A stretch of DNA of 64,000 bases. Origin: a virus. The DNA lies in IMG/VR virus record IMGVR_UViG_3300043568_000598, positions 21,431-85,430 of that record. The stretch is one strand, 5' to 3'. Every line of letters begins with the position of its first letter. Positions within the stretch are counted from its first letter, which is position 1. Below, piece by piece: positions 1 through 64,000 of this stretch. A program made the translations under genes and the position numbers. The notes under the pieces are model-generated. The model was not told the origin of the DNA. It saw nothing but the letters and a program-made list of their open reading frames with translations, and searched no databases.

Positions 1-1603
1 TATTTTCTTTAAGATACTGATAGTGCGATGGTGCAGTTTCCGTTAGAGAGTTGATATATTCTTTCTTTTGATCCCAGTAGTCCTGAGTTTGACTGGTATA
101 AAACTCTGGAACTGATCCATGCCTTGATTCGATCAACATCTTAACAACTGCCATTTGTGTGGCACTCACTGGTAGCACATGCATGCCTACTAAAATATCA
201 GGCATGCCGCCCATGCTCTGATCTGCAGGCATACTATGTGTTTGGAGTAACTTGATTGCCAAATCGCCAGCTGCGGTAGGCGGTAACTGGTTTAGTTTTC
301 TATCAAACATTAATGAATCCATTTCTATATTTTCAGTAACATGTTGCCAGTATGGAGTATCTCTGCGAGAGCTAAACACATAGTGATATGTTACAAAGTT
401 CTTAAAACTTTCCATAACATAGTTGGTTACATAATTGAAATTATCAACATGAATTTTATTGATCTGTTTGTTATGCAGTGTTTCGCACAGTTTTAATAGT
501 AATTCTTGAACACTCAACAAACCAGTGCTTTCTAAAGGTTCTACAAATGCATAGGATAGACCTATACCAACACAATTTTTAACCCATGCTCGATCATGTG
601 CTCCGTTTTTGATTTCAATTAATCTAAATTCGCAGAGTTTGCTTCTTGCCGGATTAAGTACCGTCATAGCCTCACTATCAAGATAGTCTTTGTATTCTTG
701 CAGTGCATCTTCTTTGCTGATAAACTTGTCACAAAAAACATAACCACTGCCGATTCTGTTATATAGTGGAATATTCCACACCCAACCATTGTTGTGTGCT
801 GTGCAATTAGTAACGTTTTCCATTTCAATTTCTTTAATAGTGTATGGAACGTGTGTTACCCATGCATGATTATTAGGCAAATGACTCGAATACGATTCAA
901 ACGGAACACCCATAGCCTGCTCCAGTAGCAATGATCTAAATCCTGTGCAGTCAATGTACAAATCAGCTTCGAGAGTATCACCGTTATTTAATTTAAGACC
1001 GCTAATGTACCCGTCGCCGTCTTTAAGTACTTGTTCAATATGTGCTTGCACATGCACTACCCCTGCCGGAATACACAGTTTATCCCTTAAAAAGTTGCCG
1101 AACAGTGTGGCATCCATATGATAAGCAGAATCATTGCGCCAGCTGAATCCAGGAAGCTGCCCGTCTTTGTTATCAAATATTTTAGTTTGATAAATCATAG
1201 GCATTGAACTGTATACACTTTCATAGAAATCGTTAACGTCTAGTTCAGGATGCATTGTTTTCTTAACATACCAATCTGTAGCACCTTGCTGTGTATTTTG
1301 CAAGTCTTTAATTCCAAAAGGATAATAAAAAGTTTCGCCTTTCTTATAAAAATCAGTAAATTTGATAGCTAATTTGTAAGTAGCATTGCAATACTCCATC
1401 CAGTCTTCATCTTTGAGACCCAGCAATCCTAGATACTGATTAATAGTTCCGAGTGTGGATTCGCCCACCCCGATAATTGGAACGTCTGGCGATTCAACCA
1501 GCGCAATTTCCATATCTGGAAATTGTTTTGATAACATAGCTGCACTCATCCATCCCGAACTGCCACCACCGGCAATAATAATACGTTTAATTGGTTTTTT
1601 CAT
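1..1603 (-). CDS. Flavin-dependent tryptophan halogenase-like protein (3' end beyond window)
   Basis: A continuous reading frame of 534 codons runs from an ATG at 1603 off the left edge with no stop, so the C-terminus is missing. Near the N-terminus is a Rossmann FAD motif (IIAGGGSSGWMSA). Residues about 70-82 read EYCNATYKLAIKF; K77 lines up with the catalytic lysine (K79) of PrnA/RebH. The family signature GWxWxIP is present as NNGWVWNIP. Family knowledge: these enzymes use FADH2, O2 and halide to make hypohalous acid that chlorinates or brominates an aromatic substrate. The substrate cannot be read from the sequence. It is the last visible gene of a minus-strand operon of oxygenases, and a second halogenase lies at 5723-7252. 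Family assignment is strong; free tryptophan as substrate is not implied. Confidence 0.88.
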   Translation of the reverse strand, partial: MKKPIKRIIIAGGGSSGWMSAAMLSKQFPDMEIALVESPDVPIIGVGESTLGTINQYLGLLGLKDEDWMEYCNATYKLAIKFTDFYKKGETFYYPFGIKDLQNTQQGATDWYVKKTMHPELDVNDFYESVYSSMPMIYQTKIFDNKDGQLPGFSWRNDSAYHMDATLFGNFLRDKLCIPAGVVHVQAHIEQVLKDGDGYISGLKLNNGDTLEADLYIDCTGFRSLLLEQAMGVPFESYSSHLPNNHAWVTHVPYTIKEIEMENVTNCTAHNNGWVWNIPLYNRIGSGYVFCDKFISKEDALQEYKDYLDSEAMTVLNPARSKLCEFRLIEIKNGAHDRAWVKNCVGIGLSYAFVEPLESTGLLSVQELLLKLCETLHNKQINKIHVDNFNYVTNYVMESFKNFVTYHYVFSSRRDTPYWQHVTENIEMDSLMFDRKLNQLPPTAAGDLAIKLLQTHSMPADQSMGGMPDILVGMHVLPVSATQMAVVKMLIESRHGSVPEFYTSQTQDYWDQKKEYINSLTETAPSHYQYLKEN

Positions 1604-1644
1604 AAACTGTCCTAACTCCCGTTTGAATATTTAGTTGAGTACTT

Positions 1645-2277
1645 TTAGATGTAACCTACATCTTGGCTATCGCCGTTTTTCCAATAATCTCTAAGAAGGT
1701 TAAATGATATGGAAATACGAACGTCGTCTGTTTTATTTCTTTTTACAGAATGTTGTAGCCATCCAGGAAATAATAGTAATTTACCCACAGCTGGTTTAAT
1801 ATCATAGTATTTTTCAGCTATGTTTCCGAATGGAAATAGTTCTTGTTGCATCCACGGTATAGCATTCATAAGGCTAAAATTACCGTCGTTGCCAGTAGTT
1901 TGGTAATAATAAGTTCCGGAAATAAATGCATCGCTGTGCTGATGCCATTCTTGACCTTGGTCTCTGCCAGTTTTGTTGATCCAACTGTGTCGGAGAGCAA
2001 TCGGCACAGGGTGCCATGATTGTGTTTGATCAATGTATTTTTTAACGTGTGTTTCGATGTATTTTTTTAAATGTGTTAATTCAAAATCTTTAATAGAGTT
2101 AGTCCGAGATTTGATATTAGTCTGTACACCGTCCTCCCAACCAGGAGGATTATTAAAAATATCAGTTTGTTCTATTATAGGCAATTTTTTTCTTATCTCA
2201 TCCTGCACTAGAAAAATTTCCTGCATTGTTCCCTGATGTTCGTATATCAATGTAGGAAATAGCGATACAATAGGCAT
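1645..2277 (-). CDS. Putative 2OG-Fe(II) oxygenase (Oxy_5-like)
   Basis: This 210-residue protein looks like the phage 2-oxoglutarate/Fe(II) dioxygenase group (2OG-FeII_Oxy_5 type). The iron site is suggested by EWHQHSDAFISGTYYYQ in the middle, where this family has an N-x-H-x-H segment before SG-x-YY. The distal histidine and the 2OG-binding arginine are suggested by LFPGWLQHSVKRN followed by DDVRISISFNL. Such enzymes hydroxylate or otherwise oxidise proteins, small molecules or nucleic acids; the substrate here is unknown. The gene ends 41 bases before the partial halogenase and starts one base after the stop of the gene at 2279-2974, so it is almost certainly co-transcribed. Confidence 0.75.
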   Translation of the reverse strand: MPIVSLFPTLIYEHQGTMQEIFLVQDEIRKKLPIIEQTDIFNNPPGWEDGVQTNIKSRTNSIKDFELTHLKKYIETHVKKYIDQTQSWHPVPIALRHSWINKTGRDQGQEWHQHSDAFISGTYYYQTTGNDGNFSLMNAIPWMQQELFPFGNIAEKYYDIKPAVGKLLLFPGWLQHSVKRNKTDDVRISISFNLLRDYWKNGDSQDVGYI

Positions 2278-2278
2278 C

Positions 2279-2974
2279 TTACAGTCCTAAATCTTTTAAG
2301 ATTTTTTTACGTTTAAAATATTGCCCATTAAGCGCAAACGGAACAATTCCGACTTGTTTGATATATTCTTCGTACGATACAGTGTGCATTGAGATTTTTA
2401 TATCCGACTCGGACAACGGTATTACATGTGCTAATTCTTTACCGGCCGGAATTGTTAGGTCTTTAGGAAACATAGTTTTAGGAACCAACAAGTTTACACT
2501 GGTAGTATGCTGATATTTGTAGTCGACTACGCCGTTGACTACAAATGGTTTAAATTCGTCATCATGCCAGAATGTATTAGTGTAAAGAAAATTAACCCCA
2601 GTTTTTTCTTTGATTTTCCAAGGACTATTAAGTTTTAAGTGATAAAATCCTTTGAGATATTCACCCCACTGGCTAGGATGATGTCCCTCAGCATCGTCTT
2701 CAGGAAACCATTTTAACGATCCGCCCTCTGTTCCAATCCAATAGTCTTCCCAACTTTGTAATATAAATCCAGTTCGATATAGTGTACTCACCCCCGGACA
2801 TGTTTTCATAGTACCGCGCATAGGACCTTGATGTTTAACTGTCGTGGGTAAGTTTTTCCAAAAACTAGGTAATCTTTCTTCCGCATATAAAATAGGAAAT
2901 AGTGTTTCTACTTCGGGATTGGCGGTGAAACAATCTAATACAATTTTTGATTTTTTAAAAAAGAATGAAAACAT
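2279..2974 (-). CDS. Uncharacterised phage protein, divergent member of a three-paralog family
   Basis: No enzymatic function is recognised in this 231-residue protein. It looks like a divergent paralog of the two genes upstream: all three have a P-x-FW/WY-K segment near residue 35, a central segment with a YRTGFIL/YVIRATYE-like stretch, a turn followed by GVVDYKYQH/GVVDTDKHD, and a C-terminal P-x-G-(K/D)-x-L-x-x-VIP/VFP motif (here IPAGKELAHVIPLSE). It lacks the PPGYSC motif of its siblings, with KTGVNFLYT at that position. The gene sits between 2OG oxygenases in the halogenase operon, with 1- and 5-base gaps. The repeated family suggests the products act with the oxygenases, but that is inference. 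Confidence 0.6.
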   Translation of the reverse strand: MFSFFFKKSKIVLDCFTANPEVETLFPILYAEERLPSFWKNLPTTVKHQGPMRGTMKTCPGVSTLYRTGFILQSWEDYWIGTEGGSLKWFPEDDAEGHHPSQWGEYLKGFYHLKLNSPWKIKEKTGVNFLYTNTFWHDDEFKPFVVNGVVDYKYQHTTSVNLLVPKTMFPKDLTIPAGKELAHVIPLSESDIKISMHTVSYEEYIKQVGIVPFALNGQYFKRKKILKDLGL

Positions 2975-2979
2975 TATTA

Positions 2980-3690
2980 TTACCTATAAGTTTTTTTAGA
3001 ATGAAATAGGTCGGCATATATACCAGCCCAATAAGTACTAAGCCTATATTTAAAACTAGACCTAGCCCACTCGTCTTTATCTGAGATGTGTGTAATATTC
3101 ATCTGCCAATCTTCTCGCTTGAAAGGAAAAACCACCACTAATGGGTCTCCGGGATTGATAGTAAATGATTTTTCTTTGACAAGGCCAACAAGGCCAATAG
3201 GCTCATCGTGTTTATCAGTATCAACTACTCCTGGAAAAATTGAAAATTCTTTTCTAAATCTGTAATAGGGATCAAACAACATGCAACTATACCCCGGAGG
3301 AGTTTTAATATGCCATGGTTGATTTATTTTTAGATAATGATGCTTTTTGCCATCTTCTGCTTTGAACTGGGCTTGATGCCACGGATGTTTACCTACATGG
3401 TTGTCGGTATGTCTGCATCGATAATCAAATCCTGTAATAAAGTTTGCATCAACAAATTCTTTGATTTGAATTTCATATGTAGCACGTATAACATATCCAG
3501 TGGTCATGTAATCCAATACTGGCACACATCGTTTAATCGTAGGGGTATGAGGTTTGGTATATGGTTCAATTTCTGGTACTTCAATGGGAGTATCTTTATA
3601 CCAGTCTGGAATTACTTTCCCAGCAGGCATAGGCGGAAACATGTCAATTGCTTCTAAATCACTGCCGGAAAATGTTATTAATTTGGTCAT
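2980..3690 (-). CDS. Uncharacterised phage protein, PPGYSC/PFKRE family
   Basis: This 236-residue protein belongs to a family found in marine T4-like phages that is usually left as hypothetical. Visible conserved segments are PDWYKDTP near residue 28, TIKRCVPVLDYMTTGYVIRA around 52-71, PPGYSCMLFDPYYRF near 130, GVVDTDKHDEPIG near 155, and INPGDPLVVVFPFKREDW near 180-197. The nearest relative in the window is the next gene upstream (3687-4424), which shares PPGYSC, (V/I)(V/I)DTDK and PFKR-x-W. The compact beta-rich pattern could suit a cupin-like or jelly-roll fold, but no metal-binding set is clear. Its start overlaps the preceding stop by 4 bases, so translation is probably coupled. Confidence 0.7.
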   Translation of the reverse strand: MTKLITFSGSDLEAIDMFPPMPAGKVIPDWYKDTPIEVPEIEPYTKPHTPTIKRCVPVLDYMTTGYVIRATYEIQIKEFVDANFITGFDYRCRHTDNHVGKHPWHQAQFKAEDGKKHHYLKINQPWHIKTPPGYSCMLFDPYYRFRKEFSIFPGVVDTDKHDEPIGLVGLVKEKSFTINPGDPLVVVFPFKREDWQMNITHISDKDEWARSSFKYRLSTYWAGIYADLFHSKKTYR

Positions 3691-4424
3691 TTAAATTGTT
3701 TCTCAGAATGGAATAATTTTTTATATGCATTAAACAAATAATATTTTGATTTGTTTAGTATAGTATCTGCAGTGAATTCAGATTCCCAGTTGTCTCGTTT
3801 AAATGGAATAATTTGTACTAACGGATCGCCGCAATAAAATCTAACCTCAGTATTAACTTCTGTTAAGTATCCTACCACTGGAATCTTTTGATTAAACTTA
3901 TCTGTGTCGATAATAGCAGGCATGATACTGAATTGGTTTTGAAACAAGTAGTAAGGCTGCACCACTAAACAACTGTAACCCGGGGGAGTCTGCACTGTCC
4001 ACTCGGAGTTAAATCGAAAATAGTTTGTTAAATTTTTCTTATCTGTTGATCGCATTGGGCATGTACTTTCAGCATAAATGCCGACAGCATTGTTAGGATG
4101 TAGTCCCTGCATGTCATCAGTTTTTTTAGAATCATTTATTTTGTTGCGTACTGTATTCGCGGTAACAATATTCATTTTAGGAACAAAATTTTCAATCTTT
4201 TCACTGACTCTAACTTCGTAAGTGGCTCTTAGAATATATCCGGCTGTTATAAAATCTTCAACCGGAACACAGGCTCGAATACTTTTTAAAGCATTTTCAT
4301 CGAAGCTGTATGTGTCCTTGGCTTTAGCCATATTTGCATACCACTCTGGCAGATATTCTCTAGCCGGTATAGGCTTCCAGTGTTCTAATGCAGTCTTATC
4401 GTCTATGTTAAATTTAATCTTCAT
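3687..4424 (-). CDS. Uncharacterised phage protein, PPGYSC/PFKRD family
   Basis: This 245-residue protein is a close paralog of the gene at 2980-3690. Shared landmarks are LPEWYANM near residue 25, SIRACVPVEDFITAGYILRA near 48-67, PPGYSCLVVQPYYLF, AIIDTDKFNQKIP and CGDPLVQIIPFKRDNW. It differs by an insertion of about 15 residues after the first third, rich in polar residues. No catalytic motif is recognised. The ATG overlaps the end of the 2OG oxygenase gene at 4421 by 4 bases (ATGA type), which places it firmly in the same operon. Three copies side by side point to local duplication followed by divergence. Confidence 0.7.
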   Translation of the reverse strand: MKIKFNIDDKTALEHWKPIPAREYLPEWYANMAKAKDTYSFDENALKSIRACVPVEDFITAGYILRATYEVRVSEKIENFVPKMNIVTANTVRNKINDSKKTDDMQGLHPNNAVGIYAESTCPMRSTDKKNLTNYFRFNSEWTVQTPPGYSCLVVQPYYLFQNQFSIMPAIIDTDKFNQKIPVVGYLTEVNTEVRFYCGDPLVQIIPFKRDNWESEFTADTILNKSKYYLFNAYKKLFHSEKQFK

Positions 4425-5023
4425 CTATTAGATTTGTCTTCGTCTATTTCTATTAACCATGTGGTTAATATATATTTGTTTTTGTCCCCAATAGGAGGAT
4501 TTCCCCTGTGTGTATGAGTCCAATCAGCTGGCCATATTAACAGTTTATTTTTCTTGGGAACGATCCTAGTATTTTGATATAAAAATTCTGTTTCACCTGC
4601 ATCGTCTATATCGTTCATGTAAAGCTGTATCACAATTCTTCTTTTAGAATCCTCTCCAAGTGCTTCATAATGCCACTGATGAAAGCCACCACCTGGAACA
4701 ATTTTTTTCATCTTGATCTGTTCTACTTTATAAGATCTATCTTGTAGTATGCTAAACTTGTCAGTGTAAATAGGCATTATTTTTTGCCATAATACTTCAA
4801 GAAAATGATTTACATATTGTGGATGTAGTGTACTAATTACTTTTGGATCCAGCATATAAAGCTGTTCATCATCCTTCCAGTGTTTAGGAACGGTATCCTG
4901 TTGGTGCAATGATAAGTCGGCTATTTTATCGTAGTAGTTGATAACATCTTGAAAGTATGAGTTTTGAAAGTAGTTTTCAAATACGCCAATAAATCCTTGA
5001 AATTCATATTTTTCAAAATTCAT
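4421..5023 (-). CDS. Putative 2OG-Fe(II) oxygenase
   Basis: This 200-residue protein has the layout of a small prolyl-4-hydroxylase-like dioxygenase. Around residues 112-120 GGGFHQWHYEA supplies the likely first iron ligands. QLYMNDIDDAGETEFLYQ is the typical beta-strand segment that follows. LLIWPADWTHTHRGN near 168 gives the second histidine and leads into the strand that usually carries the 2OG anchor (KYILTTWL here, so the usual arginine is not obvious). The substrate is unknown. The first codon overlaps the stop of 5020-5685 by 4 bases. It is one of seven oxygenases in this operon. Confidence 0.75.
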   Translation of the reverse strand: MNFEKYEFQGFIGVFENYFQNSYFQDVINYYDKIADLSLHQQDTVPKHWKDDEQLYMLDPKVISTLHPQYVNHFLEVLWQKIMPIYTDKFSILQDRSYKVEQIKMKKIVPGGGFHQWHYEALGEDSKRRIVIQLYMNDIDDAGETEFLYQNTRIVPKKNKLLIWPADWTHTHRGNPPIGDKNKYILTTWLIEIDEDKSNR

Positions 5024-5685
5024 TCTATTTCTAACCTATAATTACCAGCCAACGAAATCCTAACATCGTCAGTGCTGTAAAACGGATATACTTGATGTTG
5101 CAACTCTGCAGGGAATATACAAATCTTTCCTTCAAGTTTTTTATCAACTGGAATAGGATAGTTATCAATTTTTCCAAGAGCATCAACGTACACAAACTCA
5201 AAATTAGCAGTGCGATTTTTAATCAAATCAGGATTGGCAATGTTATCTTTTTCGTCAGCTATCGTGTATGGAATAGTAGTCCATATAACAAAACTATAAA
5301 TTCCGCTATGATTGTGTAACGGCAAGAACTCACCGCGCCGTTGAAGATTTACCCATATGCGTTCAAGAGATAATTTAATTTCTTTGTTTTCAGCGTTTGC
5401 TACAGAATTAAATAATCTGTCAAAATATTGATATTTGTTCTCGTAGACACCTAATAATTTTAGTACTTCTTTATCTATCAAAGAAATTAGCTCGTCTGAT
5501 AATTTATAATTTATTGAATAGCCTTGTTGTTTTTTGTGATAAAGTCTTAATAAATCTTTAGACTCATCTAGCTCTGTTGAAAAATCCGTAAGGAACTTAT
5601 TTGTTTCTTGTTTTATTCGTTGGAATATAAACGGATTGAATGTATCCAAATATATACCAACGTTGGGTAGGCTATAAAAACTCAT
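5020..5685 (-). CDS. Putative 2OG-Fe(II) oxygenase (Oxy_5-like)
   Basis: The 221-residue product has the phage oxygenase signature RRGEFLPLHNHSGIYSFVIW (about 115-134), an N-x-H/S-G-x-Y-S core, and the distal ELQHQVYPFYSTDDVRISLAG near the C-terminus, which supplies the second histidine and the 2OG-binding arginine. It is clearly paralogous to the gene at 50734-51387, some 45 kb away, which has GEFNPLHNHTGLYSFVLW and LLNHSVYPFYSSNDYRISIAG. The two copies sit in different transcription units. Its own start follows a 37-base gap from the second halogenase, where no promoter is obvious. Confidence 0.8.
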   Translation of the reverse strand: MSFYSLPNVGIYLDTFNPFIFQRIKQETNKFLTDFSTELDESKDLLRLYHKKQQGYSINYKLSDELISLIDKEVLKLLGVYENKYQYFDRLFNSVANAENKEIKLSLERIWVNLQRRGEFLPLHNHSGIYSFVIWTTIPYTIADEKDNIANPDLIKNRTANFEFVYVDALGKIDNYPIPVDKKLEGKICIFPAELQHQVYPFYSTDDVRISLAGNYRLEIE

Positions 5686-5722
5686 ACTAATAATTATCTA
5701 AAATTAATAGCAGCGTTTGCAA

Positions 5723-7252
5723 TTATGATTGCTTACTGGTTCGACGAATAAAGTTGATAAAATCGGAATAAGTCATGTTCTCTTGTACACCACTATCTAT
5801 GATTTTTTGATACTCGTTAATAACACCGCTGACATCTGCTAATCCTATAATAGGAACGGTATTTCCAGAAAATACTTTGGCCGAAGTCTCTGGTGTGATA
5901 TGTCCTAGTCCGGCTAACACAAAGCTCCAGAGTCCCATGTCGGGGGCCGCAAATGATATATCAAGATCTCGATTTGCAGGCATTTGTGTTTTACACATGG
6001 TTAGTAAATTATCAACGAATTCAGTTTTGGTTTTTCCTGAACTAACATACTTCCAAAACTCACTGTCAGTTCTGCCTCCCATGTAATGAGCGATTAGAAA
6101 TTCTTTAGTAGCATCATACAATTTAGCAGTACGTCGATTATAGCTGTTTCTGCTGCCCGGATTCAGCGTGTCTTCTAACTTAGGTTTTAAAAATTCAAAA
6201 ACAAATGTCATCAGTTGAGCGATAGTAGTGTGTATGCTGGTAGCTTCTAACGGCTCTGCAAATGCAGCAGCGAGCCCGATTGCCAGACAATTTTTCTCCC
6301 AGACATTTTCTAGTCGTCCGGTGTCAAATTTTAGTACACGTATTGGATCAATGGGTCTGCCTAACGTGGTTTCTATTTCTGCTTGAGCTTGATCTGCAGT
6401 GATAAAATTATCATCAAACACATAACCGCAGCCCTTGCGGTGCTGACTCGGTATCTGCCACATCCATCCAGATGATTGAGCCCATGCAGTAGTGTACAAC
6501 TCTGGAATTTCATTATCTTCAAACGGCAATAAAAACGGCATTGCAGAGTTGACTGGTAAATTTTCTTTATAGCTGATCCACTTAGCATTTAATTTTTTCA
6601 TCAATACTTGTTTAAATCCGCTGGCATCAATAAAAAAGTCTCCATCGATCAGTTTTCCAGACTTTAGCAATACAGATGTTATATTTCCATTCGCAGAATC
6701 TAAATTTACATCTAACACTTCATCGTCAACTACAGAAACTCCTGGAGTTTTCAAAGTGACTTTTTTAAAGTATTTGCCAACCGCATGTGCATCGAAGTGC
6801 AATGCGGTTCCTATGCTGTCAAAGGAAAATGTTTTTTTATTAAAATTAGAAATTTTACGTTCTATTTTTTGACCTATGATTGAACTTCGGTGAACATTTG
6901 CTGGATCTGTGCTATGGTAGTAGGCGAAAATATAATCAACTATGTTATCTGATGCAGGGTTGCCACCGATCGGGCCCATATAACTTTCACCTACTGTTTT
7001 CCAATCTTTGTGATGAATTCCGTATTTTAATGTGGCTCCAGTTTCTTGGAAAAATTCCAGCAGATTGCAACCAAAGTCCCATGATTCATTTTTTAAAATA
7101 GATGTGAGCAGTCCAGTTGATCCTTCACCAGCACCCACAATACCAATAGCTGACGACTCAACTACAGTAAGAGTGTGTCCTAGGTTAGCTTTGCTGATCA
7201 TTAAAGCAGCTATCCATCCTGCGGTACCGCCGCCTACTATAACAATATTCAT
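5723..7252 (-). CDS. Flavin-dependent tryptophan halogenase-like protein
   Basis: This complete 509-residue protein is of the size usual for the PrnA/RebH family (about 500-540). It opens with MNIVIVGGGTAGWIAA (FAD dinucleotide motif, GGGxxG). K76 in TGATLKYGIHHKDW is at the catalytic lysine position. SSGWMWQIPSQHRKG contains the GWxWxIP signature. FIDASGFKQVL and AIGLAAAFAEPLEATSIHTT are the usual late FAD-domain segments. Only limited similarity to the partial halogenase at 1-1603 is visible, so the pair may have different substrates. A separate flavin reductase would be needed; none is recognised in the window. Its first base is also the last base of the stop of 7252-7884, so the pair is translationally linked. 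Confidence 0.9.
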   Translation of the reverse strand: MNIVIVGGGTAGWIAALMISKANLGHTLTVVESSAIGIVGAGEGSTGLLTSILKNESWDFGCNLLEFFQETGATLKYGIHHKDWKTVGESYMGPIGGNPASDNIVDYIFAYYHSTDPANVHRSSIIGQKIERKISNFNKKTFSFDSIGTALHFDAHAVGKYFKKVTLKTPGVSVVDDEVLDVNLDSANGNITSVLLKSGKLIDGDFFIDASGFKQVLMKKLNAKWISYKENLPVNSAMPFLLPFEDNEIPELYTTAWAQSSGWMWQIPSQHRKGCGYVFDDNFITADQAQAEIETTLGRPIDPIRVLKFDTGRLENVWEKNCLAIGLAAAFAEPLEATSIHTTIAQLMTFVFEFLKPKLEDTLNPGSRNSYNRRTAKLYDATKEFLIAHYMGGRTDSEFWKYVSSGKTKTEFVDNLLTMCKTQMPANRDLDISFAAPDMGLWSFVLAGLGHITPETSAKVFSGNTVPIIGLADVSGVINEYQKIIDSGVQENMTYSDFINFIRRTSKQS

Positions 7253-7884
7253 TAATATCCTTCTTTATTATCATATGTTAACATTACGTTCATAGCAACA
7301 ACAACTCGTAAGTTACCAGTTGTGTGTGCAGGCGTATGGTGATCAAGCCACGATGGAAAAAGTAACAAATCGCCTTCCTCTACCAGCATCTGTTTTTTGT
7401 CCGGCCAATACATTTCAGGCAATTCATTTTTATTTTTTGTTGGAATAACACTTTTTATCATTCTGGCATTGGGATTCAAAAATACAGTTCCAGAATTTTC
7501 GTTGTCTAGTGTTACGTAGTGTACAGCAGACCACTGTATGGTCCTTGGCCCCCCAGTGTGATCATGCGGAAATTGGGAAGTAGAATTAGTCATCATTCCG
7601 TACCAGCAGGTTACTTTAAAAGTCCACCCTTTAGAAAAATCAATACCGGTAAATTCTAAAAATTCTCGAATGTCATCTTCGTAAAATTTTGATACTATCA
7701 TCCATGGTATTTTGTGAGCGCCCGGAACATAATCAGTGTAGGCATTAGTCACGGTGTCATTGACTCCATTCCTAACATATTGCGGATACACATTGTCCAT
7801 GAGATATTTTTTAATCTTATCGTGATTGCGCACTTTCATCTTGACCAAGTTAACTGGAAATAACGGAACAGGAGTTATCGACAT
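7252..7884 (-). CDS. Putative 2OG-Fe(II) oxygenase
   Basis: The 210-residue protein carries QFPHDHTGGPRTIQWSAVHY around residues 105-124, in which H-x-D-H provides the probable iron ligands. It then has a strand (YVTLDNENSGTVFLNPNA) typical of the double-stranded beta-helix, and EEGDLLLFPSWLDHHTPAHT near 172-191 with the distal histidine. GNLRVVVAMNVML follows with the likely 2OG-binding arginine. This pattern is common in aquatic phage oxygenases. The substrate is unknown. It lies immediately upstream of the second halogenase and overlaps it by one base. Confidence 0.78.
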   Translation of the reverse strand: MSITPVPLFPVNLVKMKVRNHDKIKKYLMDNVYPQYVRNGVNDTVTNAYTDYVPGAHKIPWMIVSKFYEDDIREFLEFTGIDFSKGWTFKVTCWYGMMTNSTSQFPHDHTGGPRTIQWSAVHYVTLDNENSGTVFLNPNARMIKSVIPTKNKNELPEMYWPDKKQMLVEEGDLLLFPSWLDHHTPAHTTGNLRVVVAMNVMLTYDNKEGY

Positions 7885-7885
7885 G

Positions 7886-8596
7886 TTAGTCTATCCATTT
7901 AGAAAAATTATCAATGATTGGCTGCTCAAACTCATATCGATCAATAAAAAATAATAGTGTAGTACGAGGTTCTTTAACATTCACTTTGAAGGTATTTGGT
8001 CTATGCCATAGATTAGAATCATATGCTATTAGTCTATTATACGTGTTTCCTATCCGAATGGTTTCTTCAAAATGTGTGTGATTATTTTTTAAATCTTGTT
8101 TGTATTCTTCTGTTACTATACTGGTGGTGTTAAACAGTTTTCTAGATGGAAAATCAGGTACAGAAAAATCTTCTGCACCTTTCTTTAAGAAGATCGAAGT
8201 ACCACTATCAAAATTTGTTTCGTTGGGATTTAAATATACCAATCCGGCCAAGGTGACGTCGTCGTTGTGTATCCATCCAATGTTTGCATCTGCGTCGTCA
8301 TATTGTTCGTTGATATGAAAACTTATGTGTATTACAAATTGTGAAATTCCTGGGAATACTTCTCTGGCAATTTTTTTAGCAAAAAACACTGCAAAATTCT
8401 TAGTTTCCTCGTCGGTGGATTCTAATAAATTAATTGTGCGTTTTCCAGGATAACGATCCGATTTAGTATATTCTTGGTGTTGTGCAAGAGCTAACACCTT
8501 GTTTGGATTATTGAAGAAATTATTTCTACAAACAATTACTTCCTTTAGCGGGTGTTTAGTTTTATCAAAATTGTATATGGTCTGTGTATTACTCAT
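7886..8596 (-). CDS. 2OG-oxygenase-like protein, DUF6445-type
   Basis: The 236-residue protein resembles the DUF6445 group of 2OG-oxygenase-like proteins. It has a HISFHINEQYDDADANIGWI segment followed by HNDDVTLAGLVYLNP around residues 110-135. Here H-N-D-D stands in for the usual H-x-D. The C-terminal half has NRLIAYDSNLWHRPNTF with the distal histidine and EPRTTLLFFIDRYEF with an arginine. The N-terminal part (VIVCRNNFFNNPNKVLALAQ) is the usual alpha/beta lead-in. The assignment is from pattern recognition. The start overlaps the next gene by 4 bases. Confidence 0.65.
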   Translation of the reverse strand: MSNTQTIYNFDKTKHPLKEVIVCRNNFFNNPNKVLALAQHQEYTKSDRYPGKRTINLLESTDEETKNFAVFFAKKIAREVFPGISQFVIHISFHINEQYDDADANIGWIHNDDVTLAGLVYLNPNETNFDSGTSIFLKKGAEDFSVPDFPSRKLFNTTSIVTEEYKQDLKNNHTHFEETIRIGNTYNRLIAYDSNLWHRPNTFKVNVKEPRTTLLFFIDRYEFEQPIIDNFSKWID

Positions 8597-9174
8597 GCCA
8601 ATTTCCTACTAAGATTGAATACCATGGTAATGCGGCCTTCTGTATTATGTGTTTGAGGAACAACATGTGGTATCCACGACTCCCACATTAAAAGCAGTCC
8701 TTTTTTTGGAGTGATGGAAATTTCCTCAATATTAGTAGCTGTATCTCCTAACCTAGGCAACATGACAAAATTTCTAAACGGTCTTGGATCGCTTATAATT
8801 AACGGCGAAGATCCTTCGGGAACTTGAAGATATAGCAAACCAGATAAAATAGAATTAGGATGTGTATGTGACTCGTGATAGTTTCCTTCAAACATCTCAC
8901 TTACAAATACTTGTGTTTCAAAATTAATTTGTTGCTCGTCGTACCCTAGTTGTCTAAGGTAGTTTCTAGCAGTTTTATGTACAAGATTTTTAAATGGTTC
9001 TATGTCAGGTTGTTTTCCAAGCTGCATGGAAGTATCGAATGTATTTTTATAACCCCATCGGTGTCTTGCATAATCTGGATCGCTTAGGTATTTTTTAGCT
9101 ACAGGCAACATTGCATCTGCTAATATCAGATGTAATTCAGTAAGTACTGCTGTTGGAAAATGATACTGAATCAC
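8593..9174 (-). CDS. Putative 2OG-Fe(II) oxygenase (Oxy_5-like)
   Basis: This 193-residue protein is a textbook member of the phage 2OG-FeII_Oxy_5 group. FEGNYHESHTHPNSILSGLL around residues 95-114 has the N-x-H-x-S/T-H-x-N-x-x-L-S-G motif, and ITPKKGLLLMWESWIPHVVP near 160 gives the distal histidine. EGRITMVFNLSRK closes with the 2OG-binding arginine. The same family commonly accompanies structural genes in cyanophages and pelagiphages. No substrate is known. It overlaps the start of the downstream gene and the end of the upstream gene by 4 bases each. Confidence 0.82.
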   Translation of the reverse strand: MIQYHFPTAVLTELHLILADAMLPVAKKYLSDPDYARHRWGYKNTFDTSMQLGKQPDIEPFKNLVHKTARNYLRQLGYDEQQINFETQVFVSEMFEGNYHESHTHPNSILSGLLYLQVPEGSSPLIISDPRPFRNFVMLPRLGDTATNIEEISITPKKGLLLMWESWIPHVVPQTHNTEGRITMVFNLSRKLA

Positions 9175-9722
9175 ATAGGTCCTTGTGGATTACGTTGTAG
9201 ATCAAATGCCTGTAAATAATTTGGACCATCAATAGTCACGTAATGCAGAAACACTTGAATACACTCAGTTCCTTGAAAAGGATCACGCCAGTGGTAGGAT
9301 TTAGCACCTTTGTAAATTACAGCATCTCCTGGATTTAATGACACACTATCTGTTTCGCCATCGGGTTTTGTGAAATGTATAGGCCACTTATCACCTGCAA
9401 GATTCACACTTACACTAATTTCACAAGCTTCGGCATCGATATGAGATTTCAATTCGGCACCTCGTTTATACCATCTGCCATAACAATATGTGGGATATAA
9501 TCTTTCACCTACTAAGTCATTCATATAAAAAATCTTTGAAATTAGCAACTGGTGTACTATTTGACTATTGTATAATGCCGGTGAGCCGGCAACTTGTGGA
9601 TCTGCTTTAGCGAACGTTTTAATGCATTCTTTTTTAAAATTGTTTGCAACAATGCTGGCTGCGATAGGATGCAAAAAATCTTCTACTACAAAATAATTGT
9701 TTTGTTGTAAATCAGCATTCAT
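9171..9722 (-). CDS. Putative 2OG-Fe(II) oxygenase
   Basis: This 183-residue protein has KRGAELKSHIDAEACEISVS near residues 87-106, with H-x-D as probable iron ligands. VSLNPGDAVIYKGAKSYHWR near 128-147 carries the distal histidine (YHWRDP), and a final strand (IQVFLHYV) follows. The sequence YGRWYKRGAEL before the HxD matches P4H-like phage dioxygenases. It is the second gene of the operon, one base after the stop of groES and overlapping the next gene by 4 bases. Confidence 0.75.
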   Translation of the reverse strand: MNADLQQNNYFVVEDFLHPIAASIVANNFKKECIKTFAKADPQVAGSPALYNSQIVHQLLISKIFYMNDLVGERLYPTYCYGRWYKRGAELKSHIDAEACEISVSVNLAGDKWPIHFTKPDGETDSVSLNPGDAVIYKGAKSYHWRDPFQGTECIQVFLHYVTIDGPNYLQAFDLQRNPQGPM

Positions 9723-9723
9723 T

Positions 9724-10026
9724 TTAGTCAGGTTCTACAATACACCACACATCGGATTCTGGCAAACACCAATATATTTCGTTGCCGACGACTATTTTAG
9801 ACCCTGCAGCCGGATGGCATAAGATTTCATCTCCGGCCTTAACAGTCATTGGTATTAAAACTGCTGTTTTTTCAGAATATTTTCCAGGGCCAACTGCTAT
9901 AACTGTGGCTTTAGATGTTCGCTCGTCTACAGCCGCAGGAGCAAGTACAATACCGCCAGAAGATACTTGTTCTGGCTCGTGTCTCTTAACTAAAATTCTA
10001 TCATGCGCTGGTTTTAAAACTGGCAT
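9724..10026 (-). CDS. groES: GroES-like co-chaperonin
   Basis: The 100-residue protein is full length for GroES (about 95-100). It starts MPVLKPAHDRILVKRHEPEQ and has the mobile-loop region SSGGIVLAPAAVDERTSKAT with the IVL tripeptide that docks on GroEL. The second half (VIAVGPGKYSEK, KAGDEILCHPAAGSKIVVGN) is typical of the beta-barrel. In T4 the co-chaperonin gp31 substitutes for host GroES in capsid protein folding, so a similar role with the host GroEL is expected. It is the first gene of the oxygenase operon, with a TAAGGAG ribosome site just before the ATG and a perfect late promoter about 50 bases upstream. Confidence 0.93.
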   Translation of the reverse strand: MPVLKPAHDRILVKRHEPEQVSSGGIVLAPAAVDERTSKATVIAVGPGKYSEKTAVLIPMTVKAGDEILCHPAAGSKIVVGNEIYWCLPESDVWCIVEPD

Positions 10027-10074
10027 TTATTTCTCCTTAAATTGATTAACATATGCTCTCTTGGTGAAGTAGGG

Positions 10075-10082
10075 TATTTATA
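10075..10082 (-). promoter_or_regulatory. T4-type late promoter for groES and the oxygenase operon
   Basis: On the minus strand this reads TATAAATA, the exact T4 late consensus, followed by CCCTACTT. The predicted transcript has a leader of about 45 bases containing TAAGGAG before the groES ATG. No other promoter is obvious within the tightly packed genes down to position 1, so this probably drives the entire island late in infection. Confidence 0.75.
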
Positions 10083-10130
10083 GTTGGCAATGCATAGGGT
10101 CGGCAGTTTGTGATATTATAGTTTTTTACG

Positions 10131-10137
10131 CTAAATA
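10131..10137 (+). promoter_or_regulatory. Late promoter (CTAAATA) for the tail fibre gene
   Basis: CTAAATA is followed by TTTCTATATG, with the fibre start codon 20 bases further on at 10158. The nearer ATG at about 10145 is out of frame with the fibre gene. It lies divergent from the groES late promoter, about 50 bases away. Confidence 0.55.
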
Positions 10138-10157
10138 TTTCTATATGTGGAATCCCG

Positions 10158-12242
10158 ATGACTGCTCCTATTAAAAACCTACGAGTAATACCCCGAGAAG
10201 CCGATTTTTTAGATAGAAAAATTGGCTCATCTGGTGAAATCTTTTATGACCGCGATCAAAATACACTAAGACTGTATGATGGAAATCTATTAGGGGGAAT
10301 TGTTCTTGCCAAGACAGATTTAACCAATATATCCAATGCTGTGTTCCTAGCCAAAGCTACTTCAGCAGGATTCAGTGGCGGAGTGCAGTCAGGCGTGGCT
10401 GGAAAAATAGCCTATTATCCGTCAAATGGTTCTCAAGTCAATGACTTAACTGCTTTAACATGGTTAGATGACTCGACCAATACGCTGGTGTTATCAGGTG
10501 TAATAGATATCACAGGCCAAAAAAATCGCATCAGATTCCATTGGGATACTCTAGCAGATCTTAACGCAGAAGTATCTCCTGTAGACTATCACGGCATGGT
10601 AGCACATGTGCATGACACAGGCAAACTGTATTATGCTCATAACGGTGCTTGGGTGCCTGTGGCAGCAGAAAGCAGCCTCCCTAACTCATTTAGTACCATT
10701 GCAATAGCCGGACAGCCATCAGTGACTGCAGACACAACCGCAGATACTCTTACACTTGTAGCTGGTACTGGTATTACACTGACCACAAATGCTGGCACAG
10801 ATACCATTACCATTACAGGCACAGCCAGCACAGGCAATATAACCTTTGCGGCCAACACCATAGACAGCACAGATAGCACAGCTATCACAGTGACTCCGGC
10901 AGTAAATTTTGAATCAGATGTTGTAGTAGGTAATGAAATTGTATTCGCAGACGGTTCAAGACAGAGTACTTCTGCTGTTGGTGTACCAGGACCACAAGGT
11001 GAACAAGGTCCACCTGGGGCTTCAGGAGCAGGCACGGGCGATGTACTCAGTGCCGGCGGCGGCTATGTGGACAATAGGATTGTTCGCTACGATGGAACCA
11101 CAGGCACAATCATACAGGTCAGTAGTGCCAGCATATCAGATGCTGGCCTGCTCACCGCTACCAGCTTCAGTGGTAACGGCAGTTTAATCACAGCTCTAAA
11201 TGCCACTGAATTAACCAGCGGTACTATACCTAATGCCCGCTTTCCAGCTACTTTGCCTGCAACATCAGGTGTCAATCTAACCGCACTAAATGCCACACAA
11301 CTAACTTCAGGCACAGTACCTGACGCACGATTCCCAGAGACTCTGCCAGCAACATCGGGTGTCAATCTAACCGCACTGAATGCCACCCAACTGACTTCGG
11401 GCACTGTACCTATAGGTCGTATAGGAGCCACAGGCACACCTAGTGCCAGCACCTATTTAAGAGGCGACAACTCTTGGGCCGAGGCCACAGGGGGGAGTGC
11501 TTCAGACAGCTTTAGCACCATAGCGGTAGCAGGACAAAGTTCAGTGGTTGCTGATTCGGCTACAGACACATTGACTTTGGTAGCAGGATCAAACATAACC
11601 ATAACCACAAATGCCGGTACAGATACCATAACTATTGCTGCTGCAGGTGGCGGGACTGCATCCGATAGTTTTGCTACAATTGCAGTAGCAGGACAAAGTT
11701 CAGTGGTTGCTGATTCGGCTACAGACACATTGACTTTGGTAGCAGGCACCGGTATTTCAATCACCACTGATGCCAGCACAGACACATTAACTATAAACAG
11801 CACAGTCACAGCAGGCGCCACAGCATTCACGGGACTTAGTGATGCAGTGTCTGCTTCATTAACTATAGATAAGATCTATCTACCTGCGATCACTATGCTG
11901 GTAGTAACCAATAACGGAGCCAGTGCATATCGATTTGATCAATACGGTGCTTCCGACGATCCTACAATTTTTGCTATCAATGGTACTACAATAGCATTTA
12001 ATTTGCAAGCAACTGGACATCCATTTTTAATTCAAGATAACACAGGTACTAATTTCAACACAGGACTCGTGCATGTAACTACGGCAGGAGTAGTGACTAC
12101 AGGCTCCTCAGCACAAGGCAAAGATTCAGGAACATTGTATTGGAAGATTCCCGACACTGCATCGGGTAGTTATAGATATCAGTGCGGAAGTCATGCTGCT
12201 ATGATAGGAACTATCACAGTGAAAAACTTTGGCAGTATTTAA
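10158..12242 (+). CDS. Tail fibre/virion protein with collagen-like stretch and cupredoxin-like C-terminus
   Basis: The 694-residue protein begins with a short domain (residues 1-55, RVIPREADFLDRKIGSSGEI) that is common at the start of marine T4-like fibre proteins. A collagen-like stretch (VPGPQGEQGPPGASG) sits near residue 275. The centre is low-complexity and repetitive: three copies of an AVAGQSSVVADSATDTLTLV type unit and three of an ALNATQLTSGTVPDARFP type unit. The last 100 residues look like a cupredoxin, with GHPFLI, then TLYWKIPDTASGSYRYQCGS and HAAMIGTI, giving candidate His-Cys-His-Met type-1 copper ligands. It is probably a receptor-binding or baseplate-attached fibre. Ligand spacing (C-x2-H-x2-M) is shorter than in plastocyanin, so copper binding is uncertain. 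Confidence 0.8.
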   Translation: MTAPIKNLRVIPREADFLDRKIGSSGEIFYDRDQNTLRLYDGNLLGGIVLAKTDLTNISNAVFLAKATSAGFSGGVQSGVAGKIAYYPSNGSQVNDLTALTWLDDSTNTLVLSGVIDITGQKNRIRFHWDTLADLNAEVSPVDYHGMVAHVHDTGKLYYAHNGAWVPVAAESSLPNSFSTIAIAGQPSVTADTTADTLTLVAGTGITLTTNAGTDTITITGTASTGNITFAANTIDSTDSTAITVTPAVNFESDVVVGNEIVFADGSRQSTSAVGVPGPQGEQGPPGASGAGTGDVLSAGGGYVDNRIVRYDGTTGTIIQVSSASISDAGLLTATSFSGNGSLITALNATELTSGTIPNARFPATLPATSGVNLTALNATQLTSGTVPDARFPETLPATSGVNLTALNATQLTSGTVPIGRIGATGTPSASTYLRGDNSWAEATGGSASDSFSTIAVAGQSSVVADSATDTLTLVAGSNITITTNAGTDTITIAAAGGGTASDSFATIAVAGQSSVVADSATDTLTLVAGTGISITTDASTDTLTINSTVTAGATAFTGLSDAVSASLTIDKIYLPAITMLVVTNNGASAYRFDQYGASDDPTIFAINGTTIAFNLQATGHPFLIQDNTGTNFNTGLVHVTTAGVVTTGSSAQGKDSGTLYWKIPDTASGSYRYQCGSHAAMIGTITVKNFGSI
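11526..11746 (+). repeat. 62-bp direct repeat inside the fibre gene
   Basis: A 62-base segment at 11526-11587 recurs, apparently without change, at 11685-11746, an offset of 159 bases. It encodes the VAGQSSVVADSATDTLTLVA unit. A third, diverged copy lies near 10700-10760. The near-identity at DNA level points to a recent in-frame duplication in a receptor-binding region. Confidence 0.85.
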
Positions 12243-12517
12243 TTTTTCTGCGCTTGTGACCAGTCTCTAATTCTTGTTTCTAATTTTTTTCGTATGTCAG
12301 TGATATCCTGTTTCATATCACCTCCCATAGTAGGCAGCTGACGACTGTAAATCATCTCCATGTGCATGCTGTCTAATTTTTTTATTTCCGCAATTAGTTT
12401 ATTCAACAGTTGTTGAGATTCTTGTTTGACTGGGCCGTCAGGCATGGTGCCTATAGCAGCACGATATTTTGCGCAGTCCTCTTGAAATCTACTGGACCTT
12501 TGTAATAGATTTGACAT
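12239..12517 (-). CDS. Small hypothetical protein, helical
   Basis: The 92-residue product is predicted largely helical and charged, for example LLNKLIAEIKKLDSMHMEMI in the middle and ITDIRKKLETRIRDWSQ at the end. No family is recognised. It is convergent with the fibre gene and overlaps its end by 4 bases. It also overlaps the downstream end of the Nudix-like gene by 29 bases. Context (directly after gp15 and the Nudix-like gene on the minus strand) suggests a small virion or assembly protein, but nothing in the sequence proves it. Confidence 0.6.
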   Translation of the reverse strand: MSNLLQRSSRFQEDCAKYRAAIGTMPDGPVKQESQQLLNKLIAEIKKLDSMHMEMIYSRQLPTMGGDMKQDITDIRKKLETRIRDWSQAQKN

Positions 12518-12887
12518 TTTCCAACTCCAATATGGTTTCTATTTTTACACGTATTACTTGATTATTTAATGTGGTGCGTAGGCCTGAATGTAATTGTTTG
12601 GGCAAATGATTCAAATCTGCCCAACATACTGTGGCTGACACTGTGGTCAAAAATTCTTGCTCTACTACACATACATATGTTCCGTATTCAAACCCACGAT
12701 CTTCTGATAGATACAGCTCGATAGGTACTATACGACCCTGTGAGTATTGAGTCATTAGTGCGTGTGCATCCTCTAAGAGACTGTTGTTACGCTGAAATGT
12801 AGGCACGGTCCATCGATCGTTGTCTAGGATCAGTAGGATTCTACCTGTGGTTTTAGCTAAGAATAATAATCCGGCACGCTGTTGCAT
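12489..12887 (-). CDS. Nudix-fold-like protein without a recognisable Nudix box
   Basis: The 132-residue product, from the ATG at 12887, begins MQQRAGLLFLAKTTGRILLI followed by WTVPTFQRNNSLLEDAHALM. This layout (AG-x-L-x-x-A-K-T-x-R-x-L-L-x-L, then W-x-x-P, then E-x-A) is typical of phage Nudix hydrolases. However, the catalytic REx2EE helix is not present; the corresponding helix reads LLEDAHALMTQYS. It may therefore be a non-catalytic Nudix-fold protein. A longer start at 12923 would overlap gp15 by 28 bases; the 12887 start leaves an 8-base gap and matches the fold start, so I chose it. Confidence 0.6.
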   Translation of the reverse strand: MQQRAGLLFLAKTTGRILLILDNDRWTVPTFQRNNSLLEDAHALMTQYSQGRIVPIELYLSEDRGFEYGTYVCVVEQEFLTTVSATVCWADLNHLPKQLHSGLRTTLNNQVIRVKIETILELENVKSITKVQ

Positions 12888-12895
12888 GCAGATAC

Positions 12896-14473
12896 TTATC
12901 CGCCTGCTGCTTTGAAGTTCCATTCTCCTGGCATATACTCGCCTTCAAACGCCTTGAGCCATTGATCACCGTCCCACTTATACTTGATTCCTGTGCGAAT
13001 ATTTTGGATATGAGTGGGGGAGAATGTTTCCCCGGCCATATCGGCAGCTTCTAATGTGTTGTCCACAGGATTCCAAACGGTAGCCCATGTCTGTCCAGTC
13101 CATTCTACAATGGAGTTGGCTATGATAACAGGATCTGTTCCGTCTTGGTTTTCCCAACTTGAGTCGTTGTTGCTGGGATTGCGCCAAGCCTGTGGTCCTC
13201 TGTATGGAATCCGTGTGCTGTCTGCTGGGTTAGAAGGCAGATTAATGTATCCTCCACGATTCTCACTGTTGTTGACATCATCTAACATTAGGAATCGCAG
13301 TCCTAATGGTATCTGTGCATGCGATCCGTATACTTCTAGGGGATTGTACTTGTAAGGATCTATAATGGCGTCCACTGTACCTCTAGCAGCAATTCCCGGA
13401 ATTGTGCTGGCTATGTCGTCATTGGCAGGGTATGTGTCTGCATCTAGAGTCACCGTGAGTACAGTAGCGTCTAAAGGGTTGATCACAAACGTTCCTACTA
13501 TTTCAAATCCGCTGAATTTCTTAAACCACACTTCACTGCCCGGTACATATCCGCCTTGTACTTCTAAAATCTTAGCCCACTCTACAGGCTCACCATTTTT
13601 GTATTCACGCTGATCAAGCCCAGTTGATATCACTGCGTCTGTGGGATTCACTATCGTGAGATCATATTGGTTGTCATTGACTGAACCGGTGTTAGATTTA
13701 AACAGCAACACTCGATAACGTCCGTATGTTTTTCCAGCTAATGAAGTGTTAGGCTGTGAAGTATTGTATATGAGATCTGAAAGATTTAATACTTCACCTT
13801 GTTCTGTAAACACATTGGCCACTATGCTCTGTACTATGCCTAGCTTTTTAACCTTGGCTGGTGGTGATATAAATATCGGCATTTCAAAATCCATACTGCA
13901 GATGTCTATGTCTGATTCTGCACCTTGAGGAATAGTTCTGCTGGAAAAATTAGTGCTGGTCAAATACATGGCACTGAGACTGGTCCAGTCTATGTAGTTG
14001 TCTGTGGTCTGTAGTTCCAGGCTGGGATTAAACAGCACCAATATCTGTTCTAACAATTGCAGTTTTTGATCTGTATTTGAGGTCCACAGATCGGCTTTCA
14101 TAGTCAGTTTGAACGGAGTGGGCATGAGTCTTTCAACCGTGTAACTGCCGCCTTGAGCGCCAGCGTATTCTCTAGTACCACTGGCGTCTGTGAATCTACG
14201 TTCTCTTATGTGTATCTTAGATACAAATGTGGGATCACTGAGTCTACTGGTGTCCATTTCGATGCCTGTGATATAGCAGGCAATCCTTGGCACAGTGGGC
14301 ATTTTGTTTTCTGAATTGTCTTTGATCATGCTGGCCACTTGTCTAGTCAAGTCGCCGTACATTACAGGTATCTGTTTCTGCTCACCGTCCCCGGCTTGAT
14401 ATTTAAATCCAATGAACACACGCATGAATTGTGTAACATAGCGTCTTATCTGTCCGTCATAGTGAAAATCCAT
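12896..14473 (-). CDS. gp15: Tail sheath stabiliser/completion protein gp15-like, with long C-terminal extension
   Basis: The first 240 residues match the T4-like gp15 plan: FHYDGQIRRYVTQFMRVFIG at the start, then KQIPVMYGDLTRQVASMIKD, TVPRIACYITGIEMDTSR, the central YTVERLMPTPFKLTMKADLW and QILVLFNPSLELQ, and FEMPIFISPPAKVKKLGIV. gp15 caps the tail tube and sheath and joins tail to neck. Family members are about 260-280 residues, while this one has 525. The extra 280 residues contain GYVPGSEVWFKKFSGFEIVG, IVEWTGQTWATVWNP and YKWDGDQWLKAFEG, short W-rich hairpin modules also seen in gp14 and gp18. The start (ATG at 14473) shares one base with the gp14 stop. Confidence 0.75.
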   Translation of the reverse strand: MDFHYDGQIRRYVTQFMRVFIGFKYQAGDGEQKQIPVMYGDLTRQVASMIKDNSENKMPTVPRIACYITGIEMDTSRLSDPTFVSKIHIRERRFTDASGTREYAGAQGGSYTVERLMPTPFKLTMKADLWTSNTDQKLQLLEQILVLFNPSLELQTTDNYIDWTSLSAMYLTSTNFSSRTIPQGAESDIDICSMDFEMPIFISPPAKVKKLGIVQSIVANVFTEQGEVLNLSDLIYNTSQPNTSLAGKTYGRYRVLLFKSNTGSVNDNQYDLTIVNPTDAVISTGLDQREYKNGEPVEWAKILEVQGGYVPGSEVWFKKFSGFEIVGTFVINPLDATVLTVTLDADTYPANDDIASTIPGIAARGTVDAIIDPYKYNPLEVYGSHAQIPLGLRFLMLDDVNNSENRGGYINLPSNPADSTRIPYRGPQAWRNPSNNDSSWENQDGTDPVIIANSIVEWTGQTWATVWNPVDNTLEAADMAGETFSPTHIQNIRTGIKYKWDGDQWLKAFEGEYMPGEWNFKAAGG

Positions 14474-15861
14474 TATAGGTCTGCCTCAGGTCTAAGAGCC
14501 TTGCTGAGACTCTGCTTTTCTTTGACTGTGTGTCCGTCTATGGTACTCACAGTAGGATTATTAATGAATGTGGCCTTCTGGGTCTGTCTTACATCTTTGC
14601 CTGCAAATGTGCCGGCGGCCACATCGCTGGCTCCAAGATTGCTCATAGTCATGCGCACATTATCTTCAAATTTACGCCATCTTGCCCCGTCGAATCTAAA
14701 CAGTCTGTTGGGTAGATAATCTGTTCGCAGTGCAAACTGTCCATTGATAGGATTGTTCGGGAAAGAAATGCCTGCGGTAAAAGGAGCACCATTAGGAGGC
14801 ACACCGTCTTCGGTTAGATAGCCATCATATCCATCTCCGTCTGACGTTAATATTACGCTGCTGGCAGTCTGCCCGACATACACAGGATTGCCGTCTGTGT
14901 CATACAACAGATTACCAGCTTCGTCGGTAGCCTGCGTAGCAGCATCTACTGTGACGTCTGTGGCATCTGTACTGGCCAATTCTACATCGCCGTCGGCAGT
15001 ACGTTGCAGTGTGTAGTACTTGCTGGTGTCGTAGCCGCTGCGTGGTGCATCTGCTTCTGCTTGATTTAATACCGCAGCAGTGATCTGCATTTCTTTTTCG
15101 TAGGTGCTGACTACATCTCTCAGCGTATCAGCTAACGCAAAATAAGTAGTGTTAGGAGGAGCCACACCCGTGACTTCTTGGATTACCTGATATTTTTTGC
15201 CGTTGGCAGCAAGTACAACATCATTAGGATAGTATGTTACGGTCGAGTTGTAAGTGCCTTTGTAGAATTCTCTGTCTGCGATATCGTCTAAGATCTGCTT
15301 GAATTCTTGACTGTCTACTAATGGCTTGCACTTGGCACGATACAGATGTGGGTACCATGTGGCTGAAAATCCTTCTGCTGCTCTGCTGACTTCTTCAATC
15401 ACAAAGAAACGTTTCAGCGCAAATGTCAAATCATTAAGAGCATACTCGTCTTTGAGGTGCGGCAGTTCTATAACATCGCCTGCTATAATTTTACGACCTA
15501 ATTTTTCTACAGTATCCGTGATGTGGAAAGTGATAAAAATAGTGTCATTCTGCAGGAACAAGCCGAACTGGCTGAGGTTAAAATCAATATCAGATATATT
15601 GTAGACTCCGCGCATCACATATACATCAGGATCATACTTGCGATCTCTATTTTCTAAAAACAATAGATCCTGTATGTTTGCTACATTATCAGTAGTGTAG
15701 TTAGGAGTGCTTGGAGTATCGCCCTGTATAGCTGTACCAGGACCTATGTATCTGTGCACCAGCACATCTGTACCGCCAACTTGGAACATTTCCCAGGCGG
15801 ATCTATCTATAAAGCGGAAATCGTTGCCCTTTTCGGGACGGTATAAACTGAGTCTTGGCAT
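14473..15861 (-). CDS. gp14: Neck protein gp14-like, extended
   Basis: The protein is 462 residues from the ATG at 15861, or 464 from the ATG at 15867. The N-terminal half fits the T4-like neck protein gp14: VGGTDVLVHRYIGPGTA, NVANIQDLLFLENRDRKYDP, DVYVMRGVYNISDIDFNLSQ, FGLFLQNDTIFITF, and GDVIELPHLKDEYALND before RFFVIEEVSRAAEG. gp14 completes the head-tail connector. The C-terminal half contains GQFALRTDYLPNRLFRFDG and ARWRKFEDNVRMTMSN, a module frequent in cyanophage neck proteins. I prefer 15861 because a late promoter only one base before 15867 would start transcription inside that codon region. Confidence 0.68.
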   Translation of the reverse strand: MPRLSLYRPEKGNDFRFIDRSAWEMFQVGGTDVLVHRYIGPGTAIQGDTPSTPNYTTDNVANIQDLLFLENRDRKYDPDVYVMRGVYNISDIDFNLSQFGLFLQNDTIFITFHITDTVEKLGRKIIAGDVIELPHLKDEYALNDLTFALKRFFVIEEVSRAAEGFSATWYPHLYRAKCKPLVDSQEFKQILDDIADREFYKGTYNSTVTYYPNDVVLAANGKKYQVIQEVTGVAPPNTTYFALADTLRDVVSTYEKEMQITAAVLNQAEADAPRSGYDTSKYYTLQRTADGDVELASTDATDVTVDAATQATDEAGNLLYDTDGNPVYVGQTASSVILTSDGDGYDGYLTEDGVPPNGAPFTAGISFPNNPINGQFALRTDYLPNRLFRFDGARWRKFEDNVRMTMSNLGASDVAAGTFAGKDVRQTQKATFINNPTVSTIDGHTVKEKQSLSKALRPEADL

Positions 15862-15868
15862 AGTCATA

Positions 15869-15876
15869 TATTTACC
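15869..15876 (-). promoter_or_regulatory. Late promoter (GGTAAATA) for gp14/gp15
   Basis: On the minus strand GGTAAATA is followed by TATGACTATG. With a T4-like start about six bases past the box, the transcript would begin within two or three bases of the second ATG (15861), giving a practically leaderless message. It is back-to-back with the gp13 late promoter. Confidence 0.6.
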
Positions 15877-15881
15877 GCTAC

Positions 15882-15889
15882 GATAAATA
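15882..15889 (+). promoter_or_regulatory. Late promoter (GATAAATA) for gp13, leaderless arrangement
   Basis: GATAAATA is followed by five bases (CTCGT) and then the gp13 ATG. The T4 late consensus continues CTATT before the start of transcription, so the A of the ATG falls at the predicted +1. Confidence 0.7.
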
Positions 15890-15894
15890 CTCGT

Positions 15895-16650
15895 ATGAGC
15901 ACATCAGACCAAGCCAAAAATTCTGTTTACAACTACTGCAAAACCATGCTAGGCGATGGTATGGTAGATGTAGAACTAGATCCCATCCATTACGACACAG
16001 CACTTAATCGTGCTCTAGCAGTTTTCCGCCAGCGTAGCGATAACGCTGTGGAAGAAAGCTATATGTTTTTAACCTTAACTGAGAGTACCAACGAGTATAT
16101 ATTACCTAAAGAAATACAACAGGTACGTCAAATATTCCGCAGATCAGTGGGCTCGAGAACTGGCAACGGCACAGGCGGTACAGTATTTGAACCATTTAAT
16201 TTGGCCTATGCCAATACCTACCTGTTAAGCAGCACTAACATGGGCGGTTTACTAACATATGAATTGTTTAGTCAGTATCAGGAATTAGTGGGTAAGATGT
16301 TTGGTAGCTACATTAATTTTACTTGGAATCCACAAAATCATAAAATTATCATACATCAACGCCCTCGAGGCGAAGAAAGTGTTATGCTAATGGTGTATAA
16401 TACCAAGCCAGACTTTGCTATCATAGACGATGTGTATTCTGGACAATGGATCAAGGACTACGCTCTGGCCAACTGCAAGATGATGCTAGGACAAGCTCGC
16501 AGCAAGTTTGGACAGATTGCAGGACCACAAGGTGGCACACAGCTCAACGGCACAGCACTGATCACAGAAGGCCAAACCGAAATAGAAAAACTAATGGAAG
16601 ATCTCAAAACTGGTATTACTACACAGGGTTGGGGTTGGATAACTGGTTGA
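15895..16650 (+). CDS. gp13: Neck protein gp13-like
   Basis: The 251-residue protein has features of the T4-like gp13 neck protein. The N-terminus (NYCKTMLGDGMVDVELDPIH, then ALNRALAVFRQRSDNAVEES) matches its helical lead. The centre has EIQQVRQIFRRSVGS and PFNLAYANTYLLSSTNMGGL. The C-terminal part has YQELVGKMFGSYINFTWNPQ and KIIIHQRPRGEESVMLMVYN, where gp13 proteins have a similar strand-rich region before a helical end (WIKDYALANCKMMLGQARSK). gp13 seals the packaged head together with gp14. T4 gp13 is longer (about 309 residues). It is divergent from gp14, sharing a 20-base intergenic region with two opposed late promoters. Confidence 0.62.
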   Translation: MSTSDQAKNSVYNYCKTMLGDGMVDVELDPIHYDTALNRALAVFRQRSDNAVEESYMFLTLTESTNEYILPKEIQQVRQIFRRSVGSRTGNGTGGTVFEPFNLAYANTYLLSSTNMGGLLTYELFSQYQELVGKMFGSYINFTWNPQNHKIIIHQRPRGEESVMLMVYNTKPDFAIIDDVYSGQWIKDYALANCKMMLGQARSKFGQIAGPQGGTQLNGTALITEGQTEIEKLMEDLKTGITTQGWGWITG

Positions 16651-16676
16651 CATCTTAATTTCACACATGTTATAAT
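16647..16676 (+). promoter_or_regulatory. Sigma-70-type promoter for the dNMP kinase gene
   Basis: TTGACA (16647-16652) and TATAAT (16671-16676) are both exact consensus hexamers with an 18-base spacer. The -35 contains the gp13 stop codon (GG-TTGA-CA). A leader with AAGGGG lies before the kinase ATG at 16697. It lets an early/middle enzyme be expressed from inside the late structural block. Confidence 0.8.
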
Positions 16677-16696
16677 TGTTCTAAAGGGGACAATTT

Positions 16697-17353
16697 ATGA
16701 TCATAGGTGTATGCGGTTTTATAGGCTCGGGCAAAGACACCGTAGCCGACTATCTAGTCAATTTTCACGAATTTCGCAGAGAAAGTTTTGCTTCGACACT
16801 CAAAGACGCTGTAGCCAGTGTGTTTGGATGGGATCGAACTCTGCTGGAAGGACGCACTGCACAGGCTCGTGAGTGGCGAGAACAAGTTGATCCTTGGTGG
16901 GCAGAACGCTTAGACATGCCTACATTAACTCCTAGATGGGTTCTACAATACTGGGGCACTGAAGTATGTCGTAGATCGTTTCACGATGACATATGGATCG
17001 CTTCGCTGGAAAACAAGCTTCGTATGAGCAAGGACCATATTGTGATTTCAGACTGTAGATTCCCCAACGAAATCAAATCAATTAAAGATGCAGGTGGCCA
17101 GATTGTTTGGGTACAACGTGGAGAATTACCTGAGTGGTATGCTGATGCTATCAGTGCTAATCAAGGCAATAACGTAGGTCTTAATGCCATGAAGATGCGC
17201 AAAATACATGCATCAGAATGGGCATGGTTGGGCAGTGAGTTTGACAGCATTGTCAATAACAATGGTACCATCGATGAACTATATCGTCAGAGTGCAGAAC
17301 TAATAGTCAGCCACAAGATCGCCTTGTCGCCAAGTAATTCCCTCTTTGCCTAA
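16697..17353 (+). CDS. gp1: Deoxynucleoside monophosphate kinase (T4 gp1-like)
   Basis: The 218-residue protein begins MIIGVCGFIGSGKDTVADYL, with the P-loop GFIGSGKDT typical of T4 dNMP kinase. It continues with SFASTLKDAVASVFGWDRTL, WVLQYWGTEVCRRSFHDDIW and HIVISDCRFPNEIKSIKDAG, all characteristic of this family. It phosphorylates dNMPs to dNDPs for phage DNA synthesis. The ATG is preceded by AAAGGGG and its own sigma-70 promoter, separating it from the late gp13 transcript. The last 54 bases overlap, in convergent orientation, the zinc-motif protein gene at 17300-17638. Confidence 0.9.
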   Translation: MIIGVCGFIGSGKDTVADYLVNFHEFRRESFASTLKDAVASVFGWDRTLLEGRTAQAREWREQVDPWWAERLDMPTLTPRWVLQYWGTEVCRRSFHDDIWIASLENKLRMSKDHIVISDCRFPNEIKSIKDAGGQIVWVQRGELPEWYADAISANQGNNVGLNAMKMRKIHASEWAWLGSEFDSIVNNNGTIDELYRQSAELIVSHKIALSPSNSLFA

Positions 17354-17638
17354 GATAGCAGCACAGTTCAAGCACACGGTTTTGAGATTATTTGGTCTGC
17401 AGTTGTTGAGATTTTCATCTATGTGGAACACCCTAAACACTTCTGTGTGCGGACTTTTGCACCCGCATTTTTCACACACGGTCTTGGGTTTGTATCCTGC
17501 ACGTTGCCAACGAGGAATATGCGCACCCGCACCGTGTGATAAACAGATTTCACAGAGTGTTCTATAGTAGGCACGAGAGTCTTTGTAGTAATTAATGGCT
17601 CTAGGTCTCTGTGCGCAGGCCTTGCATAGTGGTCGCAT
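17300..17638 (-). CDS. Conserved phage zinc-motif protein, HNH-like
   Basis: This 112-residue protein is of a type seen often in marine T4-like phages. It has three Cys pairs (CKAC near residue 5, CEIC near 29, CEKCGCKS near 55) and FHIDENLNNCRPNNLKTVCL near 72-91, followed by a last C-x2-C partner. The last segment resembles the H-x-D-x-N/N-x-x-x-N-L core of HNH endonucleases. The usual first His-Asn pair is not clear, so nuclease activity is uncertain; a zinc-bound DNA or structural role is possible. It is convergent with the dNMP kinase gene, overlapping it by 54 bases. Confidence 0.7.
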   Translation of the reverse strand: MRPLCKACAQRPRAINYYKDSRAYYRTLCEICLSHGAGAHIPRWQRAGYKPKTVCEKCGCKSPHTEVFRVFHIDENLNNCRPNNLKTVCLNCAAILGKEGITWRQGDLVADY

Positions 17639-17702
17639 GTGATATTTACCCTTTTAGACCCCTTTTGTTATGCACCTAACTCGCTGTTTTTGGAATAGTA
17701 TG

Positions 17703-17709
17703 CTAAATA
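17703..17709 (+). promoter_or_regulatory. Late promoter (CTAAATA) for tail sheath and tube
   Basis: CTAAATA is followed about 20 bases later by AGGAGA (17728-17733) and the sheath ATG at 17743. This late unit therefore has a leader with a normal ribosome site, as expected for highly translated structural proteins. Confidence 0.7.
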
Positions 17710-17742
17710 TTATGAGCAACTATTACCAGGAGAATAGGCGAT

Positions 17743-20700
17743 ATGGCACTAACATCACCAGGCGTACAAGTTACGGTAATCGACGAGAGTTTTTATACAC
17801 CAGCAGAACCTGGTACGGTCCCTCTTATTGTCGTAGCAACAGCCCAAGATAAAACAAACGGAGCTGGCACTAACACAGCTTCAGCAACAACCAAAGCAAA
17901 TGCTGGCAAAGCATTTAAAGTTACCAGCCAAAGAGATCTTACCGATCTGTTTGGAGTTCCGTTCTTTGAGCAGACAGCGAGTTCAACTCCTATTCATGGC
18001 TCAGAGCGTAACGAGTATGGACTATTAGCAGCATACAGTTTATTAGGTGTAAGCAACGCGGCATTTATTGTTCGTGCTGATGTAGACTTAGACGAACTTG
18101 CAGCACAAGTAGATGCCCCGGGAGCGAGCCCAGTAAACGGCAAATGGTGGATCGATACGCAGGCTACAACTTGGGGTATCCAAGAGTGGAACAGTGCAGC
18201 CGCTACCACAGTAGGCGGACAGAAATTTACTAACAAAGTGCCATTGGTACTTACAGACGCAGATTTTCCAAGCAAAATAGAAACAACTAATGCTCCTAAA
18301 ACTTCAGTAGGACAAATTGGCGATTACGCAGTAGTGTTCCGCACAGTTGAAGGTGATACTTCCTACGGTACAGCAGAAGATCTTGCAAGAATCTACTACA
18401 AGTCTGCTGGTAACGGTGGACTTGGAGATAATGCTCTAAGTGGTACACCAGTTGATGCAGGCGATTGGGTATTATTAGGATCAAATGCGTGGAAGGCCAG
18501 CTGGCCAGTGGTGATCAGCTCTACCTATAGCGGCACACTCAGTGGCACATTGTTTATTAATAACACTTCTATCGTTGCTGGATCCTTAACCACAATTAAA
18601 GATAATATTATTGCAGCAAATATTCAAGGTGTAAATGCACAGGTCATTTCAAATAAACTTTATATATACGCAGACGGTAGAAGCGGGTCAACTGGTGATT
18701 CTGCAACTGCTATAGACGGTCGGGTTCAATTAGACAACGGAACAGCTTCATGGGCAACTATTGGTATCACAGCCGGTGAATATCTCAGCCCTAAGTTGCA
18801 ACAGACTCCGCACACAGATGTGCCGACCTTCAAGCGTGGTGATAACACTACTACTGTAGCAGGATATGCTACAGGTTCTGTATGGATTAAAACCACAGAA
18901 CCTAATCGAGGTGCTCGCTGGAGAGCCAAACAGTGGAGCTCTGCTACACAATCATGGGTAGCATCAGAGGCACCGATTTATGCATCCACAAACGCAGCCT
19001 TGTATTATTTGGATCGCAGTGGCGGTGGCGCAAACATTTCAGTAGACACATTGTTTGTACAAAGCAACGCACAAGAAAACAGCGGATTTGACACAACACC
19101 AGACACAGCTGAATTCCGTGTATGGTATAGAAACGTTGGTGCAGGTCAAGGCACCAGCATTACATCTAACATTGTCAAAAGTGGAACCTTTACCGCAGCA
19201 TCTACAAGAACATTTACATTGGCTGAAAGCATTGTAGGGCAGTTGGCATTAGATGCAGCTAAAACAATTACATTGAGCACAGCTACAGGAAATGCTCCTA
19301 CAGGCGACAACAGCGATGCAGACAAGTTTGCTGCTGCTATCAACGCAGCTGGCTTCACAAACATCGAAGCTTCTGTAGTAGCTGTAACAGCGACTCAGAG
19401 CAGATTGGTAATTACTCACAATGACGGCGGCGATTTTAGACTCACAGATGGCACAGGTACTCCTTTGTCAACTTTGTTCACAGCCTATAACATCAAGACT
19501 AGAGCAGGTACAGAAAACTTCTATAACATCTCATTGGGCAGTGGCGCAGTGGGAGCAGAAGATCTTGCTACAGGTGCTGCAGAAGACTACTTGGTATCTG
19601 GATATAAACCTCTAGCTGCAGATGATCCGAGATTTGCTGCCGGACCTGATGCACCATTAAATGAACCAGCTGATCAACAAATGTGGTACAATCCTAATTT
19701 TGCTGATGTAGATATCATGGTTCACAACGGCAACACATGGGTAGGATATAGATATGGTGCTCCAGGAGCTAATACAACATCATCACCTTATTACGAAGCT
19801 GCAACAGCTACTCTGAGAACAGGTTACTTGCCTATTGTTGCTGCCAGCAATCCATATGTGTCTGGTGTTACTACATCAGGCGATCTATGGATTAGCACAG
19901 CTGATTTGGAAAACTTCCCAACAATTTACAGATACAACAGCAACTTAACTGATATCGGCGATGCTACACTGCGTTGGGAATTAGTAGACAAAACAGATCA
20001 AACAACTGAAGAAGGTGTATTGTTTGCAGACGCTCGTTGGAATACTACAGGAACAAGTTCAAGTCAATCAACTATAGAAGACTTGATCACCAACAACTTC
20101 TTAGACCCAGATGCTCCAGATCCAGCACTGTATCCTAAAGGCATGTTGTTGTGGAATCTTAGACGCAGTGGCGGCAACGTCAAGCAGTATCAAAACAGCT
20201 ACATCGATACAGCCAGCGACAATCCAAGAACAAGCTCAGCGACACTGGCAGGATCAGCATTTCTTAGCGGTTCTGGTCTGAGCATGGAGACTTATTTCCC
20301 AGATCGTTGGGTTACTGCTTCAGGCAACAACGAAGACGGTTCGGGATCATTCGGTCGCAAGGCACAACGCAAAGTGGTTACACAGGCGTTGAAGTCAGTG
20401 ATTGACACAAGCCAAGAAATCCGCGATGAAGAACGCAGAAACTTCAATATTATAGCTTGCCCAGGATATCCAGAAACAATGAGCAACCTAGTTAATCTCA
20501 ACATTGACAGAGGTATTACTGCGTTTGTGGTAGGTGATACTCCATTGAGATTGCCAGCAGATGCTACTTCATTGAACAACTGGGGTACTAACGCAGAATT
20601 AGTCACAGACAACGGTGATGACGGTGTTGTGACCTATGATGAATACTTGGCCACATACTATCCAAATGGATTTACCACTGACCTAAGCGGTTCTAATGCA

Positions 20701-21288
20701 GTGGTTCCAGCAAGTCACATGATGCTGAAGACTATCGCACTCAGCGACAATGTCAGCTTCCCATGGTTTGCACCAGCAGGTACAAGACGTGGCGGTATTA
20801 CCAACGCCACAGCAGTAGGGTATATTGATGCAGCCACAGGTGAATTCCAAACAGTTGCATTGAACGAAGGTCAACGCGATACATTATACGAACTAAAAAT
20901 TAATCCAATTCCATTCTTTAACGGTGTTGGTTTAGTAGCATACGGTCAAAAGACCCGTGCAAGAAATGCATCAGCATTAGATCGTATCAACGTAGCACGT
21001 TTAGTAGTATACCTGCGTAGTCAGTTGAACAAGTTGGCTCGTCCATATCTGTTTGAACCCAATGACAAGATTACCAGAGACGAAATCAAACAAGCGGCAG
21101 AAAGCCTATTGTTAGAATTAGTAGGCTTGAGAGCAATTTACGACTTTGCGGTTGTGTGTGATGAAAGCAATAACACTCCGTCTCGTATCGATCGCAACGA
21201 ACTTTATGTTGATATCGCTATAGAGCCAGTGAAAGCCATTGAGTTCATTTACATTCCATTGCGTATCAAGAACACAGGAGAAATTTAA
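17743..21288 (+). CDS. gp18: Tail sheath protein gp18, with large insertions
   Basis: The N-terminus (SPGVQVTVIDESFYTPAEPG, then VPLIVVATAQDKTN) and the C-terminus (ALDRINVARLVVYLRSQLNK, then ITRDEIKQAAESLLLELVGL and FIYIPLRIKNTGEI) are diagnostic of T4-like contractile tail sheath protein. At 1181 residues it is nearly twice T4 gp18 (659). The extra residues lie mainly between about 130 and 880. They contain several W-rich modules (GKWWIDTQATTWGIQEWN; GSVWIKTTEPNRGARWRAKQ; MWYNPNFADVDIMVHNGNTW; GDLWISTADLENFPTIYRYN) plus a beta-rich TFTAASTRTFTLAES region. These are probably surface domains on the outside of the sheath. It is preceded by a late promoter and AGGAG, and followed two bases later by gp19. 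Confidence 0.93.
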   Translation: MALTSPGVQVTVIDESFYTPAEPGTVPLIVVATAQDKTNGAGTNTASATTKANAGKAFKVTSQRDLTDLFGVPFFEQTASSTPIHGSERNEYGLLAAYSLLGVSNAAFIVRADVDLDELAAQVDAPGASPVNGKWWIDTQATTWGIQEWNSAAATTVGGQKFTNKVPLVLTDADFPSKIETTNAPKTSVGQIGDYAVVFRTVEGDTSYGTAEDLARIYYKSAGNGGLGDNALSGTPVDAGDWVLLGSNAWKASWPVVISSTYSGTLSGTLFINNTSIVAGSLTTIKDNIIAANIQGVNAQVISNKLYIYADGRSGSTGDSATAIDGRVQLDNGTASWATIGITAGEYLSPKLQQTPHTDVPTFKRGDNTTTVAGYATGSVWIKTTEPNRGARWRAKQWSSATQSWVASEAPIYASTNAALYYLDRSGGGANISVDTLFVQSNAQENSGFDTTPDTAEFRVWYRNVGAGQGTSITSNIVKSGTFTAASTRTFTLAESIVGQLALDAAKTITLSTATGNAPTGDNSDADKFAAAINAAGFTNIEASVVAVTATQSRLVITHNDGGDFRLTDGTGTPLSTLFTAYNIKTRAGTENFYNISLGSGAVGAEDLATGAAEDYLVSGYKPLAADDPRFAAGPDAPLNEPADQQMWYNPNFADVDIMVHNGNTWVGYRYGAPGANTTSSPYYEAATATLRTGYLPIVAASNPYVSGVTTSGDLWISTADLENFPTIYRYNSNLTDIGDATLRWELVDKTDQTTEEGVLFADARWNTTGTSSSQSTIEDLITNNFLDPDAPDPALYPKGMLLWNLRRSGGNVKQYQNSYIDTASDNPRTSSATLAGSAFLSGSGLSMETYFPDRWVTASGNNEDGSGSFGRKAQRKVVTQALKSVIDTSQEIRDEERRNFNIIACPGYPETMSNLVNLNIDRGITAFVVGDTPLRLPADATSLNNWGTNAELVTDNGDDGVVTYDEYLATYYPNGFTTDLSGSNAVVPASHMMLKTIALSDNVSFPWFAPAGTRRGGITNATAVGYIDAATGEFQTVALNEGQRDTLYELKINPIPFFNGVGLVAYGQKTRARNASALDRINVARLVVYLRSQLNKLARPYLFEPNDKITRDEIKQAAESLLLELVGLRAIYDFAVVCDESNNTPSRIDRNELYVDIAIEPVKAIEFIYIPLRIKNTGEI

Positions 21289-21290
21289 AA

Positions 21291-21941
21291 ATGGCAATTA
21301 CATCGCTTAACAACATTGGTATTCCAACTACCAACGCAGCTGGCAGCACTCAAGTGCTGTTGATGCCAAAGTTAAAATATCGCTTTAGAGTTACACTGTT
21401 AGGATTTGGAGTTGCCGCAGCTACTGAACTTACTAAACAGGTACAAGATGTTACAAGACCTAAAGTGTCGTTTGAAGAAATGACACTGGACGTCTACAAC
21501 TCAAAAGTTAAATTAGCTGGCAAATACACACTTGAAAACGTTACACTGACATTGCGTGACGATGCCAGTGGACAAGTGCAGAAATTAGTTGGCCAACAGA
21601 TTCAGAAGCAGTATGACTTTATGGAACAGGCTTCTGCACGTTCAGGTATTGACTACAAATTTACCACACGTATCGAAGTGCTTGACGGCGGTAATGGTGC
21701 TCTAGTACCAACCACCTTAGAAACATTTGAACTATATGGTTGTTTTGTGCAGAATGCAGACTACGGTGATGCAAACTACAGTACCAACGAGCACATGACA
21801 GTGGCACTGACTATTGCCTACGATAACCTATCACAGTTCGCAGCTGGTACAACAGCAGTGAGCCCAATAGGCGGTATTGGAGCAGCAGTAGGAAGAACTA
21901 TTGGTGCTGCTACTACAGGTGCGTCTACAGCCCAGGGATAA
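21291..21941 (+). CDS. gp19: Tail tube protein gp19
   Basis: The 216-residue protein directly follows the sheath gene, as in T4. Residues 24-45 (LLMPKLKYRFRVTLLGFGVA) and 60-75 (RPKVSFEEMTLDVYNS) match the tube fold, followed by KYTLENVTLTLRDDASG and NEHMTVALTIAYDNLSQ. T4 gp19 is about 163 residues, so this version has an added 40-50 residues, mostly a Gly/Ala-rich tail (GGIGAAVGRTIGAATTG). It polymerises to form the inner tail tube. A strong terminator follows. Confidence 0.92.
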   Translation: MAITSLNNIGIPTTNAAGSTQVLLMPKLKYRFRVTLLGFGVAAATELTKQVQDVTRPKVSFEEMTLDVYNSKVKLAGKYTLENVTLTLRDDASGQVQKLVGQQIQKQYDFMEQASARSGIDYKFTTRIEVLDGGNGALVPTTLETFELYGCFVQNADYGDANYSTNEHMTVALTIAYDNLSQFAAGTTAVSPIGGIGAAVGRTIGAATTGASTAQG

Positions 21942-21956
21942 TAGTAATATTAACTC

Positions 21957-21987
21957 AAAAAGCCCGACTAAAAATCGGGCTTTTTTT
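21957..21987 (+). terminator. Rho-independent terminator after gp19
   Basis: The sequence AAAGCCCGA-CTAAAAA-TCGGGCTTT is followed by a run of T. It is a GC-rich perfect stem just after the tube gene and before the next late promoter, so the gp18-gp19 unit is closed off here. Confidence 0.9.
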
Positions 21988-21991
21988 GTGG

Positions 21992-21999
21992 CATAAATA
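21992..21999 (+). promoter_or_regulatory. Late promoter (CATAAATA), leaderless arrangement
   Basis: CATAAATA is followed by TTTGT and the ATG at 22005. It is positioned right after the gp19 terminator, so transcription restarts with the start codon at the predicted +1. Confidence 0.7.
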
Positions 22000-22004
22000 T
22001 TTGT

Positions 22005-23102
22005 ATGGCAAATAAATTCACGAGATATCTATCAGAGTTCGGTTCAGGCTTGATCGAAGGCGTAACCAAGCCCAAGGGTCAACAGAGTAACTATCGTCAT
22101 GCCACGAGATTATTTGTTGATAACAATCTTAGACTCAGTCCTAAGACCAAGTTTCTTTACTATGTTCAGTTTGAAATAGACAACACAGTAAGAGGCATGA
22201 GTGCATTCACCGCCAAGCATGCCAACGAAGCTGGACTGTTAGTAAAGAGTGCAGACTTACCAAAATTTAATTTTGATTCAGTGGTAAAAAATCAATACAA
22301 TCGCAAAAAGATAGTTTATAAACAGATCAACTACGAACCTGTAAACATCAACATGCACGACGACAGCAATGCTGTGATCAATGCCATGTGGGCCTTGTAT
22401 TACGGTTATTATATTGCAGATCGTCACAATCCGGATGCAGCCTTCAAGCCCAATCATCTTAGAAAGACTGGTACACAAATTGACAATTTTAGATATGGCT
22501 TAGACAACGACAAGAAAGAAGCAGACTTCTTTAAATCGGTAACTATCTATACCATGAGTCGTAGACGATTTGTTGGATATACTTTGGTAAATCCCAGAAT
22601 CAAGACTTGGAATCACGGGGGCATGGACTATGGAGCCAGTGAATTCAATGAAAGCCAAATGACGTTAGAGTACGAGGCTGTGAGATATACCACTGGCAAT
22701 GTAAGTGTTGGTACACCTAAAGGATTTGCCACATTACACTATGACACTGTGCCAAGTCCATTAAGTGTGGCAGGCGGTGGCGTTGCCACACTTACAGGCG
22801 AAGGCGGAGTTTTAGATGGCCTGGAGCAGATTTTCGGTGACATTGGGTCAGGCGGTGCTTTCAGCACTCCTGGAGGATTCATTGGTACATTAGCCAAGTC
22901 CATAAACACCTACAAGAATTTTAAGAGCCTAAGCAAAGAGCAGTTGGCCAGTGAAGCAATTGGCATCCTTAGCAATCCTGGAAATATCACAGCGGCAGCA
23001 CAGAGTATAGGCGGGGTAGTAGGTGCTATCTTTCCCAAGAGCGCCAGCACAGAAACTACAACCAGCGCCAGCCAACGGAACGTGGTAGGAGGTCCAGATT
23101 AA
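22005..23102 (+). CDS. Tail-tube-fold baseplate protein (gp48/gp54-like)
   Basis: The 365-residue protein opens with RYLSEFGSGLIEGVTKPKGQ and then KFLYYVQFEIDNTVRG, GLLVKSADLPKFNFDSVVKN and YEPVNINMHDDSNAVINAMW. Alternation of YYVQF, K-x-D-L-P-x-F and I-x-M-H-D-D-S is what tail-tube-fold proteins show. In T4 the tube is started and capped at the baseplate by gp54 and gp48 (about 320 and 364 residues), and this product fits that size. I cannot tell which of the two it is. The C-terminal 100 residues are Gly/Ala-rich (GGGVATLTGEGGVLDG). It starts without a ribosome site, directly after TAAATA-N5. Confidence 0.55.
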   Translation: MANKFTRYLSEFGSGLIEGVTKPKGQQSNYRHATRLFVDNNLRLSPKTKFLYYVQFEIDNTVRGMSAFTAKHANEAGLLVKSADLPKFNFDSVVKNQYNRKKIVYKQINYEPVNINMHDDSNAVINAMWALYYGYYIADRHNPDAAFKPNHLRKTGTQIDNFRYGLDNDKKEADFFKSVTIYTMSRRRFVGYTLVNPRIKTWNHGGMDYGASEFNESQMTLEYEAVRYTTGNVSVGTPKGFATLHYDTVPSPLSVAGGGVATLTGEGGVLDGLEQIFGDIGSGGAFSTPGGFIGTLAKSINTYKNFKSLSKEQLASEAIGILSNPGNITAAAQSIGGVVGAIFPKSASTETTTSASQRNVVGGPD

Positions 23103-23105
23103 TCT

Positions 23106-23471
23106 ATGACTACTAATTTACCAGCACAACCTATAGAAGACAGTGCAGCTACTACTAAATTATACTTTGAAAACTACGGTGAGGCAGCATTAGAGTTTCC
23201 TTCCAATGATGTCACAGCCGCAGTGAGTTTTTTCCAGCAGGCCGGGTTTGATCTCGATGCTGCTTCGACCTGTGCAGCCGTAATCCTAAGACAGGCCAAG
23301 ATTGACAGCACACCTATCTTTGAAATACTCGATACGTTGAAAAGTTTCTCCAGAGTTTCGTTAGGGCAGATCGTGGCAGAGATACTCAACAACAATCGTG
23401 TGTCCACATCTATATTAGGCTACAGAACCACTGATATAAAGCCTAACCAAACAAGAAACATAGCTGCCTAA
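23106..23471 (+). CDS. Conserved T4-like hypothetical protein
   Basis: The 121-residue protein has a conserved C-terminal half, AVSFFQQAGFDLDAASTCAA then RQAKIDSTPIFEILDTLKSF and QIVAEILNNNRVSTSILGYR. I recognise this pattern from marine T4-like phages, where it is listed as uncharacterised. It is helical and has no catalytic motif. The position between a baseplate tube protein and gp4 suggests a virion assembly role. Its stop overlaps the gp4 start by one base. Confidence 0.7.
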   Translation: MTTNLPAQPIEDSAATTKLYFENYGEAALEFPSNDVTAAVSFFQQAGFDLDAASTCAAVILRQAKIDSTPIFEILDTLKSFSRVSLGQIVAEILNNNRVSTSILGYRTTDIKPNQTRNIAA

Positions 23472-23911
23472 TGTCTAAATTCGCACAGGGACGATTTGAA
23501 ATGAAAAACCCTGCCAAATATGTAGGGAAGAAAACTCCATTGGCTCGTAGTTCGTGGGAATTTGTGTTTATGCGTATGTTAGATGAGCATCAAGGTGTGG
23601 AAAATTGGGCCAGCGAAAGTATACAAATCCCATACCGAGACCCTATGACTGGCAAATACACAATATATGTGCCTGATTTCTTTGTGGTCTACAAAGACAA
23701 AACTGGCAAGAAACATGCAGAAGTGGTAGAGGTCAAACCGCAGAGTCAAACCCTAAGAGAATCAGTGGGCAAAAGCAGATACAATCAAGAGCAGTATATT
23801 AAAAACATGGCCAAATGGGAAGCTGCCACAGCTTGGTGTAAACAGCAAGGTATTAGGTTTAGAGTGGTCAATGAAGGGGATATTTTCCATCAAGGCACCA
23901 AACGCAGATAA
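23471..23911 (+). CDS. gp4: Head completion protein gp4
   Basis: The 146-residue protein matches the T4 gp4 (gp50) head completion family: FEMKNPAKYVGKKTPLARSS then WEFVFMRMLDEHQGVENWAS, IPYRDPMTGKYTIYVPDFFV, HAEVVEVKPQSQT and YNQEQYIKNMAKWEAATAWC. The E/D/E-x-K residues (YVPDFFV and VVEVKP) resemble the TnsA-like nuclease core that this family shares. gp4 is needed to finish DNA-filled heads before tail joining. The size is close to T4 gp4 (150 residues). Confidence 0.88.
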   Translation: MSKFAQGRFEMKNPAKYVGKKTPLARSSWEFVFMRMLDEHQGVENWASESIQIPYRDPMTGKYTIYVPDFFVVYKDKTGKKHAEVVEVKPQSQTLRESVGKSRYNQEQYIKNMAKWEAATAWCKQQGIRFRVVNEGDIFHQGTKRR

Positions 23912-23918
23912 GTATGAT

Positions 23919-24389
23919 ATGACTAAAAAATTAGAAGAACTATTTGATTTAGAATCTCAGCCCGAGCCTGCACTACCACCTCCGCCTGTACATGAAGAAA
24001 TCAATAGTCTTGAAGATCAGTTTCAAGCGGTACAAAAGATAGTACAAACACTGCCGCATATACAAGAACTGGATAATCTTGATGAGCAAGAACTGGATAA
24101 TTTGGCAAAAAAAGCAGAACAGGCCTACGATGATCTCATGGATTTGGGCATGAACGTAGAAGTGAGATATTCGGGTAGGATTTTTGAAGTAGCCAGCTCA
24201 ATGATGGGCAACGCTATTACTGCCAAAAGCAACAAGATAGAAAAGAAACTCAAAGCTGTGGATCTACAGCTGAAAAAACTTAAAATAGACAACGATGCTG
24301 GAGTAGATCCCAACAATGTAATAAACGGGCAGGGCTATGTGATTACAGATCGCAATGAGCTGCTGAAAAAATTAAGCGGAAAAGCATAA
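23919..24389 (+). CDS. gp16: Small terminase subunit gp16
   Basis: The 156-residue protein from the ATG at 23919 has the gp16 core: LDNLAKKAEQAYDDLMDLGM then IFEVASSMMGNAITAKSN, followed by a coiled-coil helix KIEKKLKAVDLQLKKLKIDN. gp16 forms a ring that recognises viral DNA and stimulates the gp17 motor. The longer in-frame start at 23871 would overlap gp4 by 41 bases and adds residues that do not fit the family; the 23919 start lies seven bases past the gp4 stop. The large subunit gp17 is three genes downstream. Confidence 0.8.
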   Translation: MTKKLEELFDLESQPEPALPPPPVHEEINSLEDQFQAVQKIVQTLPHIQELDNLDEQELDNLAKKAEQAYDDLMDLGMNVEVRYSGRIFEVASSMMGNAITAKSNKIEKKLKAVDLQLKKLKIDNDAGVDPNNVINGQGYVITDRNELLKKLSGKA

Positions 24390-24392
24390 ATA
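24385..24392 (+). promoter_or_regulatory. Late promoter (CATAAATA), leaderless arrangement
   Basis: CATAAATA overlaps the gp16 stop codon, and five bases (CTCAT) separate it from the ATG at 24398. This is the same spacing as for gp13 and the protein at 22005. Confidence 0.7.
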
Positions 24393-24397
24393 CTCAT

Positions 24398-24994
24398 ATG
24401 AAAACTTTTAAAGAATATCTCGTCGAAAACAAAAAAATCTACAGCTTCAAGATCAAAGTTGCAGGCGATGTTCCTGAAAAATTCCAAGAAGCTCTTAAAT
24501 CGCGCTTGGACAGCTGCAAGGTTATGACATTTGAAAAACTGTCAACTACACCCATACAGAAATTGCCACTGGATTTTCCGGGCAAAGAAAACATGCAGGT
24601 TACCATATATGAAGTAATTTGCGAATATCCTATTACTCCACCAGAAATAGAAACACACGTTAAAGCTATAGGCATAGACGAAGATTGTTTCCGTGTAAGA
24701 AACAGCGGTGAGCCTACAGAAGTAGATCAAGTGTTGATGGACAACGAACCCAGTGGCGAAGCTATGTTAGACGAACAAGACATGGACAAAGGCACAGGAA
24801 AAATCAAACACAAAGATTACTTCGGTGATGATTTCAACAAAGGGTTTCTAAAAGATTTAAGCAAAACAGCCAAGCAGAGAACCAAAGACGGGTTCGCTGC
24901 TGAATATAAAATACCCAAGCAAAAAATAGACAAAGCCGGATCTATGAGTCCAATGTCAAATGCTGGCAAACCAGATCCACGCAAAGGAAATTAA
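24398..24994 (+). CDS. Probable capsid-internal protein with T4 CTS-like N-terminus
   Basis: The 198-residue protein begins MKTFKEYLVENK. T4 internal proteins begin MKTYQEFIAEA, the capsid targeting sequence that directs them into the prohead core and is cut by gp21 after an (L/I)-x-E. Here LVE/N fits that pattern. The remainder has a small alpha/beta domain (YSFKIKVAGDVPEKFQEALK, NMQVTIYEVICEYPITPPEI) and a charged, disordered C-terminus. I do not recognise the domain. It is expressed from a leaderless late promoter between small and large terminase genes. A prohead scaffold component or an injected internal protein are the alternatives. Confidence 0.6.
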   Translation: MKTFKEYLVENKKIYSFKIKVAGDVPEKFQEALKSRLDSCKVMTFEKLSTTPIQKLPLDFPGKENMQVTIYEVICEYPITPPEIETHVKAIGIDEDCFRVRNSGEPTEVDQVLMDNEPSGEAMLDEQDMDKGTGKIKHKDYFGDDFNKGFLKDLSKTAKQRTKDGFAAEYKIPKQKIDKAGSMSPMSNAGKPDPRKGN

Positions 24995-24996
24995 CT

Positions 24997-25728
24997 ATGA
25001 ACTTTCAAGAACTATTGGCCAAGATGCAGGAGTTAGACAGGCCCGCCACAGAAGCCTGCGGTGACTCACCTATGCCAATGGGCATGCCTAGCATGCCACC
25101 GATGTCAGCAAAACCAGACACTCCACCACCGAGCATGAGTTTAAATCTCAATGCACAAGGCATGGACAACATCGAAGAACTAATGAAGCTGATGACCAAA
25201 GTTAATCCAGATATGATTAACCAACCAGCACCGATGAGCTCTATCAGCATCGAGCCTATGGACAAGCCCATGGGCGGACTACCTCCATTAAAGATGCTGC
25301 CAGACATGGACTCAAAGCCACACAGCGAGCCAGATGCAGATAACATGGGCGGTCCGAGCGACATGGATGCAGACAATATGCCGCCAATGGGCGACTTAGA
25401 TCGCGATGACGGCGATGATGTAACCAAAGACATGGGCGACATTGACGGTGATGGAGATCATGACATGGATGATCACGATGCTGAAAAGAAAGAAAAAGAT
25501 GAAGCATTTGGTAATTCACTGAACGGTTCAGAGCCAGAGTACGCAGGCGTTGACGCTGCTATTCCAGACGGTGATGATCTAAACAAGCCTAAGAAAAGCT
25601 TCAGCGGTAAACCATATCGCGGTGACAACCCTATGGCCGCAGGCGCTTACGAAAGCAAAGAACAACTACGTGCCAGTATACGAGAAGAACTACTTCAGAG
25701 ATTGGCAGAAGCTAAAGGAGCGAAATAA
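24997..25728 (+). CDS. Acidic Met/Pro/Asp-rich structural protein
   Basis: The 243-residue protein is of low complexity. It has MNFQELLAKMQELDRPATEA at the start, a Met/Pro-rich part (PMPMGMPSMPPMS), then an Asp-rich part (GDIDGDGDHDMDDHDAEKKE) that includes D-x-D-G-D-x-D resembling a calcium loop. It ends with a helix LRASIREELLQRLAEAKG. The MQELDRPA and helical end segments are like those of T4-like prohead core proteins cut by gp21, but no homology can be claimed. It overlaps the following gene by one base. It is probably part of the capsid core or head interior. Confidence 0.55.
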   Translation: MNFQELLAKMQELDRPATEACGDSPMPMGMPSMPPMSAKPDTPPPSMSLNLNAQGMDNIEELMKLMTKVNPDMINQPAPMSSISIEPMDKPMGGLPPLKMLPDMDSKPHSEPDADNMGGPSDMDADNMPPMGDLDRDDGDDVTKDMGDIDGDGDHDMDDHDAEKKEKDEAFGNSLNGSEPEYAGVDAAIPDGDDLNKPKKSFSGKPYRGDNPMAAGAYESKEQLRASIREELLQRLAEAKGAK

Positions 25729-26372
25729 TGTCAGGATTTAAAATTTCATCTGAGTCACTAAGACCAGAATTTTATCAAGTGGTAATTACACTAACTGGTG
25801 GTGCAGGAACATACCCTACAGCAGACGGCAACGACAACGGAGCAGTATGCCCACAAGATCACAGCGCATTTGCAACAAAGCCAGCTACATTGGCAATTGG
25901 CCGTCGTGTGGCTAGGGGTCATCAACGTTTCTTAGCCATTGTTGAAAATCTACAAAAATACGCTGACGCACAAATTCAAGACGTGCAGTTTACCAGTGCT
26001 GGCGTAACAGTAGCAGCCAATCAAGCAACCGCAGTTACATTTACGGTGCGATATGACCGTGCAGGTGCAGCAGGTGCCGGCACATCAGACGGTGTATTAG
26101 GCGGAACAAGAGCAGAAATCGGAACACCTTTTGAATTTACCGCTACTACAGATGGTACTATTACTGTGGATTCGACTGCTAAGGCATTGAGATATCAAGT
26201 TGGCCAAGCCATTGGCAGAACCAACTATGTTAAGAGTATGAGAGTATTTGATGGCGGTCAAGGTGCTGAAATACAAGAATCATTAACTGTTACATTGCCC
26301 GACACGCTTGCAGACATTTACAAAGACGTAGCTGTAACCCTAGTCGATGCAGCAGAAACCATCGATAGTTAA
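25728..26372 (+). CDS. Probable virion structural protein
   Basis: I do not recognise the family of this 214-residue protein. It has an N-terminal ESLRPEFYQVVITLTGGAGT and a beta-rich middle (DVQFTSAGVTVAANQATAVT then FTVRYDRAGAAGAG). The end reads LRYQVGQAIGRTNYVKSMRV, then a final strand, DIYKDVAVTLVDAAETID. The codon usage is similar to gp18 and gp19. Small Ala/Thr-rich beta proteins at this location are often head or tail decoration proteins. It is followed at once by a strong terminator. Confidence 0.55.
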   Translation: MSGFKISSESLRPEFYQVVITLTGGAGTYPTADGNDNGAVCPQDHSAFATKPATLAIGRRVARGHQRFLAIVENLQKYADAQIQDVQFTSAGVTVAANQATAVTFTVRYDRAGAAGAGTSDGVLGGTRAEIGTPFEFTATTDGTITVDSTAKALRYQVGQAIGRTNYVKSMRVFDGGQGAEIQESLTVTLPDTLADIYKDVAVTLVDAAETIDS

Positions 26373-26387
26373 TACAAACTAACAAAC

Positions 26388-26416
26388 CAAATAGGCTCTC
26401 CGGAGCCTATTTTTTT
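26388..26416 (+). terminator. Rho-independent terminator before gp17
   Basis: AAATAGGCTC-TCCG-GAGCCTATTT followed by a T run forms a perfect stem-loop 16 bases after the preceding stop. The gp17 late promoter begins right behind the T run. Confidence 0.9.
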
Positions 26417-26417
26417 C

Positions 26418-26425
26418 ATTAAATA
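26418..26425 (+). promoter_or_regulatory. Late promoter (ATTAAATA) for gp17, leaderless arrangement
   Basis: ATTAAATA is followed by AACAT and the gp17 ATG at 26431. It differs from TATAAATA at two positions but keeps TAAATA and the five-base spacing seen elsewhere. Confidence 0.6.
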
Positions 26426-26430
26426 AACAT

Positions 26431-28017
26431 ATGTCAAAATCCTTAGACGGCAATCTAATCAAGAAAGCCCATGCACCGATACGCTATAATCTAGAAGAAG
26501 TCAAGCACCTAGAAGCCTGTATGGATCCAGTTACTGGACCTTTATACTTTGCCAAAAACTTTATCAAGATACAACATCCTACTAGAGGATCAATACCGTT
26601 TGAGCCCTACGGGTTTCAAGAACTACTGATTGACGCATACCATACCAACAAAGAATGCATAGCCATGTTGCCACGTCAGATGGGCAAGACCACCTGCGCA
26701 GTAGCATACCTATTATGGTATACTCAGTTCATGCCAGACGTACAGGTATTGATCGCTGCACACAAGTACGAAGGTGCTCGAGACATCATGGATCGTTATC
26801 GATATGCTTATGAAAATTTACCCGATTTTATCCGTGCTGGAGTATATTCGTATAACAGAAACACCATCGAATACGATAATGGATCACGCATACAAGCAAC
26901 TACCACAACTGAAAACACAGGTCGTGGCAAATCTCTTTCGCTAATATACTGCGACGAGTTTGCATTCGTACAACCACCAGAGAAAGCCAAAGAGTTCTGG
27001 ACAGCATTATCACCAACATTAGCCACAGGTGGTAAAGCTATTATTACATCAACACCTAACTCAGACGAAGATCAATTCGCCATGATTTGGTTAGAAGCCA
27101 ACAAGCGATTTGACGACTTTGGCAATGAAACTAAATTAGGTGTCAACGGTTTCTTCCCCTTCTTTGCACCGTGGCAAGAACACCCAGACCGTGACGACGA
27201 GTGGGCTAGATTAGAACGTGCTAAGATTGGCGAAGAACGATTCCGTAGAGAGTTTGAATGCGAGTTCTTGATCTATGACGAAACTCTAATCAACTCTGTG
27301 AAGTTAGTTGAACTTGCAGGATCGGACCCTATGATGAACATGGGGCAGACTCGTTGGTATAAAGAAATAAATCCCAGAGCCACATATCTAATAGCTCTAG
27401 ACCCTAGCTTGGGCACAGGTGGAGACTACGGGGCTATACAGGTCTATGAAATGCCTGAAATGGTGCAGGTAGCAGAATGGCATCACAATACCACTCCTGT
27501 GCAGCAACAGGTCAGAGTGTTGAGAGAAATACTAAAATACATCTATGAAAGAGGTGAAGAACAGGGCGGTGCACCTATTATGTATTACAGTGTTGAAAAC
27601 AATACCATAGGTGAATCTGCCCTAATAGTGATCAACGACATAGGTGAAGAAAACTTTCATGGATTGTTCCTTTCAGAGCCCATCCGCAAAGGACACATTC
27701 GCAAGTTCCGTAAAGGATTCAACACCACACATAGAAGTAAAATATCTGCTTGCAGCCAGCTAAAGAACATGATTGAAAATCATAAAATGACCATCCACAG
27801 CAAGCCCTTGATATCCGAGCTGAAAACATACATTGCTTCGGGACTAGGGTTTAAAGCCAAGAGCGGAGAACACGACGATCTAGTCAGTTCAACACTGCTG
27901 ATCATGCGCATGGCAGATGTGTTAGCAGACTGGGATCCACAGATCTACGACAAAATGACGGAAAAAATCACTGATGAATCTATGCCTATGCCGATCTTTG
28001 TAAGCATGGGCCTTTGA
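26431..28017 (+). CDS. gp17: Terminase large subunit gp17
   Basis: The 528-residue protein is the DNA packaging motor. The ATPase domain has a Walker A ECIAMLPRQMGKTTCAVAYL, an adenine-binding GFQELLIDAYHTNKE, and Walker B SLIYCDEFAFVQPPEKAKEF. A coupling motif lies in KAIITSTPNSDEDQF. The C-terminal nuclease domain shows YLIALDPSLGTGGDYGAIQV and SGEHDDLVSSTLLIMRMAD, providing the catalytic aspartates. The size is typical for marine T4-like gp17 (T4: 610). It is expressed from its own leaderless late promoter, isolated upstream by a terminator. Confidence 0.96.
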   Translation: MSKSLDGNLIKKAHAPIRYNLEEVKHLEACMDPVTGPLYFAKNFIKIQHPTRGSIPFEPYGFQELLIDAYHTNKECIAMLPRQMGKTTCAVAYLLWYTQFMPDVQVLIAAHKYEGARDIMDRYRYAYENLPDFIRAGVYSYNRNTIEYDNGSRIQATTTTENTGRGKSLSLIYCDEFAFVQPPEKAKEFWTALSPTLATGGKAIITSTPNSDEDQFAMIWLEANKRFDDFGNETKLGVNGFFPFFAPWQEHPDRDDEWARLERAKIGEERFRREFECEFLIYDETLINSVKLVELAGSDPMMNMGQTRWYKEINPRATYLIALDPSLGTGGDYGAIQVYEMPEMVQVAEWHHNTTPVQQQVRVLREILKYIYERGEEQGGAPIMYYSVENNTIGESALIVINDIGEENFHGLFLSEPIRKGHIRKFRKGFNTTHRSKISACSQLKNMIENHKMTIHSKPLISELKTYIASGLGFKAKSGEHDDLVSSTLLIMRMADVLADWDPQIYDKMTEKITDESMPMPIFVSMGL

Positions 28018-28023
28018 TAAATA
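28016..28023 (+). promoter_or_regulatory. Late promoter (GATAAATA) overlapping the gp17 stop
   Basis: GATAAATA begins within the TGA of gp17. Five bases (TACTT) separate it from the ATG at 28029. This also decides the start of the next gene over a TTG at 28014. Confidence 0.65.
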
Positions 28024-28028
28024 TACTT

Positions 28029-29915
28029 ATGGACGCAACAAACAACATCGCCACAGATTTATTCTACAAAGTACGTAGCCGCTTCTCCGGCCTAAAACTA
28101 GGTGCAGGTTCAGGGGAGATCACTATCAATCCAGAGCAAGCTAGGTTCTTTGATTTTGACTACACAGAAGGTCAAAATCCTATAGGACATGTCAGTATCA
28201 GCCTTGCAGAACCCAACTCTATGAAAGTGTATTTTTCTAATGGAATTACAGAAGGCATGGATGACGGGCAAAAAACAAACTGGTACGGCTTTTTGAAAGA
28301 ACTGCGTCAATTTGCCAAACGAAGATTATTAAGTTTTGACACACGTGATATTGCTAAAGATAATTTAGATAAACGAGATTACGAGTTCCTAAGTCAAAAT
28401 GCACAACCTAAACCACAGACAAATATGATACAGAAATCAGTCGGAGAAAGCCTAATGAGTGAAAGCACAATGTACGGTAGCAAAACAATGAGCTACCAAA
28501 AATTAATGGACACACGTCTAATTATTAAACACAGCCATGCAGTGATGGATGACACACAACCAGGTGCCAGAACTAGAAATATTAATGCCCTGTTTGTAGA
28601 GAATCAAGACGGTGAAAGATTTAAGTATCCTTTCATTCACTTAGCTGGTGCTAGAGCCATGCAGCGTCACGTGGCCAACGGCGGCTTACCTTACGACGAT
28701 CTAGGCAAGAGTATTACACAGATGAGCGAAGAGATTGCACAACTCAAGAGTTTCGGCAACTACGTAGTACGCAACGACCTAATGAACTCAGATACTAACT
28801 CTGTGGTCGAAAGAAGCACAGAATATCTAAATCATCTAAGAGAACAGATCAAGGCATTGAGCAAACAAAGCCATTACGAGGCATACAAAGAATCATTCCA
28901 AGCCTACGACAGCGAAGAAATTCCACAAGATGTAGTAGAAGATTTCAAACAAAAATTCACGGTCAGATCATTCAAAGAAGATATCGCAACTGTGTTTCCG
29001 GTCTTATACAGACTGATGAAAGAAGGAAGCACCATAGGCTATGACGACATAGTCGCTATGACACAAGAAGAAATCAACAACGAAGACCTAACGGTTGAAA
29101 CAGAAGACAACGATCCATTTGCTCAATTTGAAAATTGGGTCATGGGTCTAGGCGAAGATAGTGCAGTGACCAGTGAAGACCCCGACGAACAGGCAGCAGC
29201 ATTACAGGAACTACAAGAACTTGTAGGCCAGCATTTTCCAGCAGGCGTTGACGGAACTAACGCTATCGAGAGTCTCAAAGGCTTAATTGAAGATCCAGAA
29301 TTGTACAAACGAATTAAAGAACAAGCAGCACAAGATCCGGATGCATGTGTACGACCATTGATTAACGATTGGTTAGAATTTAATGCACCCGAAGCACTAG
29401 AACAGTTAGATTTTGGCGACATGGTGGATGACCCGGAAGCAGCCCAAGGAGGTGACCAAACTGCCCCGGAAGCGGAACCAGCACCAGTTGATCCAGCAGC
29501 AGCGGCTGTACCTGCAGAAGAACCAGTACCGCAAGAGGCTGTGGATCCCGACAATCCTAGGGACTACGAAAGACCAGCGATTGATCGTAAGAAGTCAGGC
29601 GAGCCACCGTTGACCATGAAAGATGTAGAATACAAAGACGACAAGCCCAAACGTGATTTCGAAAAGAGAAAGCAGAGGCTCAACACCGAAGAATTAGCAG
29701 AGTTTATCACATCATTTTATGATCGTGACACCGGCACATTCCCCAAAGGCCCAGAAGGCGTTGCTATCATGGTAGGTAAGAAATTTGGTGAACAGGCAGA
29801 ATCAGTGGCTCGTAGATTTGTAGAAAGAATGGCACCGAACCAGACAACTGATCAAAATCCAGAGTTGTCACGTATTAGAGAATTGTCAGGCATTAGCCAA
29901 GGCATTGGAATGTAA
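28029..29915 (+). CDS. Large uncharacterised virion-associated protein
   Basis: This 628-residue protein starts at the ATG at 28029; a TTG 15 bases earlier lies before the late promoter and is not used. The N-terminal 100 residues are alpha/beta (ATDLFYKVRSRFSGLKLGAG, then KTNWYGFLKELRQFAKRRLL). The middle region around 125-190 has MSYQKLMDTRLIIKHSHAVM and RFKYPFIHLAGARAMQRHVA. Residues 380-490 are acidic helices, followed by an Ala/Pro/Glu-rich linker and a last helix ending SRIRELSGISQGIGM. No family is known to me. Similar long proteins next to terminase in marine phages are listed as structural. A calcium or DNA-binding role cannot be read. Confidence 0.6.
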   Translation: MDATNNIATDLFYKVRSRFSGLKLGAGSGEITINPEQARFFDFDYTEGQNPIGHVSISLAEPNSMKVYFSNGITEGMDDGQKTNWYGFLKELRQFAKRRLLSFDTRDIAKDNLDKRDYEFLSQNAQPKPQTNMIQKSVGESLMSESTMYGSKTMSYQKLMDTRLIIKHSHAVMDDTQPGARTRNINALFVENQDGERFKYPFIHLAGARAMQRHVANGGLPYDDLGKSITQMSEEIAQLKSFGNYVVRNDLMNSDTNSVVERSTEYLNHLREQIKALSKQSHYEAYKESFQAYDSEEIPQDVVEDFKQKFTVRSFKEDIATVFPVLYRLMKEGSTIGYDDIVAMTQEEINNEDLTVETEDNDPFAQFENWVMGLGEDSAVTSEDPDEQAAALQELQELVGQHFPAGVDGTNAIESLKGLIEDPELYKRIKEQAAQDPDACVRPLINDWLEFNAPEALEQLDFGDMVDDPEAAQGGDQTAPEAEPAPVDPAAAAVPAEEPVPQEAVDPDNPRDYERPAIDRKKSGEPPLTMKDVEYKDDKPKRDFEKRKQRLNTEELAEFITSFYDRDTGTFPKGPEGVAIMVGKKFGEQAESVARRFVERMAPNQTTDQNPELSRIRELSGISQGIGM

Positions 29916-29936
29916 CAGTTTCGTCGCAGTTAGATC

Positions 29937-29960
29937 GGGCACTTCGGTGCCCTTTCTTTT
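29937..29960 (+). terminator. Rho-independent terminator
   Basis: GGGCAC-TTCG-GTGCCC followed by TTTCTTTT is a stable UUCG tetraloop hairpin. It ends the gp17 region late unit. Confidence 0.9.
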
Positions 29961-30066
29961 GGCTAAATGAAATCAAACTTTTGTGTAAACGTTTAGTCCT
30001 ACTAAAGCGTTATATATATACGTAGGGAATATTCTTTACGTAAAACAACCTAAAGGAAACTTTAAA

Positions 30067-30294
30067 ATGAAATCCATCGCAATCGTAGTAGCATCATTGT
30101 TCGCAGTATCGGCATTTGCACAAGCACCTGCAAAGAAAGAAGAAGCCAAGCCAGCAGCGCCAGCTGCTACAGCAAGTGCTCCAGCACCAGCTAAGGTAGA
30201 GGCTAAGAAGGACGAAAAGAAGCCTGCAAAAAGCGAACCTGCTAAGAAAGAGCCAGCTAAAGCAGACGCAAAAGCCGCTACTCCAGCGAAGTAA
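30067..30294 (+). CDS. Small secreted Ala/Lys/Pro-rich protein
   Basis: The 75-residue protein has a clear Sec signal peptide (MKSIAIVVASLFAVSAFAQA, cut expected after AFA). The mature part is made almost only of Ala, Lys, Pro and Glu (KKEEAKPAAPAATASAPAPA and so on). This resembles small periplasmic proteins of proteobacteria, particularly Burkholderiales-like bacteria, more than a phage protein, so host acquisition is possible. It has its own ribosome site (AAAGGAAAC). The upstream 100 bases are AT-rich with two TACGTA palindromes. Role unknown; a periplasmic polycation or a decoy are possible. Confidence 0.7.
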   Translation: MKSIAIVVASLFAVSAFAQAPAKKEEAKPAAPAATASAPAPAKVEAKKDEKKPAKSEPAKKEPAKADAKAATPAK

Positions 30295-30469
30295 TTTCGG
30301 ATTAGATGGCAGTGATCTCATCTTAGATGATGAGATCACATTTGGCCGTAATCGGCGAGCAGCAGAGTTCGGTAAGGTAGTTGAAGATGAGTTATCGGAC
30401 TATGTAAAGTTTAGATTATGGTTAGCAAGGCAATTAGCAATGGCAAAGTATAAGGAAAAGTGGGCATGA
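30290..30469 (+). pseudogene. Start-less coding segment of a conserved small phage protein
   Basis: In the +1 frame relative to the upstream gene there is a 59-codon open segment: SNFGLDGSDLILDDEITFGR, then NRRAAEFGKVVEDELSDYVK and FRLWLARQLAMAKYKEKWA, then TGA. The end (FRLWLARQLA-x-x-KY-x-E) is a pattern I know from small T4-like marine phage proteins. No ATG, GTG or TTG lies in frame before it; the codon where a start would be expected is CGA, inside the tail of the preceding gene. It could be a relic beheaded when the secreted-protein gene was inserted, or be made by +1 frameshifting near 30287-30292 or from a rare start codon. Confidence 0.6.
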
Positions 30470-30484
30470 CCCGCTTTTTCTTTT
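30461..30484 (+). terminator. Likely terminator
   Basis: GTGGG-CATGA-CCCGC followed by TTTTTCTTTT can form a five-pair stem with one G-U pair. It includes the stop codon of the start-less segment. Confidence 0.6.
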
Positions 30485-30603
30485 GGTAAAATGAATCAAA
30501 AAAATAGCAGATAATCATTGACCTTGATAAATAAAAAGCGCATAATAAAACATGTGCATAAGGCATATAAAACATTTTAGGCATAACATAGGAGGCATTT
30601 AAA

Positions 30604-31572
30604 ATGGCGTCACTCGCAGAAATCCGTGCTAAACTTCAAGAAGCACAATCAAAGTCCACAGGACAATCCACCGGCGGTGGAGACAACGCAATTTACCCAC
30701 ATTGGAACATGCAAGAAGGCAAAGAAGCTGTCGTACGTTTCTTACCTGATGGCAATCCCAACAACACATTCTTCTGGGTAGAACGTGCAATGATCAAATT
30801 GCCGTTTGCAGGTATCAAAGGTGAAACAGACAGTAGGTCAGTACAAGTACAAGTTCCTTGTGTGGAAATGTACAACGACGGCACAGTTTGCCCAATCCTT
30901 TCAGAAGTTCGTGGTTGGTTCAAAGACAAGAGTCTTGAAGAAATGGGTCGTAAGTATTGGAAAAAGCGTTCATACATTTTCCAAGGCTTTGTGGTTGAAG
31001 ATCCACTCAAGGAAGATAAACTTCCAGACAATCCTATCCGTAGATTTATTATCGGTCCCCAGATTTACGCTATCATCCGTTCAGCATTGATGGATCCGGA
31101 ATTGGATGAGTTGCCAACAGACTTCTTGAAAGGTCTGGACTTCCGTATTGCTAAGACATCTAAAGGTGGCTTCGCTGACTACTCTACTTCAAAGTGGAGC
31201 CGTCGTGAGCGTTCATTGACTGATGTCGAATCAGCGGCAGTAGAAGCACATGGTCTTTTTGATCTCAGCGGATTCTTGCCAAAGAAACCCACTGATGTAG
31301 AACTCAAGGTCATGAAAGAAATGTTTGAAGCTTCCGTTGATGGTGAAGCCTATGACATGGATCGTTGGGGTCAATACTTCAAACCAGCAGGCATGAGTCA
31401 AGCCACTGGTGATCCTAATAGACCAGCAGCCGCTGCCGCCTCTGTGCCAGACGCTGATGACGAACCAGCTCCTGTAGCCAAAGCTGCTCCAGCAGCCGCT
31501 CCAGCAGCTTCAACAGAATCTGCCAGTCGTGCGCAAGACATCCTTGCCATGATTCGCAATCGTCAGAAGTAA
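30604..31572 (+). CDS. gp32: Single-stranded DNA-binding protein gp32
   Basis: The 322-residue protein matches the T4-like gp32 family. The basic N-terminus (MASLAEIRAKLQEAQ) drives cooperativity. The core has YPHWNMQEGKEAVVRFLPDG, NNTFFWVERAMIKLPF, PCVEMYNDGTVCPI, YWKKRSYIFQGFVVEDPL and FIIGPQIYAIIRSALMDPEL. The DNA-binding core includes Cys and His residues typical of the zinc site, though the exact ligands are not certain. The C-terminal tail is Ala/Pro/Asp-rich and would contact other replication proteins. It has a strong AGGAGG site before the ATG. An upstream TTGACC-N17-CATAAT may be an early promoter. Confidence 0.92.
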   Translation: MASLAEIRAKLQEAQSKSTGQSTGGGDNAIYPHWNMQEGKEAVVRFLPDGNPNNTFFWVERAMIKLPFAGIKGETDSRSVQVQVPCVEMYNDGTVCPILSEVRGWFKDKSLEEMGRKYWKKRSYIFQGFVVEDPLKEDKLPDNPIRRFIIGPQIYAIIRSALMDPELDELPTDFLKGLDFRIAKTSKGGFADYSTSKWSRRERSLTDVESAAVEAHGLFDLSGFLPKKPTDVELKVMKEMFEASVDGEAYDMDRWGQYFKPAGMSQATGDPNRPAAAAASVPDADDEPAPVAKAAPAAAPAASTESASRAQDILAMIRNRQK

Positions 31573-31583
31573 TTAGACTAAAC

Positions 31584-31615
31584 ATAGAGTGTGGGGCAAC
31601 TCACACTCTATTTCT
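31584..31615 (+). terminator. Hairpin between gp32 and uvsX
   Basis: ATAGAGTGTG-GGGCAACT-CACACTCTAT is a perfect 10-base-pair stem with an 8-base loop, followed by TTTCTC. The T run is short, so it may attenuate rather than stop transcription, setting the ratio of gp32 to UvsX. Confidence 0.65.
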
Positions 31616-31633
31616 CAACAGGGCAAAAAAATA

Positions 31634-32713
31634 ATGGCAAAAGCATTTGATATTTCTAAATTTAGAAAGTCAATCACTAAATCTATCGACGGTTTAAGTA
31701 TTGGCTTCAACGACCCAACCGATTGGGTTAGTACAAACAACTACGCATTAAACTATCTTATCAGCGGAGACTTTAAACGTGGTATTCCACTAGGCAAGGT
31801 AACTGTGTTTGCTGGTGAAAGTGGTGCAGGTAAATCATTTATCTGTTCAGGCAACCTAGTCAAGAATGCACAAGCACAAGGCATCTTTCCAATCTTAATT
31901 GATACAGAAAACGCACTTGATGAAAAGTGGTTACACGCACTTGACGTCGACACAAGCCCAGACAAGTTGTTAAAACTTAACATGGCCATGATTGACGATG
32001 TGGCAAAGACTATTACAGAATTTGTGGCGGAATATAAAACAATGCCCGAAGACGAGCGTCCTAAAGTATTGTTCATTATCGACAGTCTTGGAATGTTACT
32101 GACTCCCACTGATGTTAACCAGTTTCAAGCCGGGGATCTTAAAGGTGACATGGGTCGTAAACCTAAAGCACTAACAGCACTTGTTCGTAACTGTGTAAAC
32201 ATGTTTGGTAGTCTAGGCATTGGGCTGGTAGCAACTAATCACACATACGCAAGTCAGGATATGTTTGACCCAGATGACAAGATCAGTGGTGGTCAAGGTT
32301 TCATTTATGCAAGCTCAATCGTAGTTGCTATGCGTAAATTAAAACTAAAACTTGATGCAGATGGCAATAAGACCACAACTGTGCAAGGTATCCGTGCAGC
32401 TTGCAAGATCATGAAAACTCGTTACGCAAAGCCGTTTGAAAGTGTACAGGTTGAGATTCCTTATGAAACAGGTATGAGTCCATATAGTGGATTAGTCGAC
32501 TTGTTCGAAGCCAAAGGCATGCTCAAGAAAGAAGGTAACAGCCTTGTCTACACTACTAAAGACGGTGAGATCATCAAGCAGTTCCGCAAGGCTTGGGAAC
32601 GCAATGAGAAAGACGGCTTAGACATTGCCATGGAAGACATTTCAAAACATGGCGAAATTTCCGCTTCAGAGATAACTACTATTGTTGAACCTGAAACGGA
32701 GATTACTGAATGA
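31634..32713 (+). CDS. uvsX: RecA-like recombinase UvsX
   Basis: The 359-residue protein, from the ATG at 31634, has Walker A VTVFAGESGAGKSFICSGN, the segment ILIDTENALDEKWLHALDVD, Walker B VLFIIDSLGMLLTPTDVNQF, and SGGQGFIYASSIVVAMRKL, all typical of T4 UvsX. It forms filaments on ssDNA for strand exchange and replication restart with UvsY and gp32. An in-frame ATG at 31589 falls within the gp32-uvsX hairpin and gives an unrelated extension, so 31634 is preferred. The stop overlaps the next gene by 4 bases. Confidence 0.94.
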   Translation: MAKAFDISKFRKSITKSIDGLSIGFNDPTDWVSTNNYALNYLISGDFKRGIPLGKVTVFAGESGAGKSFICSGNLVKNAQAQGIFPILIDTENALDEKWLHALDVDTSPDKLLKLNMAMIDDVAKTITEFVAEYKTMPEDERPKVLFIIDSLGMLLTPTDVNQFQAGDLKGDMGRKPKALTALVRNCVNMFGSLGIGLVATNHTYASQDMFDPDDKISGGQGFIYASSIVVAMRKLKLKLDADGNKTTTVQGIRAACKIMKTRYAKPFESVQVEIPYETGMSPYSGLVDLFEAKGMLKKEGNSLVYTTKDGEIIKQFRKAWERNEKDGLDIAMEDISKHGEISASEITTIVEPETEITE

Positions 32714-32943
32714 AAGAAGATTTAATTGCCGACTTATGGCATGTGGTAATTGGGCATATACCTGAAAAACAAAGGCCAGATGTGGCCACTGATTTTGTAA
32801 ACACACTGTTGGACTACGGTATCAAAGAAAGTGTATTGGACAGCCTGCAAGGAGTAGATCCCTTTCTTGACGAAGCTATCACATATGCTATCGACGGTGA
32901 AGAGATTGAAGACGATGCCGACAGCTACGACGAAGAGGAATAA
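32710..32943 (+). CDS. Conserved small acidic protein between uvsX and uvsY
   Basis: The 77-residue protein has LIADLWHVVIGHIPEKQRPD near the start, VATDFVNTLLDYGIKESVLD in the middle, and an acidic tail EEIEDDADSYDEEE. It is of a kind often found next to recombination genes of T4-like phages and is uncharacterised. Four-base overlap with uvsX and direct abutment to uvsY suggest coupled translation and a role in the same pathway, which is inference. Confidence 0.7.
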   Translation: MKEDLIADLWHVVIGHIPEKQRPDVATDFVNTLLDYGIKESVLDSLQGVDPFLDEAITYAIDGEEIEDDADSYDEEE

Positions 32944-33399
32944 ATGAATTGGTACGACAAGGTTAGTAAAGATATAAGCAACATTCCAGATGCTGCGGCC
33001 TATTATGAAGCTGAGTTAATCGAAGCAAAACAAGATGTCCGCATAGCGGGTAACATCGAGAAGGCAAGTTCGCAAATGCCCGGCATCGTGGAAGAACGCT
33101 TTAATCAACTTCAAGAAATTGAAGGTATCCTTGAGTACTTAAACATTGAACTTCGTAGACTTCGCAGTCAACATTTTCGCAAGTATTTAGAAAACTATCA
33201 ACGAGCTTTATCTTCTAGGGACTGTGAAAAGTTCGTAGAAGGTGAAGCTGACGTTGTAGATTTTGAAAAGATCATCAACGATTTTGCCCTACTACGTAAC
33301 AAGTGGTTGGGTATTATCAAAGCACTGGATCAAAAACAGTGGCATTTAAGTAACATTGTTAAACTACGAGTATCTGGGTTAGAAGACGCCAGTCTTTAA
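32944..33399 (+). CDS. uvsY: Recombination mediator UvsY
   Basis: The 151-residue protein matches T4-like UvsY (T4: 137). It contains EERFNQLQEIEGILEYLNIE, LRRLRSQHFRKYLENYQRAL and FALLRNKWLGIIKALDQKQW, and is almost wholly helical. UvsY helps load UvsX on gp32-coated DNA. The ATG begins in the base after the upstream stop. The gene ends 31 bases before a cytidylyltransferase gene with its own late promoter. Confidence 0.9.
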   Translation: MNWYDKVSKDISNIPDAAAYYEAELIEAKQDVRIAGNIEKASSQMPGIVEERFNQLQEIEGILEYLNIELRRLRSQHFRKYLENYQRALSSRDCEKFVEGEADVVDFEKIINDFALLRNKWLGIIKALDQKQWHLSNIVKLRVSGLEDASL

Positions 33400-33417
33400 T
33401 GCTGGGTAATATACGCA

Positions 33418-33425
33418 GATAAATA
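33418..33425 (+). promoter_or_regulatory. Late promoter (GATAAATA) for the glycan island
   Basis: GATAAATA is followed by TCTGC and the ATG at 33431, again with five bases. It appears to start the plus-strand part of the glycan genes (33431-38533), which have no other promoter visible. Confidence 0.7.
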
Positions 33426-33430
33426 TCTGC

Positions 33431-34198
33431 ATGAAACGCATTGTACTAATCACAGGGGGTTTCGATCCCCTTCATTCTGGGCACATCGCCTATATCAACG
33501 CAGCTAAAGAACTTGGCGATTCGTTAATCGTCGGAGTTAATTCTGATGAGTGGTTACGCCGAAAGAAAGGGCAAGAATTTATGCCCTGGGAAGAACGTGC
33601 ATCTATCATTGCCGCACTTCACTATGTTGATCGAGTTATTAACTTTGACGACAGCGATAACAGCGCCAAAGACGCCATTAAGAAAGTCAGAGCAATTCAT
33701 CCAACAGCTCAGATAATCTTTGCCAACGGCGGAGATCGAACAAAAGAAAACATCCCAGAGATGGATCTACTTCAAGAAATGCTTCACTTAGACTTTGTGT
33801 TTGGAGTTGGCGGCGAAGATAAAAAAAATTCTAGTAGTTGGATTTTACAAGAATGGAAAGCACCTAAGACAGAACGTCCGTGGGGCTACTATCGTGTATT
33901 ACACGAAGTACCAGGAATGAAAGTAAAGGAACTTACTGTTAATCCTGGGTGCAGTTTAAGTATGCAACGGCATCAACATAGATCGGAATATTGGATTGTA
34001 AGTGAAGGCAACTGTGCAGTAAATAGTACAATGCCTAACGGTTATGCACTTCCAAGTAAACAACTGTCAATACACGATGAATTTAAAATACCAGTGCATG
34101 ATTGGCATCAGTTAACTAATCCGTATACTACACCTTGTAGAATTGTAGAAATACAATACGGTGAACAATGTGTTGAAGAGGATATAGAAAGAAAATGA
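33431..34198 (+). CDS. Cytidylyltransferase-like / cupin (mannose-6-phosphate-isomerase type) fusion
   Basis: The 255-residue protein fuses two domains. Residues 1-135 form a nucleotidyltransferase fold: ITGGFDPLHSGHIAYINAAK has the (H/G)xGH-type motif in the form HSGH, followed by DSLIVGVNSDEWLRRKKGQE. Residues 150-250 form a cupin: ERPWGYYRVLHEVPGMKVKE, then LTVNPGCSLSMQRHQHRSEY with H-x-H...E, as in type II mannose-6-phosphate isomerases, and HDWHQLTNPYTTPCRIVEIQ. A role in making an activated sugar for phage or host surface glycans is likely. The next gene overlaps by 4 bases. Confidence 0.82.
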   Translation: MKRIVLITGGFDPLHSGHIAYINAAKELGDSLIVGVNSDEWLRRKKGQEFMPWEERASIIAALHYVDRVINFDDSDNSAKDAIKKVRAIHPTAQIIFANGGDRTKENIPEMDLLQEMLHLDFVFGVGGEDKKNSSSWILQEWKAPKTERPWGYYRVLHEVPGMKVKELTVNPGCSLSMQRHQHRSEYWIVSEGNCAVNSTMPNGYALPSKQLSIHDEFKIPVHDWHQLTNPYTTPCRIVEIQYGEQCVEEDIERK

Positions 34199-34875
34199 TT
34201 AATATTTTTATCGGGTACGACCCGCGAGAAGCTATTGCATTTCATGTGTGTACTAACAGTATTATTAGACATTCTAGTAAACCCGTAGCTATAACTCCGC
34301 TTGCTTTAAAGAACATGCAAGACTATGAAGAAAAACACACCGACGGTAGTAATCAATTTATCTATAGTCGTTTCCTTGTTCCACATCTTATGGAATATAA
34401 AGGATGGGCAATCTTTATGGACGGCGATATGCTGTTACGTGATGACATCGAAAAACTATGGGCGTTGAGAGATGAGTCAAAGGCGGTTATGGTTGTCAAG
34501 CACGACTATAAAACTAAGATGACAGAAAAGTATCTAGGGTCAAAGAACGAAGACTATCCTAGAAAAAATTGGTCAAGCGTCATCCTCTGGAACTGCGAAC
34601 ACGCTGCAAATAAAGTAGTTACTACTGAGTTTATAGAGAATGCCACTGGCGCACAGTTACATAGATTTACATGGTTAACCGATGATCTAATTGGAGAACT
34701 TCCTGCTGAATGGAATTGGTTGGATGTAGAATATGATCGTAACCCGTTAGCAAAATTAGTTCATTATACGTTAGGTACTCCATGTTTTCATGAGTTCGCT
34801 GACCAAGGAGATTTTGCAAACGAATGGCATAGAGAAAGGCTCTATGTTGATTACTGTTTACAGCGCGGCTTATGA
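34195..34875 (+). CDS. Glycosyltransferase (GT-A, family 8-like)
   Basis: The 226-residue protein starts MINIFIGYDPREAIAFHVCT. The DxD motif is in GWAIFMDGDMLLRDDIEKLW near residue 78, and the later segment HRFTWLTDDLIGELPAEWNW fits the acceptor side of GT8-like enzymes. It should transfer a sugar from a nucleotide donor, using a divalent metal. The acceptor is unknown; phage DNA bases, capsid or host polysaccharide are all possible. It overlaps both neighbours by four bases. Confidence 0.8.
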   Translation: MINIFIGYDPREAIAFHVCTNSIIRHSSKPVAITPLALKNMQDYEEKHTDGSNQFIYSRFLVPHLMEYKGWAIFMDGDMLLRDDIEKLWALRDESKAVMVVKHDYKTKMTEKYLGSKNEDYPRKNWSSVILWNCEHAANKVVTTEFIENATGAQLHRFTWLTDDLIGELPAEWNWLDVEYDRNPLAKLVHYTLGTPCFHEFADQGDFANEWHRERLYVDYCLQRGL

Positions 34876-35669
34876 TATTTCTCAGCAAGAACGGCGAAGA
34901 TCCGTATATTAACATGTTTGCACAAGGCTGTAAGACTAAATTTACAGCAACTGATAATTTTCAATACAGCAGCAGTCAAGATCCTATTGTGCTGAGAGGC
35001 ATTCTTAAAAAGAAAATAATTCATAAGTGTTGGGAAGATCAACGTGATTTCTATTATATGGATACAGGTTATTTCGGTAACGAGATCACAGATTCTAATC
35101 CCAACGGATGGAAGTACTGGCATCGCATAGTAAAAAATGATCTACAGCATAACACTGTGATAAAGCGACCCGATGACAGGTTCCGTCATTTTAATAAAAA
35201 AATACACGAATGGAAGCCGCCTGGTAGAAAAATATTGATTGCGAAACCTGACGACAAACCCATGAGATTTTACGACTACGATATGCAGACATGGCTGGAT
35301 CATGTAGTGTCAACTATTAAACAGCATACCGATCGTCCGATAGAAATTCGTGATCGTGCAGCTAAAAGATTAGATCGAATGGTTACTAATACACTTCAAG
35401 AGGCACTAGATGACGATGTGTTTGCTCTAGTGACTTTCAACAGTGTAGCAGCCACAGAAGCTGTGTTTTATGGCGTTCCTGTTTTTACGTTAGCCCCTTC
35501 AAACGCAGCAGCTCCAATGGGACTACAAGATCTCAGTTTGATAGAAACTCCTCGGTACCCGGACACAGATGAGAGATACCAGTGGGCCTGCCATTTGGCT
35601 TACGGGCAGTTTCACAACAGCGAGTTATCTTCCGGACGTGCATTAGAATTATTACAGAAGAATTTTTAA
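34872..35669 (+). CDS. Capsule-synthase-like glycosyltransferase paralog 1
   Basis: The 265-residue protein is the first of five related genes here. Features shared with the others are a tyrosine-rich middle with YYMDTGYFGNE and KYWHRIVKNDLQHN, a KILIAKPDDKPMRFY strand, the helix DMQTWLDHVVSTIKQHTDRP leading into IEIRDR, and a C-terminal FALVTFNSVAATEAVFYGVP with a Ser/Asn-x-x-x-x-E-A-x-x-x-G-V-P signature. This last motif is the donor-binding part of capsule polysaccharide synthase-like GT-B enzymes. The N-terminal Rossmann half is reduced. The donor and acceptor are unknown. Confidence 0.68.
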   Translation: MIFLSKNGEDPYINMFAQGCKTKFTATDNFQYSSSQDPIVLRGILKKKIIHKCWEDQRDFYYMDTGYFGNEITDSNPNGWKYWHRIVKNDLQHNTVIKRPDDRFRHFNKKIHEWKPPGRKILIAKPDDKPMRFYDYDMQTWLDHVVSTIKQHTDRPIEIRDRAAKRLDRMVTNTLQEALDDDVFALVTFNSVAATEAVFYGVPVFTLAPSNAAAPMGLQDLSLIETPRYPDTDERYQWACHLAYGQFHNSELSSGRALELLQKNF

Positions 35670-35672
35670 AAT

Positions 35673-36779
35673 ATGAAAGCACTAATAAGCGACAAAGAGA
35701 TAGCAAATTTTTTAGTGACACTGATTACTAAAAGTTTCAGTGACGCTGATATAGAAACTGCGTTATCTCTAGAATACAATGAGCAAGAACTAGGTAATGA
35801 AATTTTAAATGTCATTGAAAAACGAGATTCTGGAAAACTACACAAGTTCAAAGATAAGATAAAAGGAAAACTGCACTCAGCAGTAAGCAACGATCTACGA
35901 GCACATGTTAATAAACTTCAAAATTTTTTAGACGGTACCCGCAAGAGAAAAGAATATGTTATTAGAAAAAATATTACAGCGATTATAGAAACCTTAGGTG
36001 CTGACAATATTCTGCAATTATACAAAGACAGCAATGAACAAGGATTTGTTAAATCAACAGCATTGCACATTGACTCGAATACAGAGTTAGTTAGGCGGTC
36101 AGTTTATCAAGAATCCGCCGAAACATGCTTTTTTAGAAACATGGACGGTAATGAACAAATGTTACTGTCGAGAATGGGAGGAGGGCATCCATTCTGGTTT
36201 ATTGATACAGGGTATACAAACTTTTTACACGGAAAACAGAAAGTATGGCATCGATTGGTTAGAAATAACTTGCACCATTCGGCAATGTTTAATCCCCCAG
36301 TAGATAGGTTGGGAATTTTTGAATCGTTTCCACAATCTTGGAGAGAAGGCGGTGATAAAATTTTAATTATAGAACCCGGCGGATTTTCTGCAAGAACGTT
36401 TGGTATTGATATCGCCCAGTGGAAAAAAGAAGTCGAAGTTGAAATTAGAAAATATACTGACAAAAAAATAGTTATTAGAGAAAAACTAAGTAAGAAAGTT
36501 AGACAAAATCTATATAAAGAATTGTGCGACGATGATTACTATTGTGTTATAAACATCAATTCAAATGCTGCTACAGAAGCAGTGTGGGCTGGCGTACCTA
36601 TAATCACACTTGATAAACATATTACTAATTCAATTAGTCGATCAAAGATTTCGGAAATAAATGATCTTGCAAGACCTCATCTTGCCAACTGGTTGTGTAC
36701 GCTCAGTTACAGCCAATTTACCTATGATGAATTAATAGACGGTACTGCATCAACAATAGTAAAAAAATATCATGTCTAA
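35673..36779 (+). CDS. Capsule-synthase-like glycosyltransferase paralog 2, with added N-terminal domain
   Basis: The 368-residue protein has an extra 120-residue N-terminal helical domain (IANFLVTLITKSFSDADIET, KIKGKLHSAVSNDLRAHVNK) followed by the shared catalytic part: FWFIDTGYTNFLHGKQKVWH, RNNLHHSAMFNPPVDRLGIF, KILIIEPGGFSARTFGIDIA, EIRKYTDKKIVIREKLSK and YYCVININSNAATEAVWAGV. It is closest to paralog 1. The added domain may mediate binding to a capsid or another enzyme. It overlaps paralog 3 by 8 bases. Confidence 0.68.
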   Translation: MKALISDKEIANFLVTLITKSFSDADIETALSLEYNEQELGNEILNVIEKRDSGKLHKFKDKIKGKLHSAVSNDLRAHVNKLQNFLDGTRKRKEYVIRKNITAIIETLGADNILQLYKDSNEQGFVKSTALHIDSNTELVRRSVYQESAETCFFRNMDGNEQMLLSRMGGGHPFWFIDTGYTNFLHGKQKVWHRLVRNNLHHSAMFNPPVDRLGIFESFPQSWREGGDKILIIEPGGFSARTFGIDIAQWKKEVEVEIRKYTDKKIVIREKLSKKVRQNLYKELCDDDYYCVININSNAATEAVWAGVPIITLDKHITNSISRSKISEINDLARPHLANWLCTLSYSQFTYDELIDGTASTIVKKYHV

Positions 36780-37716
36780 ATATACTGCTGTTGCATACTT
36801 TAGCGGAATCCCCCCTAATAATACTAATCAAGAAAAACCGTTAATTTTAACTAATTTCTGCCAAGGTGTTACGGCATCGGGCGACACTGGAATTTTACAT
36901 AAGGGCATGGATGCGATTCCCTGCGATGTAGCATTAATTCAGGGATTTGTACACGAGCACGGCAAAGATGCACCTCATCTTAGATTAAGAAGAGCGGCCA
37001 TAGATCTACAAAAAACAAATAACAAACGATCGTTAATCGTCGACAGCAGCTTGTTCCTTTATACAAATAAAGCAAATCCTTTACACTATCTTAGATATAG
37101 TTTTGATGGAGTATTCCCAACAACAGGTTTTTATTTCGATACCGAGACTGATCCTAGCCGCTGGCAAAAAATCAGTAATAATTTAAATTTAAGTTTAAAA
37201 GACTATCGATCTCAAGGTAACCATATATTGATTTGCCTACAGCGAAATGGCGGGTGGAGTATGGCAGGCCTCGACGTTCAAGATTGGGCTATACAGGTTG
37301 TTAACACATTAAGACAATACACAGACCGTCCTATTGTTATTCGAGCTCACCCCGGCGATAAAGCAGCACGTGATTATCTCGATCCTAGAAGCCCTAAATG
37401 TAAAATAAAATTTTCTAAAGCAGTTAGGCTCAGTACTAATGTAGACTTAGTAGATGATCTTAAAAATTGTTGGGCAGCAGTTAATTATAATTCTAGTCCC
37501 GTTGTAGGAGCGGCAATAGAGGGTGTTCCTATCTTTGTTATGGATCCACTCAATAGTCAATGTGCAGAAATTGCCAACACTGATCTAGCGAAAATTGAAA
37601 CACCAAACATGCCGGATAGACAGCCATGGGTTGAAAGAATCAGCATGTTTCACTGGAATTTTCAAGAACTGGTTAGTGGAGAGTGCTGGCAGCACATACG
37701 TAAGTTTATTAAATAA
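36772..37716 (+). CDS. Capsule-synthase-like glycosyltransferase paralog 3
   Basis: The 314-residue protein shares the family plan. It has ILICLQRNGGWSMAGLDVQD and WAIQVVNTLRQYTDRPIVIR, then AHPGDKAARDYLDP (an H-P-G-D variant of the family's R-x-H-P motif) and CWAAVNYNSSPVVGAAIEGV with GVPIFVMDP. The R-A-H-P and N-S-S-P residues are closer to classical capsule synthases than in paralogs 1 and 2. A different donor is likely. Five bases separate it from paralog 4. Confidence 0.68.
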   Translation: MSKYTAVAYFSGIPPNNTNQEKPLILTNFCQGVTASGDTGILHKGMDAIPCDVALIQGFVHEHGKDAPHLRLRRAAIDLQKTNNKRSLIVDSSLFLYTNKANPLHYLRYSFDGVFPTTGFYFDTETDPSRWQKISNNLNLSLKDYRSQGNHILICLQRNGGWSMAGLDVQDWAIQVVNTLRQYTDRPIVIRAHPGDKAARDYLDPRSPKCKIKFSKAVRLSTNVDLVDDLKNCWAAVNYNSSPVVGAAIEGVPIFVMDPLNSQCAEIANTDLAKIETPNMPDRQPWVERISMFHWNFQELVSGECWQHIRKFIK

Positions 37717-37720
37717 CTTA

Positions 37721-38533
37721 ATGTACAAATTTCAAATAACACACCAAGACTTTGTTGAAAATCCATGGTTTCAAAATTGGCAAAACACAAAGGTTGTCGA
37801 TACCTGGGAACATGTGTCATCAGACATTCCGGTAATCACAGCGTCAAATTTATTACGATATGAGGTAAGACGCTGGCTTAAAAATTCTCAACCTGCAATC
37901 TATATAGGACGAGGGTATCTTGGTAACCATATAGGCAAAGGTCGATGGTGGTGGCGGTATAGTGTGAACGGATGGGCTAATACACAATTGATGCCAATAC
38001 CATATTCTAGATGGGGTTTAACCGAACTTCCCAGACATCCTTGGAAGGTTAAAACAATTAAAAATATTTTATTGGCTCCTAGTAAAATGACAGGTAAGGT
38101 GTGGGAGTCTAATCAAAACGGCAGCTGGACTGATCAACTGATGGATAAATTTCCAGGAGCAACAGTTAGGATTAGACCAAAAGCAAGAAAATCTGCATTA
38201 CGATGGGCAACGATCTGGGATGATCTAGATTGGGCAGATCTTGTAATTTCTCAATCATCTGCAATCACCTGCGAAGCATTTTGGTATGGAAAAAAAGTAA
38301 TAAGTCTAGAACCATGCCCGACATGGGCAGCTGGAAGAACTTTCTTAGATAATTGGCAAGATCCTACAGAACCAGCAGGGAGAGATCAATGGCATGAACA
38401 TCTAGCATGGAGTCAATTTTCTAGAACTGAATGGGAAACTGGAGAAGCCCTAAATCTTATAGAAAAATATCTAGGGCCTGTGGTAGATTACAAAAACTAC
38501 TACAATTACAACTTATTAGAAAATTTTAATTAA
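37721..38533 (+). CDS. Capsule-synthase-like glycosyltransferase paralog 4
   Basis: The 270-residue protein starts at the ATG at 37721. It is tryptophan-rich, with AIYIGRGYLGNHIGKGRWWW at the family's G-Y-x-G position, VKTIKNILLAPSKMTGKVWE, RIRPKARKSALRWATIWDDL, and LVISQSSAITCEAFWYGKKV, where S-S-A-I-x-x-E-A-x-x-x-G matches the family signature. An upstream in-frame ATG at 37595 would overlap paralog 3 by 122 bases and gives no family-like residues, so it is rejected. It is convergent with the SDR gene at 38526, overlapping by 8 bases. Confidence 0.65.
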   Translation: MYKFQITHQDFVENPWFQNWQNTKVVDTWEHVSSDIPVITASNLLRYEVRRWLKNSQPAIYIGRGYLGNHIGKGRWWWRYSVNGWANTQLMPIPYSRWGLTELPRHPWKVKTIKNILLAPSKMTGKVWESNQNGSWTDQLMDKFPGATVRIRPKARKSALRWATIWDDLDWADLVISQSSAITCEAFWYGKKVISLEPCPTWAAGRTFLDNWQDPTEPAGRDQWHEHLAWSQFSRTEWETGEALNLIEKYLGPVVDYKNYYNYNLLENFN

Positions 38534-39344
38534 ATTTTTTCATTTCAGCAATCATTGTATCGTAGTCAACAATATCGAAATTAAATTCATTACGAGTATC
38601 TATTAAAATTTTATTAACTGGCTTAGGACCTTGTGTTCTAATTATTGTTTTGTTGAAAGCATACACTTCATTTATTTTGCACAGTAGATCATATTTGTTA
38701 ATTTTATTTTTATTACTAACAAGATGATAAATCCCAGATATCGTAGGATCATTTATATATTTGTCAATGCATTTAGCAAGTTCTAAAGTAGTAATACCAT
38801 TCCACCAGGCGTTGTCCCAACCTTGCAATTCTTGTTGAGGATTAGTCGAAATCCAATTAAACAACCCGGTGCCATTTGTTTTTATTTCCGAACCAATTAT
38901 ACTCATTCTAAATGTAATATCTTTAGAATTATTAACTTCACCGTTTGATTTCGAGCTGCCGTAGGCATTCATTTCGGTGTGAATATCATTTTCGACGTAC
39001 TCGCCTTTCTTTCCGTCAAACACACAATCCGTAGACAGATGTATTAGTCGAGTACTGGAATCTTTAAGATTGTATTCTAGATAATGCGGAAACCAAGAGT
39101 TAATAATTGCTGCTCTATCGGGTCTGTCAATGCTATCTTTAACCAATAACCCAATACAGTTAATAACAAAATCATAATCTGTTAACATTGTAAAAAATGA
39201 ATCGTTGTGGCTAATTTTTTCAATGTCTATATTGATATTAGAATTCGATCTAGCCGAAGTAGTGACTTTATGACCTTGCTGTTTAAGATATCGAGTGATA
39301 ACATGCCCGGCCATTCCATTGGCACCAATTACTAAAACTTTCAT
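38526..39344 (-). CDS. RmlD/FnlB-like nucleotide-sugar reductase (SDR)
   Basis: The 272-residue protein has an NAD(P) motif at the start, MKVLVIGANGMAGHVITRYL, then RLIHLSTDCVFDGKKGEYVE and NAYGSSKSNGEVNN with the S-T-D-C-V-F-D-G and Y-x3-K active-site motifs of the RmlD subgroup. ARSNSNINIDIE gives the early strand. It probably reduces a 4-keto nucleotide sugar. Together with the dehydratase upstream (39341-40321), the pair resembles FnlA-FnlB (CapE-CapF) of N-acetylfucosamine synthesis. It overlaps that gene by four bases. Confidence 0.82.
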   Translation of the reverse strand: MKVLVIGANGMAGHVITRYLKQQGHKVTTSARSNSNINIDIEKISHNDSFFTMLTDYDFVINCIGLLVKDSIDRPDRAAIINSWFPHYLEYNLKDSSTRLIHLSTDCVFDGKKGEYVENDIHTEMNAYGSSKSNGEVNNSKDITFRMSIIGSEIKTNGTGLFNWISTNPQQELQGWDNAWWNGITTLELAKCIDKYINDPTISGIYHLVSNKNKINKYDLLCKINEVYAFNKTIIRTQGPKPVNKILIDTRNEFNFDIVDYDTMIAEMKKFN

Positions 39345-40321
39345 ATAAACTTACCTTTCTTAAGCATTTCTTTAATTTCTTGCTTATTCATAATCTTAGT
39401 TACAGACGAAAATTCGTTGTAAGGAAATGGAGTATGATCTTGATAACGAGTGGCCAATGCCTGATTATACCCAGCCGGTAACGTTAAGAAATAGTTGTTG
39501 TCGTAACAGAATGACAACTGCGATTCATGATGTGAAATTAACATCTCGTCTAACTTTTCACCTGGTCGCATACCTGTTTCTTTAACTTCAACTACTCCGT
39601 ATTCGTCCATTAATACTTCTGCAAGGTCTTTAATATAACATGCAGGCATGTTCATTACAAATGTTTCCCCGCCTATACTGTCAATGCTTGCTTTGAATAA
39701 CAACAGGATAGCTTCTTCTAATGTTAAAAAGAAGCGTGTCATTTTCACGTCCGTGATTGTGATAGGTCCGCCTGACTTGATCTGTTCAATAAAGAACGGA
39801 ATAACAGAACCGCTAGATCCCATTACGTTGCCGCCGCGAATACAAACAAACTTTGTGTAGTCGCTTAGATCATTGGCTTGAACAATAATCTTTTCGCCTA
39901 CTGCTTTGGTCATTCCGTACAGATTAATCGGTTCTACAGCTTTATCTGATGAAACATCAATGACTTTCTTTACACGATTTTCAATGGCGGCATTGACTAT
40001 GTTAGTAGTCCCGTTGACATTTGTTTTAATTGTTTCTTGAACATTCTCTTCACACACCGGAACATGTTTTAATGCGGCAAGGTGAAAAATATAATCAACA
40101 TTCTTTGTGGCGATTCTAACAGCTTCATAATCTCGAATGTCACCGATGATGAATTTAAGTTTAGAATTATTAAACTTTCGTTTCATTAACACCTGCTGTA
40201 ACTCGCCTCTAGAAAAACATATAATTTCTTTTACATTATATTTTTCTAATAGCATTGCAATTAATGTCTGCCCCCATGAGCCAGTAGCACCACTAACAAA
40301 GATTCTAGTACCGTTAAACAT
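39341..40321 (-). CDS. UDP-GlcNAc 4,6-dehydratase/epimerase-like SDR (FnlA/CapE-like)
   Basis: The 326-residue protein is an extended SDR of the polysaccharide-biosynthesis CapD/FnlA class. GTRIFVSGATGSWGQTLIAM is the NAD-binding motif and VDYIFHLAALKHVPVCEENV the LAALKHVP motif specific to this class. VIDVSSDKAVEPINLYGMTK then KAVGEKIIV supplies the catalytic S-D-K and Y-x3-K. FLTLEEAILLLFKAS and MRPGEKLDEMLISHHES match the C-terminal substrate part. It dehydrates and probably epimerises UDP-N-acetylglucosamine. The ATG at 40321 overlaps the methyltransferase gene by 8 bases. Confidence 0.86.
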   Translation of the reverse strand: MFNGTRIFVSGATGSWGQTLIAMLLEKYNVKEIICFSRGELQQVLMKRKFNNSKLKFIIGDIRDYEAVRIATKNVDYIFHLAALKHVPVCEENVQETIKTNVNGTTNIVNAAIENRVKKVIDVSSDKAVEPINLYGMTKAVGEKIIVQANDLSDYTKFVCIRGGNVMGSSGSVIPFFIEQIKSGGPITITDVKMTRFFLTLEEAILLLFKASIDSIGGETFVMNMPACYIKDLAEVLMDEYGVVEVKETGMRPGEKLDEMLISHHESQLSFCYDNNYFLTLPAGYNQALATRYQDHTPFPYNEFSSVTKIMNKQEIKEMLKKGKFI

Positions 40322-40874
40322 CTTGACTCCTTAACATGTTGATTATTTCATCATCTGAATATAATTTTTTGGTTTTTATAAATTCCATAAATTCAGCATA
40401 TGATACAGATTTATATGATTCTGCTGGATTAATTTTAGTGGCCGGAAGTTTGATCAATGTAAATCCAAAATTAGTGTCCATTGGATATATTTCAAATGAT
40501 GTTTCCTGTAGCATGTAATACAAGACCTTAAAAGAGTCTGAACATCGACTAGACTGGACATATTTTCTAGAAGGTGGAATCATATCATGCAGTAGAATCC
40601 ATTTGGTAGCATGGTCTATTGAATTGTTAAAATCTCGTACTACATAGTCGTAATCATGATTCGCATCAATGAAGATGATATCAAATTTTTCTTCAGCTGG
40701 CAAAGAATTAAAATATTCATCAGTTGTTCCGGTATACATCGCCTTGCCATTCATATCCACTGAGAATTTATTTTTAGCCTTGATCGAATTAAAATTAACA
40801 TTGTCATTAACTCCTAATTCTAAGTAAGAATATTCTTCAATCTTGTGTAGATGGTTGATAATAATACTACTCAT
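40314..40874 (-). CDS. SAM-dependent methyltransferase-like protein
   Basis: The 186-residue protein resembles Methyltransf_24 proteins. It has EEYSYLELGVNDNVNFNSIK as motif I (E-x-G), and FDIIFIDANHDYDYVVRDFN near residue 66 as motif IV (D-A-N-H). WILLHDMIPPSRKYV follows, typical of the same class. Such enzymes in glycan clusters methylate sugars. The canonical G-x-G-x-G loop is shortened to ELGVND. It starts nine bases after the glycosyltransferase stop. Confidence 0.7.
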   Translation of the reverse strand: MSSIIINHLHKIEEYSYLELGVNDNVNFNSIKAKNKFSVDMNGKAMYTGTTDEYFNSLPAEEKFDIIFIDANHDYDYVVRDFNNSIDHATKWILLHDMIPPSRKYVQSSRCSDSFKVLYYMLQETSFEIYPMDTNFGFTLIKLPATKINPAESYKSVSYAEFMEFIKTKKLYSDDEIINMLRSQDV

Positions 40875-40883
40875 ATGTGTTCC

Positions 40884-41525
40884 TTATATATATTTTCTTG
40901 ACTTTCGAGGAGTCGCTACTGTGCTATCAGCTGCTAAAAATGTAGTATCGATTGCTGGGCCTAGATCATAGTCATAGTGTTCTTCGGTCAATTTTCTTTT
41001 TACAAAATCTTTAGAAGCCTTTGCTTCTGGATTATATTGCGGATTATCTGTGTCAATCCATTTCTGCAAAAAATGTATTCTTGATTGATTGTAATTCCAT
41101 GACGATCTACTTTTAGAATATGCAACTTCTTCAGTTATATACATGGCAATGTTAGCTTCCTGCAAGCGAATATAAAAATCATCATCTTCGTACCCGCCAC
41201 CAACGAATCGCTCATCCATCATTCCGATTTGCCTCATCAATTGTTTTTTAAAACCAAAAAATCCAAATCTATACAGTCCAACTAATCCGTACCCTTGGTT
41301 GATGAGAGACACTGTTTTCTGCACATCAGCGGCGGTTGGCAAAACCTTATCAGACATTATGATTACAATTTCAGTGTCTGCTTTTGCTGTACACTCATTT
41401 ACTAATTTTGAAAAAGAAGGATATCCGGTGCCGTCGAAATAATTAATTTTTTCAGGAGTTATGTTCTGTTTAATGGGATCAAACAGATGAGGTTTATTTG
41501 AAATCACATAACAACTATATGACAT
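40884..41525 (-). CDS. Glycosyltransferase-like protein (GT-A type)
   Basis: The 213-residue product from the ATG at 41525 has the GT-A pattern: ADTEIVIIMSDKVLPTAAD at the position of the donor/DxD strand and RQIGMMDERFVGGGYEDDDF then YIRLQEANI near residue 115, which matches the E-D-x-D acceptor motif of glycosyltransferases of the galactosyltransferase/GT2 group. The 41555 in-frame start would overlap the upstream gene by 41 bases. The 41525 start has GGGGGA eight bases ahead, so I chose it. The acceptor is unknown. Confidence 0.68.
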   Translation of the reverse strand: MSYSCYVISNKPHLFDPIKQNITPEKINYFDGTGYPSFSKLVNECTAKADTEIVIIMSDKVLPTAADVQKTVSLINQGYGLVGLYRFGFFGFKKQLMRQIGMMDERFVGGGYEDDDFYIRLQEANIAMYITEEVAYSKSRSSWNYNQSRIHFLQKWIDTDNPQYNPEAKASKDFVKRKLTEEHYDYDLGPAIDTTFLAADSTVATPRKSRKYI

Positions 41526-42213
41526 TAAAATTCCCCCAATAACTTGTCTTTGCATTTGTTAAACTTTTTTTGCCATCCTTTTTAGTCAACGCCATACCCA
41601 TTACGTAGTTATGTACTTGAATTATGACATGATGTTGATTGATAGCATTGTCGGCAGGGAGATATGTTTTAGCATATGTGTTTAATAATTTTTCAGCGGC
41701 TGCTGGCTTGATTGCGTATCCACAACAACCTGGCATCGAGCTCTGATAGTAATCAGCTGCCGACGCCTCACCTTCGGGATTATCGTAGTAATGACGATAC
41801 CTGTCAGTTTTTTTAGGGTGACCTAACGCCAACACCAGCACATCCTTCCATTCAACCGGTACATAAGGTCTCACCAGAACAATGTCGTCTTCCCAAATAA
41901 CAATAGGTTCGTTGAGCTCCACACACTTTTGCCAAAGACGATAATGACTATAAAAGCATCCTTGGACACCCGGACTCCAATGTGAATCTGGATCCATAGT
42001 CTTAATGACACCATCGGCAGGAGGACCTTTAATGCCCCAAGGATGAATAGTTCTTCCCTCGTCCTTCATCATTTTTGTGGCATCATTCCCATAGGTGCCT
42101 TCAAATAATTCTACTTCCTCGCCGAACTCAACTAATTGATTTTTTAACTTAGTAGCGGTATCAAGTGATGCTTGAATCTTCGATAAACAAATAATAAAAT
42201 TTTTCATTGCCAA
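41515..42213 (-). CDS. Glycosyltransferase family 25-like protein
   Basis: The 232-residue protein has the GT25 layout: KNFIICLSKIQASLDTATKL at the start, HWSPGVQGCFYSHYRLWQKC around residue 80 (G-C-x-x-S-H), PIVIWEDDIVLVRPYVP with W-E-D-D, and SSMPGCCGYAIKPAAAEKLL. GT25 enzymes add galactose or glucose to lipopolysaccharide or to hydroxylysine. It overlaps neighbours by 10-11 bases on both sides and is probably one of a set acting on the same glycan. Confidence 0.82.
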   Translation of the reverse strand: MAMKNFIICLSKIQASLDTATKLKNQLVEFGEEVELFEGTYGNDATKMMKDEGRTIHPWGIKGPPADGVIKTMDPDSHWSPGVQGCFYSHYRLWQKCVELNEPIVIWEDDIVLVRPYVPVEWKDVLVLALGHPKKTDRYRHYYDNPEGEASAADYYQSSMPGCCGYAIKPAAAEKLLNTYAKTYLPADNAINQHHVIIQVHNYVMGMALTKKDGKKSLTNAKTSYWGNFNVI

Positions 42214-43037
42214 TACGCTTCTGTTCTTTGAACTTTTAGATCTTCAGGTTTACTACGACCTAATTTCTTTCTACCACCTTTGAGATGATCTAACCATGCG
42301 CCCCATTGACTATTAATTAATGGGTGTCCTTCGCCTGACGTCATTCCCGGTGCTGGGCGTAGATCATGCAAGTGTGCTGCCCAATCTAGTTGTCGCATCT
42401 GCGGAAATTTTACTCGTACCGCATCGAACACAAAACTGTCATGCCACTCAGCTAACTGAAAAATTCCTTGCTCTGCTTGATCATAGAATCTTTGGAATTC
42501 TTTGAGAAAAAGTTGAATGTTAGGTGATCGCAGATTCATAGCATACAGGCCGCATTCCGAATATTTGCCTTTTCTGCCAAGATAGCATAGTTCAGAATCT
42601 GCAGGAATCATTCTATAAAGATCTTTCATAGTGATAGGACTGTGACAAATAGTATCTGCATCCATCCACACTAAAATATCTGCATCTGTTTCTTTAGCGC
42701 AGTCAAAGATTGCATAAACTTTGTGAGCAAATCTCACAGCATGCCATTTAAATCCCTTACCTGAATCTTTTCTTAGAGATCTCACCGGATCGGCTGAAAC
42801 ATCGCCGTTGGCCTTAGGCACATCTTTCCATTGATTTTTAAAAGTCATCAATTCCGGAATCTCTTCTAGTCGTTTTAGAGTAACATGGCTGTGGTCACGA
42901 ATGGCAGGATTACATTGTTCTGGATAGATGTGTAAAATTACTTCATGAGGCCAGTTTGCACAGAATGTATCAATCATACGTTGTGCATATTTTTGTAAAC
43001 CTTCTTCGTGGAAGGTGGTAACAACTGCTATTTTCAT
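42204..43037 (-). CDS. Glycosyltransferase-like protein with DxD
   Basis: The 277-residue protein begins MKIAVVTTFHEEGLQKYAQR and has TDADILVWMDADTICHSPIT around residue 120 with the DxD motif, then SELCYLGRKGKYSECGLYAM and FQLAEWHDSFVFDAVRVKFP. The organisation matches GT8-like or hypothetical phage glycosyltransferases. It overlaps 43034-43432 by four bases and 41515-42213 by ten. The acceptor is not evident. Confidence 0.75.
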   Translation of the reverse strand: MKIAVVTTFHEEGLQKYAQRMIDTFCANWPHEVILHIYPEQCNPAIRDHSHVTLKRLEEIPELMTFKNQWKDVPKANGDVSADPVRSLRKDSGKGFKWHAVRFAHKVYAIFDCAKETDADILVWMDADTICHSPITMKDLYRMIPADSELCYLGRKGKYSECGLYAMNLRSPNIQLFLKEFQRFYDQAEQGIFQLAEWHDSFVFDAVRVKFPQMRQLDWAAHLHDLRPAPGMTSGEGHPLINSQWGAWLDHLKGGRKKLGRSKPEDLKVQRTEAYWQ

Positions 43038-43432
43038 CTATAATGTTCCCATACGTGAAATATTCCCTGAAGACTGGTACAGGCCCATCCAGAGTCGTAT
43101 AAAATTTTTACTTTTTCATTTTCTACACGATCGCCGCCTTCGACAAACAGTTTTGCATTGTGTTTACGCCATATAACTTCTACTTTATCAAGATGATCCA
43201 ACTGGTCAATGTCAACAAAGATTGATGACATATCCTGCAAGTGATCTAATTTAACAAAGTTTTCTTTATACACGAGATTTTTTGCCTTAATATCCGGCGG
43301 CACTTCGCTGACCACAAATACTGTGTCATAAATTGCCAAGACTTGGTCTAAAATACCAAAAGCCGAACCTAACACCAGAGCATGCGTGTTGTTACGTGAC
43401 AGTTTCATCAGTCTTTTTTGAAATTTATTCAT
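43034..43432 (-). CDS. Hypothetical protein
   Basis: The 132-residue product has an alternating strand-helix pattern: NNTHALVLGSAFGILDQVLA, TVFVVSEVPPDIKAKNLVYK, SSIFVDIDQLDHLDKVEVIW, KLFVEGGDRVENEKVKILYD. This looks like a truncated Rossmann-like or methyltransferase-like fold without a cofactor motif. It is the first gene of the minus-strand glycan unit. The longer GTG start at 43447 is possible but 43432 is an ATG. No promoter is clear on that strand. Confidence 0.6.
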   Translation of the reverse strand: MNKFQKRLMKLSRNNTHALVLGSAFGILDQVLAIYDTVFVVSEVPPDIKAKNLVYKENFVKLDHLQDMSSIFVDIDQLDHLDKVEVIWRKHNAKLFVEGGDRVENEKVKILYDSGWACTSLQGIFHVWEHYR

Positions 43433-43482
43433 AATCCATAAATACACAACAGTATTAACTACGTAGATTATTTATTAAAATT

Positions 43483-44307
43483 ATGCGCTTCAGATTATAT
43501 CGCGAATATGGTGCTTTGAACAGTCCGCCGGTGTTTGACGCCCTAGAACACGGCCTAAAACAAATGGGTCATGAGATTGTCAATGACCAAGAAGATGTGG
43601 CTGTGATTTGGTCTGTGCTTTGGGCTGGCCGAATGAGATCAAATAAAATGATCTATGACCGATGCCAACAGCAAGGCAAACCTGTAATGATTATAGAAGT
43701 CGGAAATCTCAAACGTGGGGAGACTTGGAGATTAAGTCTCAATCATATCAATAATCTTGGTAGTTTCGGTAATGAAAAAAATCTAGATCATTCACGTCCC
43801 CAACAGTTAGGCATGAAATTACAGCCAGTTTCGGAAAAACGTCGTGGCGAAATATTAATTGCCTGCCAGCATCAAGAAAGTCTGCAGTGGCAGGGGATGC
43901 CTGAGATGAAAAACTGGGTAGCAGACACTATTGAAAAAATAAAACAGAATACTCATAGACGAATACGTGTGAGATATCACCCTCGTTCGGCATTTCCGTT
44001 CAAGCAGTCTGGTGTAGTAGTAGAACGGCCCGTGCTGGTTCCGGGCAGTTATGACGATTTTGATATTTTTTACAATTATCATTGTGTAATCAATCACAAC
44101 AGTGGCCCAGCTGTTCAAGCAGCTATCAGCGGTGTGCCTGTACTCTGTGATCAATCCAGCCTTGCAGCTGACCTTAGTGTTAAATGGTCAGAATTAGACA
44201 GTCCGAGTCTGCCTGACAGAACTGAGTGGTTCGTGAAACTTTGCCATACTGAGTGGACTGTGGAAGAAATACGCCAAGGCATACCAATCACAAGATTATT
44301 CGGTTGA
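43483..44307 (+). CDS. Capsule-synthase-like glycosyltransferase paralog 5
   Basis: The 274-residue protein shares the plan of the four paralogs at 34872-38533. It has VAVIWSVLWAGRMRSNKMIY in the N-terminal part, GEILIACQHQESLQWQGMPE, VADTIEKIKQNTHRRIRVRY then HPRSAFPFKQSG with the R-x-H-P motif, and HCVINHNSGPAVQAAISGVP with the N-S-G-P...G-V-P signature. It is isolated from the others by the minus-strand glycan unit. Its stop codon is embedded in the -35 of the next promoter. Confidence 0.7.
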   Translation: MRFRLYREYGALNSPPVFDALEHGLKQMGHEIVNDQEDVAVIWSVLWAGRMRSNKMIYDRCQQQGKPVMIIEVGNLKRGETWRLSLNHINNLGSFGNEKNLDHSRPQQLGMKLQPVSEKRRGEILIACQHQESLQWQGMPEMKNWVADTIEKIKQNTHRRIRVRYHPRSAFPFKQSGVVVERPVLVPGSYDDFDIFYNYHCVINHNSGPAVQAAISGVPVLCDQSSLAADLSVKWSELDSPSLPDRTEWFVKLCHTEWTVEEIRQGIPITRLFG

Positions 44308-44332
44308 CATCCTGAATTCAAGGCTGTATACT
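44304..44332 (+). promoter_or_regulatory. Sigma-70-type promoter, leaderless arrangement
   Basis: TTGACA (44304-44309), a 17-base spacer and TATACT (44327-44332) are followed by six bases and then the ATG at 44339. The predicted start of transcription falls on or next to the start codon. The -35 contains the TGA stop of the preceding gene. Confidence 0.75.
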
Positions 44333-44338
44333 TGAATA

Positions 44339-45523
44339 ATGCTATCATCAGAATTTGCCGAAGACATATTTGTTGAGTTTTACAAACTGGTTGTCCAACA
44401 GACGATCTCTATTCAAGGTCAAGATTTCTCGCCCATCTCAAGTTTTCATGAAAAAATCATCAATGGTAGCGAGCTTACTAAAAATCAGGCAAATTTTCTC
44501 ATAAAATTATTGGAAAAATACAAGATCGTATCTGCTCAGGCAGGAATTGATTATAGACCTCAACTACAAGATCTTAAATGGCGCACTGGATTTCGTGTAC
44601 TTGATCTCAGCAAAAAAATCTACGTAGAACTGCGCGAAAAGAAACTGGAAATCTGTCTAAAATTTCCTTATCAGCTGAAAAAAGAATTCGAAGACGAGAT
44701 CGACAACGGAAAAAATATTCAAGCACACAGTTTTTGGGATCACGAACAAAAGGTCAGACGCTTGGATTTCTATCAGTATAATCTAATTGCATTATATGAA
44801 TTTGCTCTAAAACATAATTTTGAAATCGATGACACATTTATGAATGTGCTGGCCGATGTTGAGGAAATTTGGCAAAATTCTGAACATGCAGTGCCGAGAA
44901 GTGAAATCACTATCTACGGAGTATCATTAAAAAACGCCTCTGAAGAAACTCAAACATGGTGGGCAGATAATAGGACCAATGACCCTTACAAAGATCTACT
45001 GTTGGCCAAAAGCATGGGGTTTTTATACCACGAAAAACCACTGAATTTAGCAGAAAAAATCGCCAGCAGATCTGAAAACACTTTCTGGATCAAAGATAAT
45101 AAAGATTTTTTTGCGTTGACAAAACTGTTTTCTGGAAGGATCTGTGTGCTGTTGGATAGGAGTAGTGCTACTCTGCCGTGGTTACAGAATTTTGTGGCAG
45201 ATGCTGATAAAAATGGTGTTTCACGTGAAGAAATTAAAGTGTGTTTTCGAGATAGCAAAGATGCTAACAGCGGCCTTAATGAGTGGATCAGAATTGCAGA
45301 AGTCGGTGGTCGAGTTGAAACCGGAAAGATTTTAATCTTCGAATCTAAACCTGCCAAGTGGTTGTTTAAGTTCAGCAATGATGTTACACTGTTAGTAACA
45401 AATAACATTTTTCCGCCAACAAACATCATGGCGAGAGATTGGTTCAGCTGTCATCCTTGTGTAATATATCTCGGTGACACTAAACCAACAGAAACCAAAG
45501 GACAAAAAATTGTCGAATTGTAA
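44339..45523 (+). CDS. Uncharacterised protein upstream of uvsW
   Basis: This 394-residue protein is not recognised. The N-terminal 60 residues are helical (FAEDIFVEFYKLVVQQ, LTKNQANFLIKLLEKYKIVS). Residues 90-180 have an alpha/beta section with many aromatic residues. The C-terminal half has GRICVLLDRSSATLPWLQNF, TGKILIFESKPAKWLFKFSN and TLLVTNNIFPPTNIMARDWF. The spacing of these strands is reminiscent of a RecA-fold ATPase without a P-loop, so it might be an accessory subunit. Its location before uvsW and its early-type promoter support a role in replication or recombination. Confidence 0.65.
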   Translation: MLSSEFAEDIFVEFYKLVVQQTISIQGQDFSPISSFHEKIINGSELTKNQANFLIKLLEKYKIVSAQAGIDYRPQLQDLKWRTGFRVLDLSKKIYVELREKKLEICLKFPYQLKKEFEDEIDNGKNIQAHSFWDHEQKVRRLDFYQYNLIALYEFALKHNFEIDDTFMNVLADVEEIWQNSEHAVPRSEITIYGVSLKNASEETQTWWADNRTNDPYKDLLLAKSMGFLYHEKPLNLAEKIASRSENTFWIKDNKDFFALTKLFSGRICVLLDRSSATLPWLQNFVADADKNGVSREEIKVCFRDSKDANSGLNEWIRIAEVGGRVETGKILIFESKPAKWLFKFSNDVTLLVTNNIFPPTNIMARDWFSCHPCVIYLGDTKPTETKGQKIVEL

Positions 45524-46964
45524 GTTAACAATTAAAGATGAAGTAAACATCAAGGTAGACGGACTGCGAGTTGAAACACGACGAAAAATTGTCAATAAAT
45601 TAAAGTTCGATTTGCCTTATGCCCGGCATATGCCTGCATATAAATTAGGTCGCTGGGATGGAACTAAAACCTATTTTAATATCGGCGGCAGTGGATATCT
45701 TGCACACCTTGATGTGATTCTAGCAGTGATCGATGACGAAGGATATGACATCGAGGTTGAAGATTTAAGGACACATCAGGAATTAAAATTCGCCGCCATC
45801 GATGAAAATTATTGGGCCAACTTAGGTAAGACGTGGCCTAAAGGACATCAACAAGCCGGAGAACCTATTGTGCTGAGAGACTATCAGTACGAGGTAATCA
45901 ACAAGTTCTTGGAGAATCCACAGGCCTTGCAAGAAGTTGCTACCGGTGCTGGTAAAACGATTACCACTGCGACACTGAGTCATTTATGTGAACCATATGG
46001 ACGCACAATGGTAATCGTGCCTAACAAGAGTCTTGTGGTGCAGACAGAAGAAGACTATCGAAATTTAGGGCTGGACGTTGGTGTATACTTTGGCGATAGA
46101 AAAGAATTAAACAAGACACATACTATATGTACTTGGCAGAGTTTGAATGTGTTAGACAAGAAAAGTTATGACAATGACACTATGACATTGGCAGAATTCT
46201 GTGAAGGTGTCTGTGCAATCATTGTTGACGAAGTTCATCAAGCCAAGGCCGAAGTATTAACTAAACTACTAACACAGAACTTTCGCAACTGTCCTATTCG
46301 CTGGGGGTTGACAGGAACTGTACCTAAAGACGCATGGGAATTTCAAGGCATATTAGCCAGTATAGGTCCTGTGATAAATCAAGTGTCTGCACATGATTTG
46401 CAAGAAAAAGGTGTACTGGCACAATTGAATATCAATGTGTTGCAGACCAATGATGTGCAGGTGTTTACGTCATTCCAGGACGAATACGCATTTCTTGTCA
46501 CGGACGACACTCGATTGCAATGGATTGCTAATAAGATTGCTGCGTTATCCGCCACCGGCAACACTCTGGTATTGATCAATAGGATCGACACCGGCAATAA
46601 ATTAATCGCACTACTACCTCAAGCAGTGTTTGTCAGTGGCGGCATGAAGTTAGACGACCGCAAGGAAGAATACGATGAAATTAAAACAAGTGATGACAAG
46701 ATTATTTTGGCGACTTATGGTGTGGCCGCTGTGGGTATTAATATTCCAAGGATTTTTAATCTGGTTCTTCTTGAACCCGGAAAGAGCTTTGTCCGCGTTA
46801 TACAAAGCATTGGGCGAGGCATTAGAAAAGCAGAAGACAAAGATCACGTAGAAATCTGGGACATAACCAGCGCCTGCAAATATAGCAAGAGACATCTTAC
46901 AGAAAGAAAAAAGTTTTATAAAGAGGCCAAGTACCCCTTTACCATTACCAAGGTTAACATATGA
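45510..46964 (+). CDS. uvsW: DNA/RNA helicase UvsW
   Basis: A superfamily 2 helicase of 484 residues. It has an N-terminal UvsW domain (VETRRKIVNKLKFDLPYARH, YKLGRWDGTKTYFNIGGSGY), then IVLRDYQYEVINKFLENPQA (Q-motif-like), ALQEVATGAGKTITTATLSH (motif I), CAIIVDEVHQAKAEVLTKLL (DEVH, motif II), RWGLTGTVP (motif III), LATYGVAAVGINIPRIFNLV and RVIQSIGRGIRKAEDKDHVE (motif VI). It unwinds R-loops and branched DNA. I prefer the TTG at 45510, seven bases after AAAGGA; a GTG at 45474 has no ribosome site and deeper overlap with the upstream gene. Confidence 0.93.
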   Translation: MSNCKLTIKDEVNIKVDGLRVETRRKIVNKLKFDLPYARHMPAYKLGRWDGTKTYFNIGGSGYLAHLDVILAVIDDEGYDIEVEDLRTHQELKFAAIDENYWANLGKTWPKGHQQAGEPIVLRDYQYEVINKFLENPQALQEVATGAGKTITTATLSHLCEPYGRTMVIVPNKSLVVQTEEDYRNLGLDVGVYFGDRKELNKTHTICTWQSLNVLDKKSYDNDTMTLAEFCEGVCAIIVDEVHQAKAEVLTKLLTQNFRNCPIRWGLTGTVPKDAWEFQGILASIGPVINQVSAHDLQEKGVLAQLNINVLQTNDVQVFTSFQDEYAFLVTDDTRLQWIANKIAALSATGNTLVLINRIDTGNKLIALLPQAVFVSGGMKLDDRKEEYDEIKTSDDKIILATYGVAAVGINIPRIFNLVLLEPGKSFVRVIQSIGRGIRKAEDKDHVEIWDITSACKYSKRHLTERKKFYKEAKYPFTITKVNI

Positions 46965-47467
46965 GAATACTTACACTAAACAATCAAGCATTTGATCTAA
47001 ATGAATTACCAGACGAGGTAGACGAAGATACTAGATTTTCTGTGTTGGACAACTCGAATCCACAGGAACCTGATTTCTTTTTCATGCCTTTGATATTCCT
47101 AGAATCATTTAACTCGCCTGCTATAGTTTTAAATATAGGCGGGTATCAAGTACAAATGCCATTAGACTGGTGCATGGTAGTAGGCGACAAAGACTGTGGT
47201 CTTGATCCAGAAGTACTTCCACTAACATCGATCAATGAGCGAGGGTTTGATGCATTAGTATTCAATCCAATTAAAGGATTTAGAGCAGAGTTTATGCCCG
47301 TAGAAATCGTTAACATATATCAAGACGTGCGATGGTATTTTCCTAAAATGAAAAACGGACAGCTGTTAACTGTGCCGCTCAGCGAAGAGACAAACCCACC
47401 TTGTGTGTTTTTTGTCAAAGAAATTTCAAGACAAAGTGAAGTACTACAACTTCACAAATTGATCTAA
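46961..47467 (+). CDS. Conserved T4-like hypothetical protein
   Basis: The 168-residue protein carries segments I know from marine T4-like phages: AIVLNIGGYQVQMPLDWCMV, GDKDCGLDPEVLPLTSINER then GFDALVFNPIKGFRAEFMPV and VRWYFPKMKNGQLLTVPLSE. It is uncharacterised in those phages. It seems a beta-rich single domain with a conserved W-C pair. The ATG overlaps the uvsW stop by four bases, suggesting a replication-linked role. Confidence 0.75.
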   Translation: MRILTLNNQAFDLNELPDEVDEDTRFSVLDNSNPQEPDFFFMPLIFLESFNSPAIVLNIGGYQVQMPLDWCMVVGDKDCGLDPEVLPLTSINERGFDALVFNPIKGFRAEFMPVEIVNIYQDVRWYFPKMKNGQLLTVPLSEETNPPCVFFVKEISRQSEVLQLHKLI

Positions 47468-47493
47468 TTAAATATACACATTAAGGAGTTGTT

Positions 47494-47838
47494 ATGAAAG
47501 CTGGTAAAGTATGGGGTCAAACAGAATTGTTAGAAGCCAACGGTGTTTTAGAGTTTCATCGAATTGAAGCCAATGCCGGTGGCGTATGTTCAAAGCACAA
47601 ACACAAGTATAAGTGGAATGGCTTTTTTGTTGAATCGGGTGAAATGATTATTCGAGTGTGGAAAAATAATTACGACCTAGTAGACGAAACACTACTCAAG
47701 CCCGGGCAATATACTAAAGTAGCTCCGGGTGAATATCACCAGTTTGAAGCAGTCACTGATTGTGTGGCCTTTGAATTATATTGGGCTGAATTCGATCACG
47801 ACGATATCGAAAGAGATACTGTAGGATATACCAAGTGA
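47494..47838 (+). CDS. Cupin-domain protein
   Basis: The 114-residue protein is a single cupin. It has GGVCSKHKHKYKWNGFFVES then GEMIIRVW as cupin motif 1 (H-x-H-x3-K/N...G), and LKPGQYTKVAPGEYHQFEAV as motif 2 (P-x-G-x-x-H). The first motif supplies two histidines and the second one. Such proteins bind metal and sometimes sugars or nucleotides. It has its own ribosome site (AAGGAG), and TTAAATA lies about 27 bases before the start. Confidence 0.8.
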   Translation: MKAGKVWGQTELLEANGVLEFHRIEANAGGVCSKHKHKYKWNGFFVESGEMIIRVWKNNYDLVDETLLKPGQYTKVAPGEYHQFEAVTDCVAFELYWAEFDHDDIERDTVGYTK

Positions 47839-48401
47839 CTATCACTCCGGAATACACAGAAAGTTTAAAAAAACTTCACGAAAGAAAAACATTCGGAATT
47901 CGAACAACAATACCTTCTGAAGTTATTAGATGTATTACGGAGTATAACATACAAAGTATTTTAGATTTTGGTTGCGGCAAAGGCAATGTTGTTACAGAAT
48001 TAAAAAAAATGTTTCCAAATTTAATTGTGTACGGATATGATCCAGCCCAAGAAGAATTTAATTCGTTACCGAGCAATGTTGACATGATATTCAGTACTGA
48101 TGTATTAGAACATGTTGAGCCGCATTTATTAGATAAAACTTTATTAGAGTTGTCCAACAAAACTAATAAAGTAATGTATCATTTAATTGCATGTCATCCT
48201 GCAAAAAAATACTTACCAGATGGACGAAATGCGCATCTTATAATAGAAACTCCAAATTGGTGGCAAGAAAAACTATTATCGATAGTAAAATGGAAGATGT
48301 ACAATGAGATGGTCGATGAGTACACGGCTCAACCTAAAAAAGGCCAAACAATTCAAATTGTAAAATATTCAGTAACTTTAGAAAAAAATGGGATCACTTA
48401 A
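47835..48401 (+). CDS. SAM-dependent methyltransferase
   Basis: The 188-residue protein has motif I IQSILDFGCGKGNVVTELKK near residue 40 and acidic loop LIVYGYDPAQEEFNSLPSNV. MIFSTDVLEHVEPHLLDKTL is motif IV with L-E-H-V, typical of class I methyltransferases. HPAKKYLPDGRNAHLIIETP and the W-W end are like enzymes of glycan clusters. It starts with GTG overlapping the TGA of the cupin gene. It may methylate a sugar or a small molecule; the substrate is unknown. Confidence 0.82.
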   Translation: MTITPEYTESLKKLHERKTFGIRTTIPSEVIRCITEYNIQSILDFGCGKGNVVTELKKMFPNLIVYGYDPAQEEFNSLPSNVDMIFSTDVLEHVEPHLLDKTLLELSNKTNKVMYHLIACHPAKKYLPDGRNAHLIIETPNWWQEKLLSIVKWKMYNEMVDEYTAQPKKGQTIQIVKYSVTLEKNGIT

Positions 48402-48636
48402 ACCTGGTGCAACATATATCTATGAAAAAGCAGACGGTATAACCTATGCTAGAGAGTTTGGCGCACCGCATAATGATCGATTCGAAATTGGCAGAGACTA
48501 TCAACGATTCTTACAAGACGAACTACAACTTTGGGAAGAAATAGTTCGAGAAGGTCGGACAAATCCAGTATTGCAAGACGCCCTAGATCGTGTTAAAATT
48601 GTATATCACTTGAGTAAAGACCATGGCAAAAAATAA
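48388..48636 (+). CDS. Conserved small phage protein
   Basis: The 82-residue protein has ATYIYEKADGITYAREFGAP then HNDRFEIGRDY near the N-terminus, and the helix WEEIVREGRTNPVLQDALDR. This pattern is known from marine T4-like phages with no function assigned. It overlaps the methyltransferase by 14 bases and the gp62-like gene by 14. Context: replication module. Confidence 0.7.
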   Translation: MGSLKPGATYIYEKADGITYAREFGAPHNDRFEIGRDYQRFLQDELQLWEEIVREGRTNPVLQDALDRVKIVYHLSKDHGKK

Positions 48637-49102
48637 ACACGTAGACCTTTTTAAAGACATAATACCTTGCGTAGATCAGGGTATCAAAGAACTTTGGGAT
48701 GCTGCCACAGAAGAAGGCCGCAAAGAAATCAAAGGCGATCTGTGGAATCTCAATCGGTATATCAGTAGTGTATCGGGCTCTAACAGAGAAATACAAGAAC
48801 ACTATCTACTCACAGTTAATCAATACTATAATAAAAACTGGGCAAACATCAGTCAACATCCCAAGCTACAATGGTTGACGTTAGTAGCCTGTAGTCATGA
48901 AAGCAAGGCCAAACAGTTTCATGAGTGGATCGCTCTGAAAAAAGAAAAGAACAAGAAAGAAGAATTCCTTGCTACGATATTTCCAACGATGAAGAGGGCA
49001 GACATTGCTACACTTGCAGTTATTACCACAGATAGAGAAATCAAAGACTATTGTCAAAACCTTGGCTGGGACAAAAAAGAAGTCAATGCAATTAAATTTT
49101 AA
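48623..49102 (+). CDS. gp62: Clamp-loader small subunit gp62-like
   Basis: The 159-residue protein has the size and layout of marine T4-like gp62: LFKDIIPCVDQGIKELWDAA, LWNLNRYISSVSGSNREIQE then HYLLTVNQYYNKN, KLQWLTLVACSHESKAKQFH, and a last helix pair AVITTDREIKDYCQNLGWDK. gp62 with gp44 loads the sliding clamp gp45. No gp44 or gp45 lies in the window. The assignment relies on gene length, the N-R-x-I-S segment and the C-terminal TTDREIK segment, so it is only moderately safe. Confidence 0.55.
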   Translation: MAKNKHVDLFKDIIPCVDQGIKELWDAATEEGRKEIKGDLWNLNRYISSVSGSNREIQEHYLLTVNQYYNKNWANISQHPKLQWLTLVACSHESKAKQFHEWIALKKEKNKKEEFLATIFPTMKRADIATLAVITTDREIKDYCQNLGWDKKEVNAIKF

Positions 49103-49769
49103 ATGCGAACATTGCAGTAAATTATTTGCCAAAGAAAAAACTTTGGTTGTGCATATTTGTGAACAGAAACGTCGCCATCTCAGCCGTAATGAAAAACATG
49201 TGTTGATGGGACTGTTGACCTTTCAAAGATTTTATCAACTTACGCAGAAAGCTCAACAGCCCAAGACATTTGAAGAGTTTGCCACTTCCAGTTTCTATAC
49301 AGCCTTTGTGAAATTCGGTAGTTTCTTGGTCAATACAGCACCTATATACCCCGAACGATTTGTGGACTATGTGGTCAAGAGCGGAGTTAAACTGGATCAT
49401 TGGTGTAGAGATGAATTATATCAAAACTATATTGCAGAATTGATCAAAGTAGAGCCAGCCGACGGTGCTATACAACGCAGTATCATGACCATGATGAGCT
49501 GGGGTGAATCAAATTCTGCAGCATGGGAACATTATTTTTCCTACGTAAATCTAAATCGGGCCACACATGACATTAAAGAAGGGTTAGTGTCACCATGGAT
49601 GATATTAAATACCCGAGCAGGCAAAGAAATGTTGACTCGTATGAATGACGAACAGCTAGAGATCATCGGCCCTGTGATAGATCCTCAGTTTTGGCTGCGT
49701 AGATTTAAAGCTCTACCAGCAGATCATGAATTAGTAAAAGATGTCATCAAGGAGGCCAAAATACTGTGA
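49086..49769 (+). CDS. Zinc-finger-containing T4-like hypothetical protein
   Basis: The 227-residue protein, from the ATG at 49086, begins MQLNFKCEHCSKLFAKEKTL then VVHICEQKRRHLS, a C-x2-C...H-x-C zinc finger. The rest is helical: FQRFYQLTQKAQQPKTFEEF, FVKFGSFLVNTAPIYPERFV and SAAWEHYFSYVNLNRATHDI, ending in IDPQFWLRRFKALPADHEL. I know similar proteins near replication genes in marine T4-like phages, where they are uncharacterised. A longer frame from 49005 would overlap gp62 by 98 bases and is not supported. The start overlaps gp62 by 17 bases. Confidence 0.72.
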   Translation: MQLNFKCEHCSKLFAKEKTLVVHICEQKRRHLSRNEKHVLMGLLTFQRFYQLTQKAQQPKTFEEFATSSFYTAFVKFGSFLVNTAPIYPERFVDYVVKSGVKLDHWCRDELYQNYIAELIKVEPADGAIQRSIMTMMSWGESNSAAWEHYFSYVNLNRATHDIKEGLVSPWMILNTRAGKEMLTRMNDEQLEIIGPVIDPQFWLRRFKALPADHELVKDVIKEAKIL

Positions 49770-49963
49770 CAGAAGAAAACAAACAAGAATTAATTTCTAG
49801 TGATGACATTGATATAGAGGTTATGAGTACAGAAGAAGACAATGAGCATTGTGTGTATGTTAAATTTTCAAACTTCGCTGACGAAGAATCTGCAGAAGAA
49901 TATGCACAATTTTTAGCAGAAACATTACCGTTGTTGTTATTTGAAACTACAAGGATGCAATAA
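49766..49963 (+). CDS. Small acidic hypothetical protein
   Basis: The 65-residue product is acidic (ISSDDIDIEVMSTEEDNEHC) with a small strand-helix segment, VYVKFSNFADEESAEEYAQF. It starts with GTG overlapping the upstream TGA, and its stop shares one base with the next ATG, so it is almost certainly translated in a chain with its neighbours. Function unknown. Confidence 0.6.
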   Translation: MTEENKQELISSDDIDIEVMSTEEDNEHCVYVKFSNFADEESAEEYAQFLAETLPLLLFETTRMQ

Positions 49964-50163
49964 TGAGTAGACAGTTATTAGATGGCAGCGTAGTTGAAGA
50001 ACAGGATACAGCATCAGAGCTCAGTATCAGAACCAAATGCCCAGCCAAGTGGTTATTAGTTGACAGAGAAACTGGAGAAATATACACTGCCTATACTACT
50101 CCAGGTCCACGTCAATGGAAGAAAATTGATTATGCTACATGGAGCCCTCCAACTGATGCCTGA
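49963..50163 (+). CDS. Small conserved hypothetical protein
   Basis: The 66-residue product has KCPAKWLLVDRETGEIYTAY then TTPGPRQWKKIDYATWS, a short beta-rich motif (W-x-L-V-D-R-E-T-G-E) found in several small phage proteins. It overlaps the DnaE-like gene by eight bases (ATGCCTGA). Function unknown. Confidence 0.6.
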   Translation: MSRQLLDGSVVEEQDTASELSIRTKCPAKWLLVDRETGEIYTAYTTPGPRQWKKIDYATWSPPTDA

Positions 50164-50734
50164 CATAGATATAGATTTTGTGGATAGAGATTCCGCATTA
50201 AAATTATTCAAACATATACCAGCCAGCCGTGTTGACAACGAAACGCTGACCAAACATAACACAGGTGTATATTTACAAAGTGTTCCGATGGATGCTGAGA
50301 AAGCTGTGTGCAGTGTACCGTACGATCACAGTGACGCGGATCAATATTTCAAGATTGATTTTTTAAATGTGGGTATCTACAAAGGTGTTCGAGATGAGGC
50401 ACACCTTATTCAACTCATGGAGACTGAGCCATTATGGGATCTATTACAAGACAACGATTTCGTCCAGAACCTGTTCCATGTGAATGGGCATGGGTCTATT
50501 CTGAGACAAATGAAACCAGAATCTATAGAGCAGTTGGCCGCAGTACTGGCAATGATCCGACCCGCGAAACGTTATCTGATTGGGAAAGAATGGACTACGG
50601 TGATGACAGAAGTTTGGATGAAACCTGACAATGAAGAATACTTCTTCAAGCAATCGCATGCCACTGCATATGCTGTGGCCATTGTGGTGCAGATGAATTT
50701 AATCTGTGAACAGATCAGTTACGGATATCAATAA
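50156..50734 (+). CDS. Mini DnaE-like protein (fragment of DNA polymerase III alpha palm/fingers)
   Basis: The 192-residue protein starts MPDIDIDFVDRDSALKLFKH, matching the palm segment M-P-D-F-D-V-D-F of E. coli DnaE that carries two catalytic aspartates. KHNTGVYLQSVPMDAEK matches KHAGGVVIAPT; YFKIDFLNVGIYKGV matches the K-F-D-F-L-G-L segment with the third aspartate. ILRQMKPESIEQLAAVLAMI then RPAKRYLIG matches the fingers helix, and FFKQSHATAYAVAIVVQMNL matches the N-K-S-H-S-A-A-Y-A-L segment. It lacks PHP, thumb and beta-binding domains of the 1160-residue enzyme. Activity as a polymerase alone is doubtful. It sits between gp62-like and oxygenase genes. Confidence 0.75.
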   Translation: MPDIDIDFVDRDSALKLFKHIPASRVDNETLTKHNTGVYLQSVPMDAEKAVCSVPYDHSDADQYFKIDFLNVGIYKGVRDEAHLIQLMETEPLWDLLQDNDFVQNLFHVNGHGSILRQMKPESIEQLAAVLAMIRPAKRYLIGKEWTTVMTEVWMKPDNEEYFFKQSHATAYAVAIVVQMNLICEQISYGYQ

Positions 50735-51387
50735 TGGAAACTGTTAATCTTTCAAATATCGGTATTGTTAAATCCCGAGCCAGTCCTGAATTGTTATCAA
50801 TTATTGGAGCAGAAATATCAAAAATCCAATCAGATTTTTCTAAAGCAGTTGCTAAAAATCAAACTCTTGCTGGCAATATCTTGCACGAATATCAACTTTT
50901 TGATTGTTGTTCCGCCCTAGAAATAAAGACTCGAGAAATGGCTATGTTGCACCAGGAAACATATAGTGATAATTATACTACTGGTTTAAATGCACATACT
51001 AATATATTAGAAAGCGGTAAAATACCTAAACTAAAATTAAAAAGCGCATGGGTTAACTTTCAGCAAAAGGGAGAATTTAATCCGTTACATAATCACACAG
51101 GATTATATAGTTTTGTTTTATGGTATAAAATTCCTTACTATGCTAACATAGAAGAAAGAGCTGGACCTGGTAGAAAATCTAAAAATCAGTTATCTGGAAA
51201 GTTTCAATTTCATTATACAGACATTCTTGGAAATATAACCGGCGCGGCATTACCAATAGATAAACAATGGGAAGGACAGATATTATTATTTCCATCGTTG
51301 CTCAACCACTCCGTTTATCCATTTTACAGCAGCAATGATTATAGAATAAGTATAGCAGGTAATTTATTTCTAGTACAGGAAGATTAA
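50734..51387 (+). CDS. Putative 2OG-Fe(II) oxygenase (Oxy_5-like)
   Basis: The 217-residue protein is a paralog of 5020-5685. It has QKGEFNPLHNHTGLYSFVLW around residue 115-134 and FPSLLNHSVYPFYSSNDYRI then SIAGN near the end, which supply iron-binding histidines and the 2OG-binding arginine. The N-terminal part (VNLSNIGIVKSRASPELLSI) is diverged. It overlaps the mini-DnaE stop by one base and precedes another oxygenase by one base. Confidence 0.8.
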   Translation: METVNLSNIGIVKSRASPELLSIIGAEISKIQSDFSKAVAKNQTLAGNILHEYQLFDCCSALEIKTREMAMLHQETYSDNYTTGLNAHTNILESGKIPKLKLKSAWVNFQQKGEFNPLHNHTGLYSFVLWYKIPYYANIEERAGPGRKSKNQLSGKFQFHYTDILGNITGAALPIDKQWEGQILLFPSLLNHSVYPFYSSNDYRISIAGNLFLVQED

Positions 51388-51388
51388 T

Positions 51389-51982
51389 ATGCAACCATTT
51401 AAAATAATAGATAATGTCATTTCAAAAGAATATCAAGATTATATTGAAGAACTTCTGTTAAACAGCAATGACTTGCCTTGGTTTTTAAATAGGAATCTCA
51501 ATGATCATGATCAAACTGATAATTCATTACCTGGGTTGGCTATTCAATCTATCAGTGACGGGAAAGATCATGGTATGCTGGCATTGATATTTAGAAGCTT
51601 GGCGTATAGTTTGGCAGAAAAACTTGATATTTCAATTAATGAAATTTTCAACGCTAGAACATTTTTACAACTACCTGGCGGTAATCTCAGCGAAACAATT
51701 GCAAGAGAATACCATGTAGATTATGCTAAACCGCATAAAGTATTATTGTATTATGTGAATGATTCGGACGGTGATACTATAGTATTGAAACAAAAATATC
51801 CTTTCTCACACAATAGGATCAGTGGTCTGACTCAAGGAGAGATATTACAAACGATATCTCCAAAAAAAGGAAGAGTAGTGATGTTTGACGGATCACATTT
51901 TCATTCTAGTACCGTGCCCAGCAAACAACTAAGATGTGTAATTAATATAGACGTTACATTGACAAGTTATAAAAACAGTTAA
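51389..51982 (+). CDS. Putative 2OG-Fe(II) oxygenase
   Basis: The 197-residue protein has NLSETIAREYHVDYAKPHKV around 110-129, with H-x-D as the first iron ligands, then LLYYVNDSDGDTIVLKQKYP. KKGRVVMFDGSHFHSSTVPS near 163-182 carries the distal histidine, and QLRCVINIDV ends with the 2OG-binding arginine. It is a classic small phage dioxygenase. It is convergent with the gene at 51979-52350, overlapping by four bases. Confidence 0.8.
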   Translation: MQPFKIIDNVISKEYQDYIEELLLNSNDLPWFLNRNLNDHDQTDNSLPGLAIQSISDGKDHGMLALIFRSLAYSLAEKLDISINEIFNARTFLQLPGGNLSETIAREYHVDYAKPHKVLLYYVNDSDGDTIVLKQKYPFSHNRISGLTQGEILQTISPKKGRVVMFDGSHFHSSTVPSKQLRCVINIDVTLTSYKNS

Positions 51983-52350
51983 ACTATCTTTCTAACTAGA
52001 GTAATTGATTTACGCTTGATTCTCTTGACAATAATATCGTTGAGACTGGTGCAAGGCCCATGCACAAGTTTGACATCTTTGGTTGAGAAATTCTTGATCA
52101 CATATCTAAAATCAAGAATTTCGCGAGCCAAGAAGATATTGATAGGAATTTGCCTGTTGGACTCCCACCACCATGCTTCTCCTAGCTCTATAAACCGCTG
52201 TTTTTCTTCGTCGGTTTTTATAGCAGAATAGTCGTACATGCTGGTGACCTGAGCATCTTGGTTGATAATGATGCCCACATATTCGTGGCTGACATGCACT
52301 ATAACGCTGATAAAAGGGAAATTTTCTTGTAGGTTAGTTGTTATTCTCAT
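51979..52350 (-). CDS. Conserved T4-like hypothetical protein
   Basis: The 123-residue protein has YDYSAIKTDEEKQRFIELGE then AWWWESNRQIPINIFLA around residues 35-75, and KLVHGPCTSLNDIIVKRIKR near the end. I know this W-W-W-E-S-N-R-x-I-P-I signature from marine T4-like phages as a hypothetical protein. It may be a small beta protein. It is divergent from the structural gene at 52382; no leader is present before its own ATG. Confidence 0.65.
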   Translation of the reverse strand: MRITTNLQENFPFISVIVHVSHEYVGIIINQDAQVTSMYDYSAIKTDEEKQRFIELGEAWWWESNRQIPINIFLAREILDFRYVIKNFSTKDVKLVHGPCTSLNDIIVKRIKRKSITLVRKIV

Positions 52351-52352
52351 TC

Positions 52353-52360
52353 GATAAATA
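52353..52360 (+). promoter_or_regulatory. Late promoter (GATAAATA)
   Basis: GATAAATA lies three bases beyond the divergent gene start and 22 bases before the ATG at 52382, so this unit has a short leader (CTGCTAAAGG...), with a weak AAAGG ribosome site. Confidence 0.65.
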
Positions 52361-52381
52361 CTGCTAAAGGTCCATTAGTGT

Positions 52382-53209
52382 ATGCAATTCAATCCTGTTT
52401 ATTTGTATGTCAACAAACTCGATGTATTTACCACCCCGACGGACACTTGGTCAACTGAGAGGTATCGTAGAGTGTACAATAGAAATCTAAAAATATTTCG
52501 TGGTGTTGATAATCGCATTGACATCCAGGTTCGTAATAGTGATCAAAAAGCCAGCAACATCGCAGGCAGCACTTTGGTATTTAATCTCGTAAGCCAGGCC
52601 ACTAAAGATTTAATACTACAGAAAGATTTCACAGCCATGGATCTTGCCACAGGCAAAGTCACTGTAATAGTCACTGCCGACGATCTCTTAGATCTTGACA
52701 TTGGATTCTATAATTACAGTATAATCAAGGAAGTTCGATCTACTGTAGACAGCACAGACTACACTGTGACTTCTAAAATGCCATTATATATGGACAGTCA
52801 ATACTCCACAGTGGGCACTCTGGAGATTACCGGAGATGTATACGGCGGTGTAGCAGACAGCGTAAACGTCAGTACTTTCAACTATACTAATCCTTTCACT
52901 CAAGGTGAAGACGAACCGTTTCCGTGGTACGTCAGCGAAATCATAGATGCTGCACCCAATACATCACCGGCATACCCTATACACACATTCCAATTTTATA
53001 CAACCAATTACACAGGCACGGTAGAGATTCAGGCCAGTCTTGACGCTCAGGGTGCTACGCCTAGAGAAACCAAATGGGCTACCATAGCCACTGTAAATTT
53101 GCTCACAGAGCAATATAAAAACGTCACAGGCAAGTACAATTGGTTTAGAATCAAGCACACTCCGGCAACAAACAACACAGGAACCGTTGACAAGATACTG
53201 TATAGATAG
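52382..53209 (+). CDS. Virion structural protein, baseplate/fibre-like
   Basis: The 275-residue protein has an N-terminal domain typical of phage upper-baseplate proteins: RRVYNRNLKIFRGVDNRIDI, then SNIAGSTLVFNLVSQATKDL, MDLATGKVTVIVTADDLLDL and IGFYNYSIIKEVRSTVDSTD. This alternating strand pattern resembles BppU-type N-terminal immunoglobulin-like domains. The second half (TNYTGTVEIQASLDAQGATP, FRIKHTPATNN) is a second beta domain. It would bind fibres or the sugar receptor. It is driven by a late promoter within an otherwise early gene region. Confidence 0.62.
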   Translation: MQFNPVYLYVNKLDVFTTPTDTWSTERYRRVYNRNLKIFRGVDNRIDIQVRNSDQKASNIAGSTLVFNLVSQATKDLILQKDFTAMDLATGKVTVIVTADDLLDLDIGFYNYSIIKEVRSTVDSTDYTVTSKMPLYMDSQYSTVGTLEITGDVYGGVADSVNVSTFNYTNPFTQGEDEPFPWYVSEIIDAAPNTSPAYPIHTFQFYTTNYTGTVEIQASLDAQGATPRETKWATIATVNLLTEQYKNVTGKYNWFRIKHTPATNNTGTVDKILYR

Positions 53210-53215
53210 TATACT
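53187..53215 (+). promoter_or_regulatory. Sigma-70-type promoter for gp61, leaderless arrangement
   Basis: TTGACA (53187-53192), a 17-base spacer and TATACT (53210-53215) are followed by TGTAGT and the primase ATG. The -35 and spacer lie inside the end of the upstream structural gene. Confidence 0.75.
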
Positions 53216-53221
53216 TGTAGT

Positions 53222-54241
53222 ATGACTCTTGTCGTTGATAAATTTCGAACACTACTGCCGCCTCGTGCTAAATCCAGCCCATCAGGTTGGACATCATTCA
53301 ACGCACCCTGTTGCCAGCATAGAGGCCATAGTCCAGATACTCGCAAACGTGCTGGTATAAGATTTGACGGTAATGGCGTAGTCTATAACTGTTTTAATTG
53401 CAAATTTACCACTGGATGGCAACCTGGCAGCAGCATCGGCGAGAAGATGAAAACGCTGTGCAGATGGTTGGGGGCCAGCGAAGACACTATCAAAGAATTA
53501 GTGTTTGAGGCACTGAAAACCGAAGGCAATGAGTATCAACCGTTGGCGCAGCAGACTCAGTTGACATTTGAAGATAAACCATTACCAGAAGGTGCAATGC
53601 CTTTGTTAGAATGGGTAAACAGTAAGTATTGGAAAGACATCCAACACGAACTTGAACCAGTTATTGCATATGTTGTTAGCCGAGGCTACGATCCGTTTGA
53701 CGGTAACTATTATTGGAGTCCTGCTCCTGGCTACGACGGCAGAGTAATAATTCCTTTTATGTGGGAAGGTCGTGTTGTAGGGAATACTGCACGAAAAGTA
53801 ACTGCTGGTAAACTCAAATATCTTTCAGACCAACACCCTCATTTTGTATTCAACTTTGATCAACAAAAAGAAAATCAGAAGTATATATTTGTATGTGAAG
53901 GCCCCTTTGATGCTCTAGCAGTCGGTGGTGTTGCACTGCTTACCAATGAGATTGCTGAACAGCAAAGTCGTATTATTAATAGTTTGGGTGCAGAAGTTAT
54001 TGTAATTCCCGATCAAGATCGAGCGGGGTTGGTGTTGTTTGATCGTGCAGCAGAACTTGGGTGGGCAATAGCTATGCCCAACTGGGACTCTGATGTAAAA
54101 GATGTAGCAGACGCAGTATTAAGGTATGGAAAATTGTTTGTGATTGTTGATGCAATAAAAACTGCACAACAAGGGCAAATCAAAATCAACATGGCCAAGA
54201 AGCAACAAGAACATAAATTGGAACTATTAGAAAATGTTTAA
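53222..54241 (+). CDS. gp61: DNA primase gp61
   Basis: The 339-residue protein has an N-terminal zinc-binding domain (SFNAPCCQHRGHSPDTRKRA, then VVYNCFNCKFTTGWQPG) and a Toprim domain (KYIFVCEGPFDALAVGGVAL, then AEVIVIPDQDRAGLVLFDRA) with the usual E and D-x-D residues. The segment YDGRVIIPFMWEGRVVGNTA and KYLSDQHPHFVFNFDQ matches marine T4-like gp61. It makes RNA primers with gp41. The size matches T4 gp61 (342). Its promoter leaves no leader. Confidence 0.93.
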   Translation: MTLVVDKFRTLLPPRAKSSPSGWTSFNAPCCQHRGHSPDTRKRAGIRFDGNGVVYNCFNCKFTTGWQPGSSIGEKMKTLCRWLGASEDTIKELVFEALKTEGNEYQPLAQQTQLTFEDKPLPEGAMPLLEWVNSKYWKDIQHELEPVIAYVVSRGYDPFDGNYYWSPAPGYDGRVIIPFMWEGRVVGNTARKVTAGKLKYLSDQHPHFVFNFDQQKENQKYIFVCEGPFDALAVGGVALLTNEIAEQQSRIINSLGAEVIVIPDQDRAGLVLFDRAAELGWAIAMPNWDSDVKDVADAVLRYGKLFVIVDAIKTAQQGQIKINMAKKQQEHKLELLENV

Positions 54242-54350
54242 AAGAATAATAGATTTTCTGCTCTATCCTTGGAACAGATATCAAGAACACCGAAGATTCA
54301 AACGTAAGTTGAAAGAACTACGTAAACGTGATCCGTTTATCTACAAATGA
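54234..54350 (+). CDS. Small basic protein (38 residues) between primase and carbamoyltransferase
   Basis: The ORF MFKRIIDFLLYPWNRYQEHR then RFKRKLKELRKRDPFIYK is very basic and likely helical. It overlaps the primase stop by eight bases and the next ATG by four (ATGA), so its reading frame is translationally coupled on both sides. The ending R-K-R-D-P-F-I-Y-K is of a type seen in small proteins of marine T4-like phages. The N-terminal half is hydrophobic enough to touch a membrane. Function unknown. Confidence 0.7.
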   Translation: MFKRIIDFLLYPWNRYQEHRRFKRKLKELRKRDPFIYK

Positions 54351-55816
54351 TTACTTGGGGAATCTCTGCTGCCAGCCATAACGCTGCCCTGGCCGTGTTT
54401 CGAGATAATCAATTGGTATTTGCCAGCGAAAGCGAAAGATTCAGCGGAGTAAAAAACGATCCTGACCTCAATCAGAAGTTAGTAGATCATGCAAGAACAT
54501 TCGGCGAGCCTGATCGTGTATGCTGGTACGAAAAGCCATGGAGGAAAACTCTAAGGCAGTTGACAGCAGGTCAGGGCTGGCATGATAATAATGTTAAGAG
54601 ATATCTCAAGAAGTATAATATTACAGCACCCGTTCGCACTGTAGATCATCATCTCAGCCATGCGGCTGCAGGATATTTCACCAGTGAATTTGACAATGCC
54701 TGTGTACTGGTAATTGATGCCATCGGTGAATTTGAAACAATGACCCAATGGGAAGCTGTAGGCGACAAGTTAACCAAACAGCGCAGTGTAGAATATCCCA
54801 ACAGTCTCGGCCTGTGGTATTCTGCAATGACACAGCGAATTGGGCTCAAACCCAATGAAGAAGAATATATTCTGATGGGCATGGCAGCATTAGGCAATCC
54901 TAATAAATTAACCAGAGATCTGTTAACTGATTTTGTTGCATTGCCTAATGACGATTATCAATTGCCTTTTAGAATAAAAAACAATCTACATCGTGGCTGT
55001 GAGTCTTGGCGTCAAGATCTCAATACCATGAATGACCGATTTAATATCGCAGCTGCCACTCAGGCAGTTTATGAATTGGCTTTTGAAAGAATACTGCAAA
55101 CAGCCATGTCTACTACCAACAGTCGCAATCTTGTGCTGATGGGAGGGTGTGCATTGAACTGTGCCGCTAATCACATAGCCTTTAAGTATTTTGATCGTGT
55201 ATGGATCATGCCTGCGCCCGGAGACAGCGGCAGCAGTATAGGTGCAGTCTTAGCAGATCGTAAACAACATACAACTTGGCCTGGACCATATCTAGGTTAC
55301 GATATGGGGTATACCGCCACTAACAGAGAAATTGTTGAATATATCACAACCCATAAGATCTGCGGAGTGGCACGTGGTCGTGCAGAATTTGGACCTAGAG
55401 CATTAGGCAATAGAAGTCTCGTAGCAGATCCTCGAGGCCCACAAGTCAAGGATCGAGTTAACATGATCAAAGGCAGAGAAAATTTTAGACCATTCGCTCC
55501 TGCAATCCTAGAAGAACATGCAGATCGATATTTTGAAATGCCCACAGAAAAAACTCCTTACATGCAGTTCACTGCCAAATGTCGCAAACCTGATTCATAC
55601 CCTGCTATCATACATGCAGATGGCACCAGCAGAGTTCAAACCGTAGGCAAGAACGATAATCCAGAATTTAGAGCCTTGCTAGAAACTTGGTATGATCTCA
55701 CCGGCTGTCCTATGCTGTTGAATACCAGTCTTAACATCAAAGGCAAGCCCATGGTCAATGATCACGCAGATCGACTGAATTGGCAGGCCAAGCATGGTTT
55801 ACCTGTGTTTAATTAG
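54347..55816 (+). CDS. Carbamoyltransferase (NodU/CmcH family)
   Basis: The 489-residue protein has MITWGISAASHNAALAVFRD, then VRTVDHHLSHAAAGYFTSEF with the H-x-x-S-H-A metal motif, LVIDAIGEFETMTQWE, NLVLMGGCALNCAANHIAFK, PAPGDSGSSIGAVLAD, and the C-terminal YrdC-like part: CGVARGRAEFGPRALGNRSL and GRENFRPFAPAILEEHADRY. These transfer carbamoyl from carbamoyl phosphate to a hydroxyl via carbamoyl-adenylate. Substrates in this family are sugars or antibiotic cores. It is slightly shorter than NodU (about 560). It may decorate phage glycans or an unknown metabolite. Confidence 0.9.
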   Translation: MITWGISAASHNAALAVFRDNQLVFASESERFSGVKNDPDLNQKLVDHARTFGEPDRVCWYEKPWRKTLRQLTAGQGWHDNNVKRYLKKYNITAPVRTVDHHLSHAAAGYFTSEFDNACVLVIDAIGEFETMTQWEAVGDKLTKQRSVEYPNSLGLWYSAMTQRIGLKPNEEEYILMGMAALGNPNKLTRDLLTDFVALPNDDYQLPFRIKNNLHRGCESWRQDLNTMNDRFNIAAATQAVYELAFERILQTAMSTTNSRNLVLMGGCALNCAANHIAFKYFDRVWIMPAPGDSGSSIGAVLADRKQHTTWPGPYLGYDMGYTATNREIVEYITTHKICGVARGRAEFGPRALGNRSLVADPRGPQVKDRVNMIKGRENFRPFAPAILEEHADRYFEMPTEKTPYMQFTAKCRKPDSYPAIIHADGTSRVQTVGKNDNPEFRALLETWYDLTGCPMLLNTSLNIKGKPMVNDHADRLNWQAKHGLPVFN

Positions 55817-55820
55817 AGTG

Positions 55821-55826
55821 TATAAT
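55821..55826 (+). promoter_or_regulatory. Probable -10 box (TATAAT) for gp41
   Basis: TATAAT is followed by seven bases and the helicase ATG at 55834. The -35 position has only GTTACC at a 17-base distance, so activity would depend on an activator or modified polymerase, as for T4 middle promoters. Confidence 0.5.
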
Positions 55827-55833
55827 ATATTAT

Positions 55834-57249
55834 ATGATAAAAGATTACGGATACGAAATACAAAAGTTATATCTTGAACTCATGCTGGCAGATGCAGAAG
55901 TGTTTGTTCGCTGTCAAGGTATTTTTGATCACAGCCTGTTTGATCGAAAACTACAAGATGCCGCAGAGTTTGTGAATGTGTATGCCAAAGAATATAGTGT
56001 GCTGCCAGACTATGACATGGTAAATGCTTCTTGTAGAACTGATTTAAAGCGACCAGAAGAGATCAAAGAAGGCCACAATACTTGGCTCATGGATGAGTTT
56101 GAAAAGTTCACACAACATAAAGCATTAGAACGTGCAATCATTCAATCAGCCGATCTTCTTGAAAAACATGATTACGGTGCAGTAGAGGTTCTAATCAAAG
56201 AAGCAGTACAGATTGGTCTTGCTCGCGACATGGGTACAGATTACTTTGCTGATCCTCGCGGCAGACTGTTAGGCATCAAAGACAAGAACGGACAAGTAAG
56301 CACAGGCTGGCCCTGTATGGATCGTAAACTGTTTGGTGGTATGAATCGCGGTGAATTGAATATCTTTGCAGGTGGATCAGGTGCAGGTAAATCATTATTC
56401 TTGGCTAATCTAGGTGTTAACTGGGCCTTGGCAGGTTTGAATGTGGTATATCTAACACTAGAACTTTCAGAAGCACTGGTCAGTATGCGTATCGATGCAA
56501 TGATAACAGGCACGTCGACTAAAGACATTTTCAAAGAATTAGATGATGTTGAAATGAAAGTTAAAATGATTGGCAAGAAGTCAGGCATGTTACAGATCAA
56601 ATATATGCCTTCAGGTAAGACTGCCAACGACATTCGCGCATATCTAAAAGAATATGAAATCAAAGTAGGCAAGAAAGTAGATGTATTGTTAGTCGACTAC
56701 TTAGACTTGTTGATGCCTGTGAGCAAGAAGATTAGCCCAGCAGACTTGTTTATCAAAGACAAGTATGTGTCAGAAGAACTGCGCAATCTAGCAGTGGAAA
56801 AGAACTGTGTGTTTGTGACAGCGGCGCAGTTGAATCGTGGTGCTGTAGAAGAAGTAGAGTTTGATCATAGTCATATTAGTGGTGGCTTATCTAAGATCCA
56901 GACAGCAGACAATGTGTTTGGTATCTTTACAAGTCGTGCTATGCGTGAACGTGGACGCTATCAAATTCAGTTAATGAAGACACGTTCATCAAGTGGTGTG
57001 GGCATGAAGATTGATCTAGAATTTAATCTAGAAAGTCTGCGTATCAGTGATCTTCCAGAAGACGAACAAGAAAGCACAAATGGTGGATCTCGCGGCGGAT
57101 CCAGCATCATTGAACAGATCAAACGTAAAACTGAGATCAGCAATAGAGAAGAACCCTCTGAAGGCATACCTGTGGCCAAGGTGCGAGCACAGGTCGAAAG
57201 CACTAAACTTCGTGAAATTTTAAACAGCATGAACGCAGATGAAGAGTAA
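55834..57249 (+). CDS. gp41: Replicative helicase gp41 (DnaB-like)
   Basis: The 471-residue protein has an N-terminal domain with QKLYLELMLADAEVFVRCQG, then the RecA core: STGWPCMDRKLFGGMNRGEL, then NIFAGGSGAGKSLFLANLGV (Walker A G-G-S-G-A-G-K-S), VVYLTLELSEALVSMRIDAM, VDVLLVDYLDLLMPVSKKIS (Walker B), FVTAAQLNRGAVEEVEFDHS and HISGGLSKIQTADNVFGIFT. It is the hexameric helicase moving on the lagging strand with gp61. Size close to T4 gp41 (475). It overlaps the next gene by 11 bases. Confidence 0.94.
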   Translation: MIKDYGYEIQKLYLELMLADAEVFVRCQGIFDHSLFDRKLQDAAEFVNVYAKEYSVLPDYDMVNASCRTDLKRPEEIKEGHNTWLMDEFEKFTQHKALERAIIQSADLLEKHDYGAVEVLIKEAVQIGLARDMGTDYFADPRGRLLGIKDKNGQVSTGWPCMDRKLFGGMNRGELNIFAGGSGAGKSLFLANLGVNWALAGLNVVYLTLELSEALVSMRIDAMITGTSTKDIFKELDDVEMKVKMIGKKSGMLQIKYMPSGKTANDIRAYLKEYEIKVGKKVDVLLVDYLDLLMPVSKKISPADLFIKDKYVSEELRNLAVEKNCVFVTAAQLNRGAVEEVEFDHSHISGGLSKIQTADNVFGIFTSRAMRERGRYQIQLMKTRSSSGVGMKIDLEFNLESLRISDLPEDEQESTNGGSRGGSSIIEQIKRKTEISNREEPSEGIPVAKVRAQVESTKLREILNSMNADEE

Positions 57250-57478
57250 CAGATTTGAACTTTATCATTGGCACACACGCAACGGTAAAGATATAATAGA
57301 AGTAGACTGGCCCAAAGTACACAAAACTGTAGGAGTAGATCTAATAAATTGGATCAACAAACAGCCCAAGGAAAAATGTCAGTTAGTGGTAGATAAACTC
57401 AACGACGATTTCAAGCTCATAGCAGAATTTTACGATCAGCAGACATTAGTAGCTTATCATTTAATGTGGGCTAAATAA
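57239..57478 (+). CDS. Small hypothetical protein after gp41
   Basis: The 79-residue protein has SNRFELYHWHTRNGKDIIEV, then LINWINKQPKEKCQLVVDKL and a final strand FYDQQTLVAYHLMWAK. No family is recognised. It starts inside the end of gp41 (overlap 11 bases). The stop TAA is part of the TAAATA box for the next gene. Confidence 0.6.
   Translation: MKSNRFELYHWHTRNGKDIIEVDWPKVHKTVGVDLINWINKQPKEKCQLVVDKLNDDFKLIAEFYDQQTLVAYHLMWAK
57472..57477 (+). promoter_or_regulatory. Late promoter (TAAATA), leaderless arrangement
   Basis: GCTAAATA is followed by ATGG and the ATG at 57482. It overlaps the end of the upstream CDS. Spacing is four bases, one shorter than for most others. Confidence 0.5.
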
Positions 57479-57481
57479 TGG

Positions 57482-57823
57482 ATGCGAGCAAAAGAGTTTA
57501 TAACTGAACGAGAAATGTCCGATCGTAAGAGTCGGGCGTTGAATACTACCTTTGAGTTTCCTACTATGCCCAGTTCAGATGGGTATCAGGCCTATAGATT
57601 CGGTGTTGCTATGGCCAACCACGAAGAACCGCCTTACGGTCCTACGTCACAACATGCTGTGATCAGTGCGTATACTCCTGAAGAGGAAGAGATCATACAT
57701 GCAGCAGAAAGAGTCACTGGTCATCGAGGACGATTAATCGCTGATCGAGGTAGTCGAGAGCCCAAGAGCACAGAAACACAAAGTCCTGTGGCCAAACCCA
57801 AACGCAATCGCTACGGAGTTTAA
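57482..57823 (+). CDS. Probable capsid-internal protein with CTS-like N-terminus
   Basis: The 113-residue protein begins MRAKEFITEREMSDRKSRAL. The first ten residues look like the T4 capsid targeting sequence (MKTYQEFIAEA), with I-T-E/R as a possible gp21 cut. After this come polar, probably disordered residues with a helix EEEEIIHAAERVTGHRGRLI and a basic tail KPKRNRYGV. No other family is seen. It is directly upstream of the nucleotidyltransferase gene, one base apart, and is likely late. Confidence 0.58.
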   Translation: MRAKEFITEREMSDRKSRALNTTFEFPTMPSSDGYQAYRFGVAMANHEEPPYGPTSQHAVISAYTPEEEEIIHAAERVTGHRGRLIADRGSREPKSTETQSPVAKPKRNRYGV

Positions 57824-57824
57824 C

Positions 57825-58535
57825 ATGCGACTGCGAGAATTTTCCCAAACAGATTTTGTCACGGTAAACTCAGAGCTGAATCCCAAACTATGGCAGGGCG
57901 GAAGACTAGACGGCAAAGTACGTCTCAAACTATTGGAAATTGCCAGAGCATTTGTGGATTTTGTAGGCGTGGATCTTGATGTCAAGGATTATACTATAAC
58001 AGGGTCAAATGCCAATTATACTTGGAGCAAGTACAGCGATCTTGATCTGCATGTGATCATTGAGGGCGAAGTCTCAGATGCACAGCGAGAACTTTTTTCA
58101 GCGAAAAAGGCACTGTGGGCAGAATACCATGATATCACTGTGCGAGGCCTGCCTGTGGAGTGTTATGTACAAGGCGAATCAGAAACGCATCACAGCACTG
58201 GTGTTTACAGCATCATGAACAACAGTTGGTTGATTAAACCTCAGAAAACAGAACCCGAGTTTGATGACCAAGCAGTGGAAGCTAAAAAAGACAGTATGCT
58301 CAGTCAGATAGAGCAGGCTCTGCTCGCAAAAGATCTTGAAAAATTACGAGCAGTTAAAGATAAGATTACCACAATGCGCAGAGCTGGACTGGATCGTGCT
58401 GGCGAATATTCAGTGGAAAACGTGGTGTTTAAGATACTGCGTAATCTAGGTCTGATAGATCAAATCACTGAAAAGATAAGAGAGTTGGAAGATGCCCAAC
58501 TCTCTTTAGAACAACAGACTGCTGTGTTAGATTAG
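57825..58535 (+). CDS. Nucleotidyltransferase-fold protein with CTS-like N-terminus
   Basis: The 236-residue protein has an NTase core: YTITGSNANYTWSKYSDLDL then HVIIEG around residues 63-86, with the G-S-x(8-9)-S-D-L-D-L catalytic motif. GLPVECYVQGESETHHSTGV follows with a possible third acidic residue (V-E-C). It starts MRLREFSQTDFV, which resembles T4 internal-protein leaders. The C-terminal 80 residues are a long helix pair (EKLRAVKDKITTMRRAG). NTases with this core include tRNA-modifying and toxin (MNT-like) enzymes. It could modify a nucleic acid or protein of the host soon after entry. It is convergent with the Bax-inhibitor gene, overlapping by four bases. Confidence 0.72.
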   Translation: MRLREFSQTDFVTVNSELNPKLWQGGRLDGKVRLKLLEIARAFVDFVGVDLDVKDYTITGSNANYTWSKYSDLDLHVIIEGEVSDAQRELFSAKKALWAEYHDITVRGLPVECYVQGESETHHSTGVYSIMNNSWLIKPQKTEPEFDDQAVEAKKDSMLSQIEQALLAKDLEKLRAVKDKITTMRRAGLDRAGEYSVENVVFKILRNLGLIDQITEKIRELEDAQLSLEQQTAVLD

Positions 58536-59230
58536 TCTTTTCTGCCGCCGAACAGCTGTAGCAGATTCAGGAACAGATTAATAAAGTCCATGTACAGGGT
58601 CAACGCACCCGATACTTCCACAGCAGGGTTGGTATCCACTGAAACCATTTCACGGATCTGTTGTGTGTCATACGCAGTCAATCCCAAGAAGATAATGATA
58701 GCCAGAACTGAAATTACCATCTGCATGACTGTGCTGCCAATAAAGATGTTTACAATAGATGCAATGATAATGGCAATCAAGCCCACAATCATGAACTTGC
58801 CCATGCTGTCTAGACTGCGTTTGGTGAAGTAACCGTAACCGCTCATCACAGCAAACAGTATGGCTGCACCCATGAATGCACTAACAATACTGCCCATGGT
58901 AAACACAGCAAAGATCATTGCAAAGCTGAGACCCATCAAGGCTGCAAATCCATGTAGGCATAGTTGAGCAACTTCTTTGGTAGGATTGTTACCCAAGACA
59001 TAGCTGACACCAAAGATTGCAGCCAAGGGTGCAAAGATCACGATCCATTTAAGCACACCTGTGAAAAAGAACTGTAGAAGTTCTGGGCTGGTGCCTACGA
59101 AGTAGCTGACCAGCATTGACACCAAAACTGCCAGGCTCATGTGTCCGTAGACACGACCCATGGCTGAGTTGACTTCTTCTGCTGAACGATAATTTAATGT
59201 ACCGTCACTGACATAATTTGTTCCGAACAT
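58532..59230 (-). CDS. Bax inhibitor-1/YccA family membrane protein
   Basis: The 232-residue protein has seven hydrophobic segments, for example MSLAVLVSMLVSYFVGT, WIVIFAPLAAIFGVSYVL, FAALMGLSFAMIFAVFTM, FMGAAILFAVMSGYGYF, FMIVGLIAIIIASIVNIFIG and MVISVLAIIIFLGLTAYDTQ, with the family signature T-A-Y-D-T-Q near the end and GALTLYMDFINLFLNLLQLF. Bacterial members (YbhL, YccA) affect FtsH protease or calcium leak. In a phage it could protect against host proteolysis or delay membrane stress. It has a consensus sigma-70 promoter and an AAGGAG site, so early or middle expression is expected. Confidence 0.88.
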   Translation of the reverse strand: MFGTNYVSDGTLNYRSAEEVNSAMGRVYGHMSLAVLVSMLVSYFVGTSPELLQFFFTGVLKWIVIFAPLAAIFGVSYVLGNNPTKEVAQLCLHGFAALMGLSFAMIFAVFTMGSIVSAFMGAAILFAVMSGYGYFTKRSLDSMGKFMIVGLIAIIIASIVNIFIGSTVMQMVISVLAIIIFLGLTAYDTQQIREMVSVDTNPAVEVSGALTLYMDFINLFLNLLQLFGGRKD

Positions 59231-59259
59231 TTGGACTCCTTGTGGTTGATATAAGTTTA

Positions 59260-59288
59260 ATTATACAGTACAATATTTACTAAGTCAA
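59260..59288 (-). promoter_or_regulatory. Sigma-70-type promoter for the Bax-inhibitor gene
   Basis: On the minus strand TTGACT (59288-59283), a 17-base spacer and TATAAT (59265-59260) precede a leader with AAGGAG (about 59236-59242) and the ATG at 59230. TAAATA also occurs inside the spacer. Confidence 0.75.
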
Positions 59289-59317
59289 CTCTTGATTGCG
59301 CCAAAAATCAGCAATTT

Positions 59318-59346
59318 TTGACCTTGACAATAAATACGCATATAAC
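59318..59346 (+). promoter_or_regulatory. Composite promoter for the GNAT-like gene
   Basis: TTGACC (59318-59323) and TATAAC (59341-59346) are 17 bases apart, and AATAAATA lies between them at 59329-59336. It may serve in both early and late stages. TAGGAA precedes the ATG at 59358. Confidence 0.5.
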
Positions 59347-59357
59347 TAGGAATTCAC

Positions 59358-59795
59358 ATGCTGCATATCATCACAGACATTCGAGACAATCTCATGAATC
59401 TCATCAAAGACGATCCAGTACGGCCCGAATTGCCTGCGGATTTTCGTGTAAATTCAAACTCAAAAATCTTCGTGTTGCAGGACGATGAAACCCAGCAGCC
59501 CCTGGCAGTGACCTGCGTGAAGTTCCTAAATCAAATTCCTCACAATGTAGATGAATTAGCAGAGCTCACTGTGAATACCAATACTGCGGTGTTCTATACC
59601 ATTTGGAGTTATGCTGCTGGTGCTGGCCGTAGACTGATAGAAGAAGCACAGCAAGAAATTCAGAAGCAACAGCCTGAAATTGACACTTACGTGACTCTGA
59701 GCCCTAAAACAGAAATGGCTCGCAGATTCCATCTGAAAAACGGTGCGGAAGTGTTCAGAGAAAACGCAGAAACAGTGAACTATCTGTACAGATAA
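59358..59795 (+). CDS. GNAT-like acetyltransferase-related protein
   Basis: The 145-residue protein has the outline of a small GNAT: SNSKIFVLQDDETQQPLAVT (beta strands), FYTIWSYAAGAGRRLIEEAQ (A-G-x-G-R-R-L acetyl-CoA loop and helix), and VTLSPKTEMARRFHLKNGAE then VFRENAETVNYLYR, with the N-x-A-R-x-F-H/Y-x-K-x-G-A-E end pattern typical of GNATs. The pyrophosphate loop A-A-G-A-G-R-R fits R/Q-x-x-G-x-G/A. Its substrate is unknown. Similar proteins appear in marine T4-like phages. It is convergent with the gene at 59796. Confidence 0.7.
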   Translation: MLHIITDIRDNLMNLIKDDPVRPELPADFRVNSNSKIFVLQDDETQQPLAVTCVKFLNQIPHNVDELAELTVNTNTAVFYTIWSYAAGAGRRLIEEAQQEIQKQQPEIDTYVTLSPKTEMARRFHLKNGAEVFRENAETVNYLYR

Positions 59796-60005
59796 TTATT
59801 GACGTACTGTGGGTGTATACAGTTTCACAAAACCCTGCCATGTGTCGCCAGTTCTAGCTGACATACGATCAGCCAACTGTCGAGCTGTGTCTTCAGCTAG
59901 AACTCGCTGACGCTGTGTGAATCTTGTGCCAGTGAGATCCTGAGTTTTCACAGTCTGTCCTGTGATCATGTTGCGGGCCATGGGTAATAGATATTGTTCG
60001 CTCAT
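59796..60005 (-). CDS. Small conserved hypothetical protein
   Basis: The 69-residue protein, from the ATG at 60005, has MSEQYLLPMARNMITGQTVK, TRFTQRQRVLAEDTARQLAD and WQGFVKLYTPTVRQ. I have seen similar small proteins in marine T4-like phages without function. A longer frame from 60059 exists, but TATAAATA with a five-base gap to 60005 fixes the start. It is convergent with the GNAT-like gene, with no space between the stops. Confidence 0.65.
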   Translation of the reverse strand: MSEQYLLPMARNMITGQTVKTQDLTGTRFTQRQRVLAEDTARQLADRMSARTGDTWQGFVKLYTPTVRQ

Positions 60006-60010
60006 ATGAA

Positions 60011-60018
60011 TATTTATA
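60011..60018 (-). promoter_or_regulatory. Perfect late promoter (TATAAATA), leaderless arrangement
   Basis: TATAAATA on the minus strand is followed by TTCAT and the ATG at 60005. It overlaps the 3' end of the upstream membrane-protein gene, whose frame ends at 60014. Confidence 0.8.
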
Positions 60019-60364
60019 CCAAATGCTGTGCAAGAACCATACAGCTTATCCACGCCCATATGGTGTTAAATCCCACAAGCGTAGGTAACAGTTTCTTTTC
60101 ACTTGCCCAAATCAAGGTCAACGATGTGAACAGTGTAAAGAAGTACAGCCACCATATTGAAACACCAAAAATCAATCCGGGAACTATAATAGTGGCTTTG
60201 GCAAACCAGGATAGAAACTCCACGGTGTTATAGTCCGTCCAATATTCACGTTTGAACCACATGCCGTAGCATTCACGGATCTTGGCGAATGTGATGTGAT
60301 TGTAGACCAAGTATAATAAGCATAAGGCAGCGAGATTTGCTGCGATTAGTTGTGTTAGTGTCAT
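60014..60364 (-). CDS. Small multi-span membrane protein
   Basis: The 116-residue protein has three or four hydrophobic segments: MTLTQLIAANLAALCLLYLV, FAKATIIVPGLIFGVSIWWL with YFFTLFTSLTLIWA, and LVGFNTIWAWISCMVLAQHL. Between them is a loop with KIRECYGMWFKREYWTD. No family is known. It is the last of four overlapping small membrane-protein genes (60014-60724), starting inside the TGA of the previous gene (ATGA overlap). Confidence 0.7.
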   Translation of the reverse strand: MTLTQLIAANLAALCLLYLVYNHITFAKIRECYGMWFKREYWTDYNTVEFLSWFAKATIIVPGLIFGVSIWWLYFFTLFTSLTLIWASEKKLLPTLVGFNTIWAWISCMVLAQHLV

Positions 60365-60453
60365 GATTTTCCTTGTTTGATGTTATAGACGTAGGCGACT
60401 GCACACACTGAGATGATCAGCAGAGTGGGCACTAAGATCAACCAAGTTACCAT
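60361..60453 (-). CDS. Tiny single-span membrane protein (30 residues)
   Basis: The product MVTWLILVPTLLIISVCAVA then YVYNIKQGKS is one transmembrane helix with a basic C-terminal tail. Its stop overlaps the start of the next gene by four bases, and its start lies seven bases inside the previous gene. Such a strict chain suggests it is truly translated, though there is no independent homology. Confidence 0.6.
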   Translation of the reverse strand: MVTWLILVPTLLIISVCAVAYVYNIKQGKS

Positions 60454-60557
60454 AGATCACACTGCCGTATTTTTTCAGCATCTTGTGTGGGGTCTCGTGA
60501 AAGATACACAACAGCAAACACCGCCCAAAACGCTAGGAATAAAATGTAGCCTATCAT
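60447..60557 (-). CDS. Tiny single-span membrane protein (36 residues)
   Basis: The product starts at the ATG at 60557 (MIGYILFLAFWAVFAVVYLS) and ends RDPTQDAEKIRQCDLW. It has one N-terminal membrane helix and a polar cytoplasmic-like tail. The ATG overlaps the upstream TGA (ATGA). A longer frame from 60629 would read into the upstream gene and is not needed. Confidence 0.62.
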   Translation of the reverse strand: MIGYILFLAFWAVFAVVYLSRDPTQDAEKIRQCDLW

Positions 60558-60724
60558 GGTTTCACCATGAACACAAACATCGAGACTATGCAAAACACTA
60601 CCACAAACCACAGTGCGTACCCAGCCCATGCTTGTTGTTCCGCTTCTGTGGGCGGTGTTTCATCTTGTACCTTCTTCCAACCCATTTCTTCACTGCGATC
60701 TTTTAGAGGATCATATTTTACCAT
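60554..60724 (-). CDS. Small C-tail-anchored membrane protein (56 residues)
   Basis: The product begins MVKYDPLKDRSEEMGWKKVQ, continues with an acidic part DETPPTEAEQQAW, and ends with the membrane helix GYALWFVVVFCIVSMFVFMV. It is the first gene of the four-gene membrane cluster. AAAGGAGT lies eight to nine bases before the ATG on the minus strand, a strong ribosome site. The topology (soluble head, C-terminal anchor) differs from its partners. Confidence 0.65.
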   Translation of the reverse strand: MVKYDPLKDRSEEMGWKKVQDETPPTEAEQQAWAGYALWFVVVFCIVSMFVFMVKP

Positions 60725-60831
60725 AGATTCTACTCCTTTGAGTGTATATATGCGATTTGAGATTCAGCGGTGTAATTCCTGGCGAAGCCGAGCGCAAAAT
60801 TTTTTTTGTGCAGAGCACACAGCGCAGATTT

Positions 60832-60948
60832 TTAGCTGTCTTCCACACACTGTATGCGCCCGCCTAGAGCACGTTGATATATCTCAGCACAGCTCAACAG
60901 ATTGAATGGAATAATCGCACCGTTGTCTAATATCAAGTGATAGCGCAT
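60832..60948 (-). CDS. Tiny late protein (38 residues), leaderless
   Basis: The frame reads MRYHLILDNGAIIPFNLLSC then AEIYQRALGGRIQCVEDS. It starts four bases after a TAAATA box on the minus strand, the spacing used by several late genes here, which supports translation. It has two cysteines and no transmembrane helix. The residues I-I-P-F-N plus C...C may form a small compact fold. No family is known. Confidence 0.55.
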   Translation of the reverse strand: MRYHLILDNGAIIPFNLLSCAEIYQRALGGRIQCVEDS

Positions 60949-60952
60949 GGTG

Positions 60953-60958
60953 TATTTA
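60953..60958 (-). promoter_or_regulatory. Late promoter (TGTAAATA), leaderless arrangement
   Basis: TAAATA is followed by CACC and the ATG at 60948 on the minus strand. It partly matches the late consensus (TGTAAATA versus TATAAATA). Confidence 0.5.
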
Positions 60959-60959
60959 C

Positions 60960-61193
60960 ATGCTAGAACTATATATGTATATGTTAACTCTAGTAGACAG
61001 CACAGGTGAATATAACTGCACAGTGACCATCAAGGGTCCCATGGGTGTGATACGCATACACGATCTAGTATGGTGTCCTAAGGATAGACAAGACTTGTGG
61101 GAGATCTACTACTGGCAATCATACGCTGTGCTGCAAGGTGCGTATCACTGCTGTTTTAGCTTACCTGGTAAGGTACAGTTGTTGAGCTCGTAG
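60960..61193 (+). CDS. Small hypothetical protein, tentative
   Basis: The 77-residue frame reads MLELYMYMLTLVDSTGEYNC, then TVTIKGPMGVIRIHDLVWCP, then a W-x-I-Y-Y-W region and CCFSLPGKVQLLSS. It is the only plus-strand gene among minus-strand neighbours and has no clear ribosome site; the start might be the ATG at 60975 or 60981. It overlaps the end of 61161-61355. Aromatic and cysteine residues suggest a folded beta protein, but it might be spurious. Confidence 0.4.
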   Translation: MLELYMYMLTLVDSTGEYNCTVTIKGPMGVIRIHDLVWCPKDRQDLWEIYYWQSYAVLQGAYHCCFSLPGKVQLLSS

Positions 61194-61355
61194 TATCCAC
61201 GGTGTTAAATGGGCTAGAAACATCACAAACCACATCACTGCCATTTCATAAGGCCAAGCACCGCATATGCTCATGGGCGTGAACACGCTGTAGATAAACC
61301 CTAGCAAGAATGCAGGAGCAGGAGCAAGACTCAGTATTGTGTATAGTGTTCGCAT
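61161..61355 (-). CDS. Small membrane protein (64 residues), leaderless late gene
   Basis: The product begins MRTLYTILSLAPAPAFLLGF then IYSVFTPMSICGAWPYEMAV and MWFVMFLAHLTPWILRAQQL, giving two membrane helices. It starts five bases after CTAAATA on the minus strand. Function unknown; membrane proteins of this size at the end of phage genomes include holins and superinfection factors, but no specific feature allows a choice. Confidence 0.6.
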   Translation of the reverse strand: MRTLYTILSLAPAPAFLLGFIYSVFTPMSICGAWPYEMAVMWFVMFLAHLTPWILRAQQLYLTR

Positions 61356-61360
61356 GAGAA

Positions 61361-61367
61361 TATTTAG
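61361..61367 (-). promoter_or_regulatory. Late promoter (CTAAATA), leaderless arrangement
   Basis: CTAAATA on the minus strand is followed by TTCTC and the ATG at 61355. Confidence 0.6.
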
Positions 61368-61413
61368 CAGCCCAAAATGGGTCTACAGGGCTAAAAAATA
61401 CAGCGCAGTTTTT

Positions 61414-61683
61414 TTAAATAGCGCCTCGCAGTATGCTCATGGTGATTTCAGCGTCCGCTATACGATACACGTTGTAGCACTCTCGACGAATCCGCTTTAG
61501 ACTGGGTTTGCTTCTGCGGCCACCTGCATCACTGCTTAATGGCTGTAACTGTAGTTGATTACTGGCTTCGTAGACCTTTATAACACGAGCTAGAATGATT
61601 CTATTGTGTTCTGTAACTAGGCAATGATCTCCGGGTGAGAGATGACAGCCAGCAATGTCTCTGTGTTGTAGTGTGTGCGTCAT
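61414..61683 (-). CDS. Small basic hypothetical protein, SH3-like
   Basis: The 89-residue protein has DIAGCHLSPGDHCLVTEHNR then IILARVIKVYEASNQLQLQP, resembling a KOW or SH3-like barrel start (P-G-D-x-C-x-V...ARV). The second half is basic (GGRRSKPSLKRIRRECYNVY). A nucleic-acid-binding role is possible. There is no clear ribosome site before the ATG at 61683. Confidence 0.55.
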   Translation of the reverse strand: MTHTLQHRDIAGCHLSPGDHCLVTEHNRIILARVIKVYEASNQLQLQPLSSDAGGRRSKPSLKRIRRECYNVYRIADAEITMSILRGAI

Positions 61684-61863
61684 AGTAGAAAAAGAGTTTG
61701 AAGTTGGAAAAAATTTGCGGCGTAAAAAATTTGGGTGGAGTACTTTTCATTTCAAGGTGGTGATTTATGACCCCATAGCACTGTGTTAGCGCATACTAAC
61801 ATACTGTGCATATACCGGTCACCCCACCATGACCACCACCCACCCCTCACCCACCGACGATGC
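61684..61863 (+). other. Region without a convincing gene; C-rich/G-rich tract
   Basis: About 180 bases carry no supported gene. There is an imperfect palindrome GTTAGCGCATACTAAC near 61786-61801. At about 61824-61858 the minus strand is strongly G-rich (GGTGGGTGAGGGGTGGG and neighbours), a candidate G-quadruplex or regulatory tract. Confidence 0.5.
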
Positions 61864-62046
61864 TCATTGACACTTCACTGTGACACCACACTGCTGCTGC
61901 CAGTTGGGCATCTGATCGAACAGGCTCTGGCCCTGAGATATCTTTGGATCGTAGGCTGTGTCTCTACGATCGTGTGTGGCGCAGCCCGTGACTGCTGCTG
62001 TGCTACAGAGCAGCAATACGCTGCAGATACGCTGTAATGTCTTCAT
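61864..62046 (-). CDS. Small lipoprotein
   Basis: The 60-residue product begins MKTLQRICSVLLLCSTAAVT then GCATHDRRD. Basic residues, a hydrophobic stretch and V-T-G-C form a signal peptidase II lipobox, so the mature protein would be a lipid-anchored peptide of 39 residues (CATHDRRDTAYDPKISQGQS and so on) with two more cysteines. Small outer-membrane lipoproteins are typical of outer spanins (Rz1) or of exclusion proteins. It overlaps the previous gene's end by 44 bases. The role is unproven. Confidence 0.68.
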   Translation of the reverse strand: MKTLQRICSVLLLCSTAAVTGCATHDRRDTAYDPKISQGQSLFDQMPNWQQQCGVTVKCQ

Positions 62047-62227
62047 GTACGTCCTCTACTTGATCTAGTTGTGCTGCTGTCATAAGCTCACGCATAACAA
62101 CAGCACGGTTCTTATACGCAGGGGGCATAGCGTTAACCATAGCGTCCACTGCCTCTAGTGTATCACAGTTCCACAACAGCTTGCATATCTGCACGTCCTG
62201 CTTGCTGAGTCCTTGTAGTTGGATCAT
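62003..62227 (-). CDS. Conserved small phage protein
   Basis: The 74-residue protein has QGLSKQDVQICKLLWNCDTL then EAVDAMVNAMPPAYKNRAVV and MRELMTAAQLDQVEDVHEDI. The pattern Q-I-C-x-L-L-W-x-C-D...EAV is known to me from small marine-phage hypothetical proteins. It is entirely helical. It lies between the lipoprotein and the SWIM-type gene, all on the minus strand. Confidence 0.65.
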   Translation of the reverse strand: MIQLQGLSKQDVQICKLLWNCDTLEAVDAMVNAMPPAYKNRAVVMRELMTAAQLDQVEDVHEDITAYLQRIAAL

Positions 62228-62245
62228 GCCTGTGCCTTCAAGTAA

Positions 62246-62560
62246 TCACACATGTTCTGCCATGTGTTTACAGGTACCTCTATAGGTAAATCCGGGACAG
62301 CTACATGACTGTTCGGTGACTGTGTACGTTTGCCCTTTACTACCAATAACTGTACGTGCATTTGATTCTTTCTTAGTTGTGAATAGGTTCTTGTTGCCTG
62401 GCGTGAACTTCCTGCCTCTCTTGTCGAATCCTTTGATGGGATTCTTGAAGTAGAATGGAGTTGTTTCGCCCTTCTTTACATATGCTACTAGGTTGTTGCC
62501 GTCTAGTAGGTATGTGTGGGCGGGGAATTGGCCCCCTGTGGTTTCTACTAGAGCTTCCAT
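62246..62560 (-). CDS. SWIM-type zinc-finger protein
   Basis: The 104-residue protein, from the ATG at 62560, ends with QTYTVTEQSCSCPGFTYRGT then CKHMAEHV, a C-x-C-x7-C-x-H SWIM zinc finger. The earlier part has TYLLDGNNLVAYVKKGETTP, FYFKNPIKGFDKRGRKFTPG and NARTVIGSKGQ. SWIM fingers bind DNA or proteins and occur in recombination factors and transposase-linked proteins. An in-frame start at 62605 would extend into the upstream membrane gene and is not needed; 62560 is one base past that gene's stop. Confidence 0.75.
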   Translation of the reverse strand: MEALVETTGGQFPAHTYLLDGNNLVAYVKKGETTPFYFKNPIKGFDKRGRKFTPGNKNLFTTKKESNARTVIGSKGQTYTVTEQSCSCPGFTYRGTCKHMAEHV

Positions 62561-62561
62561 G

Positions 62562-62753
62562 TTATTCAGCGTCGTAGTAGTCAGACACTCGCAGGGCCAA
62601 AACACCGCAATACATTGTCAGCAGTCCCACCACACTCACTGCCAGGGCACTAAGGAGCTCTGTGTCTGTAACACTCTGCTCTACGCCACCTACTGCGCCA
62701 AAGGTTACTAAAAGTCCTGTAATGAATACGAACATTGCTGTGCTGGATTTCAT
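62562..62753 (-). CDS. Small two-span membrane protein
   Basis: The 63-residue product is MKSSTAMFVFITGLLVTFGA, then VGGVEQSVTDTELLSALAVS and VVGLLTMYCGVLALRVSDYY, giving two transmembrane helices with a short polar loop. It is the first gene after a consensus sigma-70 promoter with an AAGGAG site, so expression should be immediate early. No family is recognised. Confidence 0.68.
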   Translation of the reverse strand: MKSSTAMFVFITGLLVTFGAVGGVEQSVTDTELLSALAVSVVGLLTMYCGVLALRVSDYYDAE

Positions 62754-62779
62754 GTGTGCTCCTTAGTGTGTATGTGTTT

Positions 62780-62808
62780 ATTATACGATCGTTTGGCTAC
62801 TTTGTCAA
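62780..62808 (-). promoter_or_regulatory. Consensus sigma-70 early promoter
   Basis: TTGACA (62808-62803) and TATAAT (62785-62780) on the minus strand, separated by 17 bases, match the consensus exactly. A leader with AAGGAG leads to the ATG at 62753. It is one of four near-copies in this region. Confidence 0.9.
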
Positions 62809-62810
62809 CC

Positions 62811-62828
62811 AAAAGCCCTAGGGCTTTT
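62811..62828. repeat. 18-bp perfect palindrome next to the -35 box
   Basis: AAAAGCCCTAGGGCTTTT is a perfect palindrome placed two bases before TTGACA and four bases after the stop of 62833-63186. It may form a terminator hairpin for the upstream gene, or be an operator site. The stem has almost no loop, so a protein-binding role is also plausible. Confidence 0.7.
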
Positions 62829-62832
62829 AGGG

Positions 62833-63186
62833 TTAATCCAACCTGCTGCCCGCATAGATATCTTCGATGCCCAGCTCTTGTTTCATCACTGCTGCGTAGG
62901 CCACAGCGCCGTGATCTGCTGCATCCACGCTCTGACCGTGCCACCAGCTGTTCCAAAGTTGCAGGCCGCCGGTGTAACTCTTGCGGAATCCCACGGCACT
63001 CAGGGCCTTGCCCAGCTTGGAGTTAGAACGTACCTTGTAGACGTTGACCCAAGCAAAGCCACATGCGCCCCCGTCTCTACCATTGAAATGCTTGTTGGAG
63101 AAAGCCTGTGCTGCTGCTCGGGCAGCTGCCATGGCCTTGTCGTGTGCTTGTTGAACTTGTGCTGCGTCGATAGTTGCTGTAGTCAT
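62833..63186 (-). CDS. Conserved phage hypothetical protein
   Basis: The 117-residue protein has an Ala-rich helix (QQAHDKAMAAARAAAQAF), then SNKHFNGRDGGACGFAWVNV and KLGKALSAVGFRKSYTGGLQ then LWNSWWHGQSVDAADHGAVA and YAAVMKQELGIEDIYAGSRL. I have seen this protein type in several phage genomes as hypothetical, with G-G-A-C-G-F-A-W-V-x-V and Y-x-G-G-L-Q-L-W conserved. Early expression is expected from its own consensus promoter. Ala-rich composition is unlike the rest. Confidence 0.72.
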   Translation of the reverse strand: MTTATIDAAQVQQAHDKAMAAARAAAQAFSNKHFNGRDGGACGFAWVNVYKVRSNSKLGKALSAVGFRKSYTGGLQLWNSWWHGQSVDAADHGAVAYAAVMKQELGIEDIYAGSRLD

Positions 63187-63215
63187 TTCATGCTCCTTTG
63201 TGTGTGTATGTGTTT

Positions 63216-63244
63216 ATTATACGATCAAGCTGCCAATTTGTCAA
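63216..63244 (-). promoter_or_regulatory. Consensus sigma-70 early promoter
   Basis: TTGACA (63244-63239) and TATAAT (63221-63216), 17 bases apart, are both perfect. The -35 contains the TGA stop of 63241-63426. The leader has AAAGGAG before the ATG at 63186. Confidence 0.92.
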
Positions 63245-63426
63245 CCAAAATAGTTTTCAACGGAACCCTCAATGCCCTCTTCAAAGGTGTCGCTGTAAAG
63301 TCCCTCAATGTCCTGCTCAAAGAACTCAGTCAGTTGTTTCTTAGAGGGGGTCTTGCCTGTGAGTTCCTTGGCGTACTCTTTGACTGCTTTGATAGCGGAT
63401 TTAGGTACAGTGATAGTGATTTCCAT
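63241..63426 (-). CDS. Small hypothetical early protein
   Basis: The 61-residue protein, from the ATG at 63426, has MEITITVPKSAIKAVKEYAK then ELTGKTPSKKQLTEFFEQDI and an acidic end. The strand followed by a helix (I-T-I-T-V-P-K-S-A-I-x-x-V) resembles a ribbon-helix-helix-like start, so DNA binding is possible, though the second helix pattern is not clear. The ATG at 63453 is less likely, because AAGGAG lies nine bases before 63426. Its TGA is embedded in the next promoter's -35. Confidence 0.65.
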   Translation of the reverse strand: MEITITVPKSAIKAVKEYAKELTGKTPSKKQLTEFFEQDIEGLYSDTFEEGIEGSVENYFG

Positions 63427-63452
63427 AGTGTGCTCCTTGTTGCGATGTGTCA

Positions 63453-63481
63453 ATTATACGGTCAAGCTGCCAATTTGTCAA
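63453..63481 (-). promoter_or_regulatory. Consensus sigma-70 early promoter
   Basis: TTGACA (63481-63476) and TATAAT (63458-63453), 17 bases apart, on the minus strand. The spacer AATTGGCAGCTTGACCG differs from that of the promoter at 63216 by a single base. Confidence 0.92.
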
Positions 63482-63602
63482 CCAAAATCAACTGTGGCTT
63501 TCCTACAACACGGCCCCCATTGATGTTAGCATACATCTCAGCCACTGCTCTCACGTAGAACTGCTGTTGGGTGCCATTGGGATATATCACTGTGTAGGCC
63601 AT
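63462..63602 (-). CDS. Small hypothetical early protein (46 residues)
   Basis: The frame reads MAYTVIYPNGTQQQFYVRAV then AEMYANINGGRVVGKPQLIL and VDKLAA. The ATG overlaps the stop of 63602-63805 by one base (TAATG), a typical coupling. Its last codons and stop lie inside the spacer and -35 of the following promoter. Two short strands and a helix are likely. No family is known. Confidence 0.65.
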   Translation of the reverse strand: MAYTVIYPNGTQQQFYVRAVAEMYANINGGRVVGKPQLILVDKLAA

Positions 63603-63805
63603 TACGCTCGCTCCAGGACACGCATGAGTTCGTTGTGCAGGTAATCAACCTCTGATTGATCCACGTAGAAATCAGTGCGGGGATCGTAGTAGGCTCCCTC
63701 TCGGACATCGTAGTAGAGTGGGCGGCCACCTATGTTGAACGGTCCCTCTAGGCCCTTGCGTGGAGTGTATCCCTGGAGCACATCGTTGACGATTCTGTAA
63801 CCCAT
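63602..63805 (-). CDS. Small hypothetical early protein
   Basis: The 67-residue protein begins MGYRIVNDVLQGYTPRKGLE, with GRPLYYDVREGAYYDPRTDF then YVDQSEVDYLHNELMRVLER. It is aromatic-rich with a Tyr-Asp repeat and a helical end. It follows the membrane protein at 63807 by one base and is coupled to 63462-63602. No family is recognised. Confidence 0.62.
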   Translation of the reverse strand: MGYRIVNDVLQGYTPRKGLEGPFNIGGRPLYYDVREGAYYDPRTDFYVDQSEVDYLHNELMRVLERA

Positions 63806-63806
63806 G

Positions 63807-63920
63807 TTATGCTCCAGCTATGGCGATCAGTACACCTGCAGTGATCATCAATGTGGCCTGGATCAAGCCTGTGATCCAACCAATGTAAACGACAGCTACG
63901 ATTCCGATCAGCTTCAACAT
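63807..63920 (-). CDS. Tiny membrane protein (37 residues)
   Basis: The frame reads MLKLIGIVAVVYIGWITGLI then QATLMITAGVLIAIAGA, essentially two membrane-spanning segments or one long hydrophobic hairpin. It is the first gene after the promoter at 63948, with AAGGAG before the ATG. Small early membrane proteins of this type often act in host takeover or exclusion, but no specific role can be assigned. Confidence 0.65.
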   Translation of the reverse strand: MLKLIGIVAVVYIGWITGLIQATLMITAGVLIAIAGA

Positions 63921-63947
63921 GGTTCGCTCCTTTGTTGCTAAGTGTTA

Positions 63948-63976
63948 ATTATAACGCCGTCTTACCAAATTGTCAA
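63948..63976 (-). promoter_or_regulatory. Consensus sigma-70 early promoter
   Basis: TTGACA (63976-63971) and TATAAT (63953-63948), 17 bases apart, on the minus strand. It keeps the TTGG-TTGACA context of its sisters but has a diverged spacer. Confidence 0.9.
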
Positions 63977-64000
63977 CCAATTTCTGTGTTGCAAAACTGC

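Follow-up and report, generated by a model that had tools for sequence, protein, structure and literature searches.

A minus-strand halogenase and 2OG-oxygenase operon beside the tail fibres of a T4-like phage, a candidate fibre-modification cassette

The operon and its surroundings

The window, that is, the whole stretch of 64,000 nucleotides that was analysed, corresponds to positions 21,431-85,430 of the IMG/VR virus record IMGVR_UViG_3300043568_000598, which totals 85,430 bases. A minus-strand operon occupies positions 2-10026 of the window and extends beyond its left edge to record position 19,250, so that the full island spans record positions 19,250-31,456 (~12.2 kb) and holds 15 genes, transcribed in the order GroES, OxG, OxF, DUF6445, OxE, Hal2, OxD, OxC, D65c, D65b, D65a, OxB, Hal1, OxA and Hal3 (Table 1). 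The island encodes three flavin-dependent halogenases, eight proteins of the 2OG-oxygenase type, three paralogs with a predicted dUTPase-like fold, and GroES. An earlier note on this DNA had drawn the island at positions 1-10026, with two halogenases and seven 2OG-Fe(II) dioxygenases; the operon is in fact larger, a third halogenase (Hal3) lies past the window edge, and the oxygenase-type genes number eight when DUF6445 and OxA are taken in. The same note was right about GroES, which scores above the PF00166 cut-off, and about three paralogs of one family (phrog_7084), now read as a dUTPase-like beta-clip fold. Its description of a tightly coupled operon also holds, as 11 of the 14 junctions are 4-base overlaps (6), 1-base overlaps (2) or 1-base gaps (3), and the others are gaps of 5, 37 and 41 bases.

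Table 1. Features of the island and its right border (window positions, unless given as record positions)
Feature	Position	Strand	Evidence and remarks
Hal3, flavin-dependent halogenase	record 19250-20872 (outside window)	-	PF04820
OxA, PKHD/PiuC-like	record 20869-21411 (outside window)	-	
Hal1, VirX1-type flavin-dependent halogenase	2..1603	-	540 aa, last residues past window edge; PF04820 3.3e-111
OxB, 2OG-Fe(II) oxygenase	1645..2277	-	PF13759 6.4e-21; TIGR02466 81 bits, cut-off 62.5
D65a, dUTPase-like (beta-clip) paralog	2279..2974	-	phrog_7084 1.8e-18; aligned family A2; model is of paralog D65c
D65b, dUTPase-like paralog	2980..3690	-	phrog_7084 3.6e-42
D65c, dUTPase-like paralog	3687..4424	-	phrog_7084; DUF6065 PF19541 7.9e-6, weak, just below cut-off
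OxC, prolyl-hydroxylase-like 2OG oxygenase	4421..5023	-	PF13640 1.1e-9
OxD, oxygenase with H-x-H-x-G motif	5020..5685	-	PF13759 1.1e-9
Hal2, flavin-dependent halogenase nearer bacterial tryptophan halogenases	5723..7252	-	PF04820 2e-93
OxE, oxygenase with H-x-H-x-G motif	7252..7884	-	PF13759 3.5e-13
DUF6445 protein, 2OG-oxygenase fold (modelled)	7886..8596	-	PF20043 3.6e-9
OxF, oxygenase	8593..9174	-	GTG start; PF13759 3.6e-20; TIGR02466 71 bits
OxG, probable 2OG oxygenase	9171..9722	-	PF13532 0.018, weak, below cut-off
GroES co-chaperonin	9724..10026	-	PF00166 4.7e-22; 78 bits, cut-off 21.1
Predicted late promoter TATAAATAC	10074..10082	-	~50 bases before GroES; Shine-Dalgarno AAGGAG precedes ATG
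gp10-like baseplate-wedge/tail-fibre connector	10158..12242	+	phrog_677 4.6e-46; right border, outside cassette

To the left of the island lie the long tail fibres, then three fibre genes of C1q type (a label read from their C-terminal sequence, with no database match behind it) and a gene of 206 aa, and to the right follow the gp10-like connector, gp15, gp14, gp13 and the sheath. The virus is a T4-like phage, as had been proposed, though its terminase is nearest to those of Pseudomonas PA5oct-type phages (~54%) and not to those of cyanophages, for which reason a cyanophage origin was dropped. An equivalence between the family of the 206-aa gene, between fibres and island, and the small gene that precedes the cyanophage halogenase was also discarded, as the two did not match.

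Upstream of GroES, TATAAATA (10075-10082, minus strand) is an exact match to the late consensus. The bare late octamer is no commoner in the window than chance predicts (3 seen vs 4.8 expected); the promoter is made credible by the presence of ATAAATAY a few to ~45 bases upstream of a number of genes on the plus strand, gp13 and the tail tube among them, and by the absence of a second minus-strand match in a scan of the operon. Late-motif matches also precede GroES in the divergent relatives L012, L019 and L047. The operon is thus a credible T4-type late gene set, judged by the TATAAATA upstream of it, in agreement with the single perfect late promoter and the late timing first proposed for it.

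Enzyme families of the island

All three halogenases score above the PF04820 cut-off. The best PDB match of Hal1, and its nearest solved relative, is VirX1 (6qgm, 8.9e-118, full length), and the G, K76 (the catalytic Lys), GW262-263 and EPLE columns of the Hal1 alignment (A3) are invariant, while for Hal2 the top PDB match is 9luq, followed by RebH. The halogenase motif set, made up of the GxGxxG FAD motif, GWxWxIP, the catalytic Lys and EPLExT, is present, and the enzymes are predicted to put Cl, Br or I on aromatic side chains of the Trp/Tyr type. None of the 15 island genes encodes a flavin reductase.

The oxygenases belong to several families: OxB, OxD, OxE and OxF to PF13759, OxC to PF13640, and OxA to the PKHD/PiuC-like group. 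A full HxD/E...H set together with the 2OG Arg occurs in OxA, OxB (H114/D116/H176/R187, invariant among 19 homologs) and DUF6445 (H110-x-D112, H198 and R211, invariant), whereas OxC (H118-x-E120, H172) and OxG (H94-x-D96, H144) have an invariant metal triad without a clear Arg; homologs of OxG occur in cyanophage islands. In OxD, OxE and OxF the usual triad is replaced by H-x-H-x-G/N...H...R, with the H-x-H-x-G motif invariant among 18 OxD and 25 OxE homologs. Since the solved PF13759 members 3bvc and 2rg4 also lack a carboxylate at that position (H-x-H-x-H), its loss is best seen as a family trait, and the same observation led us to drop H-x-G as a sign of non-haem iron halogenases in OxD and OxE. 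The structure model of DUF6445 (pLDDT 88.7) finds OGFOD1, P4H, PHD2 and PiuC in Foldseek; by this model, the protein has a 2OG-oxygenase fold resembling the protein hydroxylases P4H, PHD2 and OGFOD1, and its PHROG label of "minor coat protein" is misleading. A PADLOC scan for anti-phage defence returned only a generic 2OG model on OxC and no known system.

The three D65 paralogs are predicted to have a dUTPase-like beta-clip fold. All 50 matches listed by Foldseek for the AlphaFold model of D65c (pLDDT 81) are dUTPases, only the first of them below E 0.001, and dUTPases also rank first, weakly (E 0.02), when the D65 profile is compared with the PDB. The family keeps a motif-3-like GIIDTD, with the motif 3 Asp mostly conserved, and a motif-4-like GDPLvQII. 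However, the motif 1 Asp and the motif 2 PRSG are missing from the D65 alignment (A2), where GYIL replaces AGxD, and we therefore do not class these proteins as dUTPases. A genome scan with the D65 alignment gave no usable pattern. Among relatives, a halovirus homolog adjoins a thymidylate synthase, and the bacterial DUF6065 genes examined stand alone. The dUTPase-like proteins have no obvious fit with protein modification.

Conservation and exchange with the fibres

More than 25 viral contigs, with Hal1 identities as low as ~59%, share the core order of DUF6445, two oxygenases, three dUTPase-like genes, one oxygenase and Hal1. In detail, in the contigs found through Hal1 and Hal2, it reads DUF6445-OxE-(OxE2/Hal2)-OxD-D65c-D65b-D65a-OxB-Hal1, and around it OxC, OxF, OxG, GroES, OxA, Hal3 and a fourth, shorter halogenase have been gained or lost. 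In other T4-like contigs, the slot between fibres/gp10 and nudix-gp15-gp14-gp13 holds different mixtures of halogenases and 2OG genes, some of which also include a carbamoyltransferase and a gene resembling glycosyltransferases (heptosyltransferase-like by reading, with no Pfam match). Among the cultured cyanophages, a VirX1-type halogenase lies directly beside fibre or fibre-assembly genes in 10 of 11 lineages, surrounded by 2-9 2OG genes and followed by D65 in 6 of those 10; the exception is Shandvirus S-B64/S-H35, with a lone halogenase in the replication module. One of these islands, that of Syn10, runs Hal-VirX1-D65-OxB-...-OxC-...-DUF6445-...-OxG, and its CPUG_00131 is identical to the crystallised VirX1 (6QGM) except for the first residue. 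Further cyanophage halogenases, less closely related, are found outside islands (RIM44, 172 kb; Sf-CH3, 176 kb). In five whole cyanophage genomes, which were chosen as top Hal1 matches and not for their oxygenases, 22 of the 43 phrog_81 oxygenases have a halogenase no more than 12 kb away, compared with 7.7 expected by rotation (p = 0.0025).

The linkage of halogenases and 2OG genes, often with D65 and DUF6445, is consequently conserved across deep T4-like lineages in the gene orders compared, and cassettes of this kind occupy the fibre-side position in many aquatic phages. The synteny comparison called for in the earlier note has thus been carried out, and the homologs keep their linkage instead of being scattered among relatives. 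Across 80 bacterial halogenase loci, the only viral partner gene detected was one OxC-like gene, with profiles built from viral sequences that distant bacterial oxygenases could escape. A bacterial source cluster was dropped on account of these 80 loci and of the solitary bacterial DUF6065. Values of dN/dS are ~0.02-0.17 in most informative comparisons, and two high values, both from the near-identical L008 pair, have almost no synonymous change behind them; by this measure, all testable island genes are under purifying selection.

The island also appears to travel with its neighbours. The stretch from ~15.3 kb, which opens with the small gene and the three C1q fibres and ends with GroES at 31.4 kb, has 92-100% nucleotide identity to contig 3300015244_001378 and contains a mosaic at OxC/OxD/Hal2, whereas both flanks are mostly at 71-89% and the drop on the right falls at the gp10-like connector. 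In contig 3300012665_000316, the neck genes are closer to 3300017917_000721 than to this record (65% vs 47%), and fibres and island are closer to this record (79/89%) than to 3300017917_000721 (70/66%). From these two separate comparisons we infer that fibres and island moved together while the neck genes did not, two being a small number of events and adjacent genes being able to co-transfer by linkage alone. Wherever a contig with a full-length relative of the C1q fibre reaches far enough, a halogenase or OxA stands beside the fibres (20/20).

Possible roles and known relatives

At about even odds, in our judgement, the operon is a late-expressed, horizontally exchanged cassette that modifies the tail-fibre or adhesin proteins of the phage itself. 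The earlier suggestion of a virion component, a host surface glycan or a peptide as target is narrowed here to the virion tail fibre, which is favoured by the fibre-side position of the island and its co-transfer with fibres, the substrate itself being one that we infer. From the single late promoter, halogenases and 2OG oxygenases would be expressed together, the former putting Cl, Br or I on aromatic Trp/Tyr-type side chains of the fibres and the latter hydroxylating or similarly oxidising side chains, before or during virion assembly. The D65 paralogs, without two of the dUTPase motifs, may act as non-dUTPase binding or scaffolding subunits, and GroES may, as a conjecture, assist the folding of the island enzymes or of the fibres. 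Halogenases are often poorly soluble on expression, and recent papers address halogenase solubility. The benefit could be altered receptor binding, or resistance to proteases or host countermeasures. As to the fibres themselves, their Trp content is only slightly raised (2.2-2.9% vs 1.7%), and the idea of Trp/Tyr-enriched fibres was set aside because the enrichment is weak; collagen-like fibres as P4H substrates were dropped, as the contigs scanned have no runs of at least 6 GXY triplets.

The joint tailoring pathway first proposed for these genes is partly supported, by the conserved linkage and the one late promoter, with joint action as the presumed part. The resemblance of Hal2 to free-tryptophan halogenases, and the antibiotic protection that has been speculated for PrnA-like genes (PMC9964418), would suit a cassette that makes or tailors a late small molecule, free amino acid or peptide, such as a halogenated tryptophan derivative directed at competitors or the host. 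This we find unlikely, since assembly-line, precursor-peptide, transporter and resistance genes are absent among the 15 operon genes, intergenic gaps of at most 41 bases are too short for a precursor, and the steady location by the tail fibres would go unexplained. Slightly more doubtful still is a late modification of the host surface (LPS or glycan, outer-membrane proteins), for instance against progeny sticking to debris or against superinfection: related T4-like slots do hold a carbamoyltransferase and, in some, the heptosyltransferase-like gene, but neither kind is in this operon, glycans offer no obvious substrate to aromatic halogenases, and co-exchange with fibres is not predicted.

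Another explanation would be that independent auxiliary metabolic genes simply pile up, with no joint action, in a recombination-prone slot next to the fibres. Gene content does differ between lineages, Hal3, OxF, OxC and Hal2 have been gained and lost, and 2OG genes are frequent elsewhere in cyanophages; however, a core order fixed over deep divergence, translational coupling behind one promoter, strong purifying selection and the recurrence of the halogenase-2OG pairing in differently composed slots make such a hotspot improbable. We give least credence to a nucleotide or DNA hypermodification pathway in which the dUTPase-fold proteins handle the nucleotide. The D65 fold with its mostly kept motif 3 Asp, and the thymidylate synthase next to the halovirus homolog, point that way, whereas the promoter would act after most DNA synthesis, the D65 proteins are without the motif 1 Asp and motif 2 PRSG, and the operon has no kinase, thymidylate-synthase homolog or glycosyltransferase.

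We also advance, tentatively and at somewhat less than even odds, a broader proposal: a widespread phage system for the post-translational halogenation and hydroxylation of fibre adhesins, swapped as a unit of fibres and enzymes, where the VirX1-type halogenases would have their native role. In the open-access literature searched, the paper on VirX1 itself aside, we found no statement on its natural substrate. That VirX1 and related halogenases belong to a conserved operon linked to fibres makes this question testable on the cultured phages Syn9, Syn10 and S-CREM1. With the fibre as target, phages would be altering their receptor-binding proteins chemically, past the repertoire of the 20 amino acids, with implications for host range, virion proteomics and biocatalysis.

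Among known systems, cyanophage prnA and 2OG-Fe(II) oxygenases, of the same families as those of the island, have been discussed singly as auxiliary metabolic genes, with proposed roles in antibiotic protection, nitrogen/2OG balance and DNA repair (PMC3037559, PMC9964418, PMC10452541), and these papers do not treat them as a linked fibre-side cassette. A linked halogenase-oxygenase cassette was not found described in the open-access literature, though priority is not certain. The trimeric dUTPases and DUF6065 share with D65 the predicted fold and the motif 3/4-like segments, with a distant sequence link to DUF6065; unlike a trimeric dUTPase, D65 occurs as three diverged copies in one operon. 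The protein-hydroxylating 2OG oxygenases (bacterial P4H acting on EF-Tu, OGFOD1, PHD2, PiuC) have the fold modelled for DUF6445, and their PKHD/P4H-type families include OxA and OxC, but identities are ~10% and several island proteins carry H-x-H-x-G/N instead of H-x-D. With the bacterial tryptophan halogenases RebH, PrnA and PyrH (PF04820), the island halogenases have the enzyme family and the catalytic residues in common. The closest parallel is the island of VirX1 in cyanophage Syn10 (6QGM), a different phage lineage with ~38% identity to Hal1: homologs of D65, OxB, OxC, DUF6445 and OxG are all present there, with two halogenases instead of three and one dUTPase-like gene instead of three, whereas the island described here is a minus-strand operon led by GroES.

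Late-promoter motifs at a fixed distance from the start codon

The motif ATAAATAY-N4-ATG, in which the late-promoter sequence keeps a constant spacing to the start codon, occurs six times in the window, against 0.23 occurrences expected from shuffled sequences, and a spacing of 4 is also the most frequent one in related contigs. If the sites follow the geometry of T4 late promoters, transcription would begin at the A of the ATG, and the late mRNAs from them would be leaderless.

Genes bordering the halogenase islands and related genes elsewhere

Between the C1q-type fibre genes and the island lies a 206-aa gene; divergent contigs have a pair of shorter members of its family at this position. 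In nine cyanophage islands the halogenase is preceded by a conserved protein of 135-221 aa, unrelated to the 206-aa gene. Another contig carries a phage-encoded GroEL-like gene adjoining GroES, beside an island with four halogenases.

Outside the island, the window contains a NolO-like carbamoyltransferase, a relative of which is housed in the halogenase/oxygenase slot of three other T4-like contigs (L140, L149 and L155), and a ninth oxygenase, similar to the island's PF13759 oxygenase OxD, which adjoins a DNA polymerase fragment. In cyanophage annotations, 2OG-oxygenase-like proteins are labelled by PHROG 1644, 274 and 3531 as “minor coat protein”, “DNA endonuclease V” and “ferrochelatase”.

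Coordinates of the features (window or compared viral contig)
Feature	Position	Strand	Basis
ATAAATAY-N4-ATG sites	window 15883, 21993, 24386, 28017, 33419	+	motif and fixed spacing
ATAAATAY-N4-ATG site	window 60003	-	motif and fixed spacing
206-aa gene	L004:18584-19204 and relatives		
135-221-aa protein directly before halogenase	L116:9914-10408 and equivalents in other cyanophages		
GroEL-like gene	L134:54-1991		
NolO-like carbamoyltransferase	window 54347-55816	+	phrog_1601
Ninth oxygenase, OxD-like	window 50734-51387	+	phrog_81
Single D65 homolog, HRTV-2	L122:11851-12723		

D65 homologs in haloarchaeal viruses

Haloarchaeal tailed viruses encode just one homolog of the dUTPase-like D65 paralogs; this homolog, perhaps a genuine dUTPase, adjoins thymidylate synthase.

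Follow-up and report, generated by a model that had tools for sequence, protein, structure and literature searches.

A virus genome fragment with the C-terminal half of a split minimal DNA polymerase III alpha, and the probable separately encoded partner

Introduction

The closest described system is the split minimal DNA polymerase III alpha that Iyer et al. 2021 (Viruses 13:63, PMC7824862) reported in group 2.2 jumbo phages. There the N- and C-terminal proteins are distantly encoded, alongside a family B polymerase. The authors suggested that the split enzyme works together with the family B enzyme, either on one strand or during repair, and put forward the minimal form as a model of the ancestral enzyme. 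We refer to the two proteins as the N-half and the C-half. In phage CBB, CBB_328 (172 aa) was reported as a single protein, a 'truncated DNA polymerase III alpha' (PMC5259590); by its size and its description, CBB_328 belongs to the N-half family, and CBB carries the C-half too. A cluster of marine jumbo phages has a PF07733 signature (PMC9123017), which may be the N-half. No biochemical data for the split minimal polymerase III alpha were found in the literature searched.

DnaE can also be divided between two genes in cyanobacteria, where the two halves carry intein pieces and are ligated. In Bacillus phage KLEB27-3 (OM634661.1, positions 2813-7183), polymerase III alpha is divided into two CDSs that flank an HNH endonuclease gene, a split of a different kind from that between the N-half and the C-half.

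Here we analyze a window of 64,000 nucleotides of virus DNA (IMG/VR record IMGVR_UViG_3300043568_000598, positions 21,431 to 85,430) that encodes a C-half. The family has been known since 2021, and the window protein is a further member. Relative to those parts of the published accounts that we consulted, our additions are structure models of both halves, residue conservation counted over 160 loci, the exact pairing of the halves in 11 genomes, a comparison of their trees, and a phage of 141 kb.

Results

The C-half gene of the window is an unbroken open reading frame of 192 codons with a GGAG 11 bases before its ATG (Table 1). The initial annotation had described the product as a mini DnaE that keeps the catalytic aspartates of polymerase III alpha, and profile search bore this out: the protein matched phrog_11778 (DNA polymerase) at 1.7e-64, a similarity well outside what chance would give, and phrog_405, the full-length phage DnaE family, at 3.7e-5. 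In the alignment, D3 and D5 correspond to D401 and D403 of E. coli DnaE, K66 and the KIDF aspartate D68 to K553 and D555, R135 of the IRPAK segment (residues 134-138) to R639, and H168 and Y172 to H760 and Y764. The motifs are in the same order as in E. coli DnaE and internal deletions lie between them, as had been claimed. D5 and D68 are separated by 63 residues in the C-half and by 152 residues in E. coli DnaE, and the stretch after RP is also shorter. The MAFFT pairing of H34 with E. coli H451 is doubtful; motif order suggests a match to the segment after the thumb.

Table 1. Features of the C-half gene and of the T4-type replication and recombination genes in the window (positions are those of the window).
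Feature	Position	Strand	Basis or remark
gp32-like SSB	30604-31572	+	weak match, 1e-4, below Pfam cut-off
UvsX/RecA	31589-32713	+
UvsY	32944-33399	+
UvsW-like SF2 helicase, 5' side of C-half	45474..46964	+	ResIII, DEAD, Helicase_C
C-half of split minimal DNA polymerase III alpha	50156..50734	+	192 aa, phrog_11778
PDIDIDF motif, C-half residues 2-8	50159..50179	+	DxDxD in 80/80 loci
KIDF motif, C-half residues 66-69	50351..50362	+	KxDxL in 80/80 loci
RPAK motif (R135, P136, K138), shortened fingers	50558..50569	+	alignment; weak PF17657 match at 110-137
KQSHATAYA segment, C-half residues 165-173	50648..50674	+	alignment
Small antisense gene downstream of C-half	51979..52350	-	phrog_11637
Toprim primase (gp61-like)	53222..54241	+	Toprim_2 at 4e-4, just below Pfam cut-off
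DnaB/gp41-like replicative helicase	55834..57249	+	profile match

The C-half is related to the DnaE catalytic core and consists of the metal-binding palm part and shortened fingers. Unlike full-length bacterial DnaE or PolC, the 192-residue protein contains no GS motif, PHP or thumb; judged from the known DnaE domains, we take the thumb and most of the fingers to be gone. At least 554 IMG/VR loci encode relatives of the C-half, and among the best 80 of these, DxDxD, KxDxL, RPxK and H(A)..Y are each present in every one. The three aspartates singled out in the initial annotation (D3, D5 and D68) are thus conserved throughout this set.

Similarity of the C-half to cellular DnaE in sequence alone is modest to weak. 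Against E. coli DnaE alone, the hhalign probability was 3%. In a profile search of the PDB, DnaE (0.12) ranked lower than an unrelated hydroxylase (0.034), and a PDB search with the C-half as a single sequence found nothing. PF17657 was reached at 0.01 by only 4 of 26 members of the C-half family. We therefore give more weight to the predicted structure. An AlphaFold2 model built from 36 sequences had a mean pLDDT of 85.2, and when it was compared with the PDB by Foldseek, ranks 1 to 16 were all polymerase III alpha or other bacterial replicase entries. The best match was 4iqj (E 2.8e-4, probability 1.00), and unrelated matches began at E 0.58, although the query TM-scores were low, about 0.3-0.4. 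The predicted fold matches the DnaE palm, as the initial annotation had supposed.

A PF07733 search of two complete phages that carry the C-half returned a second small ORF in each, of 172 and 177 residues, with GLGRGSS or GVGRGSS and with NEFLKW or DEFLN at the end. These ORFs belong to the N-half family (phrog_11127), a separate gene of about 155-190 codons. The N-half is the part of the palm that directly precedes PDxDxDF in DnaE, and it carries the nucleotide-binding motif GxGRGS. PF07733 was matched by all 43 aligned N-half members (positions 12-94 in the reference member). For the N-half AlphaFold model (pLDDT 93.5), the first 15 Foldseek matches were all to polymerase III alpha, PolC or another bacterial replicase, among them 4iqj at 1.3 A over 71 residues. 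The proposal that the protein lacks all other DnaE domains was therefore correct for the C-half polypeptide and incomplete for the system, since the palm half with the GS motif is a separate gene in relatives.

The break point between the two proteins is sharply defined: the N-half ends with EF(L/F)(K/R) and the C-half starts with PDIDIDF (EFLK/PDIDIDF). In IMG/VR, a single-sequence N-half query gave nothing and an alignment query succeeded. GxGRGS was present in 80 of 80 N-half loci, DxDxD followed downstream in the same ORF in none of the 80, and no fused N-half/C-half gene was found in 160 loci (80 per half). Rejoining of the halves by an intein was considered and rejected. In contrast to cyanobacterial DnaE, the phage N-half leaves no room for an intein, because its ORF stops 35-43 residues past the start of the GxGRGS motif (80 ORFs). 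The C-half has at most 56 open codons upstream (80 loci), and the intein halves that mark the split in split-intein DnaE are absent.

The two halves occur together. Exactly one N-half and one C-half, plus a family B polymerase, were found in each of 11 phage genomes: fEgEco12, Phosso, Slickus01, Atu_ph07, PA5oct, Vibrio 2.275.O (a partial genome as deposited, 349 kb), XacN1, SCTP-2, RaK2, XaC1 and RAS14. Six long contigs from relatives likewise encode both halves, and most of the long related contigs have a family B polymerase. Among 50,697 phage records, 97 contain the N-half and 90 the C-half; the matches include 9 in 'Bacteriophage' records (fecal contigs where sampled) and one listed ordinary Bacillus-phage DnaE, and apart from these the genus tallies are nearly equal. 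The relatives in other phages that the initial annotation had proposed to seek are numerous, and the two genes are found in many large T4-like phages. Trees of the two halves agree (Mantel r 0.74, 0 of 10,000 permutations, 17 genomes), and such congruence is expected for co-inherited genes from shared descent alone. A DnaQ/epsilon-like exonuclease was rejected as an obligate third partner, being present in only 8 of the 11 genomes.

Distances between the N-half and C-half genes are about 11 kb in Slickus01, about 14-15 kb in RAS14 and XacN1, about 30-44 kb in RaK2, Vibrio 2.275.O and PA5oct, and more than 100 kb in Atu_ph07, SCTP-2 and Phosso, and the order of the two genes differs among genomes. 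The C-half lies between a UvsW-like helicase and the primase/helicase in many phages, and in several the genes close to the N-half include GroES and/or the gp44 clamp loader. In Alishewanella phage Slickus01 (OQ508957.1, 141,644 bp, circular), both halves are present and the C-half follows shortly after a clamp loader gene. As jumbo phages are usually taken to start at 200 kb, Slickus01 is a sub-jumbo representative of the group.

In the window, the C-half lies in a replication module, as had been noted, with the UvsW-like helicase, the primase and the DnaB/gp41-like helicase nearby. A small minus-strand gene is similarly placed downstream in most relatives, the likeness being one of position. 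T4-type recombination and replication genes of the window genome also occupy 30604..33399 (+). The group 2 replication set of gp32-type SSB, UvsW-type helicase and DnaB/gp41 helicase is present, the gp32 match being weak. Neither the N-half (by profile search) nor a family B polymerase was found in the whole record of 85,430 bases, and an N-half motif search of the window gave one GRGS match only, out of context. Because the record is a fragment, these absences are not evidence of loss, and the N-half/C-half pair is here deduced from relatives. The N-half is likewise absent from a 280-kb related contig that encodes the C-half and a family B polymerase. Six related contigs place the N-half about 20-26 kb upstream of their family B polymerase; since the corresponding site falls at or beyond the end of the 280-kb contig, we read the absence there as truncation.

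Discussion

The C-half of the window belongs to the same family as the split polymerase III alpha of group 2.2 jumbo phages (PMC7824862). It is a standalone C-terminal protein with Mg2+-binding aspartates and a template-binding region. That family has distant genes for an NTP-binding N part and a Mg2+- and template-binding C part, together with T4-type replication genes and a family B polymerase. We see no difference in kind; the window record, a fragment, itself has the C-half and T4-type genes, and the N-half and the family B polymerase are those of its relatives. Like E. coli DnaE and Taq DnaE (4iqj/2hpi), the phage form keeps GxGRGS, PDxDxDF, KxDF, RP and KSHxxAYA in order. Unlike bacterial DnaE and PolC, it is made of two polypeptides, has greatly shortened fingers and is without PHP, thumb and the clamp- and tau-binding parts.

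We propose that the C-half is, with good probability, one half of a two-gene minimal polymerase III alpha that serves as a non-covalent accessory polymerase beside the family B replicase. The C-half holds the three aspartates that bind metal, and by homology the N-half, through its GS motif, would partly bind the phosphates of the incoming nucleotide. Because the break splits the palm between GxGRGS and PDIDIDF, the active site is incomplete in each protein by itself; with the metals on the C-half and the nucleotide phosphates partly on the N-half, catalysis would need both. Since an intein is absent, the halves would pair non-covalently, presumably as a heterodimer. The paired halves would rebuild one family C catalytic core without PHP, thumb, clamp-binding part and tau-binding tail. 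In vivo, such a pair would be a small accessory DNA polymerase, acting for example in gap filling, in repair or on one strand. As a T4-type replisome is already in place, we infer that an accessory role is the most likely.

The two halves together have about 360 residues, with the nucleotide-binding motif on one and the catalytic metals on the other. Because the thumb is missing, polymerase activity of the predicted pair on duplex DNA is not assured, and we hold with moderate confidence that the pair is a working DNA polymerase, in which a single active site is built from two separately encoded proteins with neither thumb nor PHP. The pol-beta-type fold is common to many other nucleotidyltransferases. 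The halves could pair and yet form a palm that does not copy a template, using another substrate or processing primers or ends as a nucleotidyltransferase. The lack of a thumb-equivalent stretch and the short spacing between D5 and D68 would suit such an enzyme, as would a fold that serves so many of them. However, the fingers elements RPxK and K.H..Y are kept and both genes are among replisome genes, and we consider this reading unlikely.

A role as inhibitor or decoy of the host replicase, suggested in the initial annotation, is considerably less probable still. The C-half, alone or with the N-half, would then compete with the polymerase III alpha of the host for binding to clamp, tau or epsilon, which would fit its small size and its homology to the core of the host enzyme. 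However, judging from the known DnaE domains, the C-half lacks the parts through which DnaE contacts clamp and tau, the metal-binding residues are invariant although a decoy would not need them, and each of the 11 phage genomes encodes the nucleotide-binding partner. The suggestion of a relic, with both genes as no-longer-functional fragments of a former DnaE gene, could draw on the weak similarity to cellular DnaE and the many deleted parts, but we find it scarcely credible, since ORFs and motifs are intact in 80 of 80 loci per half across deep divergence, the halves consistently co-occur, and neither a relic nor a decoy would need both halves of the active site to be kept intact.

If the accessory two-gene polymerase that we propose is real, it would rank with the smallest polymerases of family C and would serve as a second, dedicated polymerase in addition to the family B replicase. 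A palm split between the nucleotide-binding motif and the metal-binding aspartates is very unusual, and it has been kept across deep divergence. If active, the pair would define a minimal catalytic core for family C, and it would put to the test the published idea (PMC7824862) that cores of this two-part kind are similar to the ancestral bacterial replicase, which is directly testable with each half below 200 codons.

Other genes in the window

The gene at 51389-51982 (+) matches the PHROG family 'DNA endonuclease V' at 8.5e-32, yet it also matches a 2OG-Fe(II) oxygenase family, and the PHROG name is probably wrong. A carbamoyltransferase gene (PF02543/PF16861) at 54347-55816 (+) lies between the primase and the DnaB helicase. 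A long run of sugar-nucleotide and glycosyltransferase-like genes, judged by eye, extends over 33431-44307; one of them (33431-34198) encodes a fusion of a cytidylyltransferase with a mannose-6-phosphate isomerase cupin. A protein of 145 residues at 59358-59795 (+) matches the malonyl-CoA decarboxylase C-terminal domain at 1.1e-8, which is odd for a phage.

The 1181-residue ORF at 17743-21288 (+) was considered as a full DnaE and rejected, as it is the tail sheath. Its match to the sheath C-terminal domain is limited to the last ~100 residues, and this sheath may carry very large extra domains. The 694-residue repetitive protein at 10158-12242 (+), which had no Pfam match, is encoded with two 90-nt repeats in tandem, 76% alike, and a 146-nt repeat in three copies, and is probably a virion fibre or decoration protein.
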